A stretch of DNA of 64,000 nucleotides, taken from the NCBI RefSeq assembly GCF_022814725.1, contig NZ_CP093442.1:186001-250000 (forward strand), given 5' to 3'. Position numbers and translations under genes: made by a program. The notes beneath the pieces were generated by a model that made no database searches, was not told the origin of the DNA, and saw only the letters and a list, made by a program, of their open reading frames with translations. The stretch comes from Bdellovibrio reynosensis. Its GTDB lineage: Bacteria; Bdellovibrionota; Bdellovibrionia; Bdellovibrionales; Bdellovibrionaceae. Shown here one piece after another: positions 1 through 64,000 of the stretch (position 1 is the stretch's first letter; each line of letters opens with the position of its first letter).

Positions 1-1176
1 AAATCAACTTTGGGTAAAACCGATGACCGCCTAGAAAACACCGGAGCAAAACTTGCGGGCGTATCGCTATTACCGATTAACTCAGATCTTTTATTCCAAA
101 CAAAATACGGAATCGAAGGTATCGGTAGCAGAATTTCAGAAGACGATGGCACCAACAGCCCTTACTTTGGTAAATCCCAAGGTTATGACGCTGGAGTATT
201 CACCGAAAATAGCCTAAGCATCAACGAAGACAAAGTCGTGGTTATGGCAGGAGCCCGCTATAGCAAATATCACCGTGAATCAGATAAACTTGCTTTAGAA
301 GCACCAAGTAAAGATGACGACACATTATCAACCATGGTGGGTGTCTCTTACGCGCCTGCTGAGTGGGTAAAAATCTCTGGCAAGTACGGCGTTTCTAATC
401 GCGCACCAAACGTGCGTGAAATGTACATGGGAACAGGTGTGGCGTGGAAATGTCATCGCCCCGCTAAAGACTGCACAAGTGTACCCAATGCCAAATTAAA
501 CGAAGAACAAGCATTCTCTAAAGAAGCTTCGATTCTATTTAAAACACCAGAAACCGTTGAACCAAAACGTCTTAAAGTGACCTACTTTGATGAAACGATC
601 AGCGACTACATCGAATACATGCCAGAGATGTACCGCTTAGAAAACGGCGCACGAGTTAAAGCCGGCCCTAAAAACGCCACCCACCGTGAATACCAATACC
701 GCAACCTTTCAAAAGTCTTACGCCATGGTGCCGAAGCCCAAGCCCAAATGGATTACGGCAACTGGGAATTTGAAACAATGTATTCCATGATCCGCATGGA
801 TTGCATTGATTGCCCGGATATGTACACGGCAACCACGATCTCTGAGCCATTAGTTTCAGCTCCCGCTGATAAGTTCGGCGTTGCAGCAGGCTATGAGTTT
901 AAATCCATCAACCTGGAAGTAGGTGCTGACGCACAGTTTGTAAGTGCTCAAAGAAACCTTTCTGAAAGATATCTGTTGGCTGGTTACGGCACACCATCAT
1001 ACGATGTGTACGGTTTAAATATGCGTTGGTCACCTCGAGTTCGAGATGTCGGTCAATTCGACGTGGGTCTTGGAATCAGCAACCTATTTGATAGAAAGTA
1101 CGTCGTGCACAACAGCCCAAGCGGTACGTTTGAGTTAGGACGCAACTACAGTCTGTCATTAGCGACCATCTTCTAA
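1..1176 (+). CDS. TonB-dependent outer-membrane receptor, C-terminal part (5' end outside the window)
   Basis: The reading frame is open from base 1 and has no convincing start codon with a ribosome site, so the gene begins upstream of the window. The visible 391 codons read as the strands of a 22-stranded TonB-dependent receptor barrel: alternating hydrophobic residues, a motif like GVSNRAPNVREMY typical of these receptors, and a late GISNLFDRKYV segment. The protein ends in ...SLSLATIF, with the terminal phenylalanine expected of BAM-assembled outer-membrane barrels. The DUF4920 and PepSY-type genes that follow suggest uptake of a metal or metal chelate, but the substrate cannot be read from sequence. 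Confidence 0.88.
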   Translation, partial: KSTLGKTDDRLENTGAKLAGVSLLPINSDLLFQTKYGIEGIGSRISEDDGTNSPYFGKSQGYDAGVFTENSLSINEDKVVVMAGARYSKYHRESDKLALEAPSKDDDTLSTMVGVSYAPAEWVKISGKYGVSNRAPNVREMYMGTGVAWKCHRPAKDCTSVPNAKLNEEQAFSKEASILFKTPETVEPKRLKVTYFDETISDYIEYMPEMYRLENGARVKAGPKNATHREYQYRNLSKVLRHGAEAQAQMDYGNWEFETMYSMIRMDCIDCPDMYTATTISEPLVSAPADKFGVAAGYEFKSINLEVGADAQFVSAQRNLSERYLLAGYGTPSYDVYGLNMRWSPRVRDVGQFDVGLGISNLFDRKYVVHNSPSGTFELGRNYSLSLATIF

Positions 1177-1194
1177 ATTTAAAAGGAGTATTAA

Positions 1195-1653
1195 ATGAAA
1201 AGCTTAGTTTTTATCCTATTTACTGTTATTGGCCTAACTTCATTTGCTGCAGAAAAAAATCTTGGCAAAGGTGCTAAGTTCACTGACGCGGTTCCAATGT
1301 CTAAGATTATGAAGACACCTGAATCTTACGTAGGTAAAGAAGTAACAGTATCAGGCACAATCGTAGACGTGTGCGCTAAACGCGGCTGCTGGATGCAATT
1401 AACAACTGACGTTGGTAACGAAAAAGTAAGAGTCAAAGTAAACGACGGTGAAATCGTATTCCCACTTGAAGCACGCGGTAAAAAAGCAGCAGCAAAAGGT
1501 GAATTCAAAAAAATGGTTCTAACTTTAGAACAAACGAAAAACCACTTAGCCCACATCGCTGAAGAAAATAAAAAGAAATTCGACCCTGCCTCAGTGAAAG
1601 AGCCAATGGTTGTGTACCAAGTACAAGCATCTGGCGCAGTGATCGAGGAATAG
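1195..1653 (+). CDS. Secreted DUF4920-family protein
   Basis: A 152-residue protein with a cleavable signal peptide (residues 1-19, ending SFA-A). Residues 40-130 form a small beta-rich, OB-like domain of the DUF4920 type, with the hallmark VCAKRGCW segment carrying two cysteines followed by Trp-Met. An AAGGAG-type ribosome site lies just upstream (AAAAGGAG, 7 nt before ATG). It lies 18 nt after the TonB receptor and 6 nt before the PepSY-type gene, so the three probably form one operon. The function of DUF4920 is not established. The conserved cysteines and the neighbours fit a periplasmic metal-handling role, which is inference. Confidence 0.75.
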   Translation: MKSLVFILFTVIGLTSFAAEKNLGKGAKFTDAVPMSKIMKTPESYVGKEVTVSGTIVDVCAKRGCWMQLTTDVGNEKVRVKVNDGEIVFPLEARGKKAAAKGEFKKMVLTLEQTKNHLAHIAEENKKKFDPASVKEPMVVYQVQASGAVIEE

Positions 1654-1659
1654 CCCCCA

Positions 1660-2241
1660 ATGGTTGAAAAGAGCGGCAGTGACTGGCGAAAGAAGCTGTT
1701 TTTACTAAACAGATCCTTTCACCGCGATATTGGCTATTTCTGCGTTGGTCTAATTTTAATTTACGCCATCTCAGGAATAGCTGTAAATCACGTCGACTCT
1801 TGGAACCCAAGTTACGTTATCACCAGATCAGAGCACACGCTTAAACATCTTCCCAAAGACGCAGAGTCTGATGAATTCGAAAAGGCTCTAACTAAGAGCC
1901 TAGGCATCAAAACAGACTTCCGCAGTCGCGTAAGAGATTCTGCTGATGAAGTTTTGTTCTTTTATGAAGGAACGAGAGTTTCTTGGAATGAAACTAAGCA
2001 GCAGGCTTATGTAGAGACTACTGAGAAGAGGATTGGTCTGTTCTTCGCAAACTACCTACATTTAAATAAAGCCAAACGCGTGTGGACCTATGTTGCTGAC
2101 GTGTTTGCGGTTCTACTTATCTATCTAAGCCTATCCGGGCTTTTTATGGTTAAAGGCGCTAATGGGTTTGGTAGACGGGGATGGATGTTTGTCACAGCAG
2201 GCATCATCCTTCCGCTTTCGTTTTACTATTTTTACGTTTAA
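1660..2241 (+). CDS. PepSY-associated transmembrane protein
   Basis: A 193-residue membrane protein. Residues 15-40 are a helix starting LFLLNRSFHRDIGYF and ending in AISGIAVNH, the pattern of PepSY-associated TM proteins (COG3295-like). A soluble segment (about residues 41-125) is followed by an AxxLHLNKAKRVWTYVAD motif and two more hydrophobic helices near the C-terminus. Such proteins commonly sit beside TonB receptors for iron or copper compounds. It follows the DUF4920 gene by 6 nt, so co-transcription is likely. A GAGGAA sequence overlapping the end of the upstream gene may serve as its ribosome site. The exact role is unknown. Confidence 0.7.
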   Translation: MVEKSGSDWRKKLFLLNRSFHRDIGYFCVGLILIYAISGIAVNHVDSWNPSYVITRSEHTLKHLPKDAESDEFEKALTKSLGIKTDFRSRVRDSADEVLFFYEGTRVSWNETKQQAYVETTEKRIGLFFANYLHLNKAKRVWTYVADVFAVLLIYLSLSGLFMVKGANGFGRRGWMFVTAGIILPLSFYYFYV

Positions 2242-2242
2242 A

Positions 2243-2830
2243 CTAGATTCGTCCGTAGATAGCTGCTTTCTTCAAAACGTTCTCTTGGGGATCATTTTCA
2301 ATTAAAACAATCAGTTCCGGATTACTGACGAGTTTATAAAATGGCGATTCCGCCGATAGCCGATTTTTATCCGTGATCAAAATGATGCTGAAATCAAATG
2401 CATCCACAGAAACTGCATTTAAGTTTTGAATTCGTGTACGTGATGCAGGAGCCGGGTAGGGTTCTTCGCGCTTAATCGCAATGAATTGATAATTTTGATC
2501 TTCAAGCAGGTGTTCGCAATAGTCTTTTGCGATTCGCTCAAAAGCAGCACCTAACAAAGTTTCCTCTTCATTCTGAGATTCAAGATGGGTTTTAAGTATC
2601 AGGCCGGTTGCATAATACAGCAATCCCGCTTTCCCAAGATTTGAGTGAACTTCAATCGAAAGGCTTTCTTCCTGATATTTCAGCTCACGATGGGATTTAA
2701 AATATTTGCGTTGTTCAAAAAACGACTCCCCAAAAGCGGCTTCCCTAGCAAAACGCTTTTCGCATTCAGAGCAGACGAGGTCTTCAGGAGTGAGGTGCGT
2801 TTTTTTAAGACATAGTTGGCAGGTGACCAT
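2243..2830 (-). CDS. Hypothetical protein with N-terminal CxxC zinc-ribbon-like motif
   Basis: A 195-residue cytoplasmic protein with no signal peptide. The N-terminus has two CxxC pairs (CQLC at residues 4-7 and CSEC at 20-23), spaced as in a small zinc ribbon. The remainder is a mixed alpha/beta region with no motif I recognise. It is convergent with, and nearly touches, the PepSY-type gene. Upstream lies an unusual set of inverted and direct repeats (2918-2967) that could be its operator. The family is unknown to me. Confidence 0.6.
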   Translation of the reverse strand: MVTCQLCLKKTHLTPEDLVCSECEKRFAREAAFGESFFEQRKYFKSHRELKYQEESLSIEVHSNLGKAGLLYYATGLILKTHLESQNEEETLLGAAFERIAKDYCEHLLEDQNYQFIAIKREEPYPAPASRTRIQNLNAVSVDAFDFSIILITDKNRLSAESPFYKLVSNPELIVLIENDPQENVLKKAAIYGRI

Positions 2831-2917
2831 AAGCTACTAATTTGCCTGCGCACTTTCGTAAGCACAAGAACCATAAAGGTGATCGTGCCTTTTATCGTTT
2901 AATTCGATTTGAGCCAG

Positions 2918-2967
2918 TTTTGACCCAATTAATCTTACTAATTGGGTCAAAAAGTGACCCAATTAAT
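2918..2967. promoter_or_regulatory. Repeated TGACCCAATTA element with perfect 14-bp inverted repeat
   Basis: TTTTGACCCAATTA (2918-2931) is followed after 7 nt by its exact reverse complement TAATTGGGTCAAAA (2939-2952). A third copy, TGACCCAATTAAT, is at 2955-2967 in the first orientation. The set lies between two minus-strand genes, upstream of the 2243-2830 gene. There is no T-run on the downstream side of the minus-strand hairpin, so it does not look like a terminator. A repressor operator is the more natural reading (inference). Confidence 0.5.
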
Positions 2968-2990
2968 AAAGTGTAGCCTGATCAGTTAAC

Positions 2991-3683
2991 CTATTCTAAA
3001 ATCAATCCCGGCTTCGTTTGTTGACGAAGTCCCATGCTTTGACGAACAAAAGCGACCATCGCGTCTTTCACGATCAACGAAGAAATTTTCTTATCTAATC
3101 CAGTTTTACCAAAAAGTGTCGTGATGACTTCAGCGTAAGCTTCACCCACAGTTAAACCCTGACCCGCCAAGAAAATCGTCGGTGTTGAAACTTTGGCAGC
3201 GTCCGTCATAAGTTTTTCTTCACGCAGTGAAAGTTCATTGTGCAAGCAGGTTAGTAATTGAAACGAGTCCGTCACAGAAGCACACACTTCAGAAATACTT
3301 TTAAAACCTAGCGGGGAAGGAAGAATAACATCTTCGAACTTTTCAGCCTTCAAAGCTTGTTCTAAGCCATCTACCACTTTTAAGATCACTTCGTTTTTAC
3401 ATTTATCTAAATTATTTTTATCAGAAAGTTCACAAGCGCTAGCGGCAAAACCACTAAGACGGCGGTCTAATACAAGGCTTGATTCATAGCCTCTAGAAAA
3501 TCCAACGTTATCAATCGTCCCGTCGTCTTTTAAATCAATGAATTTTTCAATATAGGCATCAACAGAGTCATGCAGTAACGCTTCGGCATTCAGCGAAGCT
3601 TCAGAGGTATCGTCCACTTCAACAGTAGCTAAAGATTGGATAGACAATAAAGAAAGCAAAAGAAGGGCAGCAAGTTTTTTCAT
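2991..3683 (-). CDS. Secreted hypothetical protein
   Basis: A 230-residue protein with a classical signal peptide (MKKLAALLLLSLLSIQSLA). The mature part is mainly alpha-helical and acidic, with four cysteines in the middle (CELSDKNNLDKC and SEVCASV...LLTCL) that could form two disulfides. An AAGGAA-like sequence precedes the ATG. I recognise no family. It is probably periplasmic or exported. Confidence 0.6.
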   Translation of the reverse strand: MKKLAALLLLSLLSIQSLATVEVDDTSEASLNAEALLHDSVDAYIEKFIDLKDDGTIDNVGFSRGYESSLVLDRRLSGFAASACELSDKNNLDKCKNEVILKVVDGLEQALKAEKFEDVILPSPLGFKSISEVCASVTDSFQLLTCLHNELSLREEKLMTDAAKVSTPTIFLAGQGLTVGEAYAEVITTLFGKTGLDKKISSLIVKDAMVAFVRQSMGLRQQTKPGLILE

Positions 3684-3771
3684 AAAAGTTCCTTATGAAG
3701 ACTGCTGTACTCTAATTGCTTATAAACATCTACCGATTTGTAGAAGGGATTTATTTTTTATAAACTAAGCT

Positions 3772-3795
3772 AAAAAAGGGCTTATAATAAAGCCC
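3772..3795 (-). terminator. Rho-independent terminator of the ABM-like gene
   Basis: Read on the minus strand, GGGCTT (3790-3795) and AAGCCC (3778-3783) form a stem with a 6-nt loop, followed directly by six T residues. It lies 29 nt past the stop codon of the gene at 3824-4156. Confidence 0.7.
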
Positions 3796-3823
3796 CTTCC
3801 GCTGATTACTATCAAGTAAGAAT

Positions 3824-4156
3824 CTACATACTAGCTTCGCGGCGATTCTCGCTAGCTCTTTCTTGTTTCCCTTCAATGAAGCGATAGCATTCAAACACTG
3901 TTTCCTGCGGAGGCCCAGAAAATCCACCCTTAATCCCTGCAGTCATCTTGGGCATTAAGATTTGATTCTTAAACGTTTCCCAAGACTCTTTTGAATCATG
4001 AACCGCAATGACCGTCCACCCCCCGTTAGAAGGCCCAGCCGCGTGATAAAGTTGCCCCTTGGGCAAAGTATTTTTATCAGGGTGTACTGCTTGCAAAACT
4101 GCATCGTATTGTTCTTCTGTTCCATTCGCAAAAAAATGAATTATGCCGTAAGCCAT
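3824..4156 (-). CDS. ABM-like dimeric alpha/beta-barrel protein
   Basis: A 110-residue cytoplasmic protein. Length and pattern (N-terminal strand YGIIHFF, a helix, a central strand GGWTVIAVHDSKESWETF, then helix) fit the ferredoxin-like dimeric fold of antibiotic-biosynthesis-monooxygenase (ABM) relatives. No catalytic residues can be assigned. An AAGGAG sequence sits 6 nt upstream of the ATG. It is a single-gene unit with its own terminator at 3772-3795. The fold assignment is moderate and the function unknown. Confidence 0.55.
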   Translation of the reverse strand: MAYGIIHFFANGTEEQYDAVLQAVHPDKNTLPKGQLYHAAGPSNGGWTVIAVHDSKESWETFKNQILMPKMTAGIKGGFSGPPQETVFECYRFIEGKQERASENRREASM

Positions 4157-4420
4157 TTTGCACTCCTTTTTTACAGAATTTTGTTCTGACTAAATCGAAG
4201 TCTAAAAAGCCTCTTTACTAACGGCAAAGAAGACTAAAATAGGTCCGCAAATAACATGAAAGCAGCAGTGCTGTCTTACACAAGGCCATCGATCTTTTTT
4301 ACTTCTTTACCTGGCGGCGATCAAAACTTTGACAGCCTTTTAGCGTGAGCGTTCCTTAAAATGTCTCTAAGGATGGCGCGGATCTTGGAATAGGCCTTTG
4401 CCACAAACAGGGGTTAATCT

Positions 4421-5671
4421 ATGAAAATATTAGCGCAAGTGGTTGCGTTCGCACTAACTATTGCGGCGGCGGTTTCAGCTTCAGCTGGCCAAGGTCATAA
4501 AACTCAAATCCTATGGCATCAGATTCCGTTCTTTCAAGGCGGCGATCTCGGGCAGTACCAAATCACGATGCAACAAGACCGTGATACTGTTCGTAAGATG
4601 CTTTTTTCTGAACTAATGACGGAAGCACAAAAACTGGCAGAGTCAGGTGCATCCGTAGAAAAAATGTTAGTACCAATGGCGAACATCCTTATGGAGTTTG
4701 ATGAACTTCATGATCGTCATAAGCAAATTGATTCAAAAAACATTGGTTATTCTTTAGAACAACAATTCAAAGCTGAAATCGGTAATCTTTTTATCGAAAA
4801 CGACATTCGTGATTACGATCGTAAGCTTGAAATCGCTTCTGGTAAAAATGCTTTATTAGTTGAAGAAACGATCGCACAACTTCGCGCTACTGGCTTTGAT
4901 GAAGCTAAAATCAGATCCATGCTGAATGAGCTTGATTACACAGCTTACGGTACGTTCACAAGCATCGGTAAAGGTGTTTTCCAAGTGAATGTGCACCTTA
5001 TCGGTTACCGTTCAGGTATCTATAGATCATTCACAGCCACAGGTCGTTTGACGGAAGCTTTATCTGAAGTTGCTAGAAAAGTTTTTGATCACTTCCAAAA
5101 GAACACTTACCCAGATTGGGAAAATCCACTTAAAACACTGACGTGGATGCCAATGCCCGTAAACCCAGAGCGCGCCGAAACTGGTTACAGCTATTCAGAA
5201 GCACAAACCTACTGCAAAATGCGCGGCTACCGTTTGCCATATTCTCGTGAAATCTTGCTAGCTGAATCTGGCACTCAATATAAAGAAGGCGGCATCCAAG
5301 CTCTTTCACTTTACACCGCAGTTCCTGTGGCTGACCAACGTTACGTAGCTATGCAACATTGGTTAACTCCCGGGCACGAGATCTACACAGGCGGAGCAGT
5401 CCAACCCCAACACGCTTCTATGCGCGGTCAGTTCTGGTGTGTAAAAGGTGAAGTTGGCACAGATGTTCTTTATATCGAAAAGGTCTTTAAGTTGATCCGT
5501 GAATACAGAAGCTCTAATCATGATGTCTACCGCGCTTTAGAAACTATTCGTTATTTCTATGGTGACTTCGGTGCAACGGAAACTTTCTTTGCTGGCACAA
5601 AACTTTTGCGTATCTATGAAAACAACGATCAAGCTCTTGCAGTCTTAAAAAAGAACGGCATCAAGCTTTAA
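4421..5671 (+). CDS. Secreted protein with C-type-lectin/FGE-like segment
   Basis: A 416-residue protein with a signal peptide (cleavage near ASA-GQG). Residues 25-230 are helical with a beta region and no recognised family. Residues 240-350 resemble the FGE-sulfatase/C-type-lectin fold: LTWMPMPV, then SYSEAQTYCKMRGYRLPYS, and a closing FWCVKGE, where two cysteines could pair. The catalytic features of sulfatase-modifying enzymes are not apparent, so a binding or structural role is more likely. The last 65 residues are helical. A strong terminator follows at 5693-5724. Confidence 0.55.
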   Translation: MKILAQVVAFALTIAAAVSASAGQGHKTQILWHQIPFFQGGDLGQYQITMQQDRDTVRKMLFSELMTEAQKLAESGASVEKMLVPMANILMEFDELHDRHKQIDSKNIGYSLEQQFKAEIGNLFIENDIRDYDRKLEIASGKNALLVEETIAQLRATGFDEAKIRSMLNELDYTAYGTFTSIGKGVFQVNVHLIGYRSGIYRSFTATGRLTEALSEVARKVFDHFQKNTYPDWENPLKTLTWMPMPVNPERAETGYSYSEAQTYCKMRGYRLPYSREILLAESGTQYKEGGIQALSLYTAVPVADQRYVAMQHWLTPGHEIYTGGAVQPQHASMRGQFWCVKGEVGTDVLYIEKVFKLIREYRSSNHDVYRALETIRYFYGDFGATETFFAGTKLLRIYENNDQALAVLKKNGIKL

Positions 5672-5692
5672 TTTTTAAGCCTTCCTAAGCAT

Positions 5693-5724
5693 GAAAAAGC
5701 CAGGACAACTTCCTGGCTTTTTTT
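5693..5724 (+). terminator. Rho-independent terminator
   Basis: AGCCAGGA (5698-5705), a 5-nt loop, and TCCTGGCT (5711-5718) form a perfect stem followed by a run of seven T residues, 22 nt past the stop codon of the secreted protein gene. Confidence 0.9.
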
Positions 5725-5760
5725 ATGAGTAATAGTTAAATCCAATTATTAAATTACCTA

Positions 5761-5817
5761 TACCTTTCGCTAAAATTTAAATCCCAAGCAATGATCTAGG
5801 CTATTGACGGGTGTGAA
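5761..5817 (+). promoter_or_regulatory. Upstream element shared with the paralog at 34745
   Basis: TACCTTTCGCTAAAAT (5761-5776) and TGACGGGTGTGAA (5805-5817) lie upstream of the lysozyme-like lipoprotein gene at 5847. Near-identical blocks occur with almost the same spacing upstream of its paralog at 34745. I read it as a shared promoter or activator site. Confidence 0.5.
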
Positions 5818-5846
5818 TTAGCAAAGCTTTTCCGCACACTAGAGCA

Positions 5847-6605
5847 ATGCAAAAAGCCCAAGTGAAATTTGACCTTGCTGAATACGTTCTTAAATCAAGT
5901 TTACTTTTTCTTATCGTCTGGTTCTTAATAGGTTGCGGGGAAATGAATTCCTCACTGACTGCTTTAGCTATTGATACCAACGCCCCAGCTTCAACCAATC
6001 CAGAGCCAGGAACTGAGGTGCCCACAACGCCAACACCTGCGCCAGTCCCTGAACCTGTTTATGCGCCCGTGATTCCGTTATGGGAAAGTGAAGTTTCAGA
6101 CGGGAAGAATTGGACCAAGCACGTAAAAAGTGAATTAGATCGCATCGGACGAGATTTGCTTAGTGTTCTTCCTTTAGATCGCACGACGTTTTGTCCAAAC
6201 TATAGAAATCTAAAACATGAAAATAAAAAAGACTTTTGGGCTTATCTGCTTTCGCAGATGGTTCGCTATGAAAGTAACTTTGATACGACCACAAGGTACG
6301 AAGAAGATTTCGATGACAGTAACGGTGACCCCGTGATCAGTCGCGGTTTACTGCAAATTTCCATCGAAAGTGGCAATGACTATGGCTGCGCTTTTGATCG
6401 ATCTTCAGACCTTCATGATCCACTTCAAAACCTTAGCTGCGGTATTCGCATCCTCAATCGTTGGATGGAAAACGATCACCGAATCGCCAGCAAAGTGGAC
6501 GGGGACTGGAAAGGGGGCGCTCGTTACTGGTCAGTGCTTCGGAACACCAGTGATTCCTATCCAAAAATTGTAAGCGCTATGAAGGCGATATCGATTTGTA
6601 AATAA
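5847..6605 (+). CDS. Lysozyme/SLT-like murein-enzyme lipoprotein, paralog 1
   Basis: A 252-residue predicted lipoprotein: the hydrophobic segment ends in a lipobox (FLIGC, Cys30), followed by a Pro/Thr-rich linker (about residues 45-75). The C-terminal domain (residues 80-252) carries the signature of lytic transglycosylase/goose-lysozyme folds: MVRYESNF with the probable catalytic Glu, then SRGLLQISIESGNDYGC and DPLQNLSCGIRILNRW. Cysteines in these motifs are shared with the three paralogs at 34-37 kb and probably form disulfides. Bdellovibrio uses such enzymes, for example the exit lysozyme DslA, during prey attack. Membership of that exact family needs a search. Confidence 0.72.
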   Translation: MQKAQVKFDLAEYVLKSSLLFLIVWFLIGCGEMNSSLTALAIDTNAPASTNPEPGTEVPTTPTPAPVPEPVYAPVIPLWESEVSDGKNWTKHVKSELDRIGRDLLSVLPLDRTTFCPNYRNLKHENKKDFWAYLLSQMVRYESNFDTTTRYEEDFDDSNGDPVISRGLLQISIESGNDYGCAFDRSSDLHDPLQNLSCGIRILNRWMENDHRIASKVDGDWKGGARYWSVLRNTSDSYPKIVSAMKAISICK

Positions 6606-6653
6606 GCGAGCCTTCTTAATCCTAACTTACATTCTTAATTCGAATTCTCAAAT

Positions 6654-6681
6654 CCCGGAAAGCATTCCGGGTTCGTCTTTT
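6654..6681 (+). terminator. Likely terminator
   Basis: CCCGGAA (6654-6660), loop AGCA and TTCCGGG (6665-6671) form a perfect 7-bp stem with a T-rich tail (TTCGTCTTTT), 49 nt past the lysozyme-like gene. Confidence 0.6.
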
Positions 6682-6762
6682 ATCTGCAATTAAACTCATT
6701 TCCATCCTTAAAAGACTTGGCCTAATAAATGAAAAAGGGGTTTCCCATAAGGAGAAATGTTT

Positions 6763-7071
6763 ATGTTTAAGTGCGTCTTAATGTCTTTATTTGCAGTGAA
6801 TTCGGCCTTTGCTATGGAATTTACCCCCACCCCCAAAATCGTCCTTCCTAAGGGTTTTGAAAACATCTGCCACACAGCCATTTGCACTCCGGTCCCGGGT
6901 AAACTGGCTCCGGCGATTTCAGAAATTTTAAAGAAGAATAAATTAAACCAGCTTGATTATACTGGCCCATGTTCCCCCGGCAAAGGCTGTCGCCCCGTAC
7001 AGACCTGCCCCAGTGATCTCGATGAACCGTGCCCACCGCCAGAGTGTGTGCCAGATCCAGTTTGCAATTAG
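6763..7071 (+). CDS. Small secreted proline- and cysteine-rich protein
   Basis: The ATG at 6763 was chosen over the one at 6757 because the GGAG at 6751-6754 is 8 nt away, a normal spacing. The product is 102 residues with a signal peptide ending SAFA. The mature protein is rich in Pro and Cys. Cysteine pairs appear as CHTAIC and then a dense C-terminal run including CSPGKGC, CPSDLDEPC and CVPDPVC, suggesting a disulfide-knotted exported protein. The next gene starts 10 nt downstream. No family recognised. Confidence 0.55.
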   Translation: MFKCVLMSLFAVNSAFAMEFTPTPKIVLPKGFENICHTAICTPVPGKLAPAISEILKKNKLNQLDYTGPCSPGKGCRPVQTCPSDLDEPCPPPECVPDPVCN

Positions 7072-7081
7072 GACTTTTTAA

Positions 7082-7873
7082 ATGAAAACGCTTTTGGTGG
7101 TATTAATTCCAACGATCCTTTTTTTTACTCTGCACAAGAAGTCAAATTCTTTAAAGTCACCAGTTGCCCACGCAAAGCAACCGGTGATTTCTGCTATGGC
7201 AAAGGTAAAAAAAGCGGACCTAGCGCAGCCAAAAGCACTAGGAAAAATAAAAGGAACTAAATTCGAAGATGCCTCGGTTGAGCAGCCGGCGCCCTTCGAG
7301 ATTTTAGAAAAAAGATCCACCCATATAACTTCTGATGCAGATCCTTCAGCGAAATTATCTTTTAATCCCTATAAAGAAAATATCGATCCCAAAGACAGTC
7401 CCCTTGGAAAGATTCCGCAGACATTAGATCAAATTAACAAACTGCCTAACTTAAATGATTTTAACGAAGCACCATCCCTGCGTTTTTTAAGCGGCACGTT
7501 TTATTCAAAGTTCGTAAAAGAGGGGACGAAGCACGAAGTACGTTTTGCTGCTTACTTTAAGGATTTTGATTTAGATATTATCCACGACATTTCTTGTGGT
7601 GGCTTAAGGTCGCAAAATATTGCTATATCGGGAACAATCAAATCTAAAACCGTCACCTTTAAAATGCTGCCCGCAAAAGATCAAAAGCAAGTAAGTGTCT
7701 TAGTGAATATTCAAGACAAGATCGTTCTGCATATTTGGCAATTAGATAAGCGTGAAAAAGTCGTTTGGGCAAAAATCTATGAAGCAGAAAAAAATGGCAC
7801 CTTAAAAGACTTTGCCTACGTAGAAATGCGTAACGTACGATACGAAAAAATGGATTATTGCGAATTTAAATAA
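7082..7873 (+). CDS. Hypothetical exported or membrane-anchored protein
   Basis: A 263-residue protein with one N-terminal hydrophobic segment (MKTLLVVLIPTILFFTL) and then a Lys/Ala/Pro-rich linker to about residue 100. The C-terminal domain (about 130-263) looks like a beta-rich fold that starts RFLSGTFYSKFV, with two cysteines (C177-like and one near the C-terminus). It begins 10 nt after the small Cys-rich gene and probably shares its mRNA. No family recognised. Confidence 0.5.
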   Translation: MKTLLVVLIPTILFFTLHKKSNSLKSPVAHAKQPVISAMAKVKKADLAQPKALGKIKGTKFEDASVEQPAPFEILEKRSTHITSDADPSAKLSFNPYKENIDPKDSPLGKIPQTLDQINKLPNLNDFNEAPSLRFLSGTFYSKFVKEGTKHEVRFAAYFKDFDLDIIHDISCGGLRSQNIAISGTIKSKTVTFKMLPAKDQKQVSVLVNIQDKIVLHIWQLDKREKVVWAKIYEAEKNGTLKDFAYVEMRNVRYEKMDYCEFK

Positions 7874-7892
7874 ACGCGGGCGCATCATAAAG

Positions 7893-8582
7893 TCATTCTA
7901 CTGTCACAAAATATTTATCTAAATTCTGCTCAAGCTTTTTTGCAAGCTCGCTGTGTTTTTCGTTTAAGTAAATATAAAGATTCACGGTCATATAGGGTTG
8001 ATCGGCGCGAACAAGTTGTTCGTTTAGATCTTTTAAACTGGGATCTTCCAGTTCAGGCCGAGGGCCAAAGAACACATCAACGCGTTCTGTGGTGAGCATT
8101 TTTAAACACTGGCTAGTATTAGAGGTCTGCGTGACTTTTAGCTTTAGATCCCGAGCGACCTTATAGCGTAATCTGTTACCAAAGGTTAGACAGGTCTTGC
8201 GATTAGCTAAAGACTTAGGATCATTAATATCAACAGCCGTATTCTTTTTTTTATAAAGATAATAACCAAACCGCGCCATCGGCGTCCGTACTCTAAGCAC
8301 ATGGGGAAAATCCTTTTCAAATCCCGCAATCCGAAAAGTGTCGCCATCAAGTTGTCCCTTAGAAACCATTCGCATCGATCGAGATAACGGAACTTTCTTT
8401 AGCACAACCTGGCAGCCGAGTTCTTTAAATGGCTCCCGATAAGTTTCTAAGGTTTTCAGGACAGCGGGTGGCCAACTTTCAGCAACAGAAATTGTTAACG
8501 GTTTCGGGCAGGGACTAGCTAGAGCCCTGATTGAAAATAAAGTACTCAGAAGAAAGGTTATTAAAAAGAACGACGACTTCAT
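7893..8582 (-). CDS. Periplasmic solute-binding protein, family 3-like
   Basis: A 229-residue protein with a signal peptide (cleavage near ALA-SPC). The mature part matches short extracellular solute-binding proteins (SBP_bac_3 type): an opening strand LTISVAESWPP, then EPFKELGCQVVLKKVPLSRSMRMVSKGQLDGDTFR, which is typical of the ligand-binding half, and a late segment TERVDVFFGPRPELED. No transporter permease or ATPase is adjacent, so it may be an orphan sensor or receptor. The ligand cannot be inferred. Confidence 0.7.
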   Translation of the reverse strand: MKSSFFLITFLLSTLFSIRALASPCPKPLTISVAESWPPAVLKTLETYREPFKELGCQVVLKKVPLSRSMRMVSKGQLDGDTFRIAGFEKDFPHVLRVRTPMARFGYYLYKKKNTAVDINDPKSLANRKTCLTFGNRLRYKVARDLKLKVTQTSNTSQCLKMLTTERVDVFFGPRPELEDPSLKDLNEQLVRADQPYMTVNLYIYLNEKHSELAKKLEQNLDKYFVTVE

Positions 8583-8643
8583 CTAGCTAAGTGTAGCTTA
8601 AATTCTAGATTGAAGCTGCTTGTTCAGTGACAAAGATCAGGGC

Positions 8644-9151
8644 CTAGTAGGTATCAGCAAACAACTCTAAGACCTGGGAGTTATAAGCATCACTTGTAAA
8701 GAACACCCGTGACGCAGAAAACGTCGGCACGAAATAAGTCTCATAGATATCAGCATGGGAATTCAAGTTCATAATCTAAGAGTCAATGGAGGCGCGTAGA
8801 TTGCAAACTGCTCTTCTTGCAAAGAGCTTGTAATTTTAAGTAAATTAAAACTATCTGAGCAAGTTCAGTTTCAGCTTGTTCAGCTCTAACTACGAACTCT
8901 CCTTCAGTGGAACCTTCAAGTCGCTGAAAATTCGCCTTTACCTTCGATAGAGACCGTTACCGGTTGGTCTACGTGATAACACTGACCTTGATATGGTAAG
9001 CGCCAATGTCTGCGGAATTAACAGCCTTGTTGGATTCATCAAGAACAAGATTTATGCGATTATGAACACTAAGGTCTTCCAGGTTCCCATCAATGGTACA
9101 ACCCGTTAGTAAAGATACTAAAAATAGGACGCTCAAAAATCGCACAAGCAT
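8644..9151 (-). pseudogene. Frameshifted lipoprotein gene remnant
   Basis: The first 60 codons (9151 to 8969) encode a lipoprotein start with lipobox LTGC and end abruptly at a stop after YHIKVSVIT. Coding-like sequence continues on the same strand in other frames: DQPVTVSIEGKGEFSAT starts at the very stop codon (8969), then EGSTEGEFVVRAEQAETELA, and then IYETYFVPTFSASRVFFTSD to a stop at 8644. Four consecutive coding-like pieces in changing frames point to a decayed gene rather than a 60-residue protein. The intervening 386 bases (8583-8968) hold nothing else that I can see. Confidence 0.55.
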
Positions 9152-9331
9152 TGAATATAAATCGACTTAAATGTTTTTTTTCTAAAGCACATTTAGGTGA
9201 CCAAGTTTATTTTTCGTCTCATATGAAGCGCTGGCCGTCACTTGTATTGTTGCAATAATTCACTCGTATTTTATTCGAGATTTGACTCAATTTCTGAACG
9301 GTTTCAAAACTTCTTTAGGAGGAGCAGCAGC

Positions 9332-9577
9332 ATGGCACGCAAATATTCAAAATCAGCAGGCAAAGACGTCAAATCAGCAATGAAAAGAAAAAAGAAGGGA
9401 ACACTTAAAAGCGGTAAAGGTGGTAAAGGCGGGAAGGTGAAAAGCCGCAAACAGGCCATAGCCATAGGACTTTCAGAGGCACGTAAGAAAGGTAAAAAAG
9501 TTCCTGCAAAGAAAAAAGCATCTAAAAAGAAAGCCACAAAAAAGAAAACGTCGCGCAAGAAAACTTCGAAAAAATAA
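9332..9577 (+). CDS. Small lysine-rich, DUF6496-like basic protein
   Basis: The ATG at 9332 is preceded by AGGAGG (9317-9322) at 9-nt spacing, so I prefer it to the upstream in-frame start at 9242. The 81-residue product is extremely basic. It has an N-terminal KSAGKDVKSAMKRKKKGTL segment, a KVKSRKQAIAIGLSEARKKG helix, and a C-terminal AKKKASKKKATKKK tail like histone H1 or Hup tails. It resembles DUF6496 proteins and probably binds nucleic acid (inference). It has a bidirectional terminator downstream. Confidence 0.65.
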   Translation: MARKYSKSAGKDVKSAMKRKKKGTLKSGKGGKGGKVKSRKQAIAIGLSEARKKGKKVPAKKKASKKKATKKKTSRKKTSKK

Positions 9578-9608
9578 CAGTCAGCCAAAGTTTAAGCTGA
9601 AAAAGAAA

Positions 9609-9635
9609 AAGCGGCTTCGATAAAAAGCCGCTTTA
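9609..9635. terminator. Bidirectional terminator between convergent genes
   Basis: AAAGCGGCTT (9609-9618) pairs with AAGCCGCTTT (9626-9635) over a 7-nt loop. T-rich sequence follows on the plus strand and an A-rich stretch precedes it, so it can serve both the lysine-rich gene and the minus-strand gene at 9642. Confidence 0.75.
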
Positions 9636-9641
9636 ATTTTA

Positions 9642-10151
9642 TTACTTACCAGAAACAGAAACCATTCCTAAATCTAAATCCACATATCTTTTTTGAGTGG
9701 AATTGTACAAGTGAGCCTTGATTTTTAGGCTGTAAGGGTTTTGATAAAGTTCTACACCTGATACTTCATAACCTTTTACCGGGATATAAGAAACGTAAGA
9801 AGAGTTTTCTAATTTTAAATTCAAGATCAACTGATCAACATGATCTTCACCCACAGTTTCAGGATCTTGAAAGGTAGCAGTACTTAATTTAGCCACGTTT
9901 TGTGCATCGTCTTTGTAAAGACACGCATTATTTTTTGTAGAAACCAAAACGAAGTTAGCTTCAACAACTGGATTGTTCAACAAAGTCGCTTGCGCCTCTT
10001 TCCAGCCTGGGAAGTTTTTGTAGATAGAGCTTTTGTAAACTCGTTGTACTTCAACTTGCACATCGATTGTTTCAGGGCAGCGAGCTGTGTCGATGGCTAG
10101 AGCGTTAACAGATAAGAACAGGACCGATAAAAACGAAACGAACTTAAACAT
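9642..10151 (-). CDS. Secreted hypothetical protein
   Basis: A 169-residue protein with a signal peptide (cleavage near ALA-IDT). The mature domain is beta-rich, opening TARCPETIDVQVEVQRVY. It has two cysteines (CPETID and NACLYKDD) that may pair. Similar short exported proteins are common in Bdellovibrio genomes, but I recognise no family. Confidence 0.55.
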   Translation of the reverse strand: MFKFVSFLSVLFLSVNALAIDTARCPETIDVQVEVQRVYKSSIYKNFPGWKEAQATLLNNPVVEANFVLVSTKNNACLYKDDAQNVAKLSTATFQDPETVGEDHVDQLILNLKLENSSYVSYIPVKGYEVSGVELYQNPYSLKIKAHLYNSTQKRYVDLDLGMVSVSGK

Positions 10152-10317
10152 TTTAATTCTCCGGGTTTGGTCTTTTTAAAAAATTTAAAAGCGTCTTATC
10201 AGGACACTTTCAAATTGTGTTCATGGAATTTCAAAATTGAAAATTCTTCTGCAAAAATCAGTGTTTACAGGCGCGTTATATATTCCGTGAATAGTAATAT
10301 TCTGATAATAAATCAGT

Positions 10318-10833
10318 ATGCCCAGATACGCAGCCCTCCTTCGCGGAGTCAGTCCTATGAATTGCAAAATGGCCGAGCTTAAGAAAGCGTTGGAAGGCGC
10401 GGGCTTCACCGATGTGAAGACGGTTTTATCTAGTGGCAACGCCGTATTTACTTACCGAAAAGCTTCAGAAAGTACTTTAGAAAAGAAAATCGAAAAAGTA
10501 TTAAAGAAAGAACTAGGCACTGAATTTAGCACCATTGTGCGATCATTGGATGATCTGCAAAAACTTATTGATGATGACCACTTTAAAAAATTTAAATTAA
10601 AACCTAAAATGAAGCCCATTGTGACATTTTTAAAAAATAAGCCCACGGCGAAGTTAGATCTGCCCATGGAAAAAGATAAAGCAAGAATTTTAAAGCTTAA
10701 AGATCGCGTGATTTATTCTGCCTATACACCAAGTCCTAAGGGCGCCGTCTTTATGGTGTTAATCGAAAAAACTTTCGGCAAAGCCGTAACAACTAGAAGC
10801 CTTGAAACCATTAAGAAAATTGTGCGTCAATAG
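10318..10833 (+). CDS. DUF1697 family protein
   Basis: A 171-residue cytoplasmic protein. Residues 1-50 (YAALLRGVSPMNCKM, then ELKKALEGAGFTDVKTVLSSGNAVF) are the diagnostic DUF1697 opening. The mid region EFSTIVRSLDDLQKLI and the later FMVLIEKTFGKAVTTRSLETIKKIV also fit. Function is unknown for the family. It appears to be a single-gene unit. No good ribosome site is visible before the ATG, so a leaderless or weak start is possible. Confidence 0.85.
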   Translation: MPRYAALLRGVSPMNCKMAELKKALEGAGFTDVKTVLSSGNAVFTYRKASESTLEKKIEKVLKKELGTEFSTIVRSLDDLQKLIDDDHFKKFKLKPKMKPIVTFLKNKPTAKLDLPMEKDKARILKLKDRVIYSAYTPSPKGAVFMVLIEKTFGKAVTTRSLETIKKIVRQ

Positions 10834-10953
10834 GGAAGGTCCCCAAATCATTCTCAATTACAGGTCCAAGTTTTTACCTCTAAAAAATTTAAGCTGACTC
10901 TGAATATGCCCAATGTAAGAACGTATTTTTATAACAATAAATAGAGGTGAAAT

Positions 10954-11616
10954 ATGTCTTCAACCTTGGCTTCTGAAAAAGTTCAAACAGTCCTAGCAAA
11001 TCTTTATAAAGATGCCACAGAAAACCATGAAGTGGCACGCAGGGAAGCGATGGCCTTACCAGCCACGGCTTCACGCGACGAGTTTTATACGGCCATGGGT
11101 AAAGCCTACATGTGTATTGGATCGGAATTTGGGAACCTGCTTTATGCTATGGCGCGCTCAATGAAGGCAAAGACCGTGGTTGAGTTTGGAACATCTTTTG
11201 GTGTTTCTACGATCTATCTTGCCTGTGCTATGCGCGATAACGGTGGGGGCAAAGTTATCACGACTGAATTTTTGCCAGCAAAAGTAGAAAAAGCAAAAAT
11301 GAACCTAGGTGAAGCAGGTTTATTGGATTACGTAGAGTTCCGAGGTGGTGATGCTTTAAAAACTTTAAAAGAAGACATTCCAGAACTTGATATGGTTTTC
11401 TTAGACGGTCCTAAAGATATGTACCTAGATGTTTTAAAACTACTAGAACCGAAAATTAAATCCTCGGGAATCGTCGCTGCCGATAATACCAATCACAAGG
11501 GCTTAGAAAATTTCTTAGAACACGTCAGAAGTTTTGCCAACGGTTATGTTTCTTCACCGATTGTGACGCAAAAAAATGGAAATAATAGTGGACATGAAGT
11601 TTCCATAAAAATTTAA
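10954..11616 (+). CDS. SAM-dependent O-methyltransferase (family 3-like)
   Basis: A 220-residue protein with a Rossmann methyltransferase core. The glycine motif VVEFGTSFGVSTIYLA at about residues 72-87 binds SAM. It is followed by KVITTEFLPAKVEKAKMNL (acidic residue after strand 2), VEFRGGDALKTL, and MVFLDGPKDMYLDVLKLLEPKI, the acidic DG motif of catechol-type O-methyltransferases. The expected metal-binding Asn (AADNTNHKG) is also present. The substrate is unknown. A GAGGTG sequence precedes the ATG. Confidence 0.8.
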   Translation: MSSTLASEKVQTVLANLYKDATENHEVARREAMALPATASRDEFYTAMGKAYMCIGSEFGNLLYAMARSMKAKTVVEFGTSFGVSTIYLACAMRDNGGGKVITTEFLPAKVEKAKMNLGEAGLLDYVEFRGGDALKTLKEDIPELDMVFLDGPKDMYLDVLKLLEPKIKSSGIVAADNTNHKGLENFLEHVRSFANGYVSSPIVTQKNGNNSGHEVSIKI

Positions 11617-11629
11617 AAATAAAGTTAAA

Positions 11630-11654
11630 AAAGGCAGACGAAAAATCTGCCTTT
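11630..11654 (+). terminator. Probable terminator
   Basis: AAAGGCAGA (11630-11638) pairs with TCTGCCTTT (11646-11654) over a 7-nt loop, 13 nt past the methyltransferase stop. The T-run is short. Confidence 0.6.
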
Positions 11655-11851
11655 ACCCTCTGAGAACAGACCTTAGTCAGCATTTAAATATCTGAATATT
11701 CTCTTAAAAAATTTGCTTTTTTTCGTGAATTCTAATTAAAGCGCCAACCAACCTGACAATTTCAAAAACATTTCTCTGAGCATTACACGCATACAAGAAA
11801 TTATACCATTGGACCGTATGTTATTCGGCAGCTTTAGCCGATAACGGAGAG

Positions 11852-12976
11852 ATGAGAAAAATAAACCAAAAAATCATCGCTCCAATCGCTGGTCTAATGT
11901 TTGTTTTGTCCGTTTCAGCCTGTGCCCCTGCTTCTGACACAATAGAAAGCACGAACCTTAATAACAACCTTCCAACTGATGGCAACGACACGTCTTCGGC
12001 CCCAGTCACAGAACCCACCACTCCAACAGATCCTGATCTGAACGTGAGCCACAGTGCTATGAAATTTCACGCCTTCGGTGACATGAACGTGAACGTAAAC
12101 GGGGATTATAGCAGCCACACCCCGGCCACAGTTAAAAGCATGATCGCCCGGGATCCTGCAGTCATTCTTGGCATGGGTGACTACATCGACGGGGAAAAAA
12201 GCTCTTTATCCGATAGCACCTATACAAGAATGTGGAGTGTCTTTACGAAAAAAGTTTCTTCACTTATGGATACGGCCCACGTGCCCTTTGCGCCAACGCC
12301 AGGGAATCATGACGCCTACTATGCGCAAGAAAGAAAGATCTATAGCCAACACTGGAAGAAGAATACTCCGAACGTGCAATACGTAGATGATAGCAACTAT
12401 CCGTTCTATTATTCATTCCTTCGCGAAGATGTATTCTTTGTTTCTTTAGATGACGCAAACTATGCAAAACTGAAAAACCGCACGGAACAGCTAAACTGGC
12501 TAAAAAAACAACTGACATCAGATACGGCAAAAAAAGCGCGCGCGCGCGTGGTGTATGGGCATATCCCGCTTTATTCCATCGTCAGTTCTAAGGCTAATAG
12601 CTCCACCGTTTATCAAAATGGGGTGTTGTCGGGGGAAAGAAAAACCAATGGTTCGTTCACACTTGAAGCAATGCTTTTAGAAAACAAAGTCGATCTTGTT
12701 CTTTTTGGTCATTCCCACGGTTTTTATTCTGGTCACTATACTTATCCAGATGGCAAGAAGCTTCGTGTGGTTTCCTTACCTTGCGCAGGGGGATCACAAA
12801 GATATATCGTTGGAACAAGCATTAAAACTCCCCATGGATTCGTTGAGGTTTCCATTGCAGAGACAAATGAATTAAAAGTTCGTTACTTTAATTCTGCAGG
12901 GACTGAACAAAACCTTAGTTCTTTGCCAAGCTCCATTACTTTGGATTCAAAAAACCGCGTTATTTACAAGCGCTGA
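11852..12976 (+). CDS. Metallophosphoesterase lipoprotein
   Basis: A 374-residue predicted lipoprotein (lipobox VSAC, Cys24) with a Thr/Pro-rich linker. The calcineurin-like phosphoesterase motifs follow in order: FGDMNV, GMGDYID, TPGNHDAY, VYGHIPLY and FGHSHGFYSGH. These supply the Asp, Asn and His ligands of a dinuclear metal site. The closest known architecture is that of purple-acid-phosphatase-like enzymes. The substrate (phosphomonoester or diester) is not evident. A GGAG lies only 2 nt before the ATG, so the start is plausible but not certain. Confidence 0.85.
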   Translation: MRKINQKIIAPIAGLMFVLSVSACAPASDTIESTNLNNNLPTDGNDTSSAPVTEPTTPTDPDLNVSHSAMKFHAFGDMNVNVNGDYSSHTPATVKSMIARDPAVILGMGDYIDGEKSSLSDSTYTRMWSVFTKKVSSLMDTAHVPFAPTPGNHDAYYAQERKIYSQHWKKNTPNVQYVDDSNYPFYYSFLREDVFFVSLDDANYAKLKNRTEQLNWLKKQLTSDTAKKARARVVYGHIPLYSIVSSKANSSTVYQNGVLSGERKTNGSFTLEAMLLENKVDLVLFGHSHGFYSGHYTYPDGKKLRVVSLPCAGGSQRYIVGTSIKTPHGFVEVSIAETNELKVRYFNSAGTEQNLSSLPSSITLDSKNRVIYKR

Positions 12977-13019
12977 TTTTTCAGCAATGTAATTGGTTTA
13001 AATCTGATTAAAAGAATAA

Positions 13020-13046
13020 GGGTTATCTTCTAACTGGAGATAACCC
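13020..13046 (+). promoter_or_regulatory. Stem-loop overlapping the ribosome site of the 13049 gene
   Basis: GGGTTATCT (13020-13028) is exactly complementary to AGATAACCC (13038-13046) with a 9-nt loop. The GGAG ribosome site (13036-13039) lies across the loop-stem junction and the ATG is at 13049. In mRNA the hairpin would partly hide the ribosome site. No T-run follows, so it is not a typical terminator. Confidence 0.5.
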
Positions 13047-13048
13047 TT

Positions 13049-14713
13049 ATGTTTACTGGAACCCTACATAAAACTTTAAGTCTGTATTTGGCTCTGTCAC
13101 TTTCACCCGGTATTACACAGGCCGCTTTAAACCCCGCTGATGAAAGCATCGCACTAAAGGCCTATAACTTTATCGTTCCTGGTAAACGCCATGAAGAGCG
13201 GTGTTTGATCTTAAAACCTCTTCCAGGAATGCCACAAAAGGTGACTAAGGATGAAGAAGATCTATGCCGCGCAAATTTATATAACTCAGTAAGTACCAAT
13301 CCCGCGCCAAAAACTTATTATAGTTGTCCTAAAGTTCACAATACTTCAATAGCCATTGAGTCTTATAAAATTCCAAAGGGCATGGGCGAGATTGAATTTC
13401 AAAAAACGGTTTGCCCCTTATCAAAAGCCGGAAAAACGAAATTAAAAGACGCCAAAGATTATCCAGATAAAGAAGTGAAGTTTAAGTTTTCATCGCCCGG
13501 GGTTTCTAGTGGCAGTATGTTCGGCTATTATCACGTATCTAATTATCTAAAAGCCGTAGATATTCCAGCATCGGTCTTACGCACAGTGGATACAGACACC
13601 GTGTTAGAACACTCTTTAGCGGGCCGGTACCTGTCGGCTGTATTTAAGAACAGTTATCTTTATAGATTTTATGATATGCAGACGTCTTTGCTATTAAATC
13701 TTAAGCACGGGTCGCTTTCGCAAATTCCTTCAGAGTATTTAGGCGCAAGCCACGGGTTAGGGATCATTCCAGCTTCCTTTTATAATTCCACCACCCGCAA
13801 GCTTGTGTCCGCGCCCAGTTATTATCAAAATCGTCAGCTGACTGACGATAGGCTGACGATCTATGGACCGCTGTCAGAAAATCCTTCTAACGAGGCTAGC
13901 TATTCTGAGATCTCTGGCACAAAACCTGCGAAGACTAGAATTGAAAAATTTAAAACTAGCAGCGTTCATTATCCGGCCCTGAAAGATTTTAGACCCATTG
14001 AGCAAATCCTTGGCAGTCGTGATCTAGCGGTCGCAGGACAAAAGATGATGGGTATGCAGGATACTTCAAGCATGTTGATCTTAGACTTCTTATTTGAAAA
14101 TCCAGATCGCATCGGCAATATTCATTATAAGAAAAAATACTTTTATAGAACATCTGCTGGCAAAGTGCGCGATATTTCGCAAAAGAAATTCCAAGAACTT
14201 TCTGCCAAAGATTTGACGACACTGACTCCAGAGGAACAAGAAACGCTAAAAGCCATCCAGCAAACAGGTGTAGAACTTAAAGTAATGCTTCTGAAAGACA
14301 ATGATGGTGGATTTGATTCTAATCCTTTCAAAAAGCACCAGGTCATTGTTGATGTAAAAAGAAGTGCGGCTAGTTACGACTCTTGGAAGGACAATGCCGA
14401 TATCTTTTTAAATGCTTCTATGGTTGTTCGTCACTTTAATCCAGATGTGTATAAGGGCTTAGTGAATCTGCATGGATATGTCTTTAGTGCGCAAACCAAG
14501 GACGCTGCTAAGGCCTATTTCACTAAGGGGCTGCAAATGACTGAAGGGGAATATAAAGACTTCTCTAATAACGTATTAAGTATTTATAGAGCGCTTTATA
14601 CGAACTGTAAAAAGAATCAGCTTTTCTTAGATCTTGATACGAAGAACTACTTTTCGGCGAATTATAAACCGATTCTGACGACAACGCCGGGAGTCTGTGA
14701 AGGTCAATTTTAA
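13049..14713 (+). CDS. Secreted hypothetical protein (554 residues)
   Basis: It has a signal peptide (cleavage near TQA-ALN). Four cysteines lie in the first 130 mature residues (RCLIL, DLCRA, YYSCPK, TVCPL) and two more near the C-terminus (TNCKK, GVCEG). The rest is mixed alpha/beta, with a helical C-terminal third resembling a tetratricopeptide-like array (FSAQTKDAAKAYFTKGL). I recognise no family. Its translation may be controlled by the hairpin at 13020-13046, and it ends at a strong shared terminator. Confidence 0.6.
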   Translation: MFTGTLHKTLSLYLALSLSPGITQAALNPADESIALKAYNFIVPGKRHEERCLILKPLPGMPQKVTKDEEDLCRANLYNSVSTNPAPKTYYSCPKVHNTSIAIESYKIPKGMGEIEFQKTVCPLSKAGKTKLKDAKDYPDKEVKFKFSSPGVSSGSMFGYYHVSNYLKAVDIPASVLRTVDTDTVLEHSLAGRYLSAVFKNSYLYRFYDMQTSLLLNLKHGSLSQIPSEYLGASHGLGIIPASFYNSTTRKLVSAPSYYQNRQLTDDRLTIYGPLSENPSNEASYSEISGTKPAKTRIEKFKTSSVHYPALKDFRPIEQILGSRDLAVAGQKMMGMQDTSSMLILDFLFENPDRIGNIHYKKKYFYRTSAGKVRDISQKKFQELSAKDLTTLTPEEQETLKAIQQTGVELKVMLLKDNDGGFDSNPFKKHQVIVDVKRSAASYDSWKDNADIFLNASMVVRHFNPDVYKGLVNLHGYVFSAQTKDAAKAYFTKGLQMTEGEYKDFSNNVLSIYRALYTNCKKNQLFLDLDTKNYFSANYKPILTTTPGVCEGQF

Positions 14714-14737
14714 AGAACACTAAATCTAAAAAAAAAG

Positions 14738-14762
14738 AAAAGGCTCCTCAAGGAGCCTTTTT
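14738..14762. terminator. Bidirectional terminator
   Basis: AAAAGGCTCCT (14738-14748) is complementary to AGGAGCCTTTT (14751-14761). The inner bases stay unpaired as a loop. It separates the plus-strand 13049 gene from the convergent minus-strand gene at 14764. Confidence 0.85.
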
Positions 14763-14763
14763 A

Positions 14764-15240
14764 TTATCTGCAAGTCTCAATAACCTTTTCCTCGGTTTTA
14801 ATCGGACGCTCTTTTCGGTAATCAGACCACTCATAAGTATATTGAGTGTAGGTCAAAGGAAGTTGCACAGTTTGTCTTTCATAACCAATGCAACGGGGGC
14901 GAGTTGAGTCGCTGCGGTTCCATTTCACGCACACATCTTTTTGTGTATACATCGATTTATCTTCATAGTGTGCTGGCACGGTTGTGACCTTACGACCAAT
15001 GCAGATCTCTTTAGGATATTTTGAATCGGTATAATCCATGCGACGTTCGCGGCAAGTTTCAACCGTGTGTTTGGGAATATAAACGCGGAAAAAATAGTTC
15101 ACTTTATCTACGCAGATTTGTGCGCTTGTTACGATTCCCGCTTTAGGAACGTAAGGGTTTGAAGTGCGGTTCACGTAACTTTCTTTATAAGCGTGCGCAA
15201 ACATAGGTAGCGCTAAAACCAGAGCCAATAGTATTTTCAT
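14764..15240 (-). CDS. Secreted cysteine-containing hypothetical protein
   Basis: A 158-residue protein with a short signal peptide (cleavage near AHA-YKE). The mature protein repeats a pattern in which a Cys is followed about 12-16 residues later by an aromatic-rich beta strand (AQICVDKVNYFFRVY, ETCRERRMDYTD, EICIGRKV, DVCVKWN, RCIGYERQ, ETCR). This suggests a small disulfide-stabilised beta protein. An AAGGAG-like site precedes the ATG. No family recognised. Confidence 0.6.
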   Translation of the reverse strand: MKILLALVLALPMFAHAYKESYVNRTSNPYVPKAGIVTSAQICVDKVNYFFRVYIPKHTVETCRERRMDYTDSKYPKEICIGRKVTTVPAHYEDKSMYTQKDVCVKWNRSDSTRPRCIGYERQTVQLPLTYTQYTYEWSDYRKERPIKTEEKVIETCR

Positions 15241-15454
15241 CGTAGTCTCCTTTTTTATACGTTTTGATTTTTATCTAGAATTTTTAGAAGGAGCAATTTT
15301 AGAGCAGCGCAAATTTTGCTTTGTAGATTACATCCTCATCAAACATGTACCGTGATGTTCCGCAGACCTGTGTTGATATGCATGGATACATATTGCGCAA
15401 ACTCAAGTTTTTCCGAAGACTAAAGTCTCAACCATTAACCACTGAGGGTTTAAA

Positions 15455-15742
15455 ATGAAACGAATTTTTATGGCTGTTATTTTGTCTTTAGGTTTTTCCT
15501 TTGCGGCGCACGCCTTTGAAGGTGAAGAAGCTTTCTTGTTCGGGCAAGTGCAACAACAAGAAGTGAATTATTCTTCTGCTGAAGCAGAGCCAGTTGACAT
15601 GGAGATCAACGCTTCATCACGCTACTGCTGTATCAGAAGTCACGGCGGCGGATACTGTGACATGGGTGAATATAAAAGACTGAGTGCTCCTTGCAAATGT
15701 TACGTTGGTAACAATGTGTCTTACGGTCACGTCTGTCGGTAA
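15455..15742 (+). CDS. Small secreted cysteine-rich peptide
   Basis: A 95-residue precursor with a signal peptide (cleavage near AHA-FEG), then an acidic spacer and a C-terminal Cys-rich module of about 40 residues (YCCIRSHGGGYC, then CKCYVGNNVSYGHVC) with six cysteines. It looks like a small exported disulfide-rich peptide, possibly matured by cleavage after the acidic part. It has its own terminator (15755-15782). Function is unknown. Confidence 0.6.
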   Translation: MKRIFMAVILSLGFSFAAHAFEGEEAFLFGQVQQQEVNYSSAEAEPVDMEINASSRYCCIRSHGGGYCDMGEYKRLSAPCKCYVGNNVSYGHVCR

Positions 15743-15754
15743 CATAATTTCACT

Positions 15755-15782
15755 AAAAGGTCCCTTCACTGGGACCTTTTTT
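15755..15782 (+). terminator. Rho-independent terminator
   Basis: AAAAGGTCCC (15755-15764) and GGGACCTTTT (15771-15780) form a 10-bp stem with loop TTCACT and a six-T tail, just past the small Cys-rich gene. Confidence 0.9.
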
Positions 15783-16007
15783 ATTGCAGACCTTGCACAT
15801 ACCCGTACCCAATTGAAACAGCGAAAAAGCACTGTTAACTAATTTTTAAACACAGTAAAAATCATACGCACTCAAAACAACTAGGTTCCATAATAACGTG
15901 GTCTTTCCTTTGCAATCATATCCTTCAATAAAATAAAAAATTAGATCTGCTTTTCGTTTTCGTATGTTTCTGTAACAGCAAAGATCTACAACTTGAAGGG
16001 GATGCGT

Positions 16008-17825
16008 ATGTTTAACCGAAGTTTAGCGATGGCGGCGTTCTTAGGGGTTTCTTACTATGCCGGGTATAAATTAGGACATAGCTATACTGAATCTCAAACT
16101 GAGATGGCTTCGTTATCCATTATAGAGATCAAATCAGCTGCCAAAACTGATACTATTTTCGATTCAGTTTTTTATTATAAAGCTACAAACTATGGTGATA
16201 AGTACGATATCCATGCTTTCAAAGTAAATGAGGTTTTTAGGAACGATCAAGCCAGCTACTTAAAAGCTGCTGATCTTTATAAAGCCTCTTTCGGCGGAAG
16301 CGTGATGGGTCTTCCAGCCGCAAAAAGCTATAATGACTCTTTAGCTTTGGCCCGTAATCATGGTTCTAGTCTTTCATTATCGCAAAAGCTTGCTTACCTT
16401 TCTTTTATGGGTTCACGCCTTTCTGAAGGTTATAGCTCAGAAACAAAAAACGAAGATAACATGCAAAAGGTTTTTGCTAATGCCATAGCAAAACAAAAAG
16501 AGGGCGGTATCTGCGGCGATATTCATCGCTATCTTTCTGATCACGCTAAAGCATTGGGATTCCAGGATGTGGGTATGCACACGGGGATCTGGCAAAAAGA
16601 TAAAAAGGGTAAAAACGGTGATGGCCACATGGTTTATCACTTTAGAGATCCGCATTCAGGCGTTTATTTTATTCAAAACTATTCTCAGTTAGTAAATACC
16701 GGCGTTAAGACCGTTCAAGAAGCAGTGGATGTATCCACTAGAATCCTGGGGCCAATCTCAGGGGTTTCCCATGTTGAGTCTTCTGCCAAAGCAAATAAAT
16801 ATCACGCCTACTTACCTAAAACTTCGCGTTGGGTGCAAGATAACTTAAAAGGTTTTGCCGAGATTAAAGAAAACGATCCCATCGTGAAACTAAAAGTAAG
16901 TAACGAAGGAACGACAGCGGGCCTGCAATTCACGAAAGATTTTGGTGGAACCCAAGCCCGTGGTTTTATCATGCATTCGGATTTTGACACCCAAGACGGT
17001 CGTTTTGAAATGAACGCGGTCGGTGTAGCAATGCAAAATCAAGTTTCTAAAGAAGTGGTGAATTCAATCCTCGACGAATATGGAAGCATGAGTAACTTTT
17101 ATGCTGGTTTCATGCAGATTAAAGCGCCAAGTTTTGATGCGCATATGAATTCTGAAACTAAAACGCGCCATACGGTGGTTTCAGGTACGAAAGCTAAGGG
17201 TTACGCTCGTATCAATAAAACTACAGGTCGCATTGAGGTAGAAACCTTCATTAATGATCTGGGGGTTGAAGATAAGGCCACTTCGATTGATATCCGTCCT
17301 AGAGTCGGTGTTAATCAAAAAATTAATGAAAAAGGTTTAAGCGTTGACGGTGAAAGAGAATTTGAAGTGACTCGTAATAGTCAAAAATCTAGATCCACCG
17401 TTTTAGAAACCCACTATGACCGTATCAGTGTGATTTATGATACGACTCAGTCATCAAACGCCAAGGCGTTCTTGGTGATAAATTCAGAGTACTATATTTT
17501 TGAAGGTGTCGAAGCGTACGCCGCTTCCGCAGTTCGCCAACTTGTAAAGGCAAGCTTTCCGGCAGCGCAGTTTGGAACGATCTCGTTTGCTGTTGATGCA
17601 AGCCAAATTGTTAGCAACCGTTCTAAGGATGCTTACTATGACAATGCATTAGCAGTGAGTTTCAGATTAGGAATTGAAAAGGCCGTGAATAAGTATGTCA
17701 CAGTCGGTGCGGGAGTTGAGTACAACAAGAACCGTCCATACTGGGCATTTGATTCTGATAAAACTCCTGAGATCAACAAAGTAAAAGGTTTTGGGGGAGT
17801 GATCTGGATTTCAGCTAAAATCTAA
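16008..17825 (+). CDS. Exported protein with transglutaminase-like triad and barrel-like C-terminus
   Basis: The ATG at 16008 is favoured because AAGGGG (15996-16001) is 6 nt upstream. An alternative ATG lies at 16002. The product is 605 residues with an N-terminal hydrophobic segment (signal peptide or anchor). Residues 160-220 contain GGICGDIHRYL (Cys169), GDGHMVYHF (His207) and FRDPHSG (Asp214), the order and spacing of a transglutaminase-like cysteine enzyme. The remainder is beta-rich, and the last 90 residues (VSFRLGIEKAVNKYVTVGAGVEYN to ISAKI) read like outer-membrane barrel strands. An enzyme domain on a surface barrel is my inference. Confidence 0.6.
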   Translation: MFNRSLAMAAFLGVSYYAGYKLGHSYTESQTEMASLSIIEIKSAAKTDTIFDSVFYYKATNYGDKYDIHAFKVNEVFRNDQASYLKAADLYKASFGGSVMGLPAAKSYNDSLALARNHGSSLSLSQKLAYLSFMGSRLSEGYSSETKNEDNMQKVFANAIAKQKEGGICGDIHRYLSDHAKALGFQDVGMHTGIWQKDKKGKNGDGHMVYHFRDPHSGVYFIQNYSQLVNTGVKTVQEAVDVSTRILGPISGVSHVESSAKANKYHAYLPKTSRWVQDNLKGFAEIKENDPIVKLKVSNEGTTAGLQFTKDFGGTQARGFIMHSDFDTQDGRFEMNAVGVAMQNQVSKEVVNSILDEYGSMSNFYAGFMQIKAPSFDAHMNSETKTRHTVVSGTKAKGYARINKTTGRIEVETFINDLGVEDKATSIDIRPRVGVNQKINEKGLSVDGEREFEVTRNSQKSRSTVLETHYDRISVIYDTTQSSNAKAFLVINSEYYIFEGVEAYAASAVRQLVKASFPAAQFGTISFAVDASQIVSNRSKDAYYDNALAVSFRLGIEKAVNKYVTVGAGVEYNKNRPYWAFDSDKTPEINKVKGFGGVIWISAKI

Positions 17826-17833
17826 AACTAAAG

Positions 17834-17857
17834 AGGCTCCGACAAGGAGCCTTTTTT
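17834..17857 (+). terminator. Rho-independent terminator
   Basis: AGGCTCC (17834-17840), 5-nt loop, GGAGCCT (17846-17852), then a run of T. It isolates the transglutaminase-like gene from the NO reductase promoter. Confidence 0.85.
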
Positions 17858-17929
17858 ATGCAGTTAAAGAACTGTGTATTTATAACTTTAGTGCGTATCA
17901 AGTATTAATATTTTTTTGTATTTATCCCG

Positions 17930-17941
17930 TGATCTAAATCA
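17930..17941 (+). promoter_or_regulatory. FNR/DNR-type box upstream of NO reductase
   Basis: TGATCTAAATCA matches TGAT-N4-ATCA, the core of FNR-family sites (TTGAT-N4-ATCAA). It lies 74 nt before the NO reductase ATG. A TGTAAT -10-like hexamer is at 17968-17973. Confidence 0.6.
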
Positions 17942-18015
17942 TCTTTTCTTAAGTAACACTTTTTCAATGTAATGAAATAGAGAGTACCTTTGCCGAAAAT
18001 AAAGGAGTCTATTTC

Positions 18016-20292
18016 ATGAGCCACAAAAAACTTTGGACGATATTCGCAATTGTCGTCATAGCCTCATTTGCAGTGTTAGGTTATTACGGGCGGGAGATTT
18101 ATCGGGAGGCTCCGCCAATTCCTCAACAAGTAATCACTACTGACGGGACGGTTTTATTTACCGGTCAACATATCAAAGACGGTATGAACGTGTGGCAGTC
18201 AACAGGGGGGCAAGAGTTAGGTTCTATTTGGGGCCACGGCGCCTATGTCGCACCAGACTGGAGCGCTGATTGGCTTCACAGAGAAGCTGTGTTCATCGCC
18301 AATCGTTTGGCAGAAACTGATTTCAGTAAAAAATATGACCAGCTTGATGAAGCACAAAAAGCCTCAGTTAGATCAAAACTGCAAAATGAAATGCGTAAAA
18401 ACAGTTATGATTCTGCAACTGGCACTTTAACTGTGAGTCCATTAAGAGCGGAAGCCATCGCAGATAATAGCAAACACTATCGTGATTTATTTATGGACGG
18501 CGAAGCCATGGCCCAATTGCGGGACGACTATGCCATTCCTAAAAATGCGATCAAAGATCCTGAGCGTATGGCCTGGATGAATTCCTTTTTCTTTTGGACT
18601 TCTTGGGCTTGCGTAACCCACAGACCTGGCAGCGATATCACTTACACGAATAACTGGCCACCAGATAAACTTGTTGGTAACGAACCCACTGGTTCTCTTA
18701 TTTTGTGGACTGGTTTTAGCGTCATTATTTTGTTAGCGGGTATTGCGCTACTAGCGTTTTATTATGCCGTTAATCACGGTGATGAAATCGATGAAAATCT
18801 TCCTAAGCTCGATCCCCTTTTAGGTTTAAAACCAACTCCTTCCATGGCGGCGACCTTAAAGTATTTCTGGGTGGTGTGCGCATTGATGGTGGTGCAAGTT
18901 ATTCTTGGTGCGGTCACAGCCCATTATGGCGTTGAAGGCAGTGCCTTTTATGGATTTCCGTTAGCTGATTTTCTTCCTTATTCAGTGACAAGAACTTGGC
19001 ACGTGCAAATTGGTATTTTCTGGATTGCGACTTCATGGTTAGCAACGGGTCTGTTTATTGCTCCTGCGGTTTCTGGATATGAACCCAAATTTCAAGCCGC
19101 CGGTGTGCACTTTTTATTTATTTGCTTACTTATCATCGTGGTCGGTTCATTAGCTGGTCAGTGGATGGGAGTCATGCAGAAACTGGGGTTAGAAGAAAAC
19201 TTCTGGTTTGGTCACCAAGGTTATGAGTACGTAGATCTTGGTCGCTTTTGGCAGGCGTTTTTATTGATTGGTTTATTCTTATGGTTGTTCCTAATGTCTA
19301 GAGCCATTTGGCCTGCATTTAAACAGCAAAAAGAAAATCGTCATCTATTAACCATGTTCATGATTGCTTCTGCCGCCATTGCCTTATTTTACGTCGCAGG
19401 CTTCATGTGGGGCCGCCATACAAATTTAGCCATCGCCGAATACTGGCGCTGGTGGGTCGTGCATTTGTGGGTCGAAGGATTCTTTGAAGTCTTTGCGACA
19501 GTGGTGATTGCTTTCCTATTCACGCGCATGGGACTGATTAATACGAAAGTTGCAACTTTAAGTGTGCTGTTTTCAACCATCGTCTTCTTAGCAGGTGGTA
19601 TCTTAGGGACTTTCCATCATCTTTATTTCACTGGAACACCAACAGCGGTTTTAGCGATCGGTGCTAGCTTCAGTGCTCTAGAGGTCGTGCCATTAGTCCT
19701 ATTAGGATTTGAAGGCTATAGCCACTTTAAAGTCAGTAGGGCAGCACAGTGGTTACAAGCTTATAAGTGGCCAATATACTTTTTTATTTCCGTCGCTTTC
19801 TGGAATTTAGTGGGCGCGGGGATTTTTGGGTTCTTAATCAATCCACCGATTGCGCTTTATTATATGCAAGGTCTTAATACAACTCCAGTGCATGGCCATA
19901 CTGCTTTATTTGGTGTGTACGGGATGCTGGGGATTGGCTTAATGCTGTTTGTTCTAAAGGGGCTAGCATCTCGCAATGTCTGGAAAGATGGTGTAATTAA
20001 ATTTGCCTTCTGGTCCATCAACATTGGTTTAGCTTTGATGGTTCTAATCAGTGTTCTGCCAATTGGCTTTTTACAAACCCTAGCCAGCGTAGAGCATGGC
20101 TTCTGGTATGCGCGATCTGCAGAGTTCATGCAGCAACCAGGCATGGATACTTTGCGCTGGTTGCGAGTCATTGGCGACACGATCTTTACCATCGGTATCT
20201 TAGCTTTAGGATGGTTTGTAATCGGTCTTAAGGCGGGCTTTTCTGTTAAGAGCACCGTAGATCTATCTGAAGATACAATGAGCAAAAGATAA
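18016..20292 (+). CDS. norZ: Quinol-dependent nitric oxide reductase (qNOR)
   Basis: A 758-residue membrane enzyme of usual qNOR length that reduces NO to N2O with quinol. It has the N-terminal cytochrome-c-like extra region without heme (residues 35-220, GQHIKDGMNVWQSTGG), then about 12 to 14 membrane helices. Heme and FeB ligand motifs are visible: RTWHVQIGIFWIATSW, WWVVHLWVEGFFEVFATVV with the NOR-specific glutamates, TFHHLYFTG, and HGHTALFGVYGMLGIG. AAAGGAG lies 6 nt before the ATG. The FNR-type box upstream suggests anaerobic or NO induction. NirK, encoded 8 kb downstream, would supply the NO. Confidence 0.95.
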   Translation: MSHKKLWTIFAIVVIASFAVLGYYGREIYREAPPIPQQVITTDGTVLFTGQHIKDGMNVWQSTGGQELGSIWGHGAYVAPDWSADWLHREAVFIANRLAETDFSKKYDQLDEAQKASVRSKLQNEMRKNSYDSATGTLTVSPLRAEAIADNSKHYRDLFMDGEAMAQLRDDYAIPKNAIKDPERMAWMNSFFFWTSWACVTHRPGSDITYTNNWPPDKLVGNEPTGSLILWTGFSVIILLAGIALLAFYYAVNHGDEIDENLPKLDPLLGLKPTPSMAATLKYFWVVCALMVVQVILGAVTAHYGVEGSAFYGFPLADFLPYSVTRTWHVQIGIFWIATSWLATGLFIAPAVSGYEPKFQAAGVHFLFICLLIIVVGSLAGQWMGVMQKLGLEENFWFGHQGYEYVDLGRFWQAFLLIGLFLWLFLMSRAIWPAFKQQKENRHLLTMFMIASAAIALFYVAGFMWGRHTNLAIAEYWRWWVVHLWVEGFFEVFATVVIAFLFTRMGLINTKVATLSVLFSTIVFLAGGILGTFHHLYFTGTPTAVLAIGASFSALEVVPLVLLGFEGYSHFKVSRAAQWLQAYKWPIYFFISVAFWNLVGAGIFGFLINPPIALYYMQGLNTTPVHGHTALFGVYGMLGIGLMLFVLKGLASRNVWKDGVIKFAFWSINIGLALMVLISVLPIGFLQTLASVEHGFWYARSAEFMQQPGMDTLRWLRVIGDTIFTIGILALGWFVIGLKAGFSVKSTVDLSEDTMSKR

Positions 20293-20298
20293 GGTTTC

Positions 20299-20312
20299 TT
20301 GATCCAGGTCAA
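20299..20312 (+). promoter_or_regulatory. FNR/DNR-type box and class II promoter of DUF2249 gene
   Basis: TTGATCCAGGTCAA is a near-perfect TTGAT-N4-ATCAA site (one mismatch). A TACTTT hexamer at 20335-20340 gives a predicted start near 20347, placing the box centre at about -41.5, the class II activation position. The gene starts at 20364. Confidence 0.65.
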
Positions 20313-20363
20313 GGAATCACTTTCAGGGATGGGCTACTTTAAACCTAAAGGAGCACCATCCCA

Positions 20364-20621
20364 ATGAAAGAAGTAATTATCGAAGCTCAGTCAATCCCAC
20401 CTCAACATCGTCATGCTTACATCTTTGAGGCTTTCGACAATTTGGAAGCAGGGGAAAGTGTGGTGATCGTTAATACCCATGATCCTGTTCCACTTTTAAA
20501 ACAATTCGAACAAAACAGAGCAAATCAATTTGCCCATGAGTATCAAGCAAAAGGTCCTGACCTTTGGAAATTGAAACTCACGAAAAATAAGAAAGAAGGT
20601 TGTTGCGGATATTGTGGCTAA
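20364..20621 (+). CDS. DUF2249 family protein
   Basis: An 85-residue cytoplasmic protein. The motifs HRHAYIFEAFDNLEAGESVVIVNTHDPVPLL are diagnostic of DUF2249, which often accompanies hemerythrins, NnrS and denitrification genes. The C-terminus GCCGYCG carries three cysteines that could bind a metal. AAAGGAG precedes the ATG. It has its own FNR-type promoter and probably leads the transcript that includes the NnrS-like gene 90 nt downstream. The biochemical function is not established. Confidence 0.85.
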   Translation: MKEVIIEAQSIPPQHRHAYIFEAFDNLEAGESVVIVNTHDPVPLLKQFEQNRANQFAHEYQAKGPDLWKLKLTKNKKEGCCGYCG

Positions 20622-20711
20622 AAACAAATAAAACATAAAGAAGCGATAGCAAGGTTCCGGGTGCAAAGAATAGTGCCCTTCGTGCCTGGAGCCGTCTTGA
20701 GGAGCTTAAAA

Positions 20712-21854
20712 ATGAAAAACGCCGTTGATGCCTATAGATTGTTTTTTCCTGCCGGCTGGCTCATGGCTTTCTGGGGAGTTTTCCTGTGGATACTTTTTCC
20801 CTGGAAGTTAGTTAGTTACCCAGGTCTTAATCACCCCGAAATCATGATGGGTGGATTCTTTCTTTGTTTTGTCAGTGGTTTTTTAATGACTGCTGTGCCA
20901 AGATTCACAGCAACTTTCGGTCCTTCTGAAAACGATCAAAAATTTTCCTTGGCGCTGATTGCGCTTTTATTTGTTTCCCTGCTTTTACCAGGGAAGAAGC
21001 CATTCTATTTCGCAATTATCTTAAATTTTATTTTTCTGATTTATTTTTGTGCTAAACGTTTTTTAGTCAGAAAAAATGATCCTCCAGAACCTTTTATCTT
21101 TGTCGGCGTCGGACTTTTCACTGGAATCGTCGGGGCCCTGATATTATTTGCAGCCGAATTTACTGAGCTGAATTTTCAAATTTATTCTTTAGGAAAAATA
21201 TTTTTTCTGCAAACTTATATTTTGTGTTTAGTATTAGGCGTAGGTTCAAGATTAGTTCCCGCTCTTTTAGGATGGGCTCCATTGCCAACTGAACAAAAAC
21301 AGAGCTCAGCTAAAAATAGAAAAATGTTCCTGTATTTGGCTCTTTTATTCCTATTAACTTACGTTTGTGAAACATTGGTGAATGCGCCCCTGGCGCTGGC
21401 CCTGCGCGCTGTTTTGATTACTTTCATAACTATGAAGTTCTGGAAGCTTTATAAGCCACCGCAAAGAAAAGCTGTGCAAACTTGGGGACTATGGCTTTCA
21501 GCTTGGTCCGTCGTTGTAGGAGCGTGGGGATTAGTGGTGGTGCCGCAAATGCGCATTCACTGGTTACATATCATTTATATCTCTGGACTGGGCTTAATGA
21601 CTTTTATGATCGCAGTCCGGGTCGTGCTGTCACACGGGGGGCATGACATGGCCATAGAAAAGAAATCAAAGATTCTAGCTGTGGGGGCGTTTTTATTATT
21701 CCTCGCTGGATTAACAAGATTTTCAGCCGGAATTGGTCCCCACATTTATCAATCACATTTATTATACGCAGCAGTCACTTGGATATTTGGACTGCTGCTT
21801 TGGGGGGGGATCTTTATTCCAAAAATGTTTTTTATAACTGAAAAGAAAAACTAA
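20712..21854 (+). CDS. NnrS-like multi-pass membrane protein
   Basis: GAGGAG (20699-20704) lies 7 nt before the ATG at 20712, so I prefer it to the upstream in-frame GTG at 20661. The 380-residue product has about 12 hydrophobic helices. The segment HPEIMMGGFFLCFVSGFLMTAVPRFT matches the start of NnrS proteins (heme- and copper-containing, linked to NO resistance), and AVRVVLSHGGH near residue 310 supplies conserved histidines. Its last codon overlaps the convergent Crp/Fnr gene by 4 nt. The exact function of NnrS is unsettled. Protection of iron pools during NO stress is the leading idea. Confidence 0.8.
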   Translation: MKNAVDAYRLFFPAGWLMAFWGVFLWILFPWKLVSYPGLNHPEIMMGGFFLCFVSGFLMTAVPRFTATFGPSENDQKFSLALIALLFVSLLLPGKKPFYFAIILNFIFLIYFCAKRFLVRKNDPPEPFIFVGVGLFTGIVGALILFAAEFTELNFQIYSLGKIFFLQTYILCLVLGVGSRLVPALLGWAPLPTEQKQSSAKNRKMFLYLALLFLLTYVCETLVNAPLALALRAVLITFITMKFWKLYKPPQRKAVQTWGLWLSAWSVVVGAWGLVVVPQMRIHWLHIIYISGLGLMTFMIAVRVVLSHGGHDMAIEKKSKILAVGAFLLFLAGLTRFSAGIGPHIYQSHLLYAAVTWIFGLLLWGGIFIPKMFFITEKKN

Positions 21855-22486
21855 AGAACTTGGATCTGCTTATGATTCATCTTGATTTGGCCTTCCTCTT
21901 CAAGCTCATGCAAAGCGCGAGAAAAGGTTTCTGGGCGAAGCCCCAGCATCAAGGCCACATCATGTTTTTTACCTTCAAGATGAATGATGGCTTGTTGTTG
22001 CTCTTCTTTAAGACGACAAATATGCATCCATACTCGTTCCTTAGCAGAAGGAGTGTTGATGTTTTCAATGACGACATTTAAGTTATTCAGCCAGCGGATT
22101 AAAGATCCTACCACGGATTGATAAAGAGCGGCGTTGGATTTTAAAATTTCTTGAAAGCTTCTTTTTGGAAGAACAAAAACTTCGGTATTTTCATTAGCTA
22201 CGAAAGTATCCGAATTTTTTTCTTGGCCAAGTATACTGCCTTCACCAAAGGTTTTGCCGGCGCCTAAAACCTGCAAGACGATTTCTTTTCCTCCAGCTGA
22301 AATCTTTGAAACTTTCACAGATCCTTTAATGATTAAATAGATCCCTGTGATTTCTTCGCCGGCTTCAAAGATTAAAGAATTTTTTGGAAAAGACTTTCTA
22401 TGAATGACTTTTAGTAATTCAGAAATGACCTTTTCTTCAAGCGAAGAACAAATGGGGCAATTAGCGATGTCTTTATCTTTGGTCAT
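21851..22486 (-). CDS. Crp/Fnr-family transcription regulator B
   Basis: The ATG at 22486 overlaps the hemerythrin stop as ATGA and has AAGGA 7 nt upstream, so it replaces the longer frame starting at 22519. The 211-residue product has an N-terminal cyclic-nucleotide-binding-type beta-roll (about residues 25-130) and a C-terminal winged helix. The recognition helix reads RPETFSRALHEL: the E-x-x-S-R pattern is that of FNR, which reads TTGAT half-sites like those found here. Two N-terminal cysteines (CPIC, residues 10 and 13) are fewer than FNR's four-cysteine cluster, so its signal may differ (NO, redox or heme). Confidence 0.88.
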   Translation of the reverse strand: MTKDKDIANCPICSSLEEKVISELLKVIHRKSFPKNSLIFEAGEEITGIYLIIKGSVKVSKISAGGKEIVLQVLGAGKTFGEGSILGQEKNSDTFVANENTEVFVLPKRSFQEILKSNAALYQSVVGSLIRWLNNLNVVIENINTPSAKERVWMHICRLKEEQQQAIIHLEGKKHDVALMLGLRPETFSRALHELEEEGQIKMNHKQIQVL

Positions 22487-22995
22487 TGCAGGATCCTTTC
22501 TGCGAGAATAAAAAGACAAGTGTCTTCCTTTTCAATATGAAGCTTTAAAAGCCGCACGTATTCCTGTTCTAACGGAACTAAAAAGTCTTTGTAAAGGTCA
22601 GAAGAGGGGTGAGTATATAAAAATTGAATGGCCTGGGAAAGCTCATGGCCCAAGCGGTGTTCTTCCATGGGTATATTAAGCGGATTGTTGTCTTTAAGCC
22701 AATGAAAGGTCCCATAGGCATGGGGACGGGGGCCCTTGTTTTGGTAAAAGTCTTTTAAAACCTTTTTTGCCCCATCATAAATCTGTAAATCTAATTCAAG
22801 TCCCCGAAAATACATACAACGAGGGCCCCCTTGGTTTAATAAGGGATGCCCTGCAAGCTTTGGGAATAGAAGTTTTTCTTCTTTAGGATGATGGATTTCT
22901 TCAACGTATTTTATAACAGCTAGAATATCATTTTTTTCAATAAGACATAAAATGGCGCGATGTTCTTCGCGAAGTTCATTAATTACTTCGAGCAT
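22483..22995 (-). CDS. Hemerythrin HHE-domain protein
   Basis: A 170-residue helical bundle. Motifs EEHRAIL, EIHHPKEEKLLFPKL, EEHRLGHELSQAI and HIEKEDTCLFIL supply the His/Glu ligands of a di-iron hemerythrin-like (HHE) site. Such proteins bind O2 or NO or repair iron-sulfur centres. The start overlaps the end of the decarboxylase gene by 17 nt and the stop forms ATGA with the downstream Crp/Fnr gene, so the four genes 25473-21851 are translationally linked. Confidence 0.85.
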   Translation of the reverse strand: MLEVINELREEHRAILCLIEKNDILAVIKYVEEIHHPKEEKLLFPKLAGHPLLNQGGPRCMYFRGLELDLQIYDGAKKVLKDFYQNKGPRPHAYGTFHWLKDNNPLNIPMEEHRLGHELSQAIQFLYTHPSSDLYKDFLVPLEQEYVRLLKLHIEKEDTCLFILAERILQ

Positions 22996-24745
22996 AAAGG
23001 ATCTCCATTTCTTTTAAAGTGCTGATGAATAGCTTTTGATAATCGACCTTCATCTCTTTTGTTTTAAAGAAAGGGTTCATAATGCAAAGGCGAATTAGAA
23101 CTAGCTCATCACTGTCGACTTGGCCTTCCCAAGAATTGACAAAGTCATTTATATAAAGTTCATAGCTTTTTTTATTAATTTTAGTTTTAGATACGAAAAA
23201 AACCTGATCTTTATTTTCATGAAAATTCTTAAAGGCTTCAAGGGTGCGTGCATTGCTTTTGCTTAAGGTCTCTCCAGGCGCTGCTAAACAAAAGCCGATC
23301 AGATTTGTATCTGTAGACGGAGCGACCCGTAAGTGGCGTACTTCTTCTTTGAGGCTTTTTTCAAATTCCGATTTAAGCTGGATCGTGCGAGCAATGATTT
23401 TTCCATAGCCCTCTTGCGATAAACCAATGCAATTCGCGGTCATCCAAGTTGCCACAGCCCCAGTGGCACTGCGCGAACCTTCTAAAGTAAAGGGCCCCTT
23501 GTCAGTATGGGCTTGTTGCGCTTTAAAATCCACATAAGGCGCACCAAAAGGATTTTGGAAGTAGTCCCTGGGATTGGAAGTTAAAAATGCGCCGGATGAA
23601 TAGGGGACATACCCAAGTTTATGGGGATCAATCGTTAGCGAAGTTGTTGTTGCGACAGCAGAAAGCGCCTTAAGGCTTTCAGTTGAAAGGGCATTGCTAA
23701 CAGTAATATCTTGTCCTAGTAGGGAACAAAAAAAACCACCATAAGCAGCATCAATGTGATGCCAGATGTGCCAGCCCTTAGACGCACGGTAAGAATCTAA
23801 AACTTCTTGCACCTTATGAATTGGATCGATCATACCAAGTTCGGTAGTTCCTAGAACTGAAACTGCCATTAAAATCGGGCGGTCTTCCTGCTCCGCTTTC
23901 AAGATTTGGTTCGCTAAATCTTTCACATCCATACGGCCTTCGTTATCAAGACGTACAGACCAAAATGATTCAGCACCTAAGCCAAATACGTTAGCCGCTT
24001 TCACCCATGAATAGTGTTTATGTTCAGGAACTAAGAGCACGGGTCCTAAGAAGGCGTTATGAGTGTGTTTAAAAATACGCTGAGAGACCTCAAAAGGATT
24101 ACCCTCTAAAGGATTAAACTTCAGTGCTTCTTCACGGCAGACTTTCGAATTATCATACTGATGCCAGCCCATTACTGAACTTGAAAAGGCCGAGGTAATT
24201 CCCGACGCAAGGCCCGCACTAAGCCACGAATAACAGCGGCTGCGGGCTCTGTAAACGGCTTCGAAGTTGGCAATAGTGCCGCCGGAAGTAAAATGCCCAG
24301 AGCCTTGTGGATAACCGATCATTTTACTAAGCGCCTGAATGGCTTCATCCTCAATAAAAACTCCAACCTTTGATGATTCACCAGAGATATTATTAGGATT
24401 ATGCAGCAGTGTCAGGATATGGCCAAACAAAGCCGGTAAAGACATTTCTGAGAACATATGCCCAATATAGCGAGGCGAGAACTTTGGTATTTCGGCTTCA
24501 AAACGGGTTGTAAGATATTTTAAAGTCTCTTCCGTATTTTTTCTGCGGGAAAGATATTCAGCACTCTGCATGTCGTCCCGAGAAATGGCCCAGCCATCTT
24601 TAGGAAAAGAGTTCTGGCGCCACTCAAACCATGATTTTAAAAGCTGGGATATTTGCTCAGCAACCCATTCACGGTTTTCCGCCTGGGGCCCAAGGAAAAG
24701 TCCTTTCAGCGCGGCTTCAGCTGTTGAGCATTTTATGGGGTTCAT
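22979..24745 (-). CDS. PLP-dependent group II decarboxylase
   Basis: A 588-residue protein of the pyridoxal-dependent decarboxylase family (glutamate, aromatic amino acid or diaminobutyrate type). Visible motifs are GSGHFTSGGTIANFEAVYRAR (phosphate-binding Gly-rich loop), WHIDAAYGGFF (Asp that holds the PLP ring nitrogen) and TIDPHKLGYVPYSSGAF with Lys376 as the Schiff-base lysine. Length is larger than GadB (about 470), matching the 550-600 residue subgroup. It sits inside a regulator-hemerythrin operon; its ATG overlaps the upstream regulator stop (ATGA). The substrate is not determinable, and the pairing with NO/O2 genes is unusual. Confidence 0.88.
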   Translation of the reverse strand: MNPIKCSTAEAALKGLFLGPQAENREWVAEQISQLLKSWFEWRQNSFPKDGWAISRDDMQSAEYLSRRKNTEETLKYLTTRFEAEIPKFSPRYIGHMFSEMSLPALFGHILTLLHNPNNISGESSKVGVFIEDEAIQALSKMIGYPQGSGHFTSGGTIANFEAVYRARSRCYSWLSAGLASGITSAFSSSVMGWHQYDNSKVCREEALKFNPLEGNPFEVSQRIFKHTHNAFLGPVLLVPEHKHYSWVKAANVFGLGAESFWSVRLDNEGRMDVKDLANQILKAEQEDRPILMAVSVLGTTELGMIDPIHKVQEVLDSYRASKGWHIWHHIDAAYGGFFCSLLGQDITVSNALSTESLKALSAVATTTSLTIDPHKLGYVPYSSGAFLTSNPRDYFQNPFGAPYVDFKAQQAHTDKGPFTLEGSRSATGAVATWMTANCIGLSQEGYGKIIARTIQLKSEFEKSLKEEVRHLRVAPSTDTNLIGFCLAAPGETLSKSNARTLEAFKNFHENKDQVFFVSKTKINKKSYELYINDFVNSWEGQVDSDELVLIRLCIMNPFFKTKEMKVDYQKLFISTLKEMEILYARSN

Positions 24746-25473
24746 ACCGCAGCTCCGGTAATGGCTCGCGAAGTTTTGCGCGAACTTTTTTCTATTCTTA
24801 TTTCTTCTAACTTAGCCCGGTCTAACACCTCAATGTGTTTATCTTCGGTGCGAATGTAACCTTTTTTAGTCCACGCACTGATCAAGCGAATCACAGTTTC
24901 TGCCTGGGAGCCGATTTTTCTAGCGATGTCATAACGAGTGGTTGGAATCATCAAGCGCATTCCGTTTTCTTTAGGCTGACGATCTAAAGTTCTTAAAATA
25001 AAATCAGCAAGCTTTTGCGGAGCTAGGGACTTCACCATACAGCGATCATTCTGAAATTCGAAAAAGCGCGATGAAATTTGTTGATGCACGATTTGACGAA
25101 GCTGGGTGTTAAACATGAATTTTTCATTAAAGAAGCGCAGCGGCCATTCGATAACCGCACTTTCTTCATTGGCGATGGCCGACGCAGGGTAGATCGCATT
25201 TTTTAAACTTGCCATTGCGATTCCTAAAAAGTCGCCGCGACTTAGAAATGAAAAAATCACTGGTTCTTGTTCAGAGGGTGTTTGTTGAATTTTAAATGAC
25301 CCATATAAAACCAAATAGACGGATTCGATCTTGCCGCCTTCTTTAAAAAGGGAACGGTTGTGACTTAGATGAGTGATTTTTGCCTGGGTGGCAATGGACT
25401 TTAGCTCCACTTCACTTAAATTTTTAAAGAACTCAAAACACTGCAATTTGTGATAAATCGATGTATCGCTCAT
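24742..25473 (-). CDS. Crp/Fnr-family transcription regulator A
   Basis: A 243-residue regulator with a cNMP-binding-type N-terminal domain (residues 20-130) and a C-terminal HTH. The recognition helix SQAETVIRLISAWTKKG has E-x-x-I-R, differing from regulator B. Only two cysteines are present, so no FNR-style iron-sulfur cluster is expected. It is the first gene of a four-gene overlapping operon. An FNR-type box (25520-25531) lies 47 nt upstream, so it may be controlled by regulator B or itself. Confidence 0.88.
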   Translation of the reverse strand: MSDTSIYHKLQCFEFFKNLSEVELKSIATQAKITHLSHNRSLFKEGGKIESVYLVLYGSFKIQQTPSEQEPVIFSFLSRGDFLGIAMASLKNAIYPASAIANEESAVIEWPLRFFNEKFMFNTQLRQIVHQQISSRFFEFQNDRCMVKSLAPQKLADFILRTLDRQPKENGMRLMIPTTRYDIARKIGSQAETVIRLISAWTKKGYIRTEDKHIEVLDRAKLEEIRIEKSSRKTSRAITGAAV

Positions 25474-25519
25474 AAGACCCTCTGGACTTTATTTTGGCCT
25501 TAAAGGGGGACTAACAATA

Positions 25520-25531
25520 TGATCTGGATCA
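25520..25531 (-). promoter_or_regulatory. FNR/DNR-type box upstream of the regulator-decarboxylase operon
   Basis: TGATCTGGATCA, a perfect TGAT-N4-ATCA palindrome core, lies 47 nt upstream of the regulator A start codon. It suggests that the four-gene operon belongs to the same regulon as the NO reductase and NirK genes. Confidence 0.6.
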
Positions 25532-25576
25532 CTTTTGTGTGTTTTTTCTGGGGAAAAATACGAATTTCTCAAATTT

Positions 25577-25618
25577 AGAAAGAAGAGGCCACCCTGTATT
25601 GCAATATACGGGTGGCCT
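25577..25618 (-). terminator. Probable terminator after nrdD
   Basis: AGGCCACCC (25586-25594) pairs with GGGTGGCCT (25610-25618) around a 15-nt partly self-complementary loop. On the minus strand it is followed by a pyrimidine-rich CTTCTTTCT tail, 26 nt past the nrdD stop. Confidence 0.6.
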
Positions 25619-25643
25619 TGCGCTTTTCTAGACCAAAAGCGCT

Positions 25644-27473
25644 TTAGGGGCCGCGTAGATTTAAAGCTGCGCGGATGGGATGCTTCGGTGAAGAAGCCAT
25701 TTTGTGATAAAAGCGCTGTGCGGCCTCTTTGCGGCGGGCAGCGCTGAAGTTAGAAATTCGTTTAAGATAACCAATCACTCTAGTGGCGTGGTCAACATCC
25801 TCACTGCCACACTTGCTGCAAAGGTGCAGGGTGCGCTTGTCGATGTGTTCACACTCATTGCAGATAGTGATTTTAATGTTCACGCACCAGTAATTACATC
25901 CTGAAAGGGCGGCGGCCTTAATTAATTTATAAAATCCATCGCCAGTCAGTTTTTCTTCTAGATTTAAATGCAAGGCCGAACCACCATCTAAATACTGCAT
26001 CATCTCATGCCCATGCATTTCCATTTTATCTAAAGCATTGCAGCTATCGTCTTCAACCACATAGAAATACGAATTATAACAGTCCCGCGGGACTTTAAAC
26101 CCATCGCGACGATCCCATTCGGCATTCTTTACGCCTAGGTTTTCTGCCGGAACAAATTCAGTATTAAACATGTAACCAAAGGTTTTTCGTGCTGCTTTAT
26201 TAGCATCATAGATCACCTTTAGTTTTTCTTTTACAAAGCTCTTATAGGGACCATCATTGCGCACTTTGATGCCACTTGCTTCTGCGGCTTCGGCCATGCC
26301 GTTAATCCCGATGGTTAAAAACTGTTTATCTAAAGAGATAAACCCGGCAGAGTAAGCGGTTAATAACCCAGCTGCAAAATATTCTTCCATCAAACGACGG
26401 TATGCCACTTGATATTTTTGCACCTTTTCAACAGTGGCTTGTAAGTCGATATTTTTCTGCAGCAGGCGATTCATGTTAATAGTGATGACATTAATTGAGC
26501 CTGTTGCCACGCCACCAGCTCCAAGGGAATAACTAAAGGTATTATCAGAGATTTCATTTCTTAAGCGACAGCAGCTTGCAAGGCTATCTGCTGACGCACT
26601 CATGTACATAAAAAAGCTGCTTCCCTGACTTAGTTCCCTAGCGCACATGATGGCAAAATTAGAATCTTTGGGTGCGCCGTTTTCTGTAAGCATCGCGGCT
26701 GTGACCACCGGGAAGGTAAGAATGGCTTTTTTGCGTTCACTGTTAAACCAAGTCATGAAATGGGCTTGCAGTTTTTCTACACTTTTCCATTCAGGTTTAT
26801 CGCCATTTGGGAAGACGAAATCACCAAAGAGGGATTCAAAGTAAAACTGATCATAACAAGAGATATTCCAGAAAACAGATTGATATCCTCTGGCCGCCGC
26901 CGGTTGATTCAGGGCATACACGACATGCTGTAGGTGATTATTTATAAGTCTACGATGGGTGTTTAAATAATCATCACCGTAATCAAGACGGGCAAAGTGA
27001 TCAAAGTACATCAGCCACTCTACTGTTGCCACAGCTCCTGCAAACTGCGAAGAAATAGCAAACACCAGATTTACAAAACACCCGCAAAAACTTTCAAGGT
27101 GCTTTGGTACATCTGATTCGCCCCCTAGGTCTTTTAAGCCCCTTAGCAGTAACGGATACATCGAAATTGAAGCGCAATAGGGTTTAAGCGAAGTTTCATC
27201 GTGAACATAAATTTCATGCTCTTCAATTTGACGATGATATTCTTTTCCTAAATCCTCGCCAAACAGTTCGCTGATTTTATCACCGACCAGAGCGCGGTTG
27301 ATTTGTATATTTATATCTTTATTAATCTCTGCTTCCAACGTCGCTATATTTTTGTGGGTCACGTTGGCGTTTGCATCAAGCTTTGCGCCATCGGCCGCAT
27401 TTTTTGCATGTTGATAGTTTTTAATGAAATCTATTTTTTGCTGAATCTGTTCAGCCGTCATACGCACCATCAT
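25644..27473 (-). CDS. nrdD: Anaerobic (class III) ribonucleoside-triphosphate reductase
   Basis: The start at 27473 overlaps the nrdG stop as ATGA and has GGAG 5 nt upstream, giving 609 residues. A longer frame to 27602 runs through nrdG and is rejected. Catalytic features: SLASCCRLRNE with the active-site cysteine, a C-terminal zinc ribbon (CNEC and CSKC), and the glycyl-radical motif ATRVIGYLKR with Gly568. The N-terminus lacks an obvious ATP-cone, so allosteric control may be limited. The enzyme makes deoxynucleotides without oxygen, using the NrdG-generated radical. Confidence 0.93.
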   Translation of the reverse strand: MMVRMTAEQIQQKIDFIKNYQHAKNAADGAKLDANANVTHKNIATLEAEINKDINIQINRALVGDKISELFGEDLGKEYHRQIEEHEIYVHDETSLKPYCASISMYPLLLRGLKDLGGESDVPKHLESFCGCFVNLVFAISSQFAGAVATVEWLMYFDHFARLDYGDDYLNTHRRLINNHLQHVVYALNQPAAARGYQSVFWNISCYDQFYFESLFGDFVFPNGDKPEWKSVEKLQAHFMTWFNSERKKAILTFPVVTAAMLTENGAPKDSNFAIMCARELSQGSSFFMYMSASADSLASCCRLRNEISDNTFSYSLGAGGVATGSINVITINMNRLLQKNIDLQATVEKVQKYQVAYRRLMEEYFAAGLLTAYSAGFISLDKQFLTIGINGMAEAAEASGIKVRNDGPYKSFVKEKLKVIYDANKAARKTFGYMFNTEFVPAENLGVKNAEWDRRDGFKVPRDCYNSYFYVVEDDSCNALDKMEMHGHEMMQYLDGGSALHLNLEEKLTGDGFYKLIKAAALSGCNYWCVNIKITICNECEHIDKRTLHLCSKCGSEDVDHATRVIGYLKRISNFSAARRKEAAQRFYHKMASSPKHPIRAALNLRGP

Positions 27474-27940
27474 GGGGTCTCCTTTATGATTTCTTGTTGT
27501 TGAAATAAATGATTTAGTTTTAAAGCGTTTTTTACGTCCCAAAAAATTTGATTCGTTGTCTGGGATGATAAGCCCCCTAAGCGGGCTACCCAGGGGCCAC
27601 ATTTTAAAAAGTCCAAATGGGATTTTAACTCGGGTGAAACATCGTTAAGGCCTGTATAAAGAGCCGTCTTTAAGCCCCGCGCTGAAGCTTTACTTAAAAG
27701 CTGTACTAGTTTTTGCGGGTGCCATTCGCCACCTAAAAAAACTACGCAGGTGATTTTTTGACTGTATCTATCTAAAAGACTTTCAAACAAATCTTCCGAT
27801 AAAGCATAGCCATTATTTTCTGGCCAAAGTTCCGGCGAATGGCAGCCTGGACAGCGCAAAGAACAGCCGCAAACATAGAAACCCAAGCTTATGTGATTTG
27901 GTACTTCCTGAAACAAGATGTCGTACTTGTAGATGTTCAT
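27470..27940 (-). CDS. nrdG: Anaerobic ribonucleotide reductase activase (radical SAM)
   Basis: A 156-residue radical-SAM protein with the CxxxCxxC-type iron-sulfur motif CSLRCPGCH in the context GFYVCGCSLRCPGCHSPELW, as in NrdG and related activases. A VFLGGEWHP segment matches the SAM-binding GGE motif. It creates the glycyl radical on NrdD, whose start codon overlaps its stop (ATGA). The 200-nt upstream region contains two palindromes and a weak FNR-like site. Confidence 0.92.
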   Translation of the reverse strand: MNIYKYDILFQEVPNHISLGFYVCGCSLRCPGCHSPELWPENNGYALSEDLFESLLDRYSQKITCVVFLGGEWHPQKLVQLLSKASARGLKTALYTGLNDVSPELKSHLDFLKCGPWVARLGGLSSQTTNQIFWDVKNALKLNHLFQQQEIIKETP

Positions 27941-28008
27941 ATCTGTTGTTCCTTAAATAAAACAATAACGTCGCAAACTGGGAAAGCACTGCGGATTGAA
28001 GAAAATCC

Positions 28009-28020
28009 TGATCTGGCTCA
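28009..28020 (-). promoter_or_regulatory. Weak FNR-like site upstream of nrdG
   Basis: TGATCTGGCTCA matches TGAT-N4-ATCA with one mismatch in the second half. It lies 69 nt upstream of the nrdG start. No matching -10 hexamer sits at the class II distance, so this is only a candidate. Confidence 0.3.
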
Positions 28021-28095
28021 CTAGATATAGCGCCAACAGCTAACTATACGGATTTAAATCCAGGATCGGGTAAGGAAACATTTATTTTGCGAATG

Positions 28096-28109
28096 ATGAT
28101 CGCCGTCAT
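28096..28109. promoter_or_regulatory. ATGAN6TCAT palindrome related to that at 33244
   Basis: ATGATCGCCGTCAT shares 12 of 14 positions with the perfect palindrome ATGACGGCCGTCAT upstream of the bacteriohemerythrin gene. It lies 155 nt upstream of nrdG. It may be a regulator site (inference). Confidence 0.35.
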
Positions 28110-28141
28110 GTTCTAAGAATTGGAACTTTACGATACTAGGA

Positions 28142-28363
28142 TCAAGTGATCTTAACGATCGCCTGGGCGGGGCAAGTTTCAAGAACTTTCTGACACAGGT
28201 TTTTTTCTAGATCAGTCTTAGGCTGATTATGAACATAGGCATAAGTATGAACGGGATGACTTTTAAAAACTTTGGGCAATTCTTTCCAGCAGTAAGCGCA
28301 GCTCAGGCAGCGCTCTTTTTGCACTTCAAATTGGTCTTGAATTTTTTGCATTGCTTGAGTCAT
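28142..28363 (-). CDS. Ferredoxin-like iron-sulfur protein
   Basis: A 73-residue protein with CLSCAYC (CxxCxxC) near residue 19 and a later CQKVLETCP, the last Cys-Pro being typical of a [4Fe-4S] ferredoxin. One further cysteine is present. It is divergent from nirK with a shared FNR-type box at 28418-28431. A TAGAAT hexamer at 28391-28396 gives a predicted start only about 20 nt from the ATG. It may deliver electrons to NrdG or another anaerobic enzyme (inference). Confidence 0.75.
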   Translation of the reverse strand: MTQAMQKIQDQFEVQKERCLSCAYCWKELPKVFKSHPVHTYAYVHNQPKTDLEKNLCQKVLETCPAQAIVKIT

Positions 28364-28390
28364 TTTAGTGCCCCTGTTCTTTCTACTTTC

Positions 28391-28458
28391 ATTCTAACAA
28401 TATTTCGCAGACTGACTTTGATTTGGATCAATTATTTTCCAATTCAAGAGCGTAGGAT
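28391..28458. promoter_or_regulatory. Divergent promoter pair with one central FNR-type box
   Basis: TTGATTTGGATCAA (28418-28431) is an exact FNR consensus. On the minus side TAGAAT (28391-28396) and on the plus side TAGGAT (28453-28458) sit the same distance (28.5 bp from hexamer edge to box centre), near the class II -41.5 placement for both. One dimer could activate the ferredoxin gene and nirK together. Confidence 0.7.
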
Positions 28459-28579
28459 TGATCGTGTAAGGGAACAAAAAATAAGTTGTTTAATTAAGGG
28501 AATTTTAAAAAACTTTGAAGCTTTAGCAGAAAATTAAAATAATAAAATCTGTAAAGCTGACAACGAGAGGAAGACGAAC

Positions 28580-30058
28580 ATGAAACACAGTAAACTTTAT
28601 TGTTTCATTTTAGCAGGCGCATTGGGTGCTGCGGGATGTACAGGGAAAAACGATGAAGGCGGCGGACGTGACCAAGCTTGGAAGGCTACTTCAGTTGCGA
28701 TTGCTGACGATAACGAAAACTTAGATAAACTTCCGGTTGAGGAATTTAAACAAGTACCTCCACCACAGGTTCCACCGCCTATCACCAGGAAGGCCCCAGC
28801 TCGCGTTAAAATTAATTTAGAAGTGCGCGAGTATGTTGGCAAAATCGCTGACGGTGTAGAATACACTTTCTGGTCATTCGGTGGCACAGTGCCAGGCCCA
28901 ATGATTCGTATTCGTGAAGGGGACTATGTTGACTTCACCTTATCAAATCACCCCGATAGCAAACTTCCTCACAACATTGACTTGCATGCGGTGACTGGTG
29001 CAGGTGGTGGTGCTGAAGGATCTTTCACTGCGCCGGGGCATTCATCGACTTTTTCTTTTAGAGCACTAAATCCAGGTCTTTATATTTATCACTGCGCGAC
29101 AGCTCCAGTAGGTATGCATATCGCAAACGGAATGTATGGTCTGATCTTTGTTGAACCTAAAGAAGGTTTACCAAAAGTGGATAAAGAGTTCTATGTCGTA
29201 CAAGGGGACTTTTATACTAAAGGTAAGTTCGGTGAACGCGGGCTTCAAGCCTTTGACATGGAAAAAGCAATCAAAGAACAACCTGACTATGTCGTCTTCA
29301 ATGGCGCTGTAGGTGCTTTGACTGATAAAGGTAAACTAGAGGCCAAATTAGGTGAATCTGTCCGTATCTTCTTTGGTAACGGCGGACCTAATCTATCTTC
29401 TTCTTTCCACTTAATCGGGGAAATCTTTGATAACGTTTTCCAAGAGGGTGGAACTAAGGTTACTCAAAAGAACGTTCAAACTACTATGGTTCCTGCTGGT
29501 GGATCGGCGATTGTTGAATTCCGCATGGATACTCCTGGAAACTTCATCCTTGTGGATCACGCGATCTTCCGCGCCTTCAATAAAGGGGCACTGGGTATGT
29601 TAACTGTGCCAGGGGAACACAATACTAAGATTTACACTGGTAAAACTAAGGACGCTGTTTACCTTCCTGAAGGTCAAAACATCGTACCTATCGCCCAAGA
29701 ACAAAAGATCGACCCACCTGCCGGAGATTCCTTGGAAGCTCGTATGAAAGCAGGGGAGATCGTATATAAACAAAACTGCTTAGCGTGCCACCAAGCAAAC
29801 GGTGAAGGCGTACCAAATGCATTCCCACCAGTTGCGAAATCAGATTTCTTAATGGCTGATAAAGGACGCGCGATCAAGGTTGTTGCAAATGGTCTTCAAG
29901 GTCAAATTACTGTTAACGGCAAAACTTATAACAGCGTGATGCCAGCGTTGGGACTTTCTGATGACGACATCGCTAACGTTGTAACTTATGTAAGAAACAG
30001 TTTTGGTAATAAAGGTGACCTGGTCACTTTAGATCAGGTGAAAAAGTTTAAAAAATGA
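28580..30058 (+). CDS. nirK: Copper nitrite reductase fused to cytochrome c, lipoprotein
   Basis: A 492-residue predicted lipoprotein (lipobox GAAGC, Cys20) that reduces nitrite to NO. Two cupredoxin domains carry all copper ligands: PHNIDLHA (type 1 His, active-site Asp and type 2 His), YHCATAPVGMHIANGMYG (type 2 His, type 1 Cys, His and Met), SSFHLIGEIFDNVF and LVDHAIFRAF (type 2 His). A C-terminal cytochrome c (residues about 390-485) has CLACH and the Met ligand VMPALG, so electrons are delivered in cis. The stop overlaps the next gene start as ATGA. Confidence 0.95.
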   Translation: MKHSKLYCFILAGALGAAGCTGKNDEGGGRDQAWKATSVAIADDNENLDKLPVEEFKQVPPPQVPPPITRKAPARVKINLEVREYVGKIADGVEYTFWSFGGTVPGPMIRIREGDYVDFTLSNHPDSKLPHNIDLHAVTGAGGGAEGSFTAPGHSSTFSFRALNPGLYIYHCATAPVGMHIANGMYGLIFVEPKEGLPKVDKEFYVVQGDFYTKGKFGERGLQAFDMEKAIKEQPDYVVFNGAVGALTDKGKLEAKLGESVRIFFGNGGPNLSSSFHLIGEIFDNVFQEGGTKVTQKNVQTTMVPAGGSAIVEFRMDTPGNFILVDHAIFRAFNKGALGMLTVPGEHNTKIYTGKTKDAVYLPEGQNIVPIAQEQKIDPPAGDSLEARMKAGEIVYKQNCLACHQANGEGVPNAFPPVAKSDFLMADKGRAIKVVANGLQGQITVNGKTYNSVMPALGLSDDDIANVVTYVRNSFGNKGDLVTLDQVKKFKK

Positions 30059-30777
30059 TTCAACTCATCCTGTTCGTGATCTTAAAACTAGCGTTTGCCC
30101 AACAAACGCTAGTTCCCGGCGGAAACTTTGAGCCTCTTTTTCAGGATAAAGGGGAAGAGGCGGTTTCAATCCCTGCACTTCAAGTGGATAAATATCCCGT
30201 CACTAACGATCAGTTCTTAAAATTTTTAAAGAAAAATCCGAACTGGCAAAAATCGCAAGTGACTCCCGTTGTTGCTGATTCAAACTATCTAAAAAAATGG
30301 ACTGCGGACTTAGCTTTTCCTCCAGGAATTGCAAAATACCCGGTGGTGCATGTTTCATGGTTTGCTGCAAGAGCCTACTGCAAAAGCCAAGGGGGTCGGC
30401 TTCCAACGATCCTAGAGTGGGAATACTTCAGTGATTCACAAAATCCTGCGCATGAAGCAGAGACGTTAAAGTGGTACGCTAAAGGCCAGGAACAGATGAG
30501 AGTGGTTGGGAAATCTAAACCCAACAAATATGGTCTGCACGATACAAGCGGACTTATTTGGGAATGGGTTGATGACTTTTCCAGCGCTATTATGTCCAGT
30601 GATTCCCGCGAAGGCACAAAACGCGATATGTTTTGCGGTGGTGCCTCGGTCGGTTCAAAAAATCCAAAACTCTATGCGGCTTTTATGCGCTATGCTTTAC
30701 GCTCTAGCCTGAAAGCAAATTACAATACATCTTCATTAGGATTTCGCTGTGTGAAAGATGTAAAGGAGACTCAATGA
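30055..30777 (+). CDS. FGE-fold (SUMF1) protein without catalytic cysteines
   Basis: A 240-residue exported protein (signal peptide ending AFA-QQT). The SUMF1/FGE fold is shown by QVDKYPVTNDQFLKFL, PVVHVSWFAARAYCKSQGGRLPT, EWEYFS and a closing SSLGFRCVKD. In formylglycine-generating enzymes two cysteines lie just before the GFRC end. Aligning on GFRC puts Ala and Tyr at those positions here (YAAFMRYALRSS), so it is unlikely to be an oxidase. Sitting between nirK and an SCO gene with ATGA overlaps at both ends, it probably helps assemble or bind the nitrite reductase (inference). Confidence 0.78.
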   Translation: MIQLILFVILKLAFAQQTLVPGGNFEPLFQDKGEEAVSIPALQVDKYPVTNDQFLKFLKKNPNWQKSQVTPVVADSNYLKKWTADLAFPPGIAKYPVVHVSWFAARAYCKSQGGRLPTILEWEYFSDSQNPAHEAETLKWYAKGQEQMRVVGKSKPNKYGLHDTSGLIWEWVDDFSSAIMSSDSREGTKRDMFCGGASVGSKNPKLYAAFMRYALRSSLKANYNTSSLGFRCVKDVKETQ

Positions 30778-31367
30778 AAAAGGTGATTTTACTTATGATG
30801 TATATCTCGTTGCCTTTATGGGCCCATGAAGAGCACCAACATCATCATCAAGACCATGATGAGATGGAAAGCGCAAAAGCGCAAACTGGTATGTCCTTAT
30901 ATCAATTCGATAGTAAGTGGATTGATAAGAACGGCAAAGAATTTGAACTTAAAAGCTTAAAAGGGGAGCCGCGCATTGTCTCCATGCTTTACACTCGCTG
31001 CTTGACAGCCTGTCCGTTACTTGTAAACGAAGTATCGGAAGTTATTAAAAAACTGCCTGAGGCTAAGAAGAATATCTCTGTAACTCTATTTTCTTTTGAT
31101 TCAGAAAAAGAAACGCCAGAGACCATGAAGGATTTTTTAAAGAAAAGAAATTTGCCTGAAAATTGGCAAGTGTTTAAGTCTGACAGTTCGACCGTTGCAG
31201 AGCTGGCTGCGGCTTTAGGTGTTCGTTACAAGAAGCTTAAAAGCGGCGAATACATACACTCAAACGCTATTTACTTGCTAAACGAAAAAGGCGAAGTGAT
31301 TGCGCAAAAAGAAGGGCTTAATACTTCCAACGCGGAATTTGTAAAAGCTATTACGAAAACTAGGTAA
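30774..31367 (+). CDS. SCO1/SenC-family copper chaperone
   Basis: A 197-residue exported thioredoxin-fold protein. The signal peptide is followed by a His-rich tail (EEHQHHHQDHDEM) able to bind copper. The SCO motif CLTACP (CxxxCP) is at about residues 78-83 and the distal His ligand is in GEYIHSNAI. It is translationally coupled to the FGE-fold gene and nirK. The obvious role is delivering copper to NirK or maintaining its thiols, as for other nirK-linked SCO proteins. Confidence 0.88.
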   Translation: MKKVILLMMYISLPLWAHEEHQHHHQDHDEMESAKAQTGMSLYQFDSKWIDKNGKEFELKSLKGEPRIVSMLYTRCLTACPLLVNEVSEVIKKLPEAKKNISVTLFSFDSEKETPETMKDFLKKRNLPENWQVFKSDSSTVAELAAALGVRYKKLKSGEYIHSNAIYLLNEKGEVIAQKEGLNTSNAEFVKAITKTR

Positions 31368-31370
31368 GCC

Positions 31371-31565
31371 CTAATTTTCGTCCGCTCTTTGCGGTCTTAA
31401 ATCTTCAACCTTCACGTGGTTCTTACGCGGAGCCCGTGGAGTTTTTCTTTTACTCTCATAAAGATCATCGCCCAAATTCAATCCAAAAACTCTTTGATCT
31501 AGTTCCTTGATTTTTTCGTACAATTCTACAGCATTATCTTTAAATGCGATTATCTTCTTAATCAT
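31371..31565 (-). CDS. Small hypothetical protein
   Basis: A 64-residue cytoplasmic protein. The ATG at 31565 has AGGAG 5 nt upstream; an upstream TTG in frame is less likely. The N-terminal half is helical (KDNAVELYEKIKELDQRVFG) and the C-terminal half is basic and Pro/Arg-rich. It is convergent with the SCO gene, 3 nt apart. No family recognised. Confidence 0.5.
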   Translation of the reverse strand: MIKKIIAFKDNAVELYEKIKELDQRVFGLNLGDDLYESKRKTPRAPRKNHVKVEDLRPQRADEN

Positions 31566-31744
31566 CAAGACTCCTTAAGCATTGAGGCTTTATTCTATGA
31601 GATGAAACTCATGATTTTCGGGAATTTATTGGGGTTTTTAATGAATTCTAGACGCAAGCATGTGTCCGTGGCGTCCTTTGCGAGTGAACTTCAGATTGCC
31701 CGCTGGACTGTAATCACCTAGAATCAAATCTTTCGAGGTTATGT

Positions 31745-32125
31745 TTGCAGCTACGGTTTTTTGAACTTTGGGTTTTAAAGTTTATCAGTCTTTTAGGCGG
31801 CTGCTTAACGTGCTTTTATTTTCAGTCCCAGTGGGGTTTTAACCCGGTCACAGCTGCTGCACTCACCGGTCTTATTGGCAGCTTTATTCCTGACACCAAG
31901 AAAATAGAAAGCGCCCATATTCACGCCACAGTCTATATTGGTGCCTTCATCGCCATGGGATCAAAGGTTGTCATGGCAGGTTTCCCACAAATTCTTTTTG
32001 TATCCATCTTAGGAACAACCATTTATTTTTTCATCAGTCCATATATCAAGGGTTTCGGCGGAAGAATGGGCTTTGTTGCCTTTATTTCTTCAATATTAGG
32101 ATTTGCCCTAAGGAACTGGCTATGA
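31745..32125 (+). CDS. Small four-helix membrane protein A of a paired duplication
   Basis: A 126-residue protein, probably started at TTG (GAGG 6 nt upstream). It is almost wholly hydrophobic, with about four helices, and ends in ISPYIKGFGGRMGFVAFISS. That end is matched by LPLVDGFGGGLGAAAFTSC in the next gene. The two overlap as ATGA. A conserved GFGG motif in two adjoining small membrane proteins suggests a heteromeric complex such as a two-gene channel or transporter. The family is not recognised. Confidence 0.6.
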   Translation: MQLRFFELWVLKFISLLGGCLTCFYFQSQWGFNPVTAAALTGLIGSFIPDTKKIESAHIHATVYIGAFIAMGSKVVMAGFPQILFVSILGTTIYFFISPYIKGFGGRMGFVAFISSILGFALRNWL

Positions 32126-32529
32126 TTTTAGCTTGTACATTAATCACATCGCTTATCGGGGCGCAGCTGACGTATTTTTTGATTCACAAAAAACACCTAA
32201 CCACGGTTCGAGCTTCAGCGGCACCAGCTTTAATATTCTCTGTGATCATAACGACATTACCCATTCCATTTTCAGCGGCTTTGCGTGCAGGTTTCCTGGG
32301 GGCCACCTTTGTAGGCATGACGGATAAATCAAGGCTTGGCTGGAAGCGGGTTGCTGTCGCTAGCTTTATTTATGGTTTGGTATTTTATTTTCTTTTGCCT
32401 TTGGTAGATGGATTTGGTGGCGGCTTGGGCGCTGCTGCCTTTACGTCTTGTGGGTTGGTGTTCTTTTTGGATAAAGCCTTTAGAAGATACTTTAAAAATC
32501 TTTTTCTGCGCGCTTACAAGCGTCTTTAA
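32122..32529 (+). CDS. Small four-helix membrane protein B of a paired duplication
   Basis: A 135-residue hydrophobic protein with four helices, overlapping protein A by ATGA. It shares the GFGG-x-x-G-x-x-A-F-x-S signature near its C-terminus and ends in a basic tail (RRYFKNLFLRAYKRL). The last 38 bp overlap the 3' end of the convergent minus-strand gene, an unusually long convergent overlap. Function is unknown. Confidence 0.6.
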   Translation: MILACTLITSLIGAQLTYFLIHKKHLTTVRASAAPALIFSVIITTLPIPFSAALRAGFLGATFVGMTDKSRLGWKRVAVASFIYGLVFYFLLPLVDGFGGGLGAAAFTSCGLVFFLDKAFRRYFKNLFLRAYKRL

Positions 32530-33151
32530 CCAAACTCTTATCAATAGCGACTAAAACACCTCGGTTCGGATTTCTTTTATCAACAAGGAACTGAGCTTTC
32601 ACGGGTAAGCGTACGCGTTTACCTTTCAGATCATACCAATCATCGCCTTCTTGAATTTGATCATCTTCCGTGGAGTCAACAAAGGGCCAAATGAAAGATG
32701 AAAATTGCTCTAGGGCCATAAACTCTTTATCGTGATACATTCCCTTACCGTGTACTAGAAACTTACTATTACTGTGGCTATCTCTGCGCGAATAACTTGC
32801 GGAAGTAAGCTCTCCTTCAACAAACTCAAAGTGCTGAGGACTTTTTATGTAAAGACCTAAGAGGTTTAAAGAACGCTCTTTAATCACCATGTGAACGAAA
32901 AAAAAGGCGACACCATCAAAAGCCAGAAGCGCAAGACCCACCCCAAGGCCAGTGCCCCACGGAAGTTCACCCTTAGCCGTAAGATAAAGCATCCAAGCAC
33001 CTGCTAGAAAACTTGCGACACCTGCAAATCCAAAACCGATGGCTGCAACTGTTAATCCAATGCTACTGGAAAAATTTAATTGCTTTAGTCGCTTTATGTC
33101 GCGCAGTTCCCTGTCACTTTGAATCGCAAGATGTTTCCATGAATTGTGCAT
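32492..33151 (-). CDS. Two-helix membrane protein with soluble C-terminal domain
   Basis: A 219-residue protein. Two hydrophobic helices lie at about residues 30-55 and 65-90, and a soluble beta-rich domain follows (SASYSRRDSHSNSKFLVHGKG onward). It overlaps the 3' end of the small membrane-protein gene by 38 bp. I recognise no family. Confidence 0.55.
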   Translation of the reverse strand: MHNSWKHLAIQSDRELRDIKRLKQLNFSSSIGLTVAAIGFGFAGVASFLAGAWMLYLTAKGELPWGTGLGVGLALLAFDGVAFFFVHMVIKERSLNLLGLYIKSPQHFEFVEGELTSASYSRRDSHSNSKFLVHGKGMYHDKEFMALEQFSSFIWPFVDSTEDDQIQEGDDWYDLKGKRVRLPVKAQFLVDKRNPNRGVLVAIDKSLVKDACKRAEKDF

Positions 33152-33243
33152 GAATTAAGAATGTAGCAGTTTGTTTCTTTTGGCGACAACTTTGTGGGGC
33201 AAATATAAGTTCTGTTTCAGTTACCAAAATAAATTTCCCTAAC

Positions 33244-33257
33244 ATGACGGCCGTCAT
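33244..33257. promoter_or_regulatory. Perfect 14-bp palindrome upstream of bacteriohemerythrin
   Basis: ATGACGGCCGTCAT is a perfect palindrome ending 55 nt before the bacteriohemerythrin start. It also lies between that gene and the divergent membrane-protein gene. A 12/14 relative occurs upstream of nrdG at 28096. Confidence 0.45.
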
Positions 33258-33312
33258 ATAGGAAAAATCTAGGGCTTCCGATCCTACTAGTATCATAAAA
33301 AGAGAGGTGCTA

Positions 33313-33723
33313 GTGGCTGAATCATTTTTTAAGTGGGATCAAGAAAAACTCACGACTCATGTCGATGCAATGGATAACGAACATAAGAAGCTTATCGACA
33401 TCATGAATAAGCTTTACGACCGAAATGCTGCCAAAGCCCCAAAGGCAGAGCTGTCGGCAATCATTAAGGAACTTGCGATGTGGACCGTGACTCATTTTGA
33501 ACACGAAGAAAAATTTTTTGATACTTTAGATTATTCCCAAGCAAAAACTCATAAGACAATTCATAAGGATTTAGTGGAGCGTTTAAAAGGGCACCAAGCA
33601 GAATTTGAAAAAACCGGACAGCTAGGACCCGCGTTTTTTCAATTCTTAAAGACGTGGCTGACAGCCCATATTATGGGGATTGATCTTAAATATGGCGTTA
33701 TCGCGGCTAAGAAAGCGGGATAG
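33313..33723 (+). CDS. Bacteriohemerythrin
   Basis: A 136-residue O2-binding di-iron protein. I prefer the GTG at 33313, 5 nt after GAGG, to the one at 33307. The hemerythrin signature is present: HVDAMDNEHKKL, THFEHEEKFFD, HKTIHKDLV and HIMGIDLKYG, giving five His plus the Glu and Asp ligands. The role may be O2 storage, sensing or delivery. A perfect palindrome lies upstream. It fits the low-oxygen theme of the neighbouring island. Confidence 0.88.
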   Translation: MAESFFKWDQEKLTTHVDAMDNEHKKLIDIMNKLYDRNAAKAPKAELSAIIKELAMWTVTHFEHEEKFFDTLDYSQAKTHKTIHKDLVERLKGHQAEFEKTGQLGPAFFQFLKTWLTAHIMGIDLKYGVIAAKKAG

Positions 33724-33857
33724 AATCTTAGAACTAGGATTCTTATTAAGACCTATGTGTCTCTAGGAATGCATTTAATTGTATTAGAGGATCAAAATCC
33801 GTAATAAACGGCTGGCCCGTCGGTTGCAACTAGGACCCACAACAAGTGAGGTCCTAA

Positions 33858-34580
33858 ATGTTGTACGTTCTTCGAATCCTAATCTTTTTGTCGTTTATTC
33901 TTCTTATTGCCTGTGCACCGCCAGAGCGTGGGGACGTTGACGTGAAGGCGTTGAATAAACACAAAATGCGTTTTGATAATCATGGTTATGTTCATTTCAA
34001 CCTTCTTCAAGGTGAAAACTTAAGCCAGGAAGAAATCCAAAAGCACTTAAAGTTTGAATTTGCCTATACAGATAAAGGTTCCGTCGATTTTCTTAGCGAT
34101 CATGTGAAGTATGATAAATCACTTCCACAACCTTATGGCAAGGTGGATGCGACCGAAGTGCAAGAGCTTAATTGTAACAACAGTGATGAAGTTGTTGAAC
34201 TTCCTAAAAAAATTAAAGTCGATGTTTTGAAACTTTGTGGGAAGATTGCATTTAACGGCGATGATTTAGAGATTTGGGCGAACAAGCTTATTTTAAGTGA
34301 TGTTGAATGGGTGATTACAAAAAATGCTGAATATGCATTCACTAGTATTCCCACTCTTTTTATTCAAACATTAGAGCTTGTCGGTGAAAATAAGATCCTT
34401 CTACAGGGACCTAAAAAACCTAAGGTCATGAATAATTCTTCTTCTTTAAATATCTTTGTACGTAATCTGAGCGCCGCCGACGGAGCTTTAACAGTGCGTT
34501 CGGTAAGTGCTCCAGTCTTTTTAACCGCTAAAGAATTTCAAGAAATGTTCAAAAAGTCGTTACCAACACCCGCTGAATAG
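33858..34580 (+). CDS. Hypothetical lipoprotein
   Basis: A 240-residue lipoprotein: lipobox LIAC (Cys19) after a hydrophobic N-terminus. The body is beta-rich with two cysteines (LNCNNSDE and LKLCGKI). Near the C-terminus a segment LNIFVRNLSAADGALTVRSV could be a strand-rich domain. No family recognised. Confidence 0.55.
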   Translation: MLYVLRILIFLSFILLIACAPPERGDVDVKALNKHKMRFDNHGYVHFNLLQGENLSQEEIQKHLKFEFAYTDKGSVDFLSDHVKYDKSLPQPYGKVDATEVQELNCNNSDEVVELPKKIKVDVLKLCGKIAFNGDDLEIWANKLILSDVEWVITKNAEYAFTSIPTLFIQTLELVGENKILLQGPKKPKVMNNSSSLNIFVRNLSAADGALTVRSVSAPVFLTAKEFQEMFKKSLPTPAE

Positions 34581-34621
34581 TCTTACCGAGAATTCTAATA
34601 AAAGTTTTGATCAAATATTTC

Positions 34622-34654
34622 AGGACCTCTTCATTCAAGAGGTCCTCTTATTTT
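34622..34654 (+). terminator. Rho-independent terminator
   Basis: AGGACCTCTT (34622-34631) and AAGAGGTCCT (34637-34646) form a perfect 10-bp stem with a 5-nt loop and a T-rich tail. Confidence 0.85.
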
Positions 34655-34658
34655 CCTG

Positions 34659-34716
34659 TACCTTCCTCTAAAATCCTGCGTTTTTTGAAACCTTTTGGAC
34701 CTCTGATGGGTGCGAA
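34659..34716 (+). promoter_or_regulatory. Upstream element shared with the paralog at 5847
   Basis: TACCTTCCTCTAAAAT (34659-34674) and TGATGGGTGCGAA (34704-34716) match blocks at 5761-5776 and 5805-5817 upstream of the first lysozyme-like gene. The inter-block distance is 29 nt here and 28 there. The distance to the ATG is 28 here and 29 there. Confidence 0.5.
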
Positions 34717-34744
34717 ACTTGGGCCTGATCGTTAAGAATAGGTC

Positions 34745-35443
34745 ATGCAAAAAATAAAAGGAAAATCAAACCTCGTTAAATTTGCCCTTAAATCTCAACT
34801 TCTTTTACTGACGGCCGCTGCCTTTATTGGTTGTGCTGATAGCTCTACCGACCTAGGTTCCCAAACATCTGCAATGGACTCAGCTTCGTCGCATGTAAGC
34901 TCTGTGGCGCCTTTGTGGGAAAGTGAACATCAAGATGGTAAGCAGTGGACTTCGCACGTGCTGAGGCAACTTGATGTGATTGGTACAGATCTTTTAGATG
35001 TTATTCCTAGTGATTATGCGACCTGGTGTCCTAATTATAAAAATCTGACTTACAACGAACGAAAAGATTTCTGGGCCTATCTTCTTTCCCAGATGACTCG
35101 CTATGAAAGCGGATTTGCTCCTGAAAAGTTCTATACAGAATCATTTTCTGATAGCAAAGGGAAGAAAGTGATCAGCCGTGGACTTTTGCAGCTTTCGATT
35201 GAAAGTGGCAACGCCTATGGATGTGGATTTAGAACATCTAAAGATGTACATGATCCAGAACAGAATCTAGCTTGCGGTGTTCGAATTTTGAATCGTTGGG
35301 TCGGCAAAGACGGCAGGATCGGTGGAAATTCCGGAAGACAGTGGAGAGGCGGGGCCCGTTATTGGTCTGTTCTTCGCAGTTCCAGTGGGTCCTACCAAAA
35401 GATTGTTAAAGCCACTAAATCCATTTCTATCTGTCAGAAATAA
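34745..35443 (+). CDS. Lysozyme/SLT-like murein-enzyme lipoprotein, paralog 2
   Basis: A 232-residue lipoprotein (lipobox FIGC, Cys30) with a short linker and the same enzyme domain as the gene at 5847: PLWESEHQDGKQWTSHV, QMTRYESGF (probable catalytic Glu), SRGLLQLSIESGNAYGC and DPEQNLACGVRILNRW. It shares an upstream promoter-like block with the 5847 gene. It is the first of three tandem paralogs and is followed after 5 nt by paralog 3, probably as one mRNA. Murein degradation or modification is the likely role. Confidence 0.72.
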   Translation: MQKIKGKSNLVKFALKSQLLLLTAAAFIGCADSSTDLGSQTSAMDSASSHVSSVAPLWESEHQDGKQWTSHVLRQLDVIGTDLLDVIPSDYATWCPNYKNLTYNERKDFWAYLLSQMTRYESGFAPEKFYTESFSDSKGKKVISRGLLQLSIESGNAYGCGFRTSKDVHDPEQNLACGVRILNRWVGKDGRIGGNSGRQWRGGARYWSVLRSSSGSYQKIVKATKSISICQK

Positions 35444-35448
35444 AGTAG

Positions 35449-36099
35449 ATGAAATTACTTATTCTTTTAGTGACGAGCTTGCTTATTGGTTGTACCGAGA
35501 ATGTATCTGAAGAGGCCGAGTACACTTTTGCTTCAGTGCCGCCAACTTCAACAGAGCCCATGTGGGAAAGTCAACATCCTGATGGGGATGATTGGACAAC
35601 CCACGTTCATCAACAATTAAGTGTGATTGGAACAAATCTTTTATCAGTCGTGCCTGCGGACTATCCGGCGTTTTGCCCGAAATACAAGTCGCTTTCAACA
35701 AGTGATAAAAAAATATTTTGGACTTTTTTGATGGCCCAGATGGTTCGTTATGAAAGTAATTTCGATCCTGATGAGTACTATACAGAATCTTTTACTGACA
35801 GTAATGGCGATAAAATAGTTAGCAGGGGACTTTTGATGCTTTCGTTTGAAAGTGCGAATGCCTATGGATGTAATTTTCAAACTCAAAATGAATTGCACGA
35901 TCCTGAAAAAAACTTGAGTTGCGGAATTCGAATCTTAGACCGTTGGCTTTCTAGAGATAAAAGAATTGCGGGTAAGATCGACGGCCAGTGGCGCGGCGGT
36001 GCCCGTTATTGGTCTGTTCTTCGTAGCAGCAGTGATAAGTATTTAAAAATCGTGAATGCCACCAGAGCTATCTCGATCTGTAATACCAACTCCAATTAG
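35449..36099 (+). CDS. Lysozyme/SLT-like lipoprotein, paralog 3, with altered core motif
   Basis: A 216-residue lipoprotein (lipobox LIGC, Cys15) with the same domain. The probable catalytic Glu is kept in QMVRYESNF, but the SRGLLQIS motif reads SRGLLMLSFESANAYGC. The Gln normally conserved in goose-lysozyme/SLT domains is Met at residue 130 (codon 35836-35838), and the following Gly is Ala. The change suggests altered specificity or loss of activity. It lies 5 nt after paralog 2. Confidence 0.7.
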   Translation: MKLLILLVTSLLIGCTENVSEEAEYTFASVPPTSTEPMWESQHPDGDDWTTHVHQQLSVIGTNLLSVVPADYPAFCPKYKSLSTSDKKIFWTFLMAQMVRYESNFDPDEYYTESFTDSNGDKIVSRGLLMLSFESANAYGCNFQTQNELHDPEKNLSCGIRILDRWLSRDKRIAGKIDGQWRGGARYWSVLRSSSDKYLKIVNATRAISICNTNSN

Positions 36100-36169
36100 A
36101 ATTGATCAAGGGGCATTTAGCCCCGTACTGTATAAACAACAGCCACTATATTTAAACTCGCCTGCAAAA

Positions 36170-36189
36170 GTTTAGACAGTTTTCTAAAC
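36170..36189. promoter_or_regulatory. Inverted repeat upstream of paralog 4
   Basis: GTTTAGA (36170-36176) is mirrored by TCTAAAC (36183-36189) with a 6-nt centre, 37 nt before the paralog 4 start. The TACCT/GGGTGYGAA blocks of paralogs 1 and 2 are not present here, so paralog 4 may be regulated separately. Confidence 0.3.
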
Positions 36190-36226
36190 AATAAAGCCAC
36201 TCACAAAATCGACCGAATGAATAGGT

Positions 36227-36946
36227 ATGAATAAATCAAAACTACTTACTTCATTCATCGCAGTCAGTCTTGTTATCGGTTATTCCCATGCAGCATTAGC
36301 GATGGCTAAAGCTCCGGTAAAAGAAGAAAAGCCCCCAGCGGCTACATCACCAAAGCCTCCTTCAGCGACGCCTGCTCCTAAGCCACCCGCTTCTGGTGAA
36401 AAGCGTGAAGTCACACCACTTTGGGAAACTGCTCATAAAGATGGGAAAGAGTGGACGGCCCACGTGGATCGTCAACTTGAAACTTTAGGTCAAGACTTAC
36501 TGGATGTGATTCCTGCAGACTACGCTACGTTCTGTCCAAAGTATAAAGACCTTTCTTATAAAGAAAGAAAAGAGTTTTGGACGTACTTGATTTCGCAGAT
36601 GGTTCGTTATGAAAGTAATTTTAAAACCGGCACTTCTTATAAAGAAGATTTCAGTGATAGCACGGGAGCGAATGTGATGAGTCGGGGATTGCTGCAAATT
36701 TCCATCGAAAGTGGAAACGCTTATGGCTGCAATTTTAAATCTTCTAAAGACATTCATGATCCTTATCAGAATCTATCTTGCGGTATTAGAATTCTAGATC
36801 GTTGGGTAGAACGCGATGGCCGTATCGCCGGTAAAGTAAGTGGCAAATGGAGAGGCGGAGCCAGATACTGGTCTGTTCTTAGATCAACAAGTGGTTCTAT
36901 TTCTAAAATTGTTACTGCAACTAAAAAGATAAATCTTTGTAAATAG
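36227..36946 (+). CDS. Lysozyme/SLT-like secreted protein, paralog 4, without lipobox
   Basis: A 239-residue protein with the intact enzyme motifs QMVRYESNF and SRGLLQISIESGNAYGC. The signal sequence reads SLVIGYSHAALA where the other copies have a lipobox ending IGC. The Cys position is Tyr (TAT, one base from TGT), and an Ala-x-Ala cleavage site follows. After it comes a Pro/Ala/Lys-rich linker (about residues 25-65). This copy is therefore predicted to be a soluble secreted enzyme rather than a lipoprotein. Confidence 0.7.
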   Translation: MNKSKLLTSFIAVSLVIGYSHAALAMAKAPVKEEKPPAATSPKPPSATPAPKPPASGEKREVTPLWETAHKDGKEWTAHVDRQLETLGQDLLDVIPADYATFCPKYKDLSYKERKEFWTYLISQMVRYESNFKTGTSYKEDFSDSTGANVMSRGLLQISIESGNAYGCNFKSSKDIHDPYQNLSCGIRILDRWVERDGRIAGKVSGKWRGGARYWSVLRSTSGSISKIVTATKKINLCK

Positions 36947-36960
36947 ATATTAAAAAAAAG

Positions 36961-36990
36961 AAAAGGCCATGGGATGATCCATGGCCTTTT
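36961..36990. terminator. Bidirectional terminator
   Basis: AAAAGGCCATGG (36961-36972) pairs perfectly with CCATGGCCTTTT (36979-36990) over a 6-nt loop. It serves paralog 4 and the convergent M23 gene. Confidence 0.9.
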
Positions 36991-37002
36991 CTATGTTTAA
37001 AA

Positions 37003-38793
37003 CTATTTTGTCCAAATAGCTCCAAACATTGTTCCGTTTCTATATCCTTGAATTTTCCAAACTCGATAACCTTGGCCTGACAATTCGTTGTACTTTTGCT
37101 GATAGCCCGCACCCGTTAAATTAAACCAAGTCACCCAGGCGCCGGGTTTTTTCATCCAGACACTGGCATAACGTTCACCCCACGGCAGTGGGGAAGCGTT
37201 AAAGCTGGTGGTTCTCCAGCCTAAATTCCAAAGCTCGTTAAATTTCGTTTGGTATTCGGCTTGGGTCATCCCATGCCATAGGTAAAAGCCTTGCCCGTCT
37301 TTTACAAAGATCGCGGCATGATAGCGGTTTGCTCCGATGGAATATCCCACGTAGTCTTCGACGCGATACCCTTGACGTAAAACTAGGTCATTCCATTTTG
37401 CATTGAAGTCAGCGTCATTCATATTAATCCATGTGTAATAAGATTCATTGCCTCGTTTTTGCCAAATGGCTGTGAACCGCGGGTAACCATCATAGCCGGT
37501 TTGTACTTGCAGTTCGCGCGGTCTTAAACCTTGAGCATGGTAGGTATTAAACCAAGAGTTAAACTCTGCAGAAGTTAAATAGCCTCTGACGGCCCATTGG
37601 CCTTGCACTGCGGGATGAAAGGCGCCGGCGGCTCTGACTAAACCGGGGCTGTGATAAACGCTTAAAGTTTGCGGACCCCATCCCATATTAGGGTAGTAAT
37701 AGAAATAAAACTTATAAAGGTCCCAGCTGATGTTGTGGAAGTTTGGATAGTAGGGCGCAAAGTATCTTGGATATTCAATATCCTTCATAAGGTCATAGCA
37801 GCCTGTATCCACTTCATTATAAACTCCAAAGGTATCAACGAAGACCCATTCGCCAGCGGTTTTCGGGTTCGGTACCGCCATCATAAAATGAAGATGGTTG
37901 TTGGCACGAGTGGTGTTCATCGGCGTGCCGTCATTATTTAGACCGTTGCCTGCGCCACCAGCGCCGGTGTTACCAGCCTTCGCGATGTAAGTCCCAGTAT
38001 GAACCCAGTCACCAACTTTTACTGCGATGATGTGGGATTCTTGCCCCCAATAAAGTTTATCAGAGTTATTTTTTGCAAAGCGCGCATACTTGGCCCAATT
38101 GTCGTTGGCATTGGGGTCTGGTGGAACAATCGCTTTTGCAGCATTTTTATCGTGAGTAAATCCGTCGCGCAGATGCATATAGATAGATCGATACTTAGAA
38201 CCATTGGCTGCCGTATGCTCTATGATCACAGTATTACCAAACCAGTTGTCCCAAAGTTTGGTGACGACTCGGCCTGGTGCGACCGCAACGACGTCAAAGG
38301 TCACATCTTTACCGGCTTCGACAGAATTTTTCCAGGAATCGAGGCCCGAATGTTCACCGCCGTTGTTGTATTGCCAACCTTGAATAAGCCCGACTTCATT
38401 TCCGTTGTAAGGTAAAAAGAACGGCATTTTCGCGATCTGATTTTTTGCCCAGGCACGGGCATCTGTTTCATTTCCAAAAACAGGATTTGGACCTTTGTAA
38501 TTTACATTCTTTGCATAGTGACCGTCGTAAATAGTGTAGTAGCAACAATCATTCGCTACTTTCGGATTCACACACACCGCTTTGGTTTCTATCGGCGGAA
38601 ATTCAAAAGGCAGGCGCGGCGATTTGCTTCCAACATGTTCGGCATGATCTTCGTAAAGCTCATCAGGACCCGTATAAATCGAAGCTTCTTGCAGACCCAT
38701 GGGTTTAAAATCGGCTTCAGATCTTTCAGCACCTAACGTCGGCCATGCGGTGAGTGACAGCGCTGCGATTAAAACAGAAGAAAGATGTTTCAT
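37003..38793 (-). CDS. Secreted M23 metallopeptidase with C-terminal tandem-repeat domains
   Basis: The ATG at 38793 has AAGGAG 5 nt upstream, giving 596 residues with a signal peptide (cleavage near TLG-AER). The M23 (LytM) zinc site is seen as EHSGLDSW (His148, Asp152), YMHLRD and NNHLHFMM (His300, His302). From about residue 395 the protein carries several repeats of the type GYRVxxxxGYxxGxxxxAAIFVK, FNELWNLGWR and KYNELSGQGYR, matching the bacterial tandem repeat domain (BTRD1). The enzyme probably cuts peptidoglycan cross-links and binds through the repeats (inference). Confidence 0.82.
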   Translation of the reverse strand: MKHLSSVLIAALSLTAWPTLGAERSEADFKPMGLQEASIYTGPDELYEDHAEHVGSKSPRLPFEFPPIETKAVCVNPKVANDCCYYTIYDGHYAKNVNYKGPNPVFGNETDARAWAKNQIAKMPFFLPYNGNEVGLIQGWQYNNGGEHSGLDSWKNSVEAGKDVTFDVVAVAPGRVVTKLWDNWFGNTVIIEHTAANGSKYRSIYMHLRDGFTHDKNAAKAIVPPDPNANDNWAKYARFAKNNSDKLYWGQESHIIAVKVGDWVHTGTYIAKAGNTGAGGAGNGLNNDGTPMNTTRANNHLHFMMAVPNPKTAGEWVFVDTFGVYNEVDTGCYDLMKDIEYPRYFAPYYPNFHNISWDLYKFYFYYYPNMGWGPQTLSVYHSPGLVRAAGAFHPAVQGQWAVRGYLTSAEFNSWFNTYHAQGLRPRELQVQTGYDGYPRFTAIWQKRGNESYYTWINMNDADFNAKWNDLVLRQGYRVEDYVGYSIGANRYHAAIFVKDGQGFYLWHGMTQAEYQTKFNELWNLGWRTTSFNASPLPWGERYASVWMKKPGAWVTWFNLTGAGYQQKYNELSGQGYRVWKIQGYRNGTMFGAIWTK

Positions 38794-38870
38794 GATTGCT
38801 CCTTGAATCATGACAATAAAAGGAGCTAAGCATGACATACTAGTTTGTTAAGAAATTTTGTGTGAAATAC

Positions 38871-38898
38871 AAAAAGAAGCAGGCACCTTTTCGGTGCC
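38871..38898 (-). terminator. Terminator of the fibre gene
   Basis: On the minus strand GGCACC-GAAAA-GGTGCC (38882-38898) is followed by a T-rich tail containing five T in a row. It lies 7 nt past the fibre stop codon. Confidence 0.8.
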
Positions 38899-38904
38899 GG
38901 TTTG

Positions 38905-41900
38905 CTATTTACAGATTTTGGCTTTTGGATTGATTTCGCAGATGGCTTCTTTGAGGTCTTTGTTTTCTTGTTTCAATGAAGCGATCTCGCGCGTTTGTTT
39001 TGCGACAAGGGATTCTAGTTTTGCAATTTGGGATTGGTTCATTTTGCAAAGTCCCGCTAGTTCTTTGGTTGATTCTATTAATGGTCCCACAAGGCGAGTG
39101 TAACCGACGGCTTTATAGCCTTCTTTGTCGGTTTCTACGGCTTGCGGGAATACTTTTTCTACTTCTTGAGCGATCACACCCATATCGTTCTTTTGCGGGA
39201 ATGATAACTCAGGACGCACATCGTGTTTCCAATCGAATGTGACACCTCTTAATTTTAAGATCTTATCAAGGGCCCCTTCGATGGGTTTTACGTTTGTTTT
39301 TAAACGCGCATCCGATGTATTCACATAAGCGCTTGTACCTGCAGCAGAGCCGTTCACAAAAAAGTTATAACTTGCATTCACGGCACCGTTAATTCCAACT
39401 AAGCCGCCAGCAGAAACCGTGAAGGCATTTTGTGAAGCCGTCGTCGGACCGGGACGAATCCAGAAGTGGCTGCCATCAACTCCGTGAAAGAATTTTGTAC
39501 CAGTATCACCTTCTTCGTAGCCCATATAGGAAGCAGTAGCGTTGTAAATACCAAGTGGTGCGATAGTCGTCGTGTTTTTATTTAACGACATCCATCCATT
39601 TGTACCAATGGTCATACGAACATTTCCCGTAGCGCTATCAAAAAAGAAAAGGTCTTTGGCAGCCGTCATCGTTACGTCTTGGCCCATTTCCCAATCACCC
39701 AGCATCATCGAAGCCCTTTCATTGGCTCCGCCGTTTGAAAGAACTTTGAAAGCTTGTGCACCGGTTGATGCACCTTTAAGTGTTAACAGATTCGTAGGAG
39801 CATTTGTACCGATACCGACATAACCATTCCCTTGGATACGCACTCTTTCTGCAGAAGTCGTGGCACCATTTGCTGTCGTTCTAAAAGTAAGGTAATCACC
39901 AAGCGCGGAGGCTGAGTGATTTTCACCCGCATACACCACCATACCTGGTGAGGACGTTGTTGTGATTGCATCTTTTGCTAAAAACTGACCCATCAAATCA
40001 CCAGATAGAACATAGGTCGGCGCAGCTTGAGTACCACGTGCGCGCGAGCCCACGAAAGTACCACCTTGGGTGGCAGCAGCAGAAGTGTATGCGGTCGCGT
40101 AAACTGCGGCATCAGAAGCTTCGTTATTAATTAAAATGTTACCATCTTCGATTTCAAGTTTCTGCGTTGGAACTGCGGATGTCCCAATTCCAATTTTTCC
40201 ACCAACAACTAAATTAAGATTTTGGGTAGCATTCCATGTTCCTTTCGGATCACTAGTGATACCCAATCTTAAAGTGGAGTCAGCAGTCCCACTGAAAGGA
40301 CCCAGTCCCCAGTAGTTGGAGCTTGTCCAGTTACCGTTGTACTGACCTTGCCCGCCAGCGTTGTAATAAGAACCGACATAGGTGCTATAAATATTTGCTT
40401 GGGAACCATTCGGACCCACTTGTAATAGGGAGTTTACTTGAGAAGCACCGATACCTACGCGACCCGTAAGACCATCAATACGCATTCTCTCAGTGTTCGT
40501 GACTGCACCAGAGGAAATCGTATTAAAGATGAGATGGGTTCCCGCTGTCGAGCCTGACCAAGTTTCTGCGGCTTCTGCGTAAATCATAGCCCCGGTTGCG
40601 TAACTAGAACCGGAATAAAGTCCGTTAAATAAAATTTGCCCAAGCATATCATCATCAGCAAGAGCCGTTGCTGAAGCACTCGTGCCACGCGCACTTTGCA
40701 TCATGAATGTGGGTTTACCGTATGTTGAACCAGAATAGTTTTTAATTGTAAAACCAGGGCTGCGAACGCCTGTAGACGAAGTATTGGTGACGACAACACC
40801 TGAAGAAGAATCCGTTTGGTTTACGTTTAAAGTTTCAGTGGGGCTGGTATTATTAATACCCATCGCGGTATTAGTCAGCGTGACTCTTTCAGTGCCGCCG
40901 GTTGTTGTCTGATTGGCAGCAGTATATAGGCGAATATTTGTTGCAGCATTCAAAGAACCGCCACCACCGATCCAAACGTTATTGTCCGTGCTGGTGGAAC
41001 CTGCGTTGATAATCATAAAAGGCGAATTGGCGTTGTTATATTGGTAGCCCGCAAATCTAAACCATTTCATCGTCGCATCAGTACGGGTGGTCGCATTGGC
41101 ATCAGCTCCCACGGTCATCCCATATAATCCCCCGTAGGATATATCAAGCTGTCCATACGGAGTGCTAGTGCCGACGCCCACTTTGCCCGCTGAATAATAT
41201 GTGTTTGCGCCATTGAGCTGCCATTGCGCCATGGCTGATGGAAGGGCACTTGCTGGCAAACGGCCGCTGCCATCAAGTAATAAAACTTCGTTGGCACCAG
41301 TGCCTGCCGCTTTCGTAGAGGCAGTGCCAAGACCGGTGACTGCCGTGTTGGGAATTGAAATTGCCTGACATTCAAATTTGTCAGAGATTGAACTCCAGTT
41401 CATGGTTTGCGCTGCTGTACACGAAGCGACGTTAAAAGCACTGCCGCCGATGTTGTTCGTAAGCTCGCTGAGCTTAATAAAGTTCGCGGTCCATTTACTG
41501 GTGCCGCTATCCCACTTTAAAACTTTGTTCGCAGCAGGGGCGGCAGTATCAACCGCATAACCTTGCAGTTTTGCGACTGTAGGACCAGGGTAAGAACCGC
41601 TTAAATCACCACTGGCTGTGCCGGTTGGTGCGGCGCCTGTGGTAGCAATCGTGATTGTACCCGTACCGTTGGTGATTGAAACACCAGTACCAGCAGTTAA
41701 AGTGGCTTTAGTTAAGGTGTTGCCGGTGGTATTACCAATTAAAAGTTCACCGTTAAGGAAGGAAGTTTGACCCGTACCGCCCTTATTTACAGGGACAGCA
41801 CTGGCTAAATTTGCTGGTGTTAAGTTCGTGATTAAAGAACCATTCACTGCCGGAATTTTTGCGGTTCCATCCAGTTGCAGAATTTGATTATTTCCCGTAC

Positions 41901-43875
41901 CTACGTTCACGTTTACGGTCACAGCACCCGTTGTACCGCCACCAGTTAAACCCGTACCTGCAGTGACCCCCGTGATCGTACCGCCGGATCCATCAGAGGA
42001 AGCAATAGCGACCCACGCGCCAGAGTTGTATTGATAAATAGTTTTAGAATCTGTCGCAAAATAAATAGCTCCCGCAGTAGGGGAGGCAGGTTTACTTGCA
42101 TCTAGGCCCGTTTGCACGGAAGGAGTGCCGCCCGCATTCAACAAGTAGTTGCCTGCAGCTTGTTTATTATTGAACGTATTCCAATCCGTCGAAGACAAGT
42201 AACCATTTGTTGAAGTGGTCGCTTGAGAAATTGAAATCGCTGGCGTCGTAGAGCCCGTTGCCACAGATAATGGTGCCGAAGCCGTCACGTTAGTAACAGT
42301 ACCCCCAGAATTTGTATCCGTGTCAGCAGCCGGGGCCCAGTCAGTTCCATTATACTTAAGAACTTGTCCATTCGTTGGCGCAGTAGCATTGACTGCAACG
42401 CCTCGGATTTTCGCGACAGTTGGATTTGGATAAGTACTGCTTAAATCACCACCCGCAGCACCTGTGGGCGCAGCACCTGTCGTAGCAATAGTAATAGAAC
42501 CATTGCCATTCGTGATTGAAACACCCGTACCCGCAGTCAATGTCGACTTAGACAATGTATTACCAGAAGAGTTACCAATTAAAATCTGACCGTCAGTATA
42601 TGAAGACTGACCAGTGCCACCTTTATTAACTGGAACAACTGCAGATAAATTCGCAGGATTCAAATTCGTTAAGGCTGAACCATCGCCTGAGGCTACATTG
42701 TTGGCAGCCATCCACTTCGTTCCATCAAATTTTAAAACTTGTCCGTTTGTTGGCGCAGTCCCATCTACCGCAACACCTTTAATTTTATCAACACTGACAG
42801 CACCAATCGCACCACTGACGTCACCAGCAACAGATACGTTAATACTTTGACACTGAAAAGAAGACGAAACAGAGTTCCAGTAAGCAGTCTGGTGGGCTGC
42901 GCAGTTCGCACTTCCAACCGCGGCATTGAACGCGGCGGTTGTTTGATAAGTGGCCAGGTTCGCAGAAAGGCCCGTCACATCTGCCATCGCAATTGCCGAG
43001 TTTACAAAGGCAGAGCCATTAAATTTTAAATACTGACCAGAGGCCGGAGTCGTCAAAGTCACGTCAGTGCCTTGAATCTTTACAACCGATGGGTTGGGAT
43101 AAGTTCCACCCAAATCTCCACCAGCTGCACCAGTCGGGGTGCGGGCATCAGTGAAGCGCGCATCATTACCGGCCGCCACCGTGTTTGCTGAAGTACCAAC
43201 ATTCAAAGTCACTTGCGGTGTCGAAGTATTATTGATGATTGTTACATAAGAGTTCGCAGAGGTGACCGTTGTCACAGTACCACCACTGGCACCTGCAACA
43301 CCGTTACACGAAAGAGCCGTTCCATCCCAAGCTAAAAAAGTTCCTGCAGCGCAGGTTGGAACATTGGATTTCGCAACGAAATCTGATTCAGACTTTGTTC
43401 CTAACTTTTGTGATGATAACGAAAATGCAGCATAGGGAACGGTGCGAATTTCGCTAGAAGGGGAAATTGCTTTCCAACCGCTTCCATCGTGAAATTGCAC
43501 TTTAAGCAAACGGATATCACCCTGAGCCGGGGTGTAGGTCGCGCCGCCATCACAATCTTGATTGGCAGAATTATTAAAAGCATCAAGCAAACTAAAAAGG
43601 GGGTTTGCCGGGAAAAGTTTTGTTCCCGTTCCAATGGGAACATCAAACACACCACCAGAGCTCATCATGTTCACAGTGTTTCTTTGTTCGCGATAGATCA
43701 CGCAATTCCCAGAAGGATTTGTGATTTCAAATAAGAAGCTCACGTTATTGTATTCAAGCGGAGTTCCGTCCGACTTAACAATGCGCCCTTGGTACGTCAG
43801 TGACGATGGCGATGCGTGAGTGGTTAATGAAAACGCCAATATTATTATTGAGAGAAAATACGTGCATTTGCTCAT
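38905..43875 (-). CDS. Giant secreted fibre with C-terminal S74 self-chaperone domain (MAT-like)
   Basis: A 1656-residue protein with a signal peptide (cleavage near THA-SPS), unlike a phage fibre. The N-terminal domain is SSLTYQGRIVKSDGTPLEYNNVSF. A long Gly/Thr/Asn-rich shaft follows with repeats such as GGDLGGTYPNPSVVKI and VPVNKGGTGQ. The C-terminus carries an S74 intramolecular chaperone (ARLKTNVKPIEGALDKILKL, MGVIAQEVEKVFPQAV) and a coiled coil (QIAKLESLVAKQTREIASL). This matches the mosaic adhesive trimers reported as prey-recognition fibres of Bdellovibrio. The prey ligand is unknown. Confidence 0.85.
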   Translation of the reverse strand: MSKCTYFLSIIILAFSLTTHASPSSLTYQGRIVKSDGTPLEYNNVSFLFEITNPSGNCVIYREQRNTVNMMSSGGVFDVPIGTGTKLFPANPLFSLLDAFNNSANQDCDGGATYTPAQGDIRLLKVQFHDGSGWKAISPSSEIRTVPYAAFSLSSQKLGTKSESDFVAKSNVPTCAAGTFLAWDGTALSCNGVAGASGGTVTTVTSANSYVTIINNTSTPQVTLNVGTSANTVAAGNDARFTDARTPTGAAGGDLGGTYPNPSVVKIQGTDVTLTTPASGQYLKFNGSAFVNSAIAMADVTGLSANLATYQTTAAFNAAVGSANCAAHQTAYWNSVSSSFQCQSINVSVAGDVSGAIGAVSVDKIKGVAVDGTAPTNGQVLKFDGTKWMAANNVASGDGSALTNLNPANLSAVVPVNKGGTGQSSYTDGQILIGNSSGNTLSKSTLTAGTGVSITNGNGSITIATTGAAPTGAAGGDLSSTYPNPTVAKIRGVAVNATAPTNGQVLKYNGTDWAPAADTDTNSGGTVTNVTASAPLSVATGSTTPAISISQATTSTNGYLSSTDWNTFNNKQAAGNYLLNAGGTPSVQTGLDASKPASPTAGAIYFATDSKTIYQYNSGAWVAIASSDGSGGTITGVTAGTGLTGGGTTGAVTVNVNVGTGNNQILQLDGTAKIPAVNGSLITNLTPANLASAVPVNKGGTGQTSFLNGELLIGNTTGNTLTKATLTAGTGVSITNGTGTITIATTGAAPTGTASGDLSGSYPGPTVAKLQGYAVDTAAPAANKVLKWDSGTSKWTANFIKLSELTNNIGGSAFNVASCTAAQTMNWSSISDKFECQAISIPNTAVTGLGTASTKAAGTGANEVLLLDGSGRLPASALPSAMAQWQLNGANTYYSAGKVGVGTSTPYGQLDISYGGLYGMTVGADANATTRTDATMKWFRFAGYQYNNANSPFMIINAGSTSTDNNVWIGGGGSLNAATNIRLYTAANQTTTGGTERVTLTNTAMGINNTSPTETLNVNQTDSSSGVVVTNTSSTGVRSPGFTIKNYSGSTYGKPTFMMQSARGTSASATALADDDMLGQILFNGLYSGSSYATGAMIYAEAAETWSGSTAGTHLIFNTISSGAVTNTERMRIDGLTGRVGIGASQVNSLLQVGPNGSQANIYSTYVGSYYNAGGQGQYNGNWTSSNYWGLGPFSGTADSTLRLGITSDPKGTWNATQNLNLVVGGKIGIGTSAVPTQKLEIEDGNILINNEASDAAVYATAYTSAAATQGGTFVGSRARGTQAAPTYVLSGDLMGQFLAKDAITTTSSPGMVVYAGENHSASALGDYLTFRTTANGATTSAERVRIQGNGYVGIGTNAPTNLLTLKGASTGAQAFKVLSNGGANERASMMLGDWEMGQDVTMTAAKDLFFFDSATGNVRMTIGTNGWMSLNKNTTTIAPLGIYNATASYMGYEEGDTGTKFFHGVDGSHFWIRPGPTTASQNAFTVSAGGLVGINGAVNASYNFFVNGSAAGTSAYVNTSDARLKTNVKPIEGALDKILKLRGVTFDWKHDVRPELSFPQKNDMGVIAQEVEKVFPQAVETDKEGYKAVGYTRLVGPLIESTKELAGLCKMNQSQIAKLESLVAKQTREIASLKQENKDLKEAICEINPKAKICK
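41562..41840. repeat. Shaft repeat copy A within the fibre gene
   Basis: About 279 bp whose translation (KGGTGQTSFLNGELLIGN, then TLTAGTGVSITNGTGTITI and GDLSGSYPGPTVAKLQG) is repeated in copy B at 42403-42680. The DNA is also clearly related, with mostly synonymous differences. Confidence 0.7.
42403..42680. repeat. Shaft repeat copy B within the fibre gene
   Basis: About 278 bp equivalent to copy A (KGGTGQSSYTDGQILIGN, TLTAGTGVSITNGNGSITI and GDLSSTYPNPTVAKIRG). The duplication could drive length variation by recombination. Confidence 0.7.
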
Positions 43876-43985
43876 GCAATTCTTATCGGAAATTTAACAA
43901 CACTAATAAATACTTATGATTTTTATTTTTGCGAAATAATATTCAGTACATAAGCTCGTTTGTAAAGCACTTGGTCCCTGCGGGA

Positions 43986-44002
43986 TGTCTCACTCTGAGA
44001 CA
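43986..44002. promoter_or_regulatory. Inverted repeat in the fibre/glucan synthase divergent region
   Basis: TGTCTCA (43986-43992) and TGAGACA (43996-44002) form a perfect 7-bp inverted repeat with a 3-nt centre, between the two divergent giant genes. The rest of this 263-bp gap shows no other clear signal. Confidence 0.3.
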
Positions 44003-44138
44003 CCAGGTCCTGAATTAGTTTTGTGGTTAGGCATCGTCATAGTCTTAAAATTGTGTAGCAACATTTCAACTTCATGTCTTTCCCATGATTAACAAAGTGT
44101 TGCTTGTTTGACGTGATGTCTGCTCGTATTTTTTTGGT

Positions 44139-47100
44139 ATGCAGCCCATTCGCTCAGAAATCCTATCAGGTCAAAGGCTCGAAGAGTTTGCGCGTAACTT
44201 TGCCCAAACTCGAATTTTTACTGAAAAGTCTAAAGGACAACGGTCTTTTGTTGCGCGAATTAAAGACAATCGCAGGGTTCTTTCTGACTGTTATGATGTG
44301 CTGCTAACTGACGTCGATCAAAAAAGAGCAATTCCCCCTGCTGGTGAATGGTTTTTAGATAATTTTCACGTCGTGCGCGAACAAATTAAGAATATCGAAG
44401 AACATTTGCCGGCACGATATTATCAAAAGCTTCCTGTAGTCCGCGACGGGGAGTTAGCAGGACTGCCAAGAATTTATCAAGTCGCCTATGAATACGTCGC
44501 GCACACGGACAGCCGTCTAGATCCTGATTTGCTTTTCACCTTTCTAAAGAGTTTTCAAGGAATCCAAAATCTTAAGATGGCAGAGCTTTGGGCATTTTCG
44601 ATCACCCTAAGTGCTGTGCTTGTCGAAAATCTGCGTCGAATTATGGAAACTGTCGTCGTTAGCCAGCAGGCCCGTGCTGAAGTCGATGCCCTGGCTGACG
44701 AGATTCTTGGGCTTGGCGATAGGCCACCTCGCGCCATGGACTCTATCGTAAAATCCTTAGAGGGAAAGGAATTAAGCACAAGTCTCGTGGTGAATCTTCT
44801 GCAACGACTTCGGTATCAAGATTCTAGAGTTGATCCAATTCTTATTTGGTTAGATCAGTATTTGGGAAAAAAGAAACTGGATGCGGATACGTTGATTAAA
44901 GAAGAACACACTGTTCAGACATCTGCAAACGCCACCGTACAAAATATTATTCTAAGTTTAAGATTCTTAGCAGCATATAACTGGTCCGAGTTTTTTGAAA
45001 AAGTCAGTTTGGTCGATGGCATCTTAAGACAAAACTTTCTTTATGGTAACATGGACTTTCCGACCCGGGATCGATATCGCCACAAGATTGAACGCTTTGC
45101 TTTAAGATCACCGCTGAGTGAACTTGAAGTTGCACAAAAAGCCGTCAGTCGTGCCGCTCAATCAGCCCAATCCCCTATGGAAAATGAAGCGCTTTATGAT
45201 CTTGGTTACCATTTATTGGGAGCAGGACATTTTGCTTTTGAAAAAGAAATTAAATATAGCAGACCTGCTTCAGAACAGTTCGTGCGAGTTTATAAAAAAA
45301 CTTCGCCGGTTTTATATTGGTTTGGGAATATCGCTTTAGCTATCGTCATCAGTTTGGGATTGCTAAGTTTATATTCAGGGGATCTAAATCCTGTCTTAGG
45401 ATTTATTTACTTCGTTGTTTTTTATTTTGCTTCTTCAGAGCTTGTCCTTGCACTGTCGAACCGAATCACAACCCTTCTTATCGGACCTCGTCATTTTCCG
45501 AGGTATTCACTAGAAAAAGGAATCCCCGAATCTTATAAGACCTTCGTTGTCGTTCCGACAATGCTTACAAGCAAAAAGAATATTCGTCAGCAGGTGAAGG
45601 ATCTGGAAATTCATTATCTTTCTAATACAGAGGGATTTGTTTATTATGCATTATTGACAGACTGGGCTGATGCGAAAACTGAAACCACTGTGGCTGACCA
45701 TGAACTTTTAGATTTAGCGCAAAGTGAAATGAATGCGCTGAATGAAAAATACCCGGCTGTGCCCGAGGGGAAACCAAGGTTTTACCTTCTTCACCGAAGA
45801 AGGTTGTATAATCCCCAAGAACAAAAATGGATGGGGTGGGAACGTAAGCGTGGGAAGCTTGAAGAGTTTAACCGTCTGCTTTTGGGCGGTAAAGGAACCT
45901 CTTACTTAAATCAAGATAAATTAAATCTTCCGACGGATGTTCAATATGTTTTAACTTTGGATTCGGATACAAAAATCCCAAGAAATACATTGTCGCAACT
46001 TGTGGGCACGATGGCGCATCCCTTAAATCGGGCTGTTTACGATCCCGAGGTCGGAAGAGTGATCGAAGGGTATGGAATATTGCAGCCTCGGGTGACACCG
46101 ACATTACCTACGGCAGAAGAAAGCACCCCATTTCAAAAACTGACTGCGGGTAATTCGGGGGTTGATCCATACTCGTCGGCAGTTTCGGATGTATACCAGG
46201 ATTTATTCGAAGAAGGGTCCTTTGCGGGGAAAGGCATTTATGATCTAAAAATTTTTGAACAGGCCCTGGCCGATCGCGTTCCTGAAAATTCCCTTTTAAG
46301 TCATGATTTATTTGAAGGTAATTTTGCACGCTGCGGATTTTTAAGCGACGTCGAGCTTTTTGAAAATTTTCCGTCGAATTTGTTAGTGGCTACGACCAGA
46401 ACCGAGCGTTGGACAAGAGGGGACTGGCAGTTGTTACCCTGGATTGTAGGTCGAGGAGGAAGAGCCATTTCATTCGTCGGTCGCTGGAAAATGATCGAAA
46501 ACCTTCGCAGATCCCTGGTTCCCGTTGCCGTTTTTTCTCTTTTCGTATTGGCACTAACACGTCCTCTTAAGGAATCATTGATTTTCTTTTTCTGGGGAGT
46601 TTTATGTTTAAGTGGACACTACATTATCTCTCTTTTATCAGATCTTTTAACCGAGCAGCCTAATTTAAGCCTGTCAGACCGGCTGCATCTCTTCTGGGAA
46701 GACACGGTTTTAAATGCCAAAAGGTTGGCGTTGGATTTTTTAATTCTACCTTTTTACGCGTATATTTCTAGTGAAGCGATTTTAAAAAGTCTTTATCGGA
46801 TGATGATTTCTAAAAAGAACATGTTGCAATGGACGACTGCGGCCCATGTTCGCGACACGACACAACTGAACCTTTCCCAGTTTTACAAGGGCCTCAAAGG
46901 GGGCTTGGTATTTACCGGCATCGCTCTTGTAGTTTGGGTTTTAAGTGGGGTTGATTTACCGATCCTAGCTTTTTTCATTCTTTTTGCCTGGGGCATTCAA
47001 GCCCATGTCGCACTTTGGGTCAGCAGTCCTATAGCTTCAACCATCGAAGAACCACTTCATCACGAAGAAAGTTTAATTTTAAAACTTACGGCAAGAAAGA

Positions 47101-50100
47101 TCTGGCACTTTTTTGCGACCTTTGTGAAGGCGGAAGATAATTTTTTACCGCCGGATAACTTTCAAGAAGATCCCCATCCGGTGATTGCTCACCGCAGTTC
47201 GCCGACAAACTTTGGAATGTATCTGCTTTCGGTCATTTCTGCTCGGGATTTTGGTTGGATTGGGCTGCGTGAAGCCGCCGACAGGCTTAATAATACCCTT
47301 TCAAGCATGATGGTTTTACCAAAGTATGAAGGACATTTTTTTAATTGGTATGAGACGACAACTGCTAGACCTTTAGATCCTCGGTATATTTCTTCGGTGG
47401 ATAACGGCAATCTGGCGGGACACCTGATAGTTGTTTCACAAGCCATTGAAGAAATGCAGAAAGAGAATGTCCACTTCACTCGCTTTCGCACTGGAGCGAG
47501 TGACACTTTAATTTTACTTACCAACCTGTTGCAGGAAAAGTTCGCAAAACAAAATATTCCTTGGCAGTATCAGATTAACGAAATTCAAAAGTTTCTAAAA
47601 GGTGCTCCTGAAAAGGGCCCGGAATCTTTCGTCGCCTGGGAAGTACTGCAAAAATCTTCCACCTCTTTGTATGAGGAAATCCATAAGCACTTTGAAAAAA
47701 ACAACGATCATCAAAGTAAAGTAATCCTTTCTTGGGCGTTGGTTTTTCATGAAGAAATCCTAAATGCGGCTATCGACTTTAAAGTCTTTTTAGCTTGGAC
47801 CGCTTTTTCGCATAAGCCGTTGCCAGAAGCGATCAATCAAGATGCAGGATTTAGATGGAGTCATATCCAAGCATTGATCCTAGAGCCCATTGTCTTAGAG
47901 AAGTTGCCAGCTTACTGTCAAATGCTGATAAGCGAAGTTCAGCTTTTCGTGAAAATGTTTAAAGTTCAGGATAAGAGTCCTAACGGTATTTTTTTAAATG
48001 AGCTTATTGATCTTCTAGAAGAGGCTATGACCCATTCCCAGGTCACGCATCAGAAGTTGACGAACGCCAAGAATTTGACTCAAGAACTGTTTGCACAAAT
48101 GAATTTTGAAATGCTGTATGATCCTTCCCGCAAACTTTTTTCTATCGGGATGCGTGTTGCTGAAAATGTCCTGGATCCAAGCTATTACGACTTGATGGCT
48201 TCAGAAGCAAGGCTTCTAAGTTTTATTGCCATCGCTAAAGGCGACGTGCCAGTCTCCCACTGGTTTAGTTTAGGCAGATCCCTTGTGCGAGTTGATGGCA
48301 AGGGAACTCTGGTGTCGTGGTCTGGATCTATGTTTGAATATTTGATGCCCTCCCTGGTATTAAAAACCCCCGAAGGCAGCATGATCAAAAGTACGTGCGA
48401 GCTGTCGGTTCATAAGCAAATTGAATATGGCGAAACTAAGAATGTGCCTTGGGGAATTTCAGAATCCGCCTATAACCGTCGCGATCAGCATTTAACTTAT
48501 CAATACTCAAATTTTGGGGTGCCTGATTTAGCTTTAAAGCGGGGTGTAGAAAACGACCTTGTGATTGCTCCTTACGCGACACTGATGGCTTCCATGTATA
48601 AACCCGTGGATGCTGCAAGAAACTTACAACGTCTGCGAACTATAGGCGCTGAAGGTAACTATGGTTTTTATGAGGCTGTTGATTTTACCCAAGCTCGGCT
48701 TAGGGACAAACAAACCCATGCTGTCGTTCATACTTACATGGCCCATCATCAAGGCATGTCGCTTGTTGCGCTCGCGAACCTTTTTCATCAGGGTGTGATG
48801 TTACGTCGGTTCCACGCTGAACCGTTGGTGCAGGCCACGGAATTGTTGTTACAAGAACGTTTGCCACGCACCAAAGGGGCGTTACCGGTGCCGGTCCGCA
48901 AACATAAAGGCTTTGTGGTGCGTGAAGAGGTGGAACACATATCACGCCGATATCATCGCTTTCATCGCGCAACACCGCCAATTCAGATGCTTTCAAATGG
49001 CGATTATTCAGTCATGCTGACGATGTCGGGTTCTGGATACAGTCATTACAAAGGCAAGGCCCTGACCCGCTGGCGCGAGGATGTTACTCAAGATCATTGG
49101 GGCCAGTACATTTTTGTTAAAAACTTAAAAACCGGCGAAGTTTTTTCAGTGACGTTTCAACCACTGACCTCAGAGCCTGAATTGCAGAATGTGATATTTG
49201 CCGAAGACCGTGTCACTTTCGTTAGAAATGCCGATGATGTTTTAACGGATTTAGAAGTATTTGTTTCCCCAGAAAATCAGGCAGAAATTCGTCGCCTAAG
49301 AATTATTAATAAAACGGAAGAAGATATGGAGTTAGAAGTGACTTCCTATTTAGAAGTCGTTTTAAATTCCCAAGGAGCCGACCAGGCCCATCCGAGCTTT
49401 TCGAATCTGTTCATTCAAACAGAGTTTAAAAAAGATTTATCCGCGTTAGTGGCTTCCCGACGGGCGCGTTCTTCGGAAGAAAAAACTTTGTGGATGGCCC
49501 ACACTTTGGTTCGTGATGGTTTTGCTAGTGGTGATGTGGAATATGAAACAAACCGAGCTGCGTTCCTAGGACGGGGAAAGACGATAAAATCGGCGAAAGC
49601 CCTTTTTGAAAATGAAAAGCTAGAAGGAAATACCGGATCTGTGCTTGATCCGATTTTAAGTTTAAGAACAAAATTGATCATTCCTGCCGGCGTGCAATCG
49701 CGTTTAAGTTTTTCAAGTCTTGTTGCGGATTCTAAAGAGGAACTTTTAACCCAAACTGAAAATTTGTATGATGAATCAAACCTAGAGCGCATTTCAAATT
49801 TGGCTTGGACCCAAGCGCAGATTAAGCTGCATTATCTTAATATCGAACCTGACGAAGCCCATCTATTTCAAAGGCTGGCGGCACGTTTGCTTTTTTCTGA
49901 TTCAAGTTTGCGCCCCTCTAAAGCAATTTTGAAATCAAATAAACGGGATTTAACGGGGTTGTGGGCCCACGGCATTTCCGGAGACCATCCCATTATTGGG
50001 GTGATCATAGAAGACATCACAGAAATGGGCCTAGTCCGACACGTCCTAAAAGCCCAAGAGTTTTTCGCCAACAAAGGTTTTCGTGTCGATGTGGTGGTTA

Positions 50101-52820
50101 TTAATTCACAAGCTAGTTCCTATGCCCAAGAAGTGCAAAATGCCCTGCAATCCGTAGCCCACGCAGGAATGATTCGGTTACTATCAGGCGCCGAAGTGTC
50201 AAGGGGTGGCGTATTCACCTTACGAAAAGACGCTTTAAGTGCTGAAGAATACCTGCAGATTCTTTCTGAATCTCGCATCGTATTAAATCCAAGGCACGGA
50301 AGTCTTTCAGAACAACTAGAAAGATCTCTTCCAACTCAAGTGCGAGAAAAAGCGAAAAAAGTTAAAAAGCACGAAGCAGCGCCTGCACTGCCGACTCCTG
50401 AACTGGATTTGTTTAACGGTGTCGGAGGATTTTCAAAAGACGGTAAAGAATATGTGATTGTCTTAAATGATCCTAAGGTCGTAACACCGGCGCCATGGAT
50501 CAATGTTATCTCGAACGGTTTTTTTGGTTTTCAAGTTTCAGAAAGTGGAGCGGGTTATACTTGGTCCCAGAACAGTCGCGAAAATCAGTTAACGCCTTGG
50601 TTTAATGATCCCGTCAGTGATCCTAGCGGCGAAGTTTTTTATATTTATGATAAGGATTCTCACTGTATTTGGTCACCGACCACGCATCCCATTCGCGTAC
50701 CGGCAGCTAGCTACATTGTTCATCATGGGGCAGGTTATACAAGTTTTGAACATTTATCCCATGGGATTTCATCAAAGCTGACTCAATTTGTAACCATGGA
50801 TCGCCCGATAAAAATATCTGAAATCACGATTGAAAATAAATCCAACACGCCAAGAAATCTGTCGCTGTATTCTTATGTAGAGTGGGTTTTAGGATTTTCT
50901 AGATCCGTGATGGCACCCACCACGGTGACGGAATTTGATGATCAAACTGGAATGGTACTTTGTTATAATCGCAGAAATCCAGAGTTTGGACATCTTATTG
51001 CCTTCACAGGGTTTCTGATGAAACCGCATAGTTATACTTGTGATCGTCGTGAATTTATTGGTCGGAACCGCAGTCTTGCAAATCCTGCAGGGGTCGTAGA
51101 ACAAGATCGTCTGTCAAACTCTTCAGGTGGCGGTTATGATCCGTGCGCGGCGATGCAATTAGATATTCATTTGCAGCCGAATGAATCAAAAACAATTTCA
51201 TTTATTCTAGGACAAGCTGACAGTCCCGATCATGTGCGCACCCTTGTGCAACAGCTTTTCGCAGAACAAAAGGGAACCTCATTAAATGCTGTCACCGAAT
51301 TTTGGGATGGCGCTTTGAAAAAGATCCAAGTGCAGACACCAGAGACATCATTCAATTTAATGTTGAATCAATGGCTTCAGTATCAAACCATCAGTTGTCG
51401 TATTTGGGCGCGGTCGGCGTTTTATCAAGCTGGGGGTGCATTTGGCTTTCGGGACCAATTGCAAGACATGATGGCCGTAATTCCTATCCTGCCACGCATG
51501 GCCCGCGAACATTTACTAAGAGCCGCCAGTCGTCAATTTGTCGAAGGCGATGTGCAGCACTGGTGGCATCCACCCAGTGGACGAGGCGTAAGAACCCATT
51601 TTTCTGATGATCTTTTATGGCTTCCTTACGTCACCTATCAGTATTTAATGGTCACGAATGATTATGAAGTTTTAAATGAAACTGCACCCTTTTTAGAAGG
51701 TCCTCTTCTTCGTCCCGATCAAGAAGACTCTTATTACACACCGAAGGTGTCGCTAGAAATGGCCTCCCTTTATGAACACTGCGCGCGGGCATTAGATCAC
51801 AGTTTGCGTGTGGGAACCCACGGCCTGCCACTTATGGGATGCGGGGACTGGAACGACGGGATGAATCGCGTCGGTAAAGAAGGAAAAGGCGAAAGTGTTT
51901 GGTTAGCGTGGTTTTTAATTCAAAACTTACAAAACTTCGCCATCATTGCTGCGAAAAAAGGCGAATTTGAAAGAGCTGAAAAATGGAAAGAACACGCCGC
52001 ACATTTGCGCTCAGCGATTGAATCTACAAGCTGGGATGGACAGTGGTATCGTCGCGCTTACTATGACGATGGAACACCCTTAGGATCCGCAGAAAGTGAT
52101 GAATGTAAGATCGATTCGTTATCACAAACTTGGGCAGTTATCAGCGGGGCAGGGGATAAAGAACGTGCAAAGACAGCCATGCAAAGTCTTGATAAAATTC
52201 TTGTAAAACCAGACGATGGAATCATACTTTTATTCACGCCTCCATTTGATCAAACGCCCAAAGATCCAGGATATATCAAAGGTTACCTGCCGGGAGTTCG
52301 TGAAAACGGCGGGCAGTACACCCATGCTGCAAGTTGGGTGATTATCGCCCATGCCCTTTTAAAAAATCGAGAACGCGCTTTTGAATTGTTTAATTTAATT
52401 AATCCTTTGTCTCGCACTAGGGATTTACAACAGGTTCATAAATATAAAATCGAACCCTATGTTGTAGCCGGCGATGTGTATTCGCAAGTTCCCTTTGCCG
52501 GAAGGGGTGGGTGGAGCTGGTATACGGGAGCTGCAGGCTGGCTTTATCGCGCGGGTCTTGAATACATTTTAGGTTTTAAACTGGTCCATGATGAAGTCAT
52601 CATTTCCCCGTGCATACCGGCAGCTTGGAAAGACTATAAGATCACTTTGCAGCATGGAAAATCGCTGTATGTATTTACTATAGAAAACCCGCAGGAAGTA
52701 AAAGACGAGGTCTTTAGACACAAACTTGTCGATGACGGGCAAGATCAACATATTCAAGTGAAATGGGTTGTTTCGAAAAACCGGGGTTCCTCAGACTCTG
52801 ACCTAGGTCTTAAGTCTTAA
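44139..52820 (+). CDS. Cyclic beta-1,2-glucan synthase (NdvB/Cgs type)
   Basis: A 2893-residue membrane enzyme of the Cgs/NdvB family, which makes cyclic beta-1,2-glucans for the periplasm. The order is as expected: an N-terminal region, transmembrane helices (about residues 395-440 and 810-990), a GT84 glycosyltransferase with the metal-binding LDSDTKIPRNTL at about residue 606, two large beta-sandwich domains, and a C-terminal GH94 phosphorylase-like domain with GCGDWNDGMNRVG at about residue 2567. Length is close to rhizobial Cgs (about 2800). No ribosome site is visible before the ATG. No glucan-export ATPase is adjacent. Confidence 0.9.
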   Translation: MQPIRSEILSGQRLEEFARNFAQTRIFTEKSKGQRSFVARIKDNRRVLSDCYDVLLTDVDQKRAIPPAGEWFLDNFHVVREQIKNIEEHLPARYYQKLPVVRDGELAGLPRIYQVAYEYVAHTDSRLDPDLLFTFLKSFQGIQNLKMAELWAFSITLSAVLVENLRRIMETVVVSQQARAEVDALADEILGLGDRPPRAMDSIVKSLEGKELSTSLVVNLLQRLRYQDSRVDPILIWLDQYLGKKKLDADTLIKEEHTVQTSANATVQNIILSLRFLAAYNWSEFFEKVSLVDGILRQNFLYGNMDFPTRDRYRHKIERFALRSPLSELEVAQKAVSRAAQSAQSPMENEALYDLGYHLLGAGHFAFEKEIKYSRPASEQFVRVYKKTSPVLYWFGNIALAIVISLGLLSLYSGDLNPVLGFIYFVVFYFASSELVLALSNRITTLLIGPRHFPRYSLEKGIPESYKTFVVVPTMLTSKKNIRQQVKDLEIHYLSNTEGFVYYALLTDWADAKTETTVADHELLDLAQSEMNALNEKYPAVPEGKPRFYLLHRRRLYNPQEQKWMGWERKRGKLEEFNRLLLGGKGTSYLNQDKLNLPTDVQYVLTLDSDTKIPRNTLSQLVGTMAHPLNRAVYDPEVGRVIEGYGILQPRVTPTLPTAEESTPFQKLTAGNSGVDPYSSAVSDVYQDLFEEGSFAGKGIYDLKIFEQALADRVPENSLLSHDLFEGNFARCGFLSDVELFENFPSNLLVATTRTERWTRGDWQLLPWIVGRGGRAISFVGRWKMIENLRRSLVPVAVFSLFVLALTRPLKESLIFFFWGVLCLSGHYIISLLSDLLTEQPNLSLSDRLHLFWEDTVLNAKRLALDFLILPFYAYISSEAILKSLYRMMISKKNMLQWTTAAHVRDTTQLNLSQFYKGLKGGLVFTGIALVVWVLSGVDLPILAFFILFAWGIQAHVALWVSSPIASTIEEPLHHEESLILKLTARKIWHFFATFVKAEDNFLPPDNFQEDPHPVIAHRSSPTNFGMYLLSVISARDFGWIGLREAADRLNNTLSSMMVLPKYEGHFFNWYETTTARPLDPRYISSVDNGNLAGHLIVVSQAIEEMQKENVHFTRFRTGASDTLILLTNLLQEKFAKQNIPWQYQINEIQKFLKGAPEKGPESFVAWEVLQKSSTSLYEEIHKHFEKNNDHQSKVILSWALVFHEEILNAAIDFKVFLAWTAFSHKPLPEAINQDAGFRWSHIQALILEPIVLEKLPAYCQMLISEVQLFVKMFKVQDKSPNGIFLNELIDLLEEAMTHSQVTHQKLTNAKNLTQELFAQMNFEMLYDPSRKLFSIGMRVAENVLDPSYYDLMASEARLLSFIAIAKGDVPVSHWFSLGRSLVRVDGKGTLVSWSGSMFEYLMPSLVLKTPEGSMIKSTCELSVHKQIEYGETKNVPWGISESAYNRRDQHLTYQYSNFGVPDLALKRGVENDLVIAPYATLMASMYKPVDAARNLQRLRTIGAEGNYGFYEAVDFTQARLRDKQTHAVVHTYMAHHQGMSLVALANLFHQGVMLRRFHAEPLVQATELLLQERLPRTKGALPVPVRKHKGFVVREEVEHISRRYHRFHRATPPIQMLSNGDYSVMLTMSGSGYSHYKGKALTRWREDVTQDHWGQYIFVKNLKTGEVFSVTFQPLTSEPELQNVIFAEDRVTFVRNADDVLTDLEVFVSPENQAEIRRLRIINKTEEDMELEVTSYLEVVLNSQGADQAHPSFSNLFIQTEFKKDLSALVASRRARSSEEKTLWMAHTLVRDGFASGDVEYETNRAAFLGRGKTIKSAKALFENEKLEGNTGSVLDPILSLRTKLIIPAGVQSRLSFSSLVADSKEELLTQTENLYDESNLERISNLAWTQAQIKLHYLNIEPDEAHLFQRLAARLLFSDSSLRPSKAILKSNKRDLTGLWAHGISGDHPIIGVIIEDITEMGLVRHVLKAQEFFANKGFRVDVVVINSQASSYAQEVQNALQSVAHAGMIRLLSGAEVSRGGVFTLRKDALSAEEYLQILSESRIVLNPRHGSLSEQLERSLPTQVREKAKKVKKHEAAPALPTPELDLFNGVGGFSKDGKEYVIVLNDPKVVTPAPWINVISNGFFGFQVSESGAGYTWSQNSRENQLTPWFNDPVSDPSGEVFYIYDKDSHCIWSPTTHPIRVPAASYIVHHGAGYTSFEHLSHGISSKLTQFVTMDRPIKISEITIENKSNTPRNLSLYSYVEWVLGFSRSVMAPTTVTEFDDQTGMVLCYNRRNPEFGHLIAFTGFLMKPHSYTCDRREFIGRNRSLANPAGVVEQDRLSNSSGGGYDPCAAMQLDIHLQPNESKTISFILGQADSPDHVRTLVQQLFAEQKGTSLNAVTEFWDGALKKIQVQTPETSFNLMLNQWLQYQTISCRIWARSAFYQAGGAFGFRDQLQDMMAVIPILPRMAREHLLRAASRQFVEGDVQHWWHPPSGRGVRTHFSDDLLWLPYVTYQYLMVTNDYEVLNETAPFLEGPLLRPDQEDSYYTPKVSLEMASLYEHCARALDHSLRVGTHGLPLMGCGDWNDGMNRVGKEGKGESVWLAWFLIQNLQNFAIIAAKKGEFERAEKWKEHAAHLRSAIESTSWDGQWYRRAYYDDGTPLGSAESDECKIDSLSQTWAVISGAGDKERAKTAMQSLDKILVKPDDGIILLFTPPFDQTPKDPGYIKGYLPGVRENGGQYTHAASWVIIAHALLKNRERAFELFNLINPLSRTRDLQQVHKYKIEPYVVAGDVYSQVPFAGRGGWSWYTGAAGWLYRAGLEYILGFKLVHDEVIISPCIPAAWKDYKITLQHGKSLYVFTIENPQEVKDEVFRHKLVDDGQDQHIQVKWVVSKNRGSSDSDLGLKS

Positions 52821-52872
52821 GGGATCTAAGAACTTTGCAGCCAGGATGTCGAAAAAACCCTAGAATAAGGAT

Positions 52873-53241
52873 ATGAAGTACTTTTTAATTTTCTTTCTTT
52901 TTTCCAGCACAGCTTTGGCAGATCAAGTGATTCTAGATCGCACAAACCATGCGGGCTTAAGAGTGACCGATATTCTGCAAAAAGAAAAAGGCGAATACAT
53001 CTTTAACGGAAAAACCTTAGGTAAAAAGCTTCCCGCTAATATCGATAAAATCTGGAAAGATTTAAACCGCGGACCATCTAAAGATTTAAAAAAGAAAGCC
53101 TGTCACAGTGGGGAAATGACTTACATTGTGATAGCAGGAAAAAAGGAACGTCGTCATAAGGCCTGTACGGAAGGAAAAGCTTACGCTGAGCTGATTAAAA
53201 AAGTTGATGATCTTCGTTCATATGCAAAAGGTAACCCATGA
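52873..53241 (+). CDS. Small secreted hypothetical protein
   Basis: A 122-residue protein with a signal peptide (cleavage near ALA-DQV) and two cysteines (KACHSGEM, HKACTEGK) likely to form a disulfide. Its stop overlaps the metallopeptidase start as ATGA, so the two are co-translated. It might be the peptidase's partner or inhibitor (inference). No family recognised. Confidence 0.55.
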   Translation: MKYFLIFFLFSSTALADQVILDRTNHAGLRVTDILQKEKGEYIFNGKTLGKKLPANIDKIWKDLNRGPSKDLKKKACHSGEMTYIVIAGKKERRHKACTEGKAYAELIKKVDDLRSYAKGNP

Positions 53242-54650
53242 AGTTGCTTGTTTTACCGATGTTGTTAGTTTCATTATCAAACCCGTCACAGGCTTCTTCG
53301 GAAGCTGAGTTTACGGCGACAATTAATAAAATTTCTCAAGCGCGTGAAGCTTTGCGTTTATCCGCGAGCGGCCAGAAGTACTGTGAAACTCCGCAATCCA
53401 CGCAGTGCACCTATGAAGGATACTGCGATAAGCTTGCCGGAAAAGCTTCGGACTTTTATTTGTATCAAGATGCTGACGGTCGCCAGGTTCCTAATATGCA
53501 AATGTCGATCAGTATGAAATTTGTTGAAAGCTGTGTAGGAAAACCATTTCCAGAAGCACCGGTGCAAGATCCTTTTGTCTATCCTGAACAATTTTTCGAT
53601 GCGGCAAAAGCCGGTGGGCCCGAGAATTTAAAAAAGAACCGCGAAAGATATGCGACTGAACTTAAGCGCGTCGATAAAGTTTTTGCCGATGCGAAAGACA
53701 AAGTCATTAAGGCTCTAGAGCTAAAAAAGACACCGGCCAATAAGGCGCAAGTCGATCAAATGATCGCGAAGGTTAAAGCGGCAAAAATGCGTCACTTAAA
53801 ATTAAGTGGTGGTCCATACATGCTAGCAGAAGAGGGTTGTGAAGCCCCGAATGCGTATTACCGTCCTGACTTAAATACAGTGACCGTGTGCCCGCATTAT
53901 TTAAATTTGCCCGATGCCTCTTTGTTTTCGACTTTAAGTCATGAGCTGGGACATGCCATTGACTCGTGTAATGCCTTTGCAAATGAGGAAGGCGAGATTA
54001 ACACCCCGCCAGAAAAAAATCCATTCAGCCAGGTTTTGTCCTGTTTACAGTCCGATGATTCCATCGGCGTAAAGGTTCCTAGTCAACAAAGCCTGATCAT
54101 GCAGGTCAATGAGGAAGAAGATGCTTTGAAAGAAGAGACGGCATCTGAAGCCCAAGAAATCGGAGAAGGTGGGGAAGAAGGTAACTTTACGGATGCTGCG
54201 GAAGCGCAGTTTGAAGACCGTCGTAAAGAAATTGAAGGCAAATATGAAAACCATAAACACTGTGCTTCGATGACGGGTTCAGGTCATATGCAAGAGGCTT
54301 TTTCAGATTGGATTTCTTCGCAGGCGTTGGCAGTAAAGCTTTCAGAGATTCCAGAGTCGGGGAAAGCCCGGGAGTTTGCTTTTGCTTCCCAGGCCGTGTT
54401 TTATGGAATTGATTGTGCGAATGTGAAACAAGCGACTTTGGAAAAAATGCGGGCTACGGCTGGAAAATCGTGCAAAGCTTTTGACGCTTTAGAAGCATTT
54501 CTTTCGACAGAAGATCACAGCCACGGGGACGAGTCGACCTCTCATCCTAAAAGTGCCCGTCGTATCAATCGCATTTACTATGCTAAGCCTGAAATACAAA
54601 AGGCCTTGGGTTGCCAAGCCCACGGAGATAATGGAAAAGAATGCCAATAG
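53238..54650 (+). CDS. Secreted HELGH zinc metallopeptidase-like protein
   Basis: A 470-residue protein with a signal peptide (cleavage near SQA-SSE). The zinc motif HELGH is at residues 235-239 in STLSHELGHAIDS. A candidate third ligand is Glu354 in HMQEAFSDW, as in gluzincin-type peptidases. It has many cysteines and an acidic, Glu-rich insert (about residues 290-340). Substrate unknown. It is translationally coupled to the small secreted gene before it. Confidence 0.72.
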   Translation: MKLLVLPMLLVSLSNPSQASSEAEFTATINKISQAREALRLSASGQKYCETPQSTQCTYEGYCDKLAGKASDFYLYQDADGRQVPNMQMSISMKFVESCVGKPFPEAPVQDPFVYPEQFFDAAKAGGPENLKKNRERYATELKRVDKVFADAKDKVIKALELKKTPANKAQVDQMIAKVKAAKMRHLKLSGGPYMLAEEGCEAPNAYYRPDLNTVTVCPHYLNLPDASLFSTLSHELGHAIDSCNAFANEEGEINTPPEKNPFSQVLSCLQSDDSIGVKVPSQQSLIMQVNEEEDALKEETASEAQEIGEGGEEGNFTDAAEAQFEDRRKEIEGKYENHKHCASMTGSGHMQEAFSDWISSQALAVKLSEIPESGKAREFAFASQAVFYGIDCANVKQATLEKMRATAGKSCKAFDALEAFLSTEDHSHGDESTSHPKSARRINRIYYAKPEIQKALGCQAHGDNGKECQ

Positions 54651-54689
54651 GGCGTGACAACGCCCTAGTCCATCTACTATGTTCGAGTC

Positions 54690-55301
54690 ATGTATTTCGA
54701 GAAAAGATCTTCCTTATTTATTGAATTAGGCTTTGATGAAGCGGCTTTGCCAAAGTTGAAAAACTATGTGGACCTTTTATGGTCTGCTAACGAAGAACTT
54801 AATTTGATCAGCCGTAAAATGACATTTGAAGAACTTATCGATAATCATATTATTGACTGTCTTTTGCCGTTAAAACACTTCCCAAAAAATGTGAAAGCCG
54901 CGGCGGACTTTGGCGCTGGCGGGGGACTGCCGGGTGTGATTTACGCCATTCAGTTTCCACAGATGAAATACCACTTGTATGAAAAAAGTCCGAAGAAGCA
55001 AGAATTCTTAGAGCGCTGTAAAGTCATTGCGCCCAATTTGCAGGTTCACGGTGAAATTCCCAAGGATTTAAAAGACGTGGAACTAGTGACGGCAAGAGGT
55101 TTTAAACCTATTGATGTTATTTTAGAAGTCAGCCGCGACTATTATAAAAAGGGTGGAAAATACTTCTTATTGAAAGCCCGCCAGGAAAAAATCAACGAAG
55201 AGTTGGTTTTAGCCAAAAAGAAATTTAAAGAATTAGAAACTAAAATCATTCCACTTCAGTCCCCCGTATTGGAAGTGGAACGTCATTTGGTTCTTATCTA
55301 G
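54690..55301 (+). CDS. rsmG: 16S rRNA (guanine-N7) methyltransferase RsmG
   Basis: A 203-residue protein that methylates G527 of 16S rRNA. The SAM motif ADFGAGGGLPGVIYA is the diagnostic RsmG form, and the later VTARGFKPIDVILEVSRDYYKKGGKYFLLKAR also fits. The N-terminal helix with LNLISRKM is conserved as well. Its TAG stop overlaps the GTG start of the RNase HI gene. Housekeeping; no special regulation seen. Confidence 0.9.
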   Translation: MYFEKRSSLFIELGFDEAALPKLKNYVDLLWSANEELNLISRKMTFEELIDNHIIDCLLPLKHFPKNVKAAADFGAGGGLPGVIYAIQFPQMKYHLYEKSPKKQEFLERCKVIAPNLQVHGEIPKDLKDVELVTARGFKPIDVILEVSRDYYKKGGKYFLLKARQEKINEELVLAKKKFKELETKIIPLQSPVLEVERHLVLI

Positions 55302-55759
55302 TGATTTCGTTTTTTAGACGTTTCTTTGTTAAGAAAAAAACTTCTTATCAAATATACACCGATGGCAGTCTTAAAAAGAACAAAGGCACTTGGGCTTTCC
55401 TGATTTTGCAGAATGATAAAATCCTATGTGAAATGTCGGGAAAAGAAACAAACACCACAAGTTTACGAATGGAACTAACGGCCGCGATCAAAGCGTTAAA
55501 GCAGGTTCCGGCTGCATCAGAAATCACTTTATATTCAGACTCACGCATCCTTATAAATACAGCTTCTAAGGACATGTTTCAGTGGCAAAAGAATAACTGG
55601 TTGAAAACAAAAGAACGAAAAATTCCTGATATCGATCTTGTAAAAGAACTTCATAACCTCACTGCAGATCACAATATAGAATGGAAGTGGGTCAAAGCCC
55701 ACTCCGGAAATCCTCTTAACGAACGCTGCGACGAGCTTTGTCGGCTCGCGCAGAACTAA
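55301..55759 (+). CDS. rnhA: Ribonuclease HI
   Basis: A 152-residue enzyme that cuts the RNA of RNA:DNA hybrids. The catalytic acids are visible: YTDGSLKKNKGTW (Asp), LRMELTAAIKAL (Glu), LYSDSRILI (Asp) and ERCDELCRLA (Asp), with the His of VKAHSGNPLNER. The GTG start at 55301 shares one base with the rsmG stop. Its end overlaps the convergent lipoprotein gene by 4 nt. Confidence 0.9.
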   Translation: MISFFRRFFVKKKTSYQIYTDGSLKKNKGTWAFLILQNDKILCEMSGKETNTTSLRMELTAAIKALKQVPAASEITLYSDSRILINTASKDMFQWQKNNWLKTKERKIPDIDLVKELHNLTADHNIEWKWVKAHSGNPLNERCDELCRLAQN

Positions 55760-58602
55760 TTTTGCACATTGATATTTAAGAAGACCGTAGCACCAAGGCT
55801 GTCGGTGATCAGAATCGAAACCGGACCTGGCGTGCTGCTTGCGGTAAAACGCAAGATTGGATCTAACGTGGACCCTTCAAGCAGGACAGTACCAGTACCA
55901 GACACCTTTGTTGCTGTATAAGGGGCCTTACCGCCGTACATCTGGTAGGTGATATTGCTATTCGTTGCTACTGTCGAAGGACCGACCGGCGCGCCCAGCG
56001 CCACACCCTGTACATTAACGTTCAATGTATTATTGAAGTCATTTCCACCATTAGATGCAAACGTGTTGTATGAGGCATACATCAAAGTCGTTGGACCCGC
56101 TAGGCGAGGTTTATAATAAACTGTTACGCCTGTTGATGACCCAGGAATCACAACTTCAGTGTGACGAGTGATGCAATCAACATCGGAATAAAAGCCATTA
56201 TCCCAGTGTTCGCCATTTTTGCTATTCAACCAAAGGCGAATTTGCTCAGATCCAGAAACCGGAACAGTGTTGTTATTGGCGTCTTTCACTAAGATATCTA
56301 TGGCCTGACAGCTGTATTGTTGCGGCGTCAACGAAGATCCGTTTGGCAGGGAAAAGCTAAGGTGATCAGCAACCGGGCCGTTATTCACAAGAGCCGTTTT
56401 AGTAAAGCCCAGGCCGCTGATTTTTAAGATCATATTCATTGGGGCATTTGCGCCAATTTCGATAGCAAAGCGTTTTTCTTTTTGATTACTAAAATTAAGG
56501 GTGCTGCTAATAGTATTCTTAGTAGCGCAAGAATCCACTAAACGTGTCCCGCTTGGCAGAGCATAAGTGGTGTCATTACGATGGTGGAAAGAAACAGACA
56601 CACTTCCAGTGACCGGAACCTGGGCGCCACTATTAACGGCATCAATACGAAGCGGAAAGCAACCGTTAGGGAAGAGGCTGTATTCACTGTTATGGTAAAA
56701 ATACGTGCTAGAGTCTAAACCTAGCATGATATCGTTCGGCGTATTTGACGGGACAAAGAAGTTAAATAAAAAAGGCTGTTTGCTTGTAAGGTTTCTATCA
56801 TTATTAGTCACAGCAAGACGAGCTTCACCGGCTGGAGCTTTCATGTAACCTAAAGCTCGCGTGCTAAAAGATCTGAAGGACACCGTTTGCGAAGCCAGGG
56901 GCGTGTCACTGCAGTCAGGCTTACCATGTAAGATAGCTAGCGGACTTGTATTGCTATCAGTCGCAGACACTGTAGCTTGCAAAGAAGAATGTGGATTGTA
57001 AGCACCCGAATTTTGATTTGTCAGTTCCACTAAATACGGCTGACAATTGCCAGCGACATTTGCGTTGTATGGCCCCATGCTGTACTGATTGATTCCGATT
57101 TCTGCAGCAACGCCACCAATGTAAGAAGGTACATATAAAGACAAACTTGAACCCACGGGTTCGCCATTTTTAACAAGACACGCGGTTATTTCGTTATTAG
57201 AAGTAACACCGCTCATCTCTGTGACACCGAATCGAACAGTATCATTCACAATCAGCGATTTTGGTAAGCTTTTAGCGAATGTCCAGTGGTCCTGACTTAA
57301 TCTATCGGCACGACATTCAAAGGAATTGTTGTACATCATGTTGCCGCCATAAGAATAGGGGCGGGTATATATAGAAATACTATCTACTCCAGAGGCAGCC
57401 CCCGGAATGAGCTTCGCTTCTATAAATCCACCACTTGCATCCGCATAGGTTTGGCTCGGAGAGCGATAAACACCTTCCCCCGGTAGCCAAGAAGGATAAA
57501 GACTATGACTCCAATACCCTCTATAACCCACGTTTGCTAATTCATCATAAATATTTGAGTTACTAGCATTGATAATGACTTTTAAATATTTTCCATATTC
57601 ATCCGCAACAGGAAGACTTGCGCAGCTTGCCGCAGCCACACCACCCACAAGTGCTGCATGGGTGCTGCCGATAACCGGAGTCGTTCCATTTAAATAGAAC
57701 TTCACTGGAACTGGATTAATAATGTTCTGAGTAAAGAAGTTGTTATTCAGATAAACGGAAGCGTTATTAAGAATGCTTGAAACATCCACGCAGACTTTTT
57801 TATCGACTAGGTAAGTGCTATTTTTCGCGAAAAACCCGACGTATTTGTTTTTAGCACTTTGTGTACGCCATATTTGCGCGCCATTTTCCCAGTCGCGTTT
57901 TAAACTGGCTGGTTGATATTCGCGAACTACATGGGCGCTAGTTGTAATTTTATCTGCCGTGATTTGATCAAACATCAAGCTGCCGTCAGGTAAAATATAA
58001 TCCATTGGTATATCTTTAAACGCCATTAGTTCAAACCAACCCCCAATGATGATATCTTTATCTACCACCATGGCTGGCTTATTGGCGGGACGATAAACCA
58101 TTTTGATTTCACCGGTAGGGCCGCTGTTGTTACTATCTAAAAAGCGGCCGCGGATGTGGGCTTCTTCAGAAGTTTCGCTGACGATGGGATTAAGCACAAC
58201 AGGGACAGTTTCAGTGGATCCAGTTAGAACCTTGGTGATATCACCGTAAAGAATAAGTGCACCATCATCGTTTTCACCAGCAGAATATCCCGCAAGAACT
58301 TGAATCAAACGACCTGAACCAGAAGGAATGTCCACGGGGAATTCCGTCCCGATCGAAGTCCCATCTGAACTATGACCCGCATCTTTGATAATCAAAATGG
58401 GTTCTGGCATATCTGGAGCAGTCACTTGAATGACTAAATGACGTAGTTCCAATTCTGAAGAAGAAGCCGTCATCTTTCCGCTCATTGTGGATGGAATTTG
58501 CAAAGATATTTTGGTCTTTTCATCCAAGGCTAAGCGATCACAACCAACAATCACGATCGAAAGTATAAGTGCGGTAATAACGTGCATCGATTTAGCAAAC
58601 AT
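55756..58602 (-). CDS. Large surface lipoprotein with Ig-like domains
   Basis: The ATG at 58602 has GGAGC 6 nt upstream and directly precedes a lipoprotein signal (VIVGC, Cys21), so I reject the longer frame to 58668. The 948-residue product is beta-rich throughout, with many short repeats of Ig-like character (for example KDANNNTVPVSG and the terminal GPVSILITDSLGATVFLN). Numerous cysteines suggest disulfides. It is probably an outer-membrane-anchored adhesin-like protein. No exact family recognised. Confidence 0.65.
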   Translation of the reverse strand: MFAKSMHVITALILSIVIVGCDRLALDEKTKISLQIPSTMSGKMTASSSELELRHLVIQVTAPDMPEPILIIKDAGHSSDGTSIGTEFPVDIPSGSGRLIQVLAGYSAGENDDGALILYGDITKVLTGSTETVPVVLNPIVSETSEEAHIRGRFLDSNNSGPTGEIKMVYRPANKPAMVVDKDIIIGGWFELMAFKDIPMDYILPDGSLMFDQITADKITTSAHVVREYQPASLKRDWENGAQIWRTQSAKNKYVGFFAKNSTYLVDKKVCVDVSSILNNASVYLNNNFFTQNIINPVPVKFYLNGTTPVIGSTHAALVGGVAAASCASLPVADEYGKYLKVIINASNSNIYDELANVGYRGYWSHSLYPSWLPGEGVYRSPSQTYADASGGFIEAKLIPGAASGVDSISIYTRPYSYGGNMMYNNSFECRADRLSQDHWTFAKSLPKSLIVNDTVRFGVTEMSGVTSNNEITACLVKNGEPVGSSLSLYVPSYIGGVAAEIGINQYSMGPYNANVAGNCQPYLVELTNQNSGAYNPHSSLQATVSATDSNTSPLAILHGKPDCSDTPLASQTVSFRSFSTRALGYMKAPAGEARLAVTNNDRNLTSKQPFLFNFFVPSNTPNDIMLGLDSSTYFYHNSEYSLFPNGCFPLRIDAVNSGAQVPVTGSVSVSFHHRNDTTYALPSGTRLVDSCATKNTISSTLNFSNQKEKRFAIEIGANAPMNMILKISGLGFTKTALVNNGPVADHLSFSLPNGSSLTPQQYSCQAIDILVKDANNNTVPVSGSEQIRLWLNSKNGEHWDNGFYSDVDCITRHTEVVIPGSSTGVTVYYKPRLAGPTTLMYASYNTFASNGGNDFNNTLNVNVQGVALGAPVGPSTVATNSNITYQMYGGKAPYTATKVSGTGTVLLEGSTLDPILRFTASSTPGPVSILITDSLGATVFLNINVQN

Positions 58603-58759
58603 CTTTAAGCTCCGTAGTATGCTTAATTTATCGGTATTCTTAAGGAAAACCTGAGAAGGTCTTAGCATCGTAAGACTTTCAAAGTGATCTTAGTTTACTG
58701 ATTTCGGAACACTTCTTGACGTTGGTTTTATTGAGTCTTATCTAGGTGTAGGGGATCTT

Positions 58760-59053
58760 ATGGGCTCTTATAAAAACGATGAAAAACCGTCTAACACTGA
58801 GACTGAACTTCAACCGCCGGTGGAAGTTCCTTTAGATATGCTCAGTCCCGAAACGCTACAAGCATTAATTGAATCCTATATACTTCGTGAAGGCACGGAC
58901 TATGGTGCCAATGAAGTCGCCTTGGAAACAAAATTAAAACAAGTGCGAACTCAGTTAGATAAAAAAAGAATCAAGATAGCCTTTGATCCCAATACAGAAT
59001 CAGTCACATTAATCACTGCTGATGAATGGCGAAAGTTGCAAGCCCATGTCTGA
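58760..59053 (+). CDS. YheU-like (UPF0270) protein
   Basis: A 97-residue protein. The C-terminal half reads PLDMLSPETLQALIESYILREGTDYG, the UPF0270/YheU pattern, and the N-terminus is an added Pro/Glu-rich tail. Function of the family is not known. It overlaps the truncated hemoglobin gene by 8 nt, so the two are co-expressed. Confidence 0.75.
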   Translation: MGSYKNDEKPSNTETELQPPVEVPLDMLSPETLQALIESYILREGTDYGANEVALETKLKQVRTQLDKKRIKIAFDPNTESVTLITADEWRKLQAHV

Positions 59054-59447
59054 ACAGAAAACGCCCTATGAACAACTTGGTGGCGAAGAAGTTTTAAGAA
59101 AAATCTGTCATCGTTTTTATGAAGTGATGGATACCACGCCTGAATTCAAACATCTGCGCGACATGCATCCCCAAGATATACAAAGTTCCGAAGAAAAGCT
59201 TTTTATGTTTTTATCAGGCTGGCTAGGTGGACCTGATTTATTTGTGCAACAGTTTGGTCACCCTCGCCTGCGCGCGCGCCATATGCCTTTTGCGATAGGG
59301 AAAGAAGAACGCGACATGTGGGTTCTTTGTATGGTGCAAGCCTTTGATGATTTAAATGTTCAAGAACCCTTGCGCAGTGATTTACTTCATTCTCTTTTAA
59401 AGTTAGCGCATCACATGCGCAACAAACCTGAATCTGAAGAACCTTAG
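59046..59447 (+). CDS. Group II truncated hemoglobin
   Basis: The ATG at 59046, overlapping the YheU stop, gives 133 residues starting MSEQKTPYEQLGGEE. The group II signature is seen in YEQLGGEEVLRKICHRFYEVM, FLSGWLGGPDLFVQQFGHPRLRARHMPFAIG with the proximal His, and the distal Trp in DMWVLCMVQAF. It binds O2 or NO and probably detoxifies NO or carries oxygen. It belongs functionally with the NO island although 30 kb away. Confidence 0.9.
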   Translation: MSEQKTPYEQLGGEEVLRKICHRFYEVMDTTPEFKHLRDMHPQDIQSSEEKLFMFLSGWLGGPDLFVQQFGHPRLRARHMPFAIGKEERDMWVLCMVQAFDDLNVQEPLRSDLLHSLLKLAHHMRNKPESEEP

Positions 59448-59449
59448 AT

Positions 59450-62068
59450 TCAGTGGCTTGGGGGTTCTTTTTCATACTCTTGGCGACCAAAAAGTTCCGC
59501 AATCGTATGAATTAAGAATTTTGAATCCGTGGGTTTTGAAAGGTGGGCATTATAGCCCATATCCAAGGCTCGTTGTTGTTCTTCATCAAGGGCATAGGCA
59601 GTTAAGGCAATCGCTGTGATCGTTCCGCCCATTTCTTCTGGCAGTCTGCGGATCATTCTGATCAGCTCATAGCCATCTTGTTCCGGCATACCAATGTCAC
59701 TTATGATTAGATCAGGCTTAATTTTAACCAGGATCTTAAAAGCATCAGCGGCTGAAGAGGCAGTGGTCACTTCAGCTCCGGCGCGTTTTAAGATTGTTTC
59801 AAGAATCATCAAAGCATCGACTTGGTCATCGACGATTAAAATTGAAAGTCCGGTTAAAGGTCGTGTGATCTTAATTCCCAGATTTTCAGCAGGAGCTTTA
59901 GGAGCCGCGTTTTCTGCAACTTTTTTTGTTTCAGATTTTTCTGCTGGGGCCCCGGGACGGGTTCTTAAGTTAGTGATCGGCAATATCACAGAAAAAGTGG
60001 CACCGTGACCTTTTCCTTCACTGGTTGCCTGAATATTGCCGCCATGGGCTTCTACGATACTTCTGGTGATAGCAAGCCCTAACCCGAGGCCGCCAAATTT
60101 GCGTGTCGTTGTGGCATCTTCTTGACGGAACCGTTCAAACACGTAGGGAAGAAATGTTGCATCAATGCCTTTACCAGTATCGCGGACCGAAATCACGACA
60201 TTGGATTCAGCGCGCGTGACGGACACCGTGATTTTCCCGCGGCGAGGGGTGAATTTAATCGCATTTGATAAAAGATTCCACATGACCTGTTGCAAACGGG
60301 TGGCGTCACCGGACACCAACCCCACGTCTTCAACGATTTTTTCTTCGACTTCAATACTTTTAGCGCTCGCTGTCGGCATAATTGAATCAATAGAGTTTAT
60401 GACGATATCGGCGATGTTCACGATTTCCATGTTCAGGTGAACTTTGCCAGTGATAAATTTTGACACATCTAGGATGTCATTTACTATATGCGCTTGTGCT
60501 TTTGAATTGCGGTGAATGGCTTCGATGGATTTTTTCTTTTCATCCTCATTCAATTCTTCGCCGGTCAATAATTCACTGTGGCCCAGAATCACATTCATCG
60601 GAGTTCTTAGTTCATGGGAAATAGTCGCCAGGAATTCATCTTTAAGGCGGTTGGCGGTCTGAGCCTGTTCATAAAGGATCTGTCTTTCGGTGACCTCTTC
60701 TTGTAAGCGTTTATTAAGTTCATTCAGCTCTGCTGTTCTTTCTTTCACTTTTAATTCAAGGTTGCGTGAAAGATTTTTTAGATCGGCCTTGGCCCACTTT
60801 CTTAAGATAAAAAGCCCCATACGTTTGCTAAGGTCAAACATGATATCCATGACCTTCACATCCGCTTTTAATAATTTCGTATTATGCAAACAAAGTGCGC
60901 CGATAAGGTCGTTGTCGGCGTTGATCGGGCAATAAAGAATGGTTTCAATTCCAAGATCTTTAACCACCGCATCCCGCGGGAATTCTTTTTCATGAAGAGA
61001 TGTGATCCAAAGTGGGTGGGTGTCAGTAGCCACTTTTCCTAGCAATCCCTCTGATTTTGGAATCTGCATTCCAAGACTCGCTTTTTTCAATGTTTCTTCA
61101 TGTTGTTTGTTAGCGGCCCACACACCCAACATTGAATAAAACTTTTTATTTTCGTCGGTCAACCAGATCTCAACAATGGGCCAATTCAAACTATCGCCGA
61201 AAATTTTTAACAACTGAGGTACGCCTTCTTCTAGGGACTGAGCTTCAGTCATGATTCGAGTGGCATTGAACTGAACCTGAGCTAAAAGTTCATTCTGTTT
61301 TCTCTCTGAAATATCCCTAAGAAAAGCACCAAAGATAACCGTATCTTTCTGTTGCACAGGATAGACGGTCAGCTCGATGGGAATCCGCGCCCCCTCTTTG
61401 GTCAAAGCAGGCATTTCAATACTTTTATTTAAAATCTTCCCCTGGCCCGTATGAAGGTACTTTTCTAAGCCATGGTGATGGGCTGTTCTGTACTCTTCAG
61501 GAATAATCATGTGTGAAATTTTATTCCCAATGGCTTCTTCGGCAGTCCACCCAAATACTTTTTCAGCCTGGGGATTCCATTCAATAATAGTGCTGTGGGA
61601 ATCAATCGCCACAAAAGGGTCGTTAGAAAAGCGAATCAAAGAGTGCACTCGTTCTTCGCTGAGCTGCAGGTCTTCTTGTCGTTTTTTGCTGGCCTGTATT
61701 TCCCCGCGCAGCGCTTTTTCCGATCGTTTTCTTAAAACACCTACGGCAAGTGATATCGCCGGCAGTACTAGAACCCAAGATAAAAGCCTTAAATAATTCT
61801 CTTCATTATAGTGAAAAGTTCCTTTTTGTTCGGGGAAATAATTAAGAGCCATATATAAAAGAGCGATAACGGATGTAACAAAACCAGGTCCATAGCCACC
61901 CATGAAACTTATAACGACAACAGCCAAGGTGATCAGCGCTTGCGGGTGACGAAAAGGATAAGCGGCATTTTGAAATAACGCCATCAAAGCCACGATGCCG
62001 AGAATCACAATCGGGCCTAAGAGGTATATGCCCACACGACGTAAATTTTGATTGTACTTGTCATTCAT
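59450..62068 (-). CDS. Hybrid sensor histidine kinase (PAS, GAF, HK, receiver)
   Basis: The start is set at 62068 (MNDKYNQN). The 872-residue product has about four N-terminal helices (KdpD-like sensor membrane domain), a PAS domain (about 145-260, FVAIDSHSTIIEWNPQAEKVFGW), a GAF domain (about 275-420), coiled coil, HisKA with FLATISHELRTPMN (His485), HATPase motifs (LLSNAIKFTP, DTGKGI, GLGLGLAI), and a receiver domain with Asp791 (ISDIGMPEQDG). The cognate regulator is not adjacent. A stop-to-stop gap of 2 nt separates it from the convergent hemoglobin gene. Confidence 0.92.
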   Translation of the reverse strand: MNDKYNQNLRRVGIYLLGPIVILGIVALMALFQNAAYPFRHPQALITLAVVVISFMGGYGPGFVTSVIALLYMALNYFPEQKGTFHYNEENYLRLLSWVLVLPAISLAVGVLRKRSEKALRGEIQASKKRQEDLQLSEERVHSLIRFSNDPFVAIDSHSTIIEWNPQAEKVFGWTAEEAIGNKISHMIIPEEYRTAHHHGLEKYLHTGQGKILNKSIEMPALTKEGARIPIELTVYPVQQKDTVIFGAFLRDISERKQNELLAQVQFNATRIMTEAQSLEEGVPQLLKIFGDSLNWPIVEIWLTDENKKFYSMLGVWAANKQHEETLKKASLGMQIPKSEGLLGKVATDTHPLWITSLHEKEFPRDAVVKDLGIETILYCPINADNDLIGALCLHNTKLLKADVKVMDIMFDLSKRMGLFILRKWAKADLKNLSRNLELKVKERTAELNELNKRLQEEVTERQILYEQAQTANRLKDEFLATISHELRTPMNVILGHSELLTGEELNEDEKKKSIEAIHRNSKAQAHIVNDILDVSKFITGKVHLNMEIVNIADIVINSIDSIMPTASAKSIEVEEKIVEDVGLVSGDATRLQQVMWNLLSNAIKFTPRRGKITVSVTRAESNVVISVRDTGKGIDATFLPYVFERFRQEDATTTRKFGGLGLGLAITRSIVEAHGGNIQATSEGKGHGATFSVILPITNLRTRPGAPAEKSETKKVAENAAPKAPAENLGIKITRPLTGLSILIVDDQVDALMILETILKRAGAEVTTASSAADAFKILVKIKPDLIISDIGMPEQDGYELIRMIRRLPEEMGGTITAIALTAYALDEEQQRALDMGYNAHLSKPTDSKFLIHTIAELFGRQEYEKEPPSH

Positions 62069-62157
62069 AAGACACCTACACATAAATTTTCTTATGTTTT
62101 GTGTAGGCTATAAAGGTAAATAATCTTAACCTGTGGGGCTACAGTGCGGGACCAGGA

Positions 62158-62904
62158 TTACTCTCCGTACTTGTTCATTTCAAAGAACCACTGACTTTCT
62201 TTTTCTGGATCTGTGGCTAATTCCTTGTACTCCCGTAATGAGGAGTCAATCTGTTCCTGAACCTTGGGGTCCTTAAAATCAATACGGTGGCGGGTTTGAT
62301 GAACGAGTTGGGTCGCTGGTCCATACTCCATTTGAATTTTCGGAGCCGGCGGAAACTGCGACATAGTTTTCTTCCAGTCCTCAACCGACACAGCTTTGTT
62401 TTCAATCGAAGGATCTAAAACGTAAGGTATTTGCTTTCCATCTTTTTCTACCAGAATCATGGGTGCTACGTGATTGTTCCAAGAAATGATTTCGCCTTTG
62501 CGCGAGGGGTGGGGTACTCGTAGATGGGGTGATTTTTCATCGACAAAAGCAAAAGCCTTTAGCGGAGTCACGCCTTTTAATAACATCAAGCGCGACATCT
62601 CATGGGCCCGCGCCTGGCATCCGGCCCAAGCAAACTCATAAGGTATATGACTTTGATTTTTTAAATCAGTAAAAAGACGTTGCGCATCTTCTTCGCTCAG
62701 CGCTGTGACGGGCTTGTTGTCAAATTTTGATGCTTTGGCAGTACGAGGACTTAAGATCGTATCTTCAGGGCAAGGGCGGGCTTCGCTGCGATTTAAGTGG
62801 CGAAGGGTTCCGTCAAGACCACTAGCAAACGAATGCAAAGTTTTATCCTCTGCCAAAGAACTGACGCTAAAAAGTAAAACACCCAGAATGAGTCCGAACT
62901 TCAT
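62158..62904 (-). CDS. Secreted protein-glutaminase-like enzyme
   Basis: A 248-residue protein with a signal peptide (cleavage near SLA-EDK). Residues 90-170 match protein-glutaminase domains: FAWAGCQARAHEMSRL (catalytic Cys96), ISWNNHVAPMILV (His145) and YVLDPSIENKAVSVEDW (Asp164). Such enzymes deamidate protein glutamines to glutamate, and known relatives are secreted. In a predator it could act on prey proteins (inference). Single gene; no pro-peptide motif identified. Confidence 0.75.
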   Translation of the reverse strand: MKFGLILGVLLFSVSSLAEDKTLHSFASGLDGTLRHLNRSEARPCPEDTILSPRTAKASKFDNKPVTALSEEDAQRLFTDLKNQSHIPYEFAWAGCQARAHEMSRLMLLKGVTPLKAFAFVDEKSPHLRVPHPSRKGEIISWNNHVAPMILVEKDGKQIPYVLDPSIENKAVSVEDWKKTMSQFPPAPKIQMEYGPATQLVHQTRHRIDFKDPKVQEQIDSSLREYKELATDPEKESQWFFEMNKYGE

Positions 62905-62968
62905 AACCAGCTTTTCGGAAAAATTCGGCGTTTTACCGAGGGGAATTTGTTAAAATCTTTGTTTCAAA

Positions 62969-63814
62969 TTAAGACATCTCTGCCACAGATCTAATTTTTT
63001 GGAGCTGGCTGACCTTTTCAAGCAAATTGTGCCGCAGTTCTTTTTTCTGGTCTGCGTTCAGCGTAGAGGCCATAGAAATAATCAGCTTTTTTAATCCACG
63101 GTTGTAATTTTTTAAAGCCTCTTGATATTCAGGCAGATTAAAACTTTGCGGCTTTTGCGTGAACTGCACTATAAACTGTTGCGCTTTTTCTGGTGATTGA
63201 TGGACGGCTTGGATAAACGCATTAAAGACAGCTTCTTTATTTTTAAGTTTTAAAGCTTTCGGGTAAGGGAAGTTGCGAAGATGATTGTCAATCAATGCTT
63301 TCTGTTCGGTATTTAATGGGCCCAAAAACATTTTAAAATATTTGTGATACTTTTCTTTTTGTTCCTCTTGATATTCTTTGAAGTCAGCAAGCTTTTCTTT
63401 TTCTTCATTTTGTTTTTCATAGAAAGCTTTCTTGAAATGTTCCAGCTGATTTTTATTTGTCGATGCTATAAATTCCACAGCCGTCACTGAAAACTGCGCA
63501 TAGAAATCTTCAAATACGTTTTGCCCCATGGAAAATAGCTTTTCTATGATGGCCTCATCCACGGTGTTTTTTTGCAACTGCTGTTCTAGCTTTTTAGCGT
63601 CGTCAATAATCTGGGGTATAACCGTGGCAGAAACCTTTTTAAAATCTTTATTCAAAGATTTTTTAAGTTCTTTGCTTTGCGTGTATGTCAGATTGAAGTA
63701 ATCATCGACCTTAGAAACGATAAAAGTGTCTGCCCAATTAAAGGCTAAATCTAAACGGCTGCACGAGGGTAAAACTAGAAAACCCAAAAGCAGAACTAGA
63801 ACATATTTAATCAT
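62969..63814 (-). CDS. DUF6279-family lipoprotein
   Basis: A 281-residue lipoprotein (lipobox LPSC, Cys18). It is helical, opening with LDLAFNWADTFIVSKVDDYFNLTYTQSKELKKSL, the pattern of DUF6279 lipoproteins. The function is unknown. An AAGGGGGAAA sequence precedes the ATG. The 186 bp between its start and the window end contain no further feature that I can identify. Confidence 0.75.
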   Translation of the reverse strand: MIKYVLVLLLGFLVLPSCSRLDLAFNWADTFIVSKVDDYFNLTYTQSKELKKSLNKDFKKVSATVIPQIIDDAKKLEQQLQKNTVDEAIIEKLFSMGQNVFEDFYAQFSVTAVEFIASTNKNQLEHFKKAFYEKQNEEKEKLADFKEYQEEQKEKYHKYFKMFLGPLNTEQKALIDNHLRNFPYPKALKLKNKEAVFNAFIQAVHQSPEKAQQFIVQFTQKPQSFNLPEYQEALKNYNRGLKKLIISMASTLNADQKKELRHNLLEKVSQLQKIRSVAEMS

Positions 63815-64000
63815 TTTTTCCCCCTTAAAAAGGTTAGCAAATGATCGTGCAACTAAGTGGATGTCCGTTGTGATCCTTTAGGAAACAAGACTCAAGTCAT
63901 ATCTTAAATCTATAAAAACCTCAGAAATCTTATGACTCTGGTCACGTCTTCGCCCCGGCATTCAGATTCCTTGCAGCGATTAGATACGATGCACTCACCA

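Follow-up and report, generated by a model that had tools for sequence, protein, structure and literature searches.

Why a PLP-dependent decarboxylase should be encoded between a Crp/Fnr-family regulator and a hemerythrin-like di-iron protein is the question raised by a predicted four-gene operon of Bdellovibrio reynosensis, found in a stretch of 64,000 nucleotides that was analysed as a whole (the window). The original prediction, made from the DNA letters, placed four overlapping genes at 21851-25473 with two ATGA junctions and one of 17 nt, and both the coordinates and the overlaps of 4, 17 and 4 nt were reproduced: crpB and the decarboxylase gene (DC) share an ATGA at 24742-24745, DC and hhe overlap at 22979-22995, and hhe and crpA share an ATGA at 22483-22486 (Table 1). 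The families named there (two Crp/Fnr regulators, a PLP decarboxylase and a hemerythrin) are all upheld, the first three by Pfam and the hemerythrin through its ligands, its structural model and a YtfE profile match. For crpA, an alternative TTG start upstream would give a protein of 222 aa. The reading preferred here, with a probability of roughly 0.7, is that of a low-oxygen/NO-responsive operon, in which Crp/Fnr regulators would act on promoter boxes, Hhe would be a YtfE/RIC-like protein and DC an accessory decarboxylase of the tyrosine-decarboxylase type, whose clade is repeatedly tied to the same regulon.

Table 1. Operon and surrounding genes, with positions in the window
Feature	Position	Strand	Remarks
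norB, quinol-type (qNor) nitric oxide reductase	18016..20292	plus	box TGATCTAAATCA at 17930
DUF2249 (COG4309) gene	20364..20621	plus	box TGATCCAGGTCA at 20300
nnrS	20661..21854	plus	family assignment
crpA, Crp/Fnr-family regulator	21851..22486	minus	211 aa from ATG; cNMP_binding and HTH_Crp_2
hhe, hemerythrin-like di-iron protein	22483..22995	minus	170 aa; weak Pfam Hemerythrin match
DC, PLP-dependent decarboxylase, tyrosine-decarboxylase-like	22979..24745	minus	588 aa; Pyridoxal_deC 6.2e-31 (Pfam)
crpB, Crp/Fnr-family regulator	24742..25473	minus	243 aa; first gene of the operon; HTH_Crp_2 1.3e-14, cNMP_binding 3.8e-12 (Pfam)
FNR/DNR-like box TGATCTGGATCA	25520..25531		centre ~53 nt upstream of crpB start
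nrdD and nrdG, anaerobic ribonucleotide reductase and activase	25644..27940	minus	box at 28097
nirK (C-terminal cytochrome c), nirV-like FGE-sulfatase, SCO1	28580..31367	plus	box TTGATTTGGATCAA at 28418

The setting of the operon is a denitrification and nitric-oxide island of the genus Bdellovibrio, in which nnrS and crpA converge tail to tail, their ends overlapping by 4 nt (21851-21854). Its layout in relatives was followed by retrieving relatives of hhe together with their gene surroundings. At least nine Bdellovibrio genomes have, with small variations, nirK-nirV-SCO1-DUF2249, an opposite-strand crpB-hhe, nnrS and nrdD-nrdG-crpA. In nine related Bdellovibrio loci crpB directly overlaps hhe with no DC between them, and in most of the related islands the crpA orthologue is located upstream of nrdG; DC is missing from several of these genomes, while others have it far from the island. 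The window therefore holds a crpB-hhe pair with DC between its two genes and with crpA displaced, the latter standing behind hhe instead of beyond nrdG as in the relatives. In other words, a conserved denitrification island has been rearranged here and the operon is one piece of it (a point absent from the original prediction), and the placement of DC is either an insertion here or a loss elsewhere, the wider pattern being crpB-hhe without DC. The gene make-up had been called unusual, which is borne out, and its parts also recur in relatives, for which reason the grouping goes beyond chance; it is a real one that is met repeatedly, and probably forms part of a low-oxygen/NO regulon.

The recognition helix of crpA is of the FNR (ExxSR) type, reading RPETFSR in the window as well as in its orthologues, and that of crpB (AETVIR) is not ExxSR-type. 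A conserved N-terminal CPIC motif is present in crpA, together with a variable C156; crpA thus lacks the full set of four cluster-binding cysteines of FNR (three N-terminal, one central), and the cysteines of crpB vary. The window has 12 copies of the palindrome TGAY-N4-RTCA, 9 of them in the intergenic 11% (p ~5e-7); the motif was picked after inspecting this same window, so that the relatives are the fair test. The intergenic copies precede norB, DUF2249, the crpB operon, nrdG, nirK and a second hemerythrin gene; they include TGATCGCCGTCA (28097-28108), which lies 163 nt upstream of nrdG in the nrdG-nirK gap, and the perfect palindrome TTGATTTGGATCAA (28418-28431) upstream of nirK. TTGAT-N4-ATCAA-like boxes are found upstream of the member operons in relatives as well as in the window, and an FNR/DNR-like box stands upstream of crpB-like genes in 12 out of 17 cases. 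Before DC operons, a box was found in 12 of the 20 loci linked to NO genes (the window locus counted) and in 8 of the 17 unlinked loci, compared to 33 of 237 control genes (p = 9e-6 and p = 0.002, respectively). Two smaller observations concern the same boxes. A doubtful small ORF (28229-28537) overlaps the nirK-side palindrome, and the second hemerythrin gene, a classical one (33307-33723), has TGACGGCCGTCA at 33245-33256 ahead of its start, a box which it has in common with a divergent gene of no assigned family (32492-33151).

The Pfam Hemerythrin match of Hhe (4.9e-5) lies 1.1 bits below the gathering score. Hhe is nevertheless kept as a hemerythrin, because its ligands are conserved in orthologues, AlphaFold2 confidently predicts a bundle of helices that contains an inserted segment (pLDDT 94) and the best profile matches in the PDB are YtfE entries. 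Among 22 relatives, H12, H35, E39, H113 and E157 are conserved and H153 mostly so (Asn in a few), which fits an H, HxxxE, H, HxxxE arrangement of iron ligands (i.e. H12, H35/E39, H113 and H153/E157); a pattern of four His and two Glu is known for YtfE/RIC. The relatives also keep a GGP-x-C60 motif and C160. Structural comparison contributes little, since Foldseek returned no significant PDB match for Hhe; a second comparison put PF0695 (3cax) on top at Z 10.4, which is within helical-bundle noise. Relative to the di-iron NO-protection proteins NorA/YtfE/DnrN (RIC), Hhe is alike in its ligand pattern and in being sited with NO genes, but it is distant in sequence and carries the conserved GGP-x-C motif in an insertion between helices. 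It also has no room for a ScdA_N-like domain ahead of the first ligand helix: the N-terminal ScdA_N domain of YtfE (RIC) proper is absent from Hhe, as the first iron ligand is found already at residue 12 of 170.

DC matches the fold of 5HSJ (TM 0.85) and is ~28% identical to characterised tyrosine decarboxylases. Its K376, H244, Y382 and S424 align with K392, H241, Y398 and S440 of LbTDC, and within the DC clade K376, H244, S424 and Y404 are invariant and Y382 nearly so. The hallmarks of a group II PLP decarboxylase are thus all present, i.e. the PLP lysine, the stacking histidine, the phosphate-binding serine and two tyrosines (substrate-side and loop), for which the roles of the residues have been described (PMC4904194). 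Against the tyrosine-decarboxylase equivalog TIGR03811, DC scores 246.9 bits, far short of the cut-off of 905. By sequence and fold its nearest relatives are a tyrosine decarboxylase of lactic acid bacteria and a fungal non-canonical aromatic amino-acid decarboxylase, from which an aromatic substrate is the best guess. With these enzymes (Lactobacillus/Enterococcus tyrosine decarboxylase, 5HSI/5HSJ and 7CWX; Psilocybe ncAAAD, 6EBN) DC shares the fold, the PLP lysine, the stacking histidine and the substrate-loop tyrosine. Besides the low identity, it differs from them in its genomic setting, in the lack of a detected tyrosine/tyramine permease, which in lactic acid bacteria is encoded next to the enzyme, and in its separate clade: all Bdellovibrionota members group together, apart from the outgroups, with support 100/100. 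It also differs in an N-terminal Cys6 (codon 24728-24730), which all 42 aligned sequences of the clade have, as far as they cover the column, and which all six outgroup decarboxylases lack. Among named relatives of DC, the closest are Bdellovibrio records, one of them from strain kdesi (63% identity).

Across the phylum, DC was found in 40 of 291 sampled Bdellovibrionota genomes. Of the genomes with DC, 30 of 40 have nirK and 35 of 40 have nnrS, compared to 31 and 62, respectively, of the 251 without it. Either gene lies within 10 kb of 18 of the 41 DC copies, as opposed to 1 of 88 other PLP decarboxylases, by which the idea that PLP decarboxylases generally sit by NO genes is rejected. When only genomes bearing nirK or nnrS are considered, the linkage is 18 out of 37 versus 1 out of 25 (p = 1.6e-4); these counts take genomes as independent while the genomes are related and families unevenly sampled, so that p-values are indicative. 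Along with the original prediction it had been considered that homologues of the decarboxylase might never be near hemerythrin or Crp/Fnr genes. A hemerythrin gene is in fact found within 5 kb of DC in 13 of 40 loci, 11 of them on the same strand (~1% expected from copy number), and Crp/Fnr genes, too, are repeatedly found near it.

In six loci the hemerythrin gene adjoins or overlaps DC, one of these (L065) being a fragment-like gene of 97 aa, and in locus L069 a further weak hemerythrin candidate overlaps DC. The neighbouring hemerythrins are of three types, including PAS-hemerythrins in strain kdesi and locus L080. In kdesi (L057) the PAS-hemerythrin gene heads the DC operon with one unassigned gene between; in L080 it likewise heads the operon, where DC is preceded by a COX15/CtaA gene and followed by another hemerythrin gene.

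It could be argued that an ordinary aromatic amino-acid decarboxylase has simply landed in a rearrangement-prone anaerobic island, where it is expressed by read-through from the crpB promoter without any link to NO or O2. That related species have crpB-hhe without DC, and in some cases DC elsewhere, agrees with such a neighbourhood effect, as does the fact that about half of the DC copies are not beside nirK, nnrS or hemerythrin genes. Nevertheless, it is unlikely, given that the linkage recurs in distant families with differing gene orders, that other PLP decarboxylases lack it and that unlinked DC copies still tend to carry FNR-type boxes. The label "linked" changes ~15 times on the DC tree, with at least 11 of the changes forced by well-supported branches, and inheritance from a single ancestor is thereby rejected. 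Linked and unlinked states are intermixed, which fits repeated gain or repeated loss; together with the negative control, this scatter makes a single ancestral accident unlikely.

Some results speak against the preferred reading, besides the unlinked DC copies and the low identity to characterised tyrosine decarboxylases. Within the genus Bdellovibrio alone there is no clear correlation between DC and nirK (7 of 9 versus 6 of 12), and in four genomes with DC (G004, G016, G140 and G296) nirK, nnrS and norB all went undetected in these searches. One of the four is kdesi (G016), where the DC operon still starts with the PAS-hemerythrin gene and is preceded by a box. The common denominator is therefore the sensing of low O2 or NO rather than denitrification itself. 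Also against the preferred reading, four annotated distant DC homologues on plasmid records outside the phylum have no denitrification genes nearby, and one of them (Aliiroseovarius) follows a Crp/Fnr gene. Separately, a more distant class of decarboxylases (~33% identity; G238:C38, G250:C7 and G244:C19) has nnrS within 10 kb in two of the three genomes, hinting that the association with NO genes may extend past the DC clade.

The low-oxygen/NO-responsive operon might then work as follows. One or both of the Crp/Fnr-type regulators would bind the TGAT-N4-ATCA boxes observed in the island and thereby activate norB, DUF2249, nirK, nrdG and the crpB-DC-hhe-crpA operon. Hhe, given its ligands, could act as a di-iron protein of the YtfE/RIC kind, handling NO or O2, protecting metal centres, or both. 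DC, which has the fold and the catalytic residues of an active group II PLP decarboxylase, would convert an L-amino acid to an amine and CO2 with the consumption of one proton; its substrate is probably aromatic and abundant while prey is digested. As for why a denitrifying predator would need it, a guess is that prey digestion releases free amino acids, which decarboxylation would turn into amines with the uptake of a proton each. DC would be an accessory function of anaerobic or denitrifying life. In the window species it sits inside an apparently older crpB-hhe pair, and elsewhere in the phylum the same clade is tied repeatedly to the same regulon. DC looks like an overlooked member of the NO/low-oxygen stress response, because its relatives across the phylum recur by the same genes or control sites. 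A more far-reaching version, possible if doubtful, is that a decarboxylase-hemerythrin module, unrecognised so far, is a regular part of this response across Bdellovibrionota, with DC acting on NO biology itself (removing nitrosatively modified aromatic amino acids, or making an amine signal) and Cys6 as a possible redox/NO switch.

Alternatively, DC could serve acid resistance or energy generation in the style of tyrosine or glutamate decarboxylases with their antiporters, where proton uptake counters acid or acidified-nitrite stress. Decarboxylation does consume a proton, and among characterised enzymes DC is closest to the lactic-acid-bacterial tyrosine decarboxylases. Denitrification itself consumes protons, however, and no TyrP homologue was found in any DC locus or in ten genomes with DC (weak evidence, as the search had no positive control), on which a TyrP-type antiport partner is rejected; this role is consequently quite improbable. 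According to the original prediction, decarboxylation (to an amine or GABA-like product) could link pH or a signalling amine to O2/NO sensing. Its O2/NO side fits the island and the boxes, while the pH and GABA-like side is speculation: the nearest enzymes act on tyrosine or other aromatic amino acids and are not glutamate decarboxylases, and the search for a TyrP-kind amine antiporter came back empty. It is very improbable that DC is a PanP-like aspartate decarboxylase that provides beta-alanine or another precursor under anaerobic conditions, as its similarity to the PanP model TIGR03799 is weak, with a score well under the cut-off, and PanD is present in the genome of the window and in nearly all searched relatives with DC, so that no replacement enzyme is needed and DC as a PanD substitute is disfavoured. 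The absence of a TyrP-kind permease and the presence of PanD together point away from a classical antiport or pantothenate role.

FNR-like regulators, YtfE-type hemerythrins, DUF2249, nnrS, norB and nirK are standard members of NO regulons (PMC1274295, PMC9045102), DUF2249 being listed as COG4309 (PMC1274295). The nitrogen-oxide regulons of DNR, NnrR, HcpR and NsrR (Rodionov et al. 2005, PMC1274295) share with the island FNR-like regulators and TTGA-type palindromes, as well as nor, nir, nnrS, COG4309 and hemerythrin-type dnrN/ytfE under related control; the word "decarboxylase" is absent from the main text of that paper, whereas here a clade of PLP decarboxylases is a recurrent companion. The hemerythrin Mhr of Pseudomonas aeruginosa, regulated by Anr, is similar in being under an FNR-type regulator at low O2, but Hhe has a YtfE-like ligand set and NO-gene neighbours, and no decarboxylase is mentioned where Mhr is cited (PMC12403760). 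A literature search for a decarboxylase with denitrification, nnrS or Bdellovibrio, covering papers outside subscription, found nothing relevant. The decarboxylase is the new element here and is mentioned in no paper found. Two decades of mapping NO and denitrification regulons have turned up no decarboxylase among their members in the literature found; that the DC clade follows NO genes phylum-wide (in position, co-occurrence and promoter boxes) suggests that a metabolic step or signal has been missed in the life of these largely predatory bacteria at little or no oxygen. As the sequenced Bdellovibrio strain kdesi carries a relative of DC, the system is testable.

Elsewhere in the window, three consecutive plus-strand genes (34745-36946) give weak matches to lytic transglycosylases (SLT) and are perhaps a tandem family, and the protein encoded at 37003-38838 has an M23 peptidase domain together with polyglycine-hydrolase-like BTRD1 repeats.
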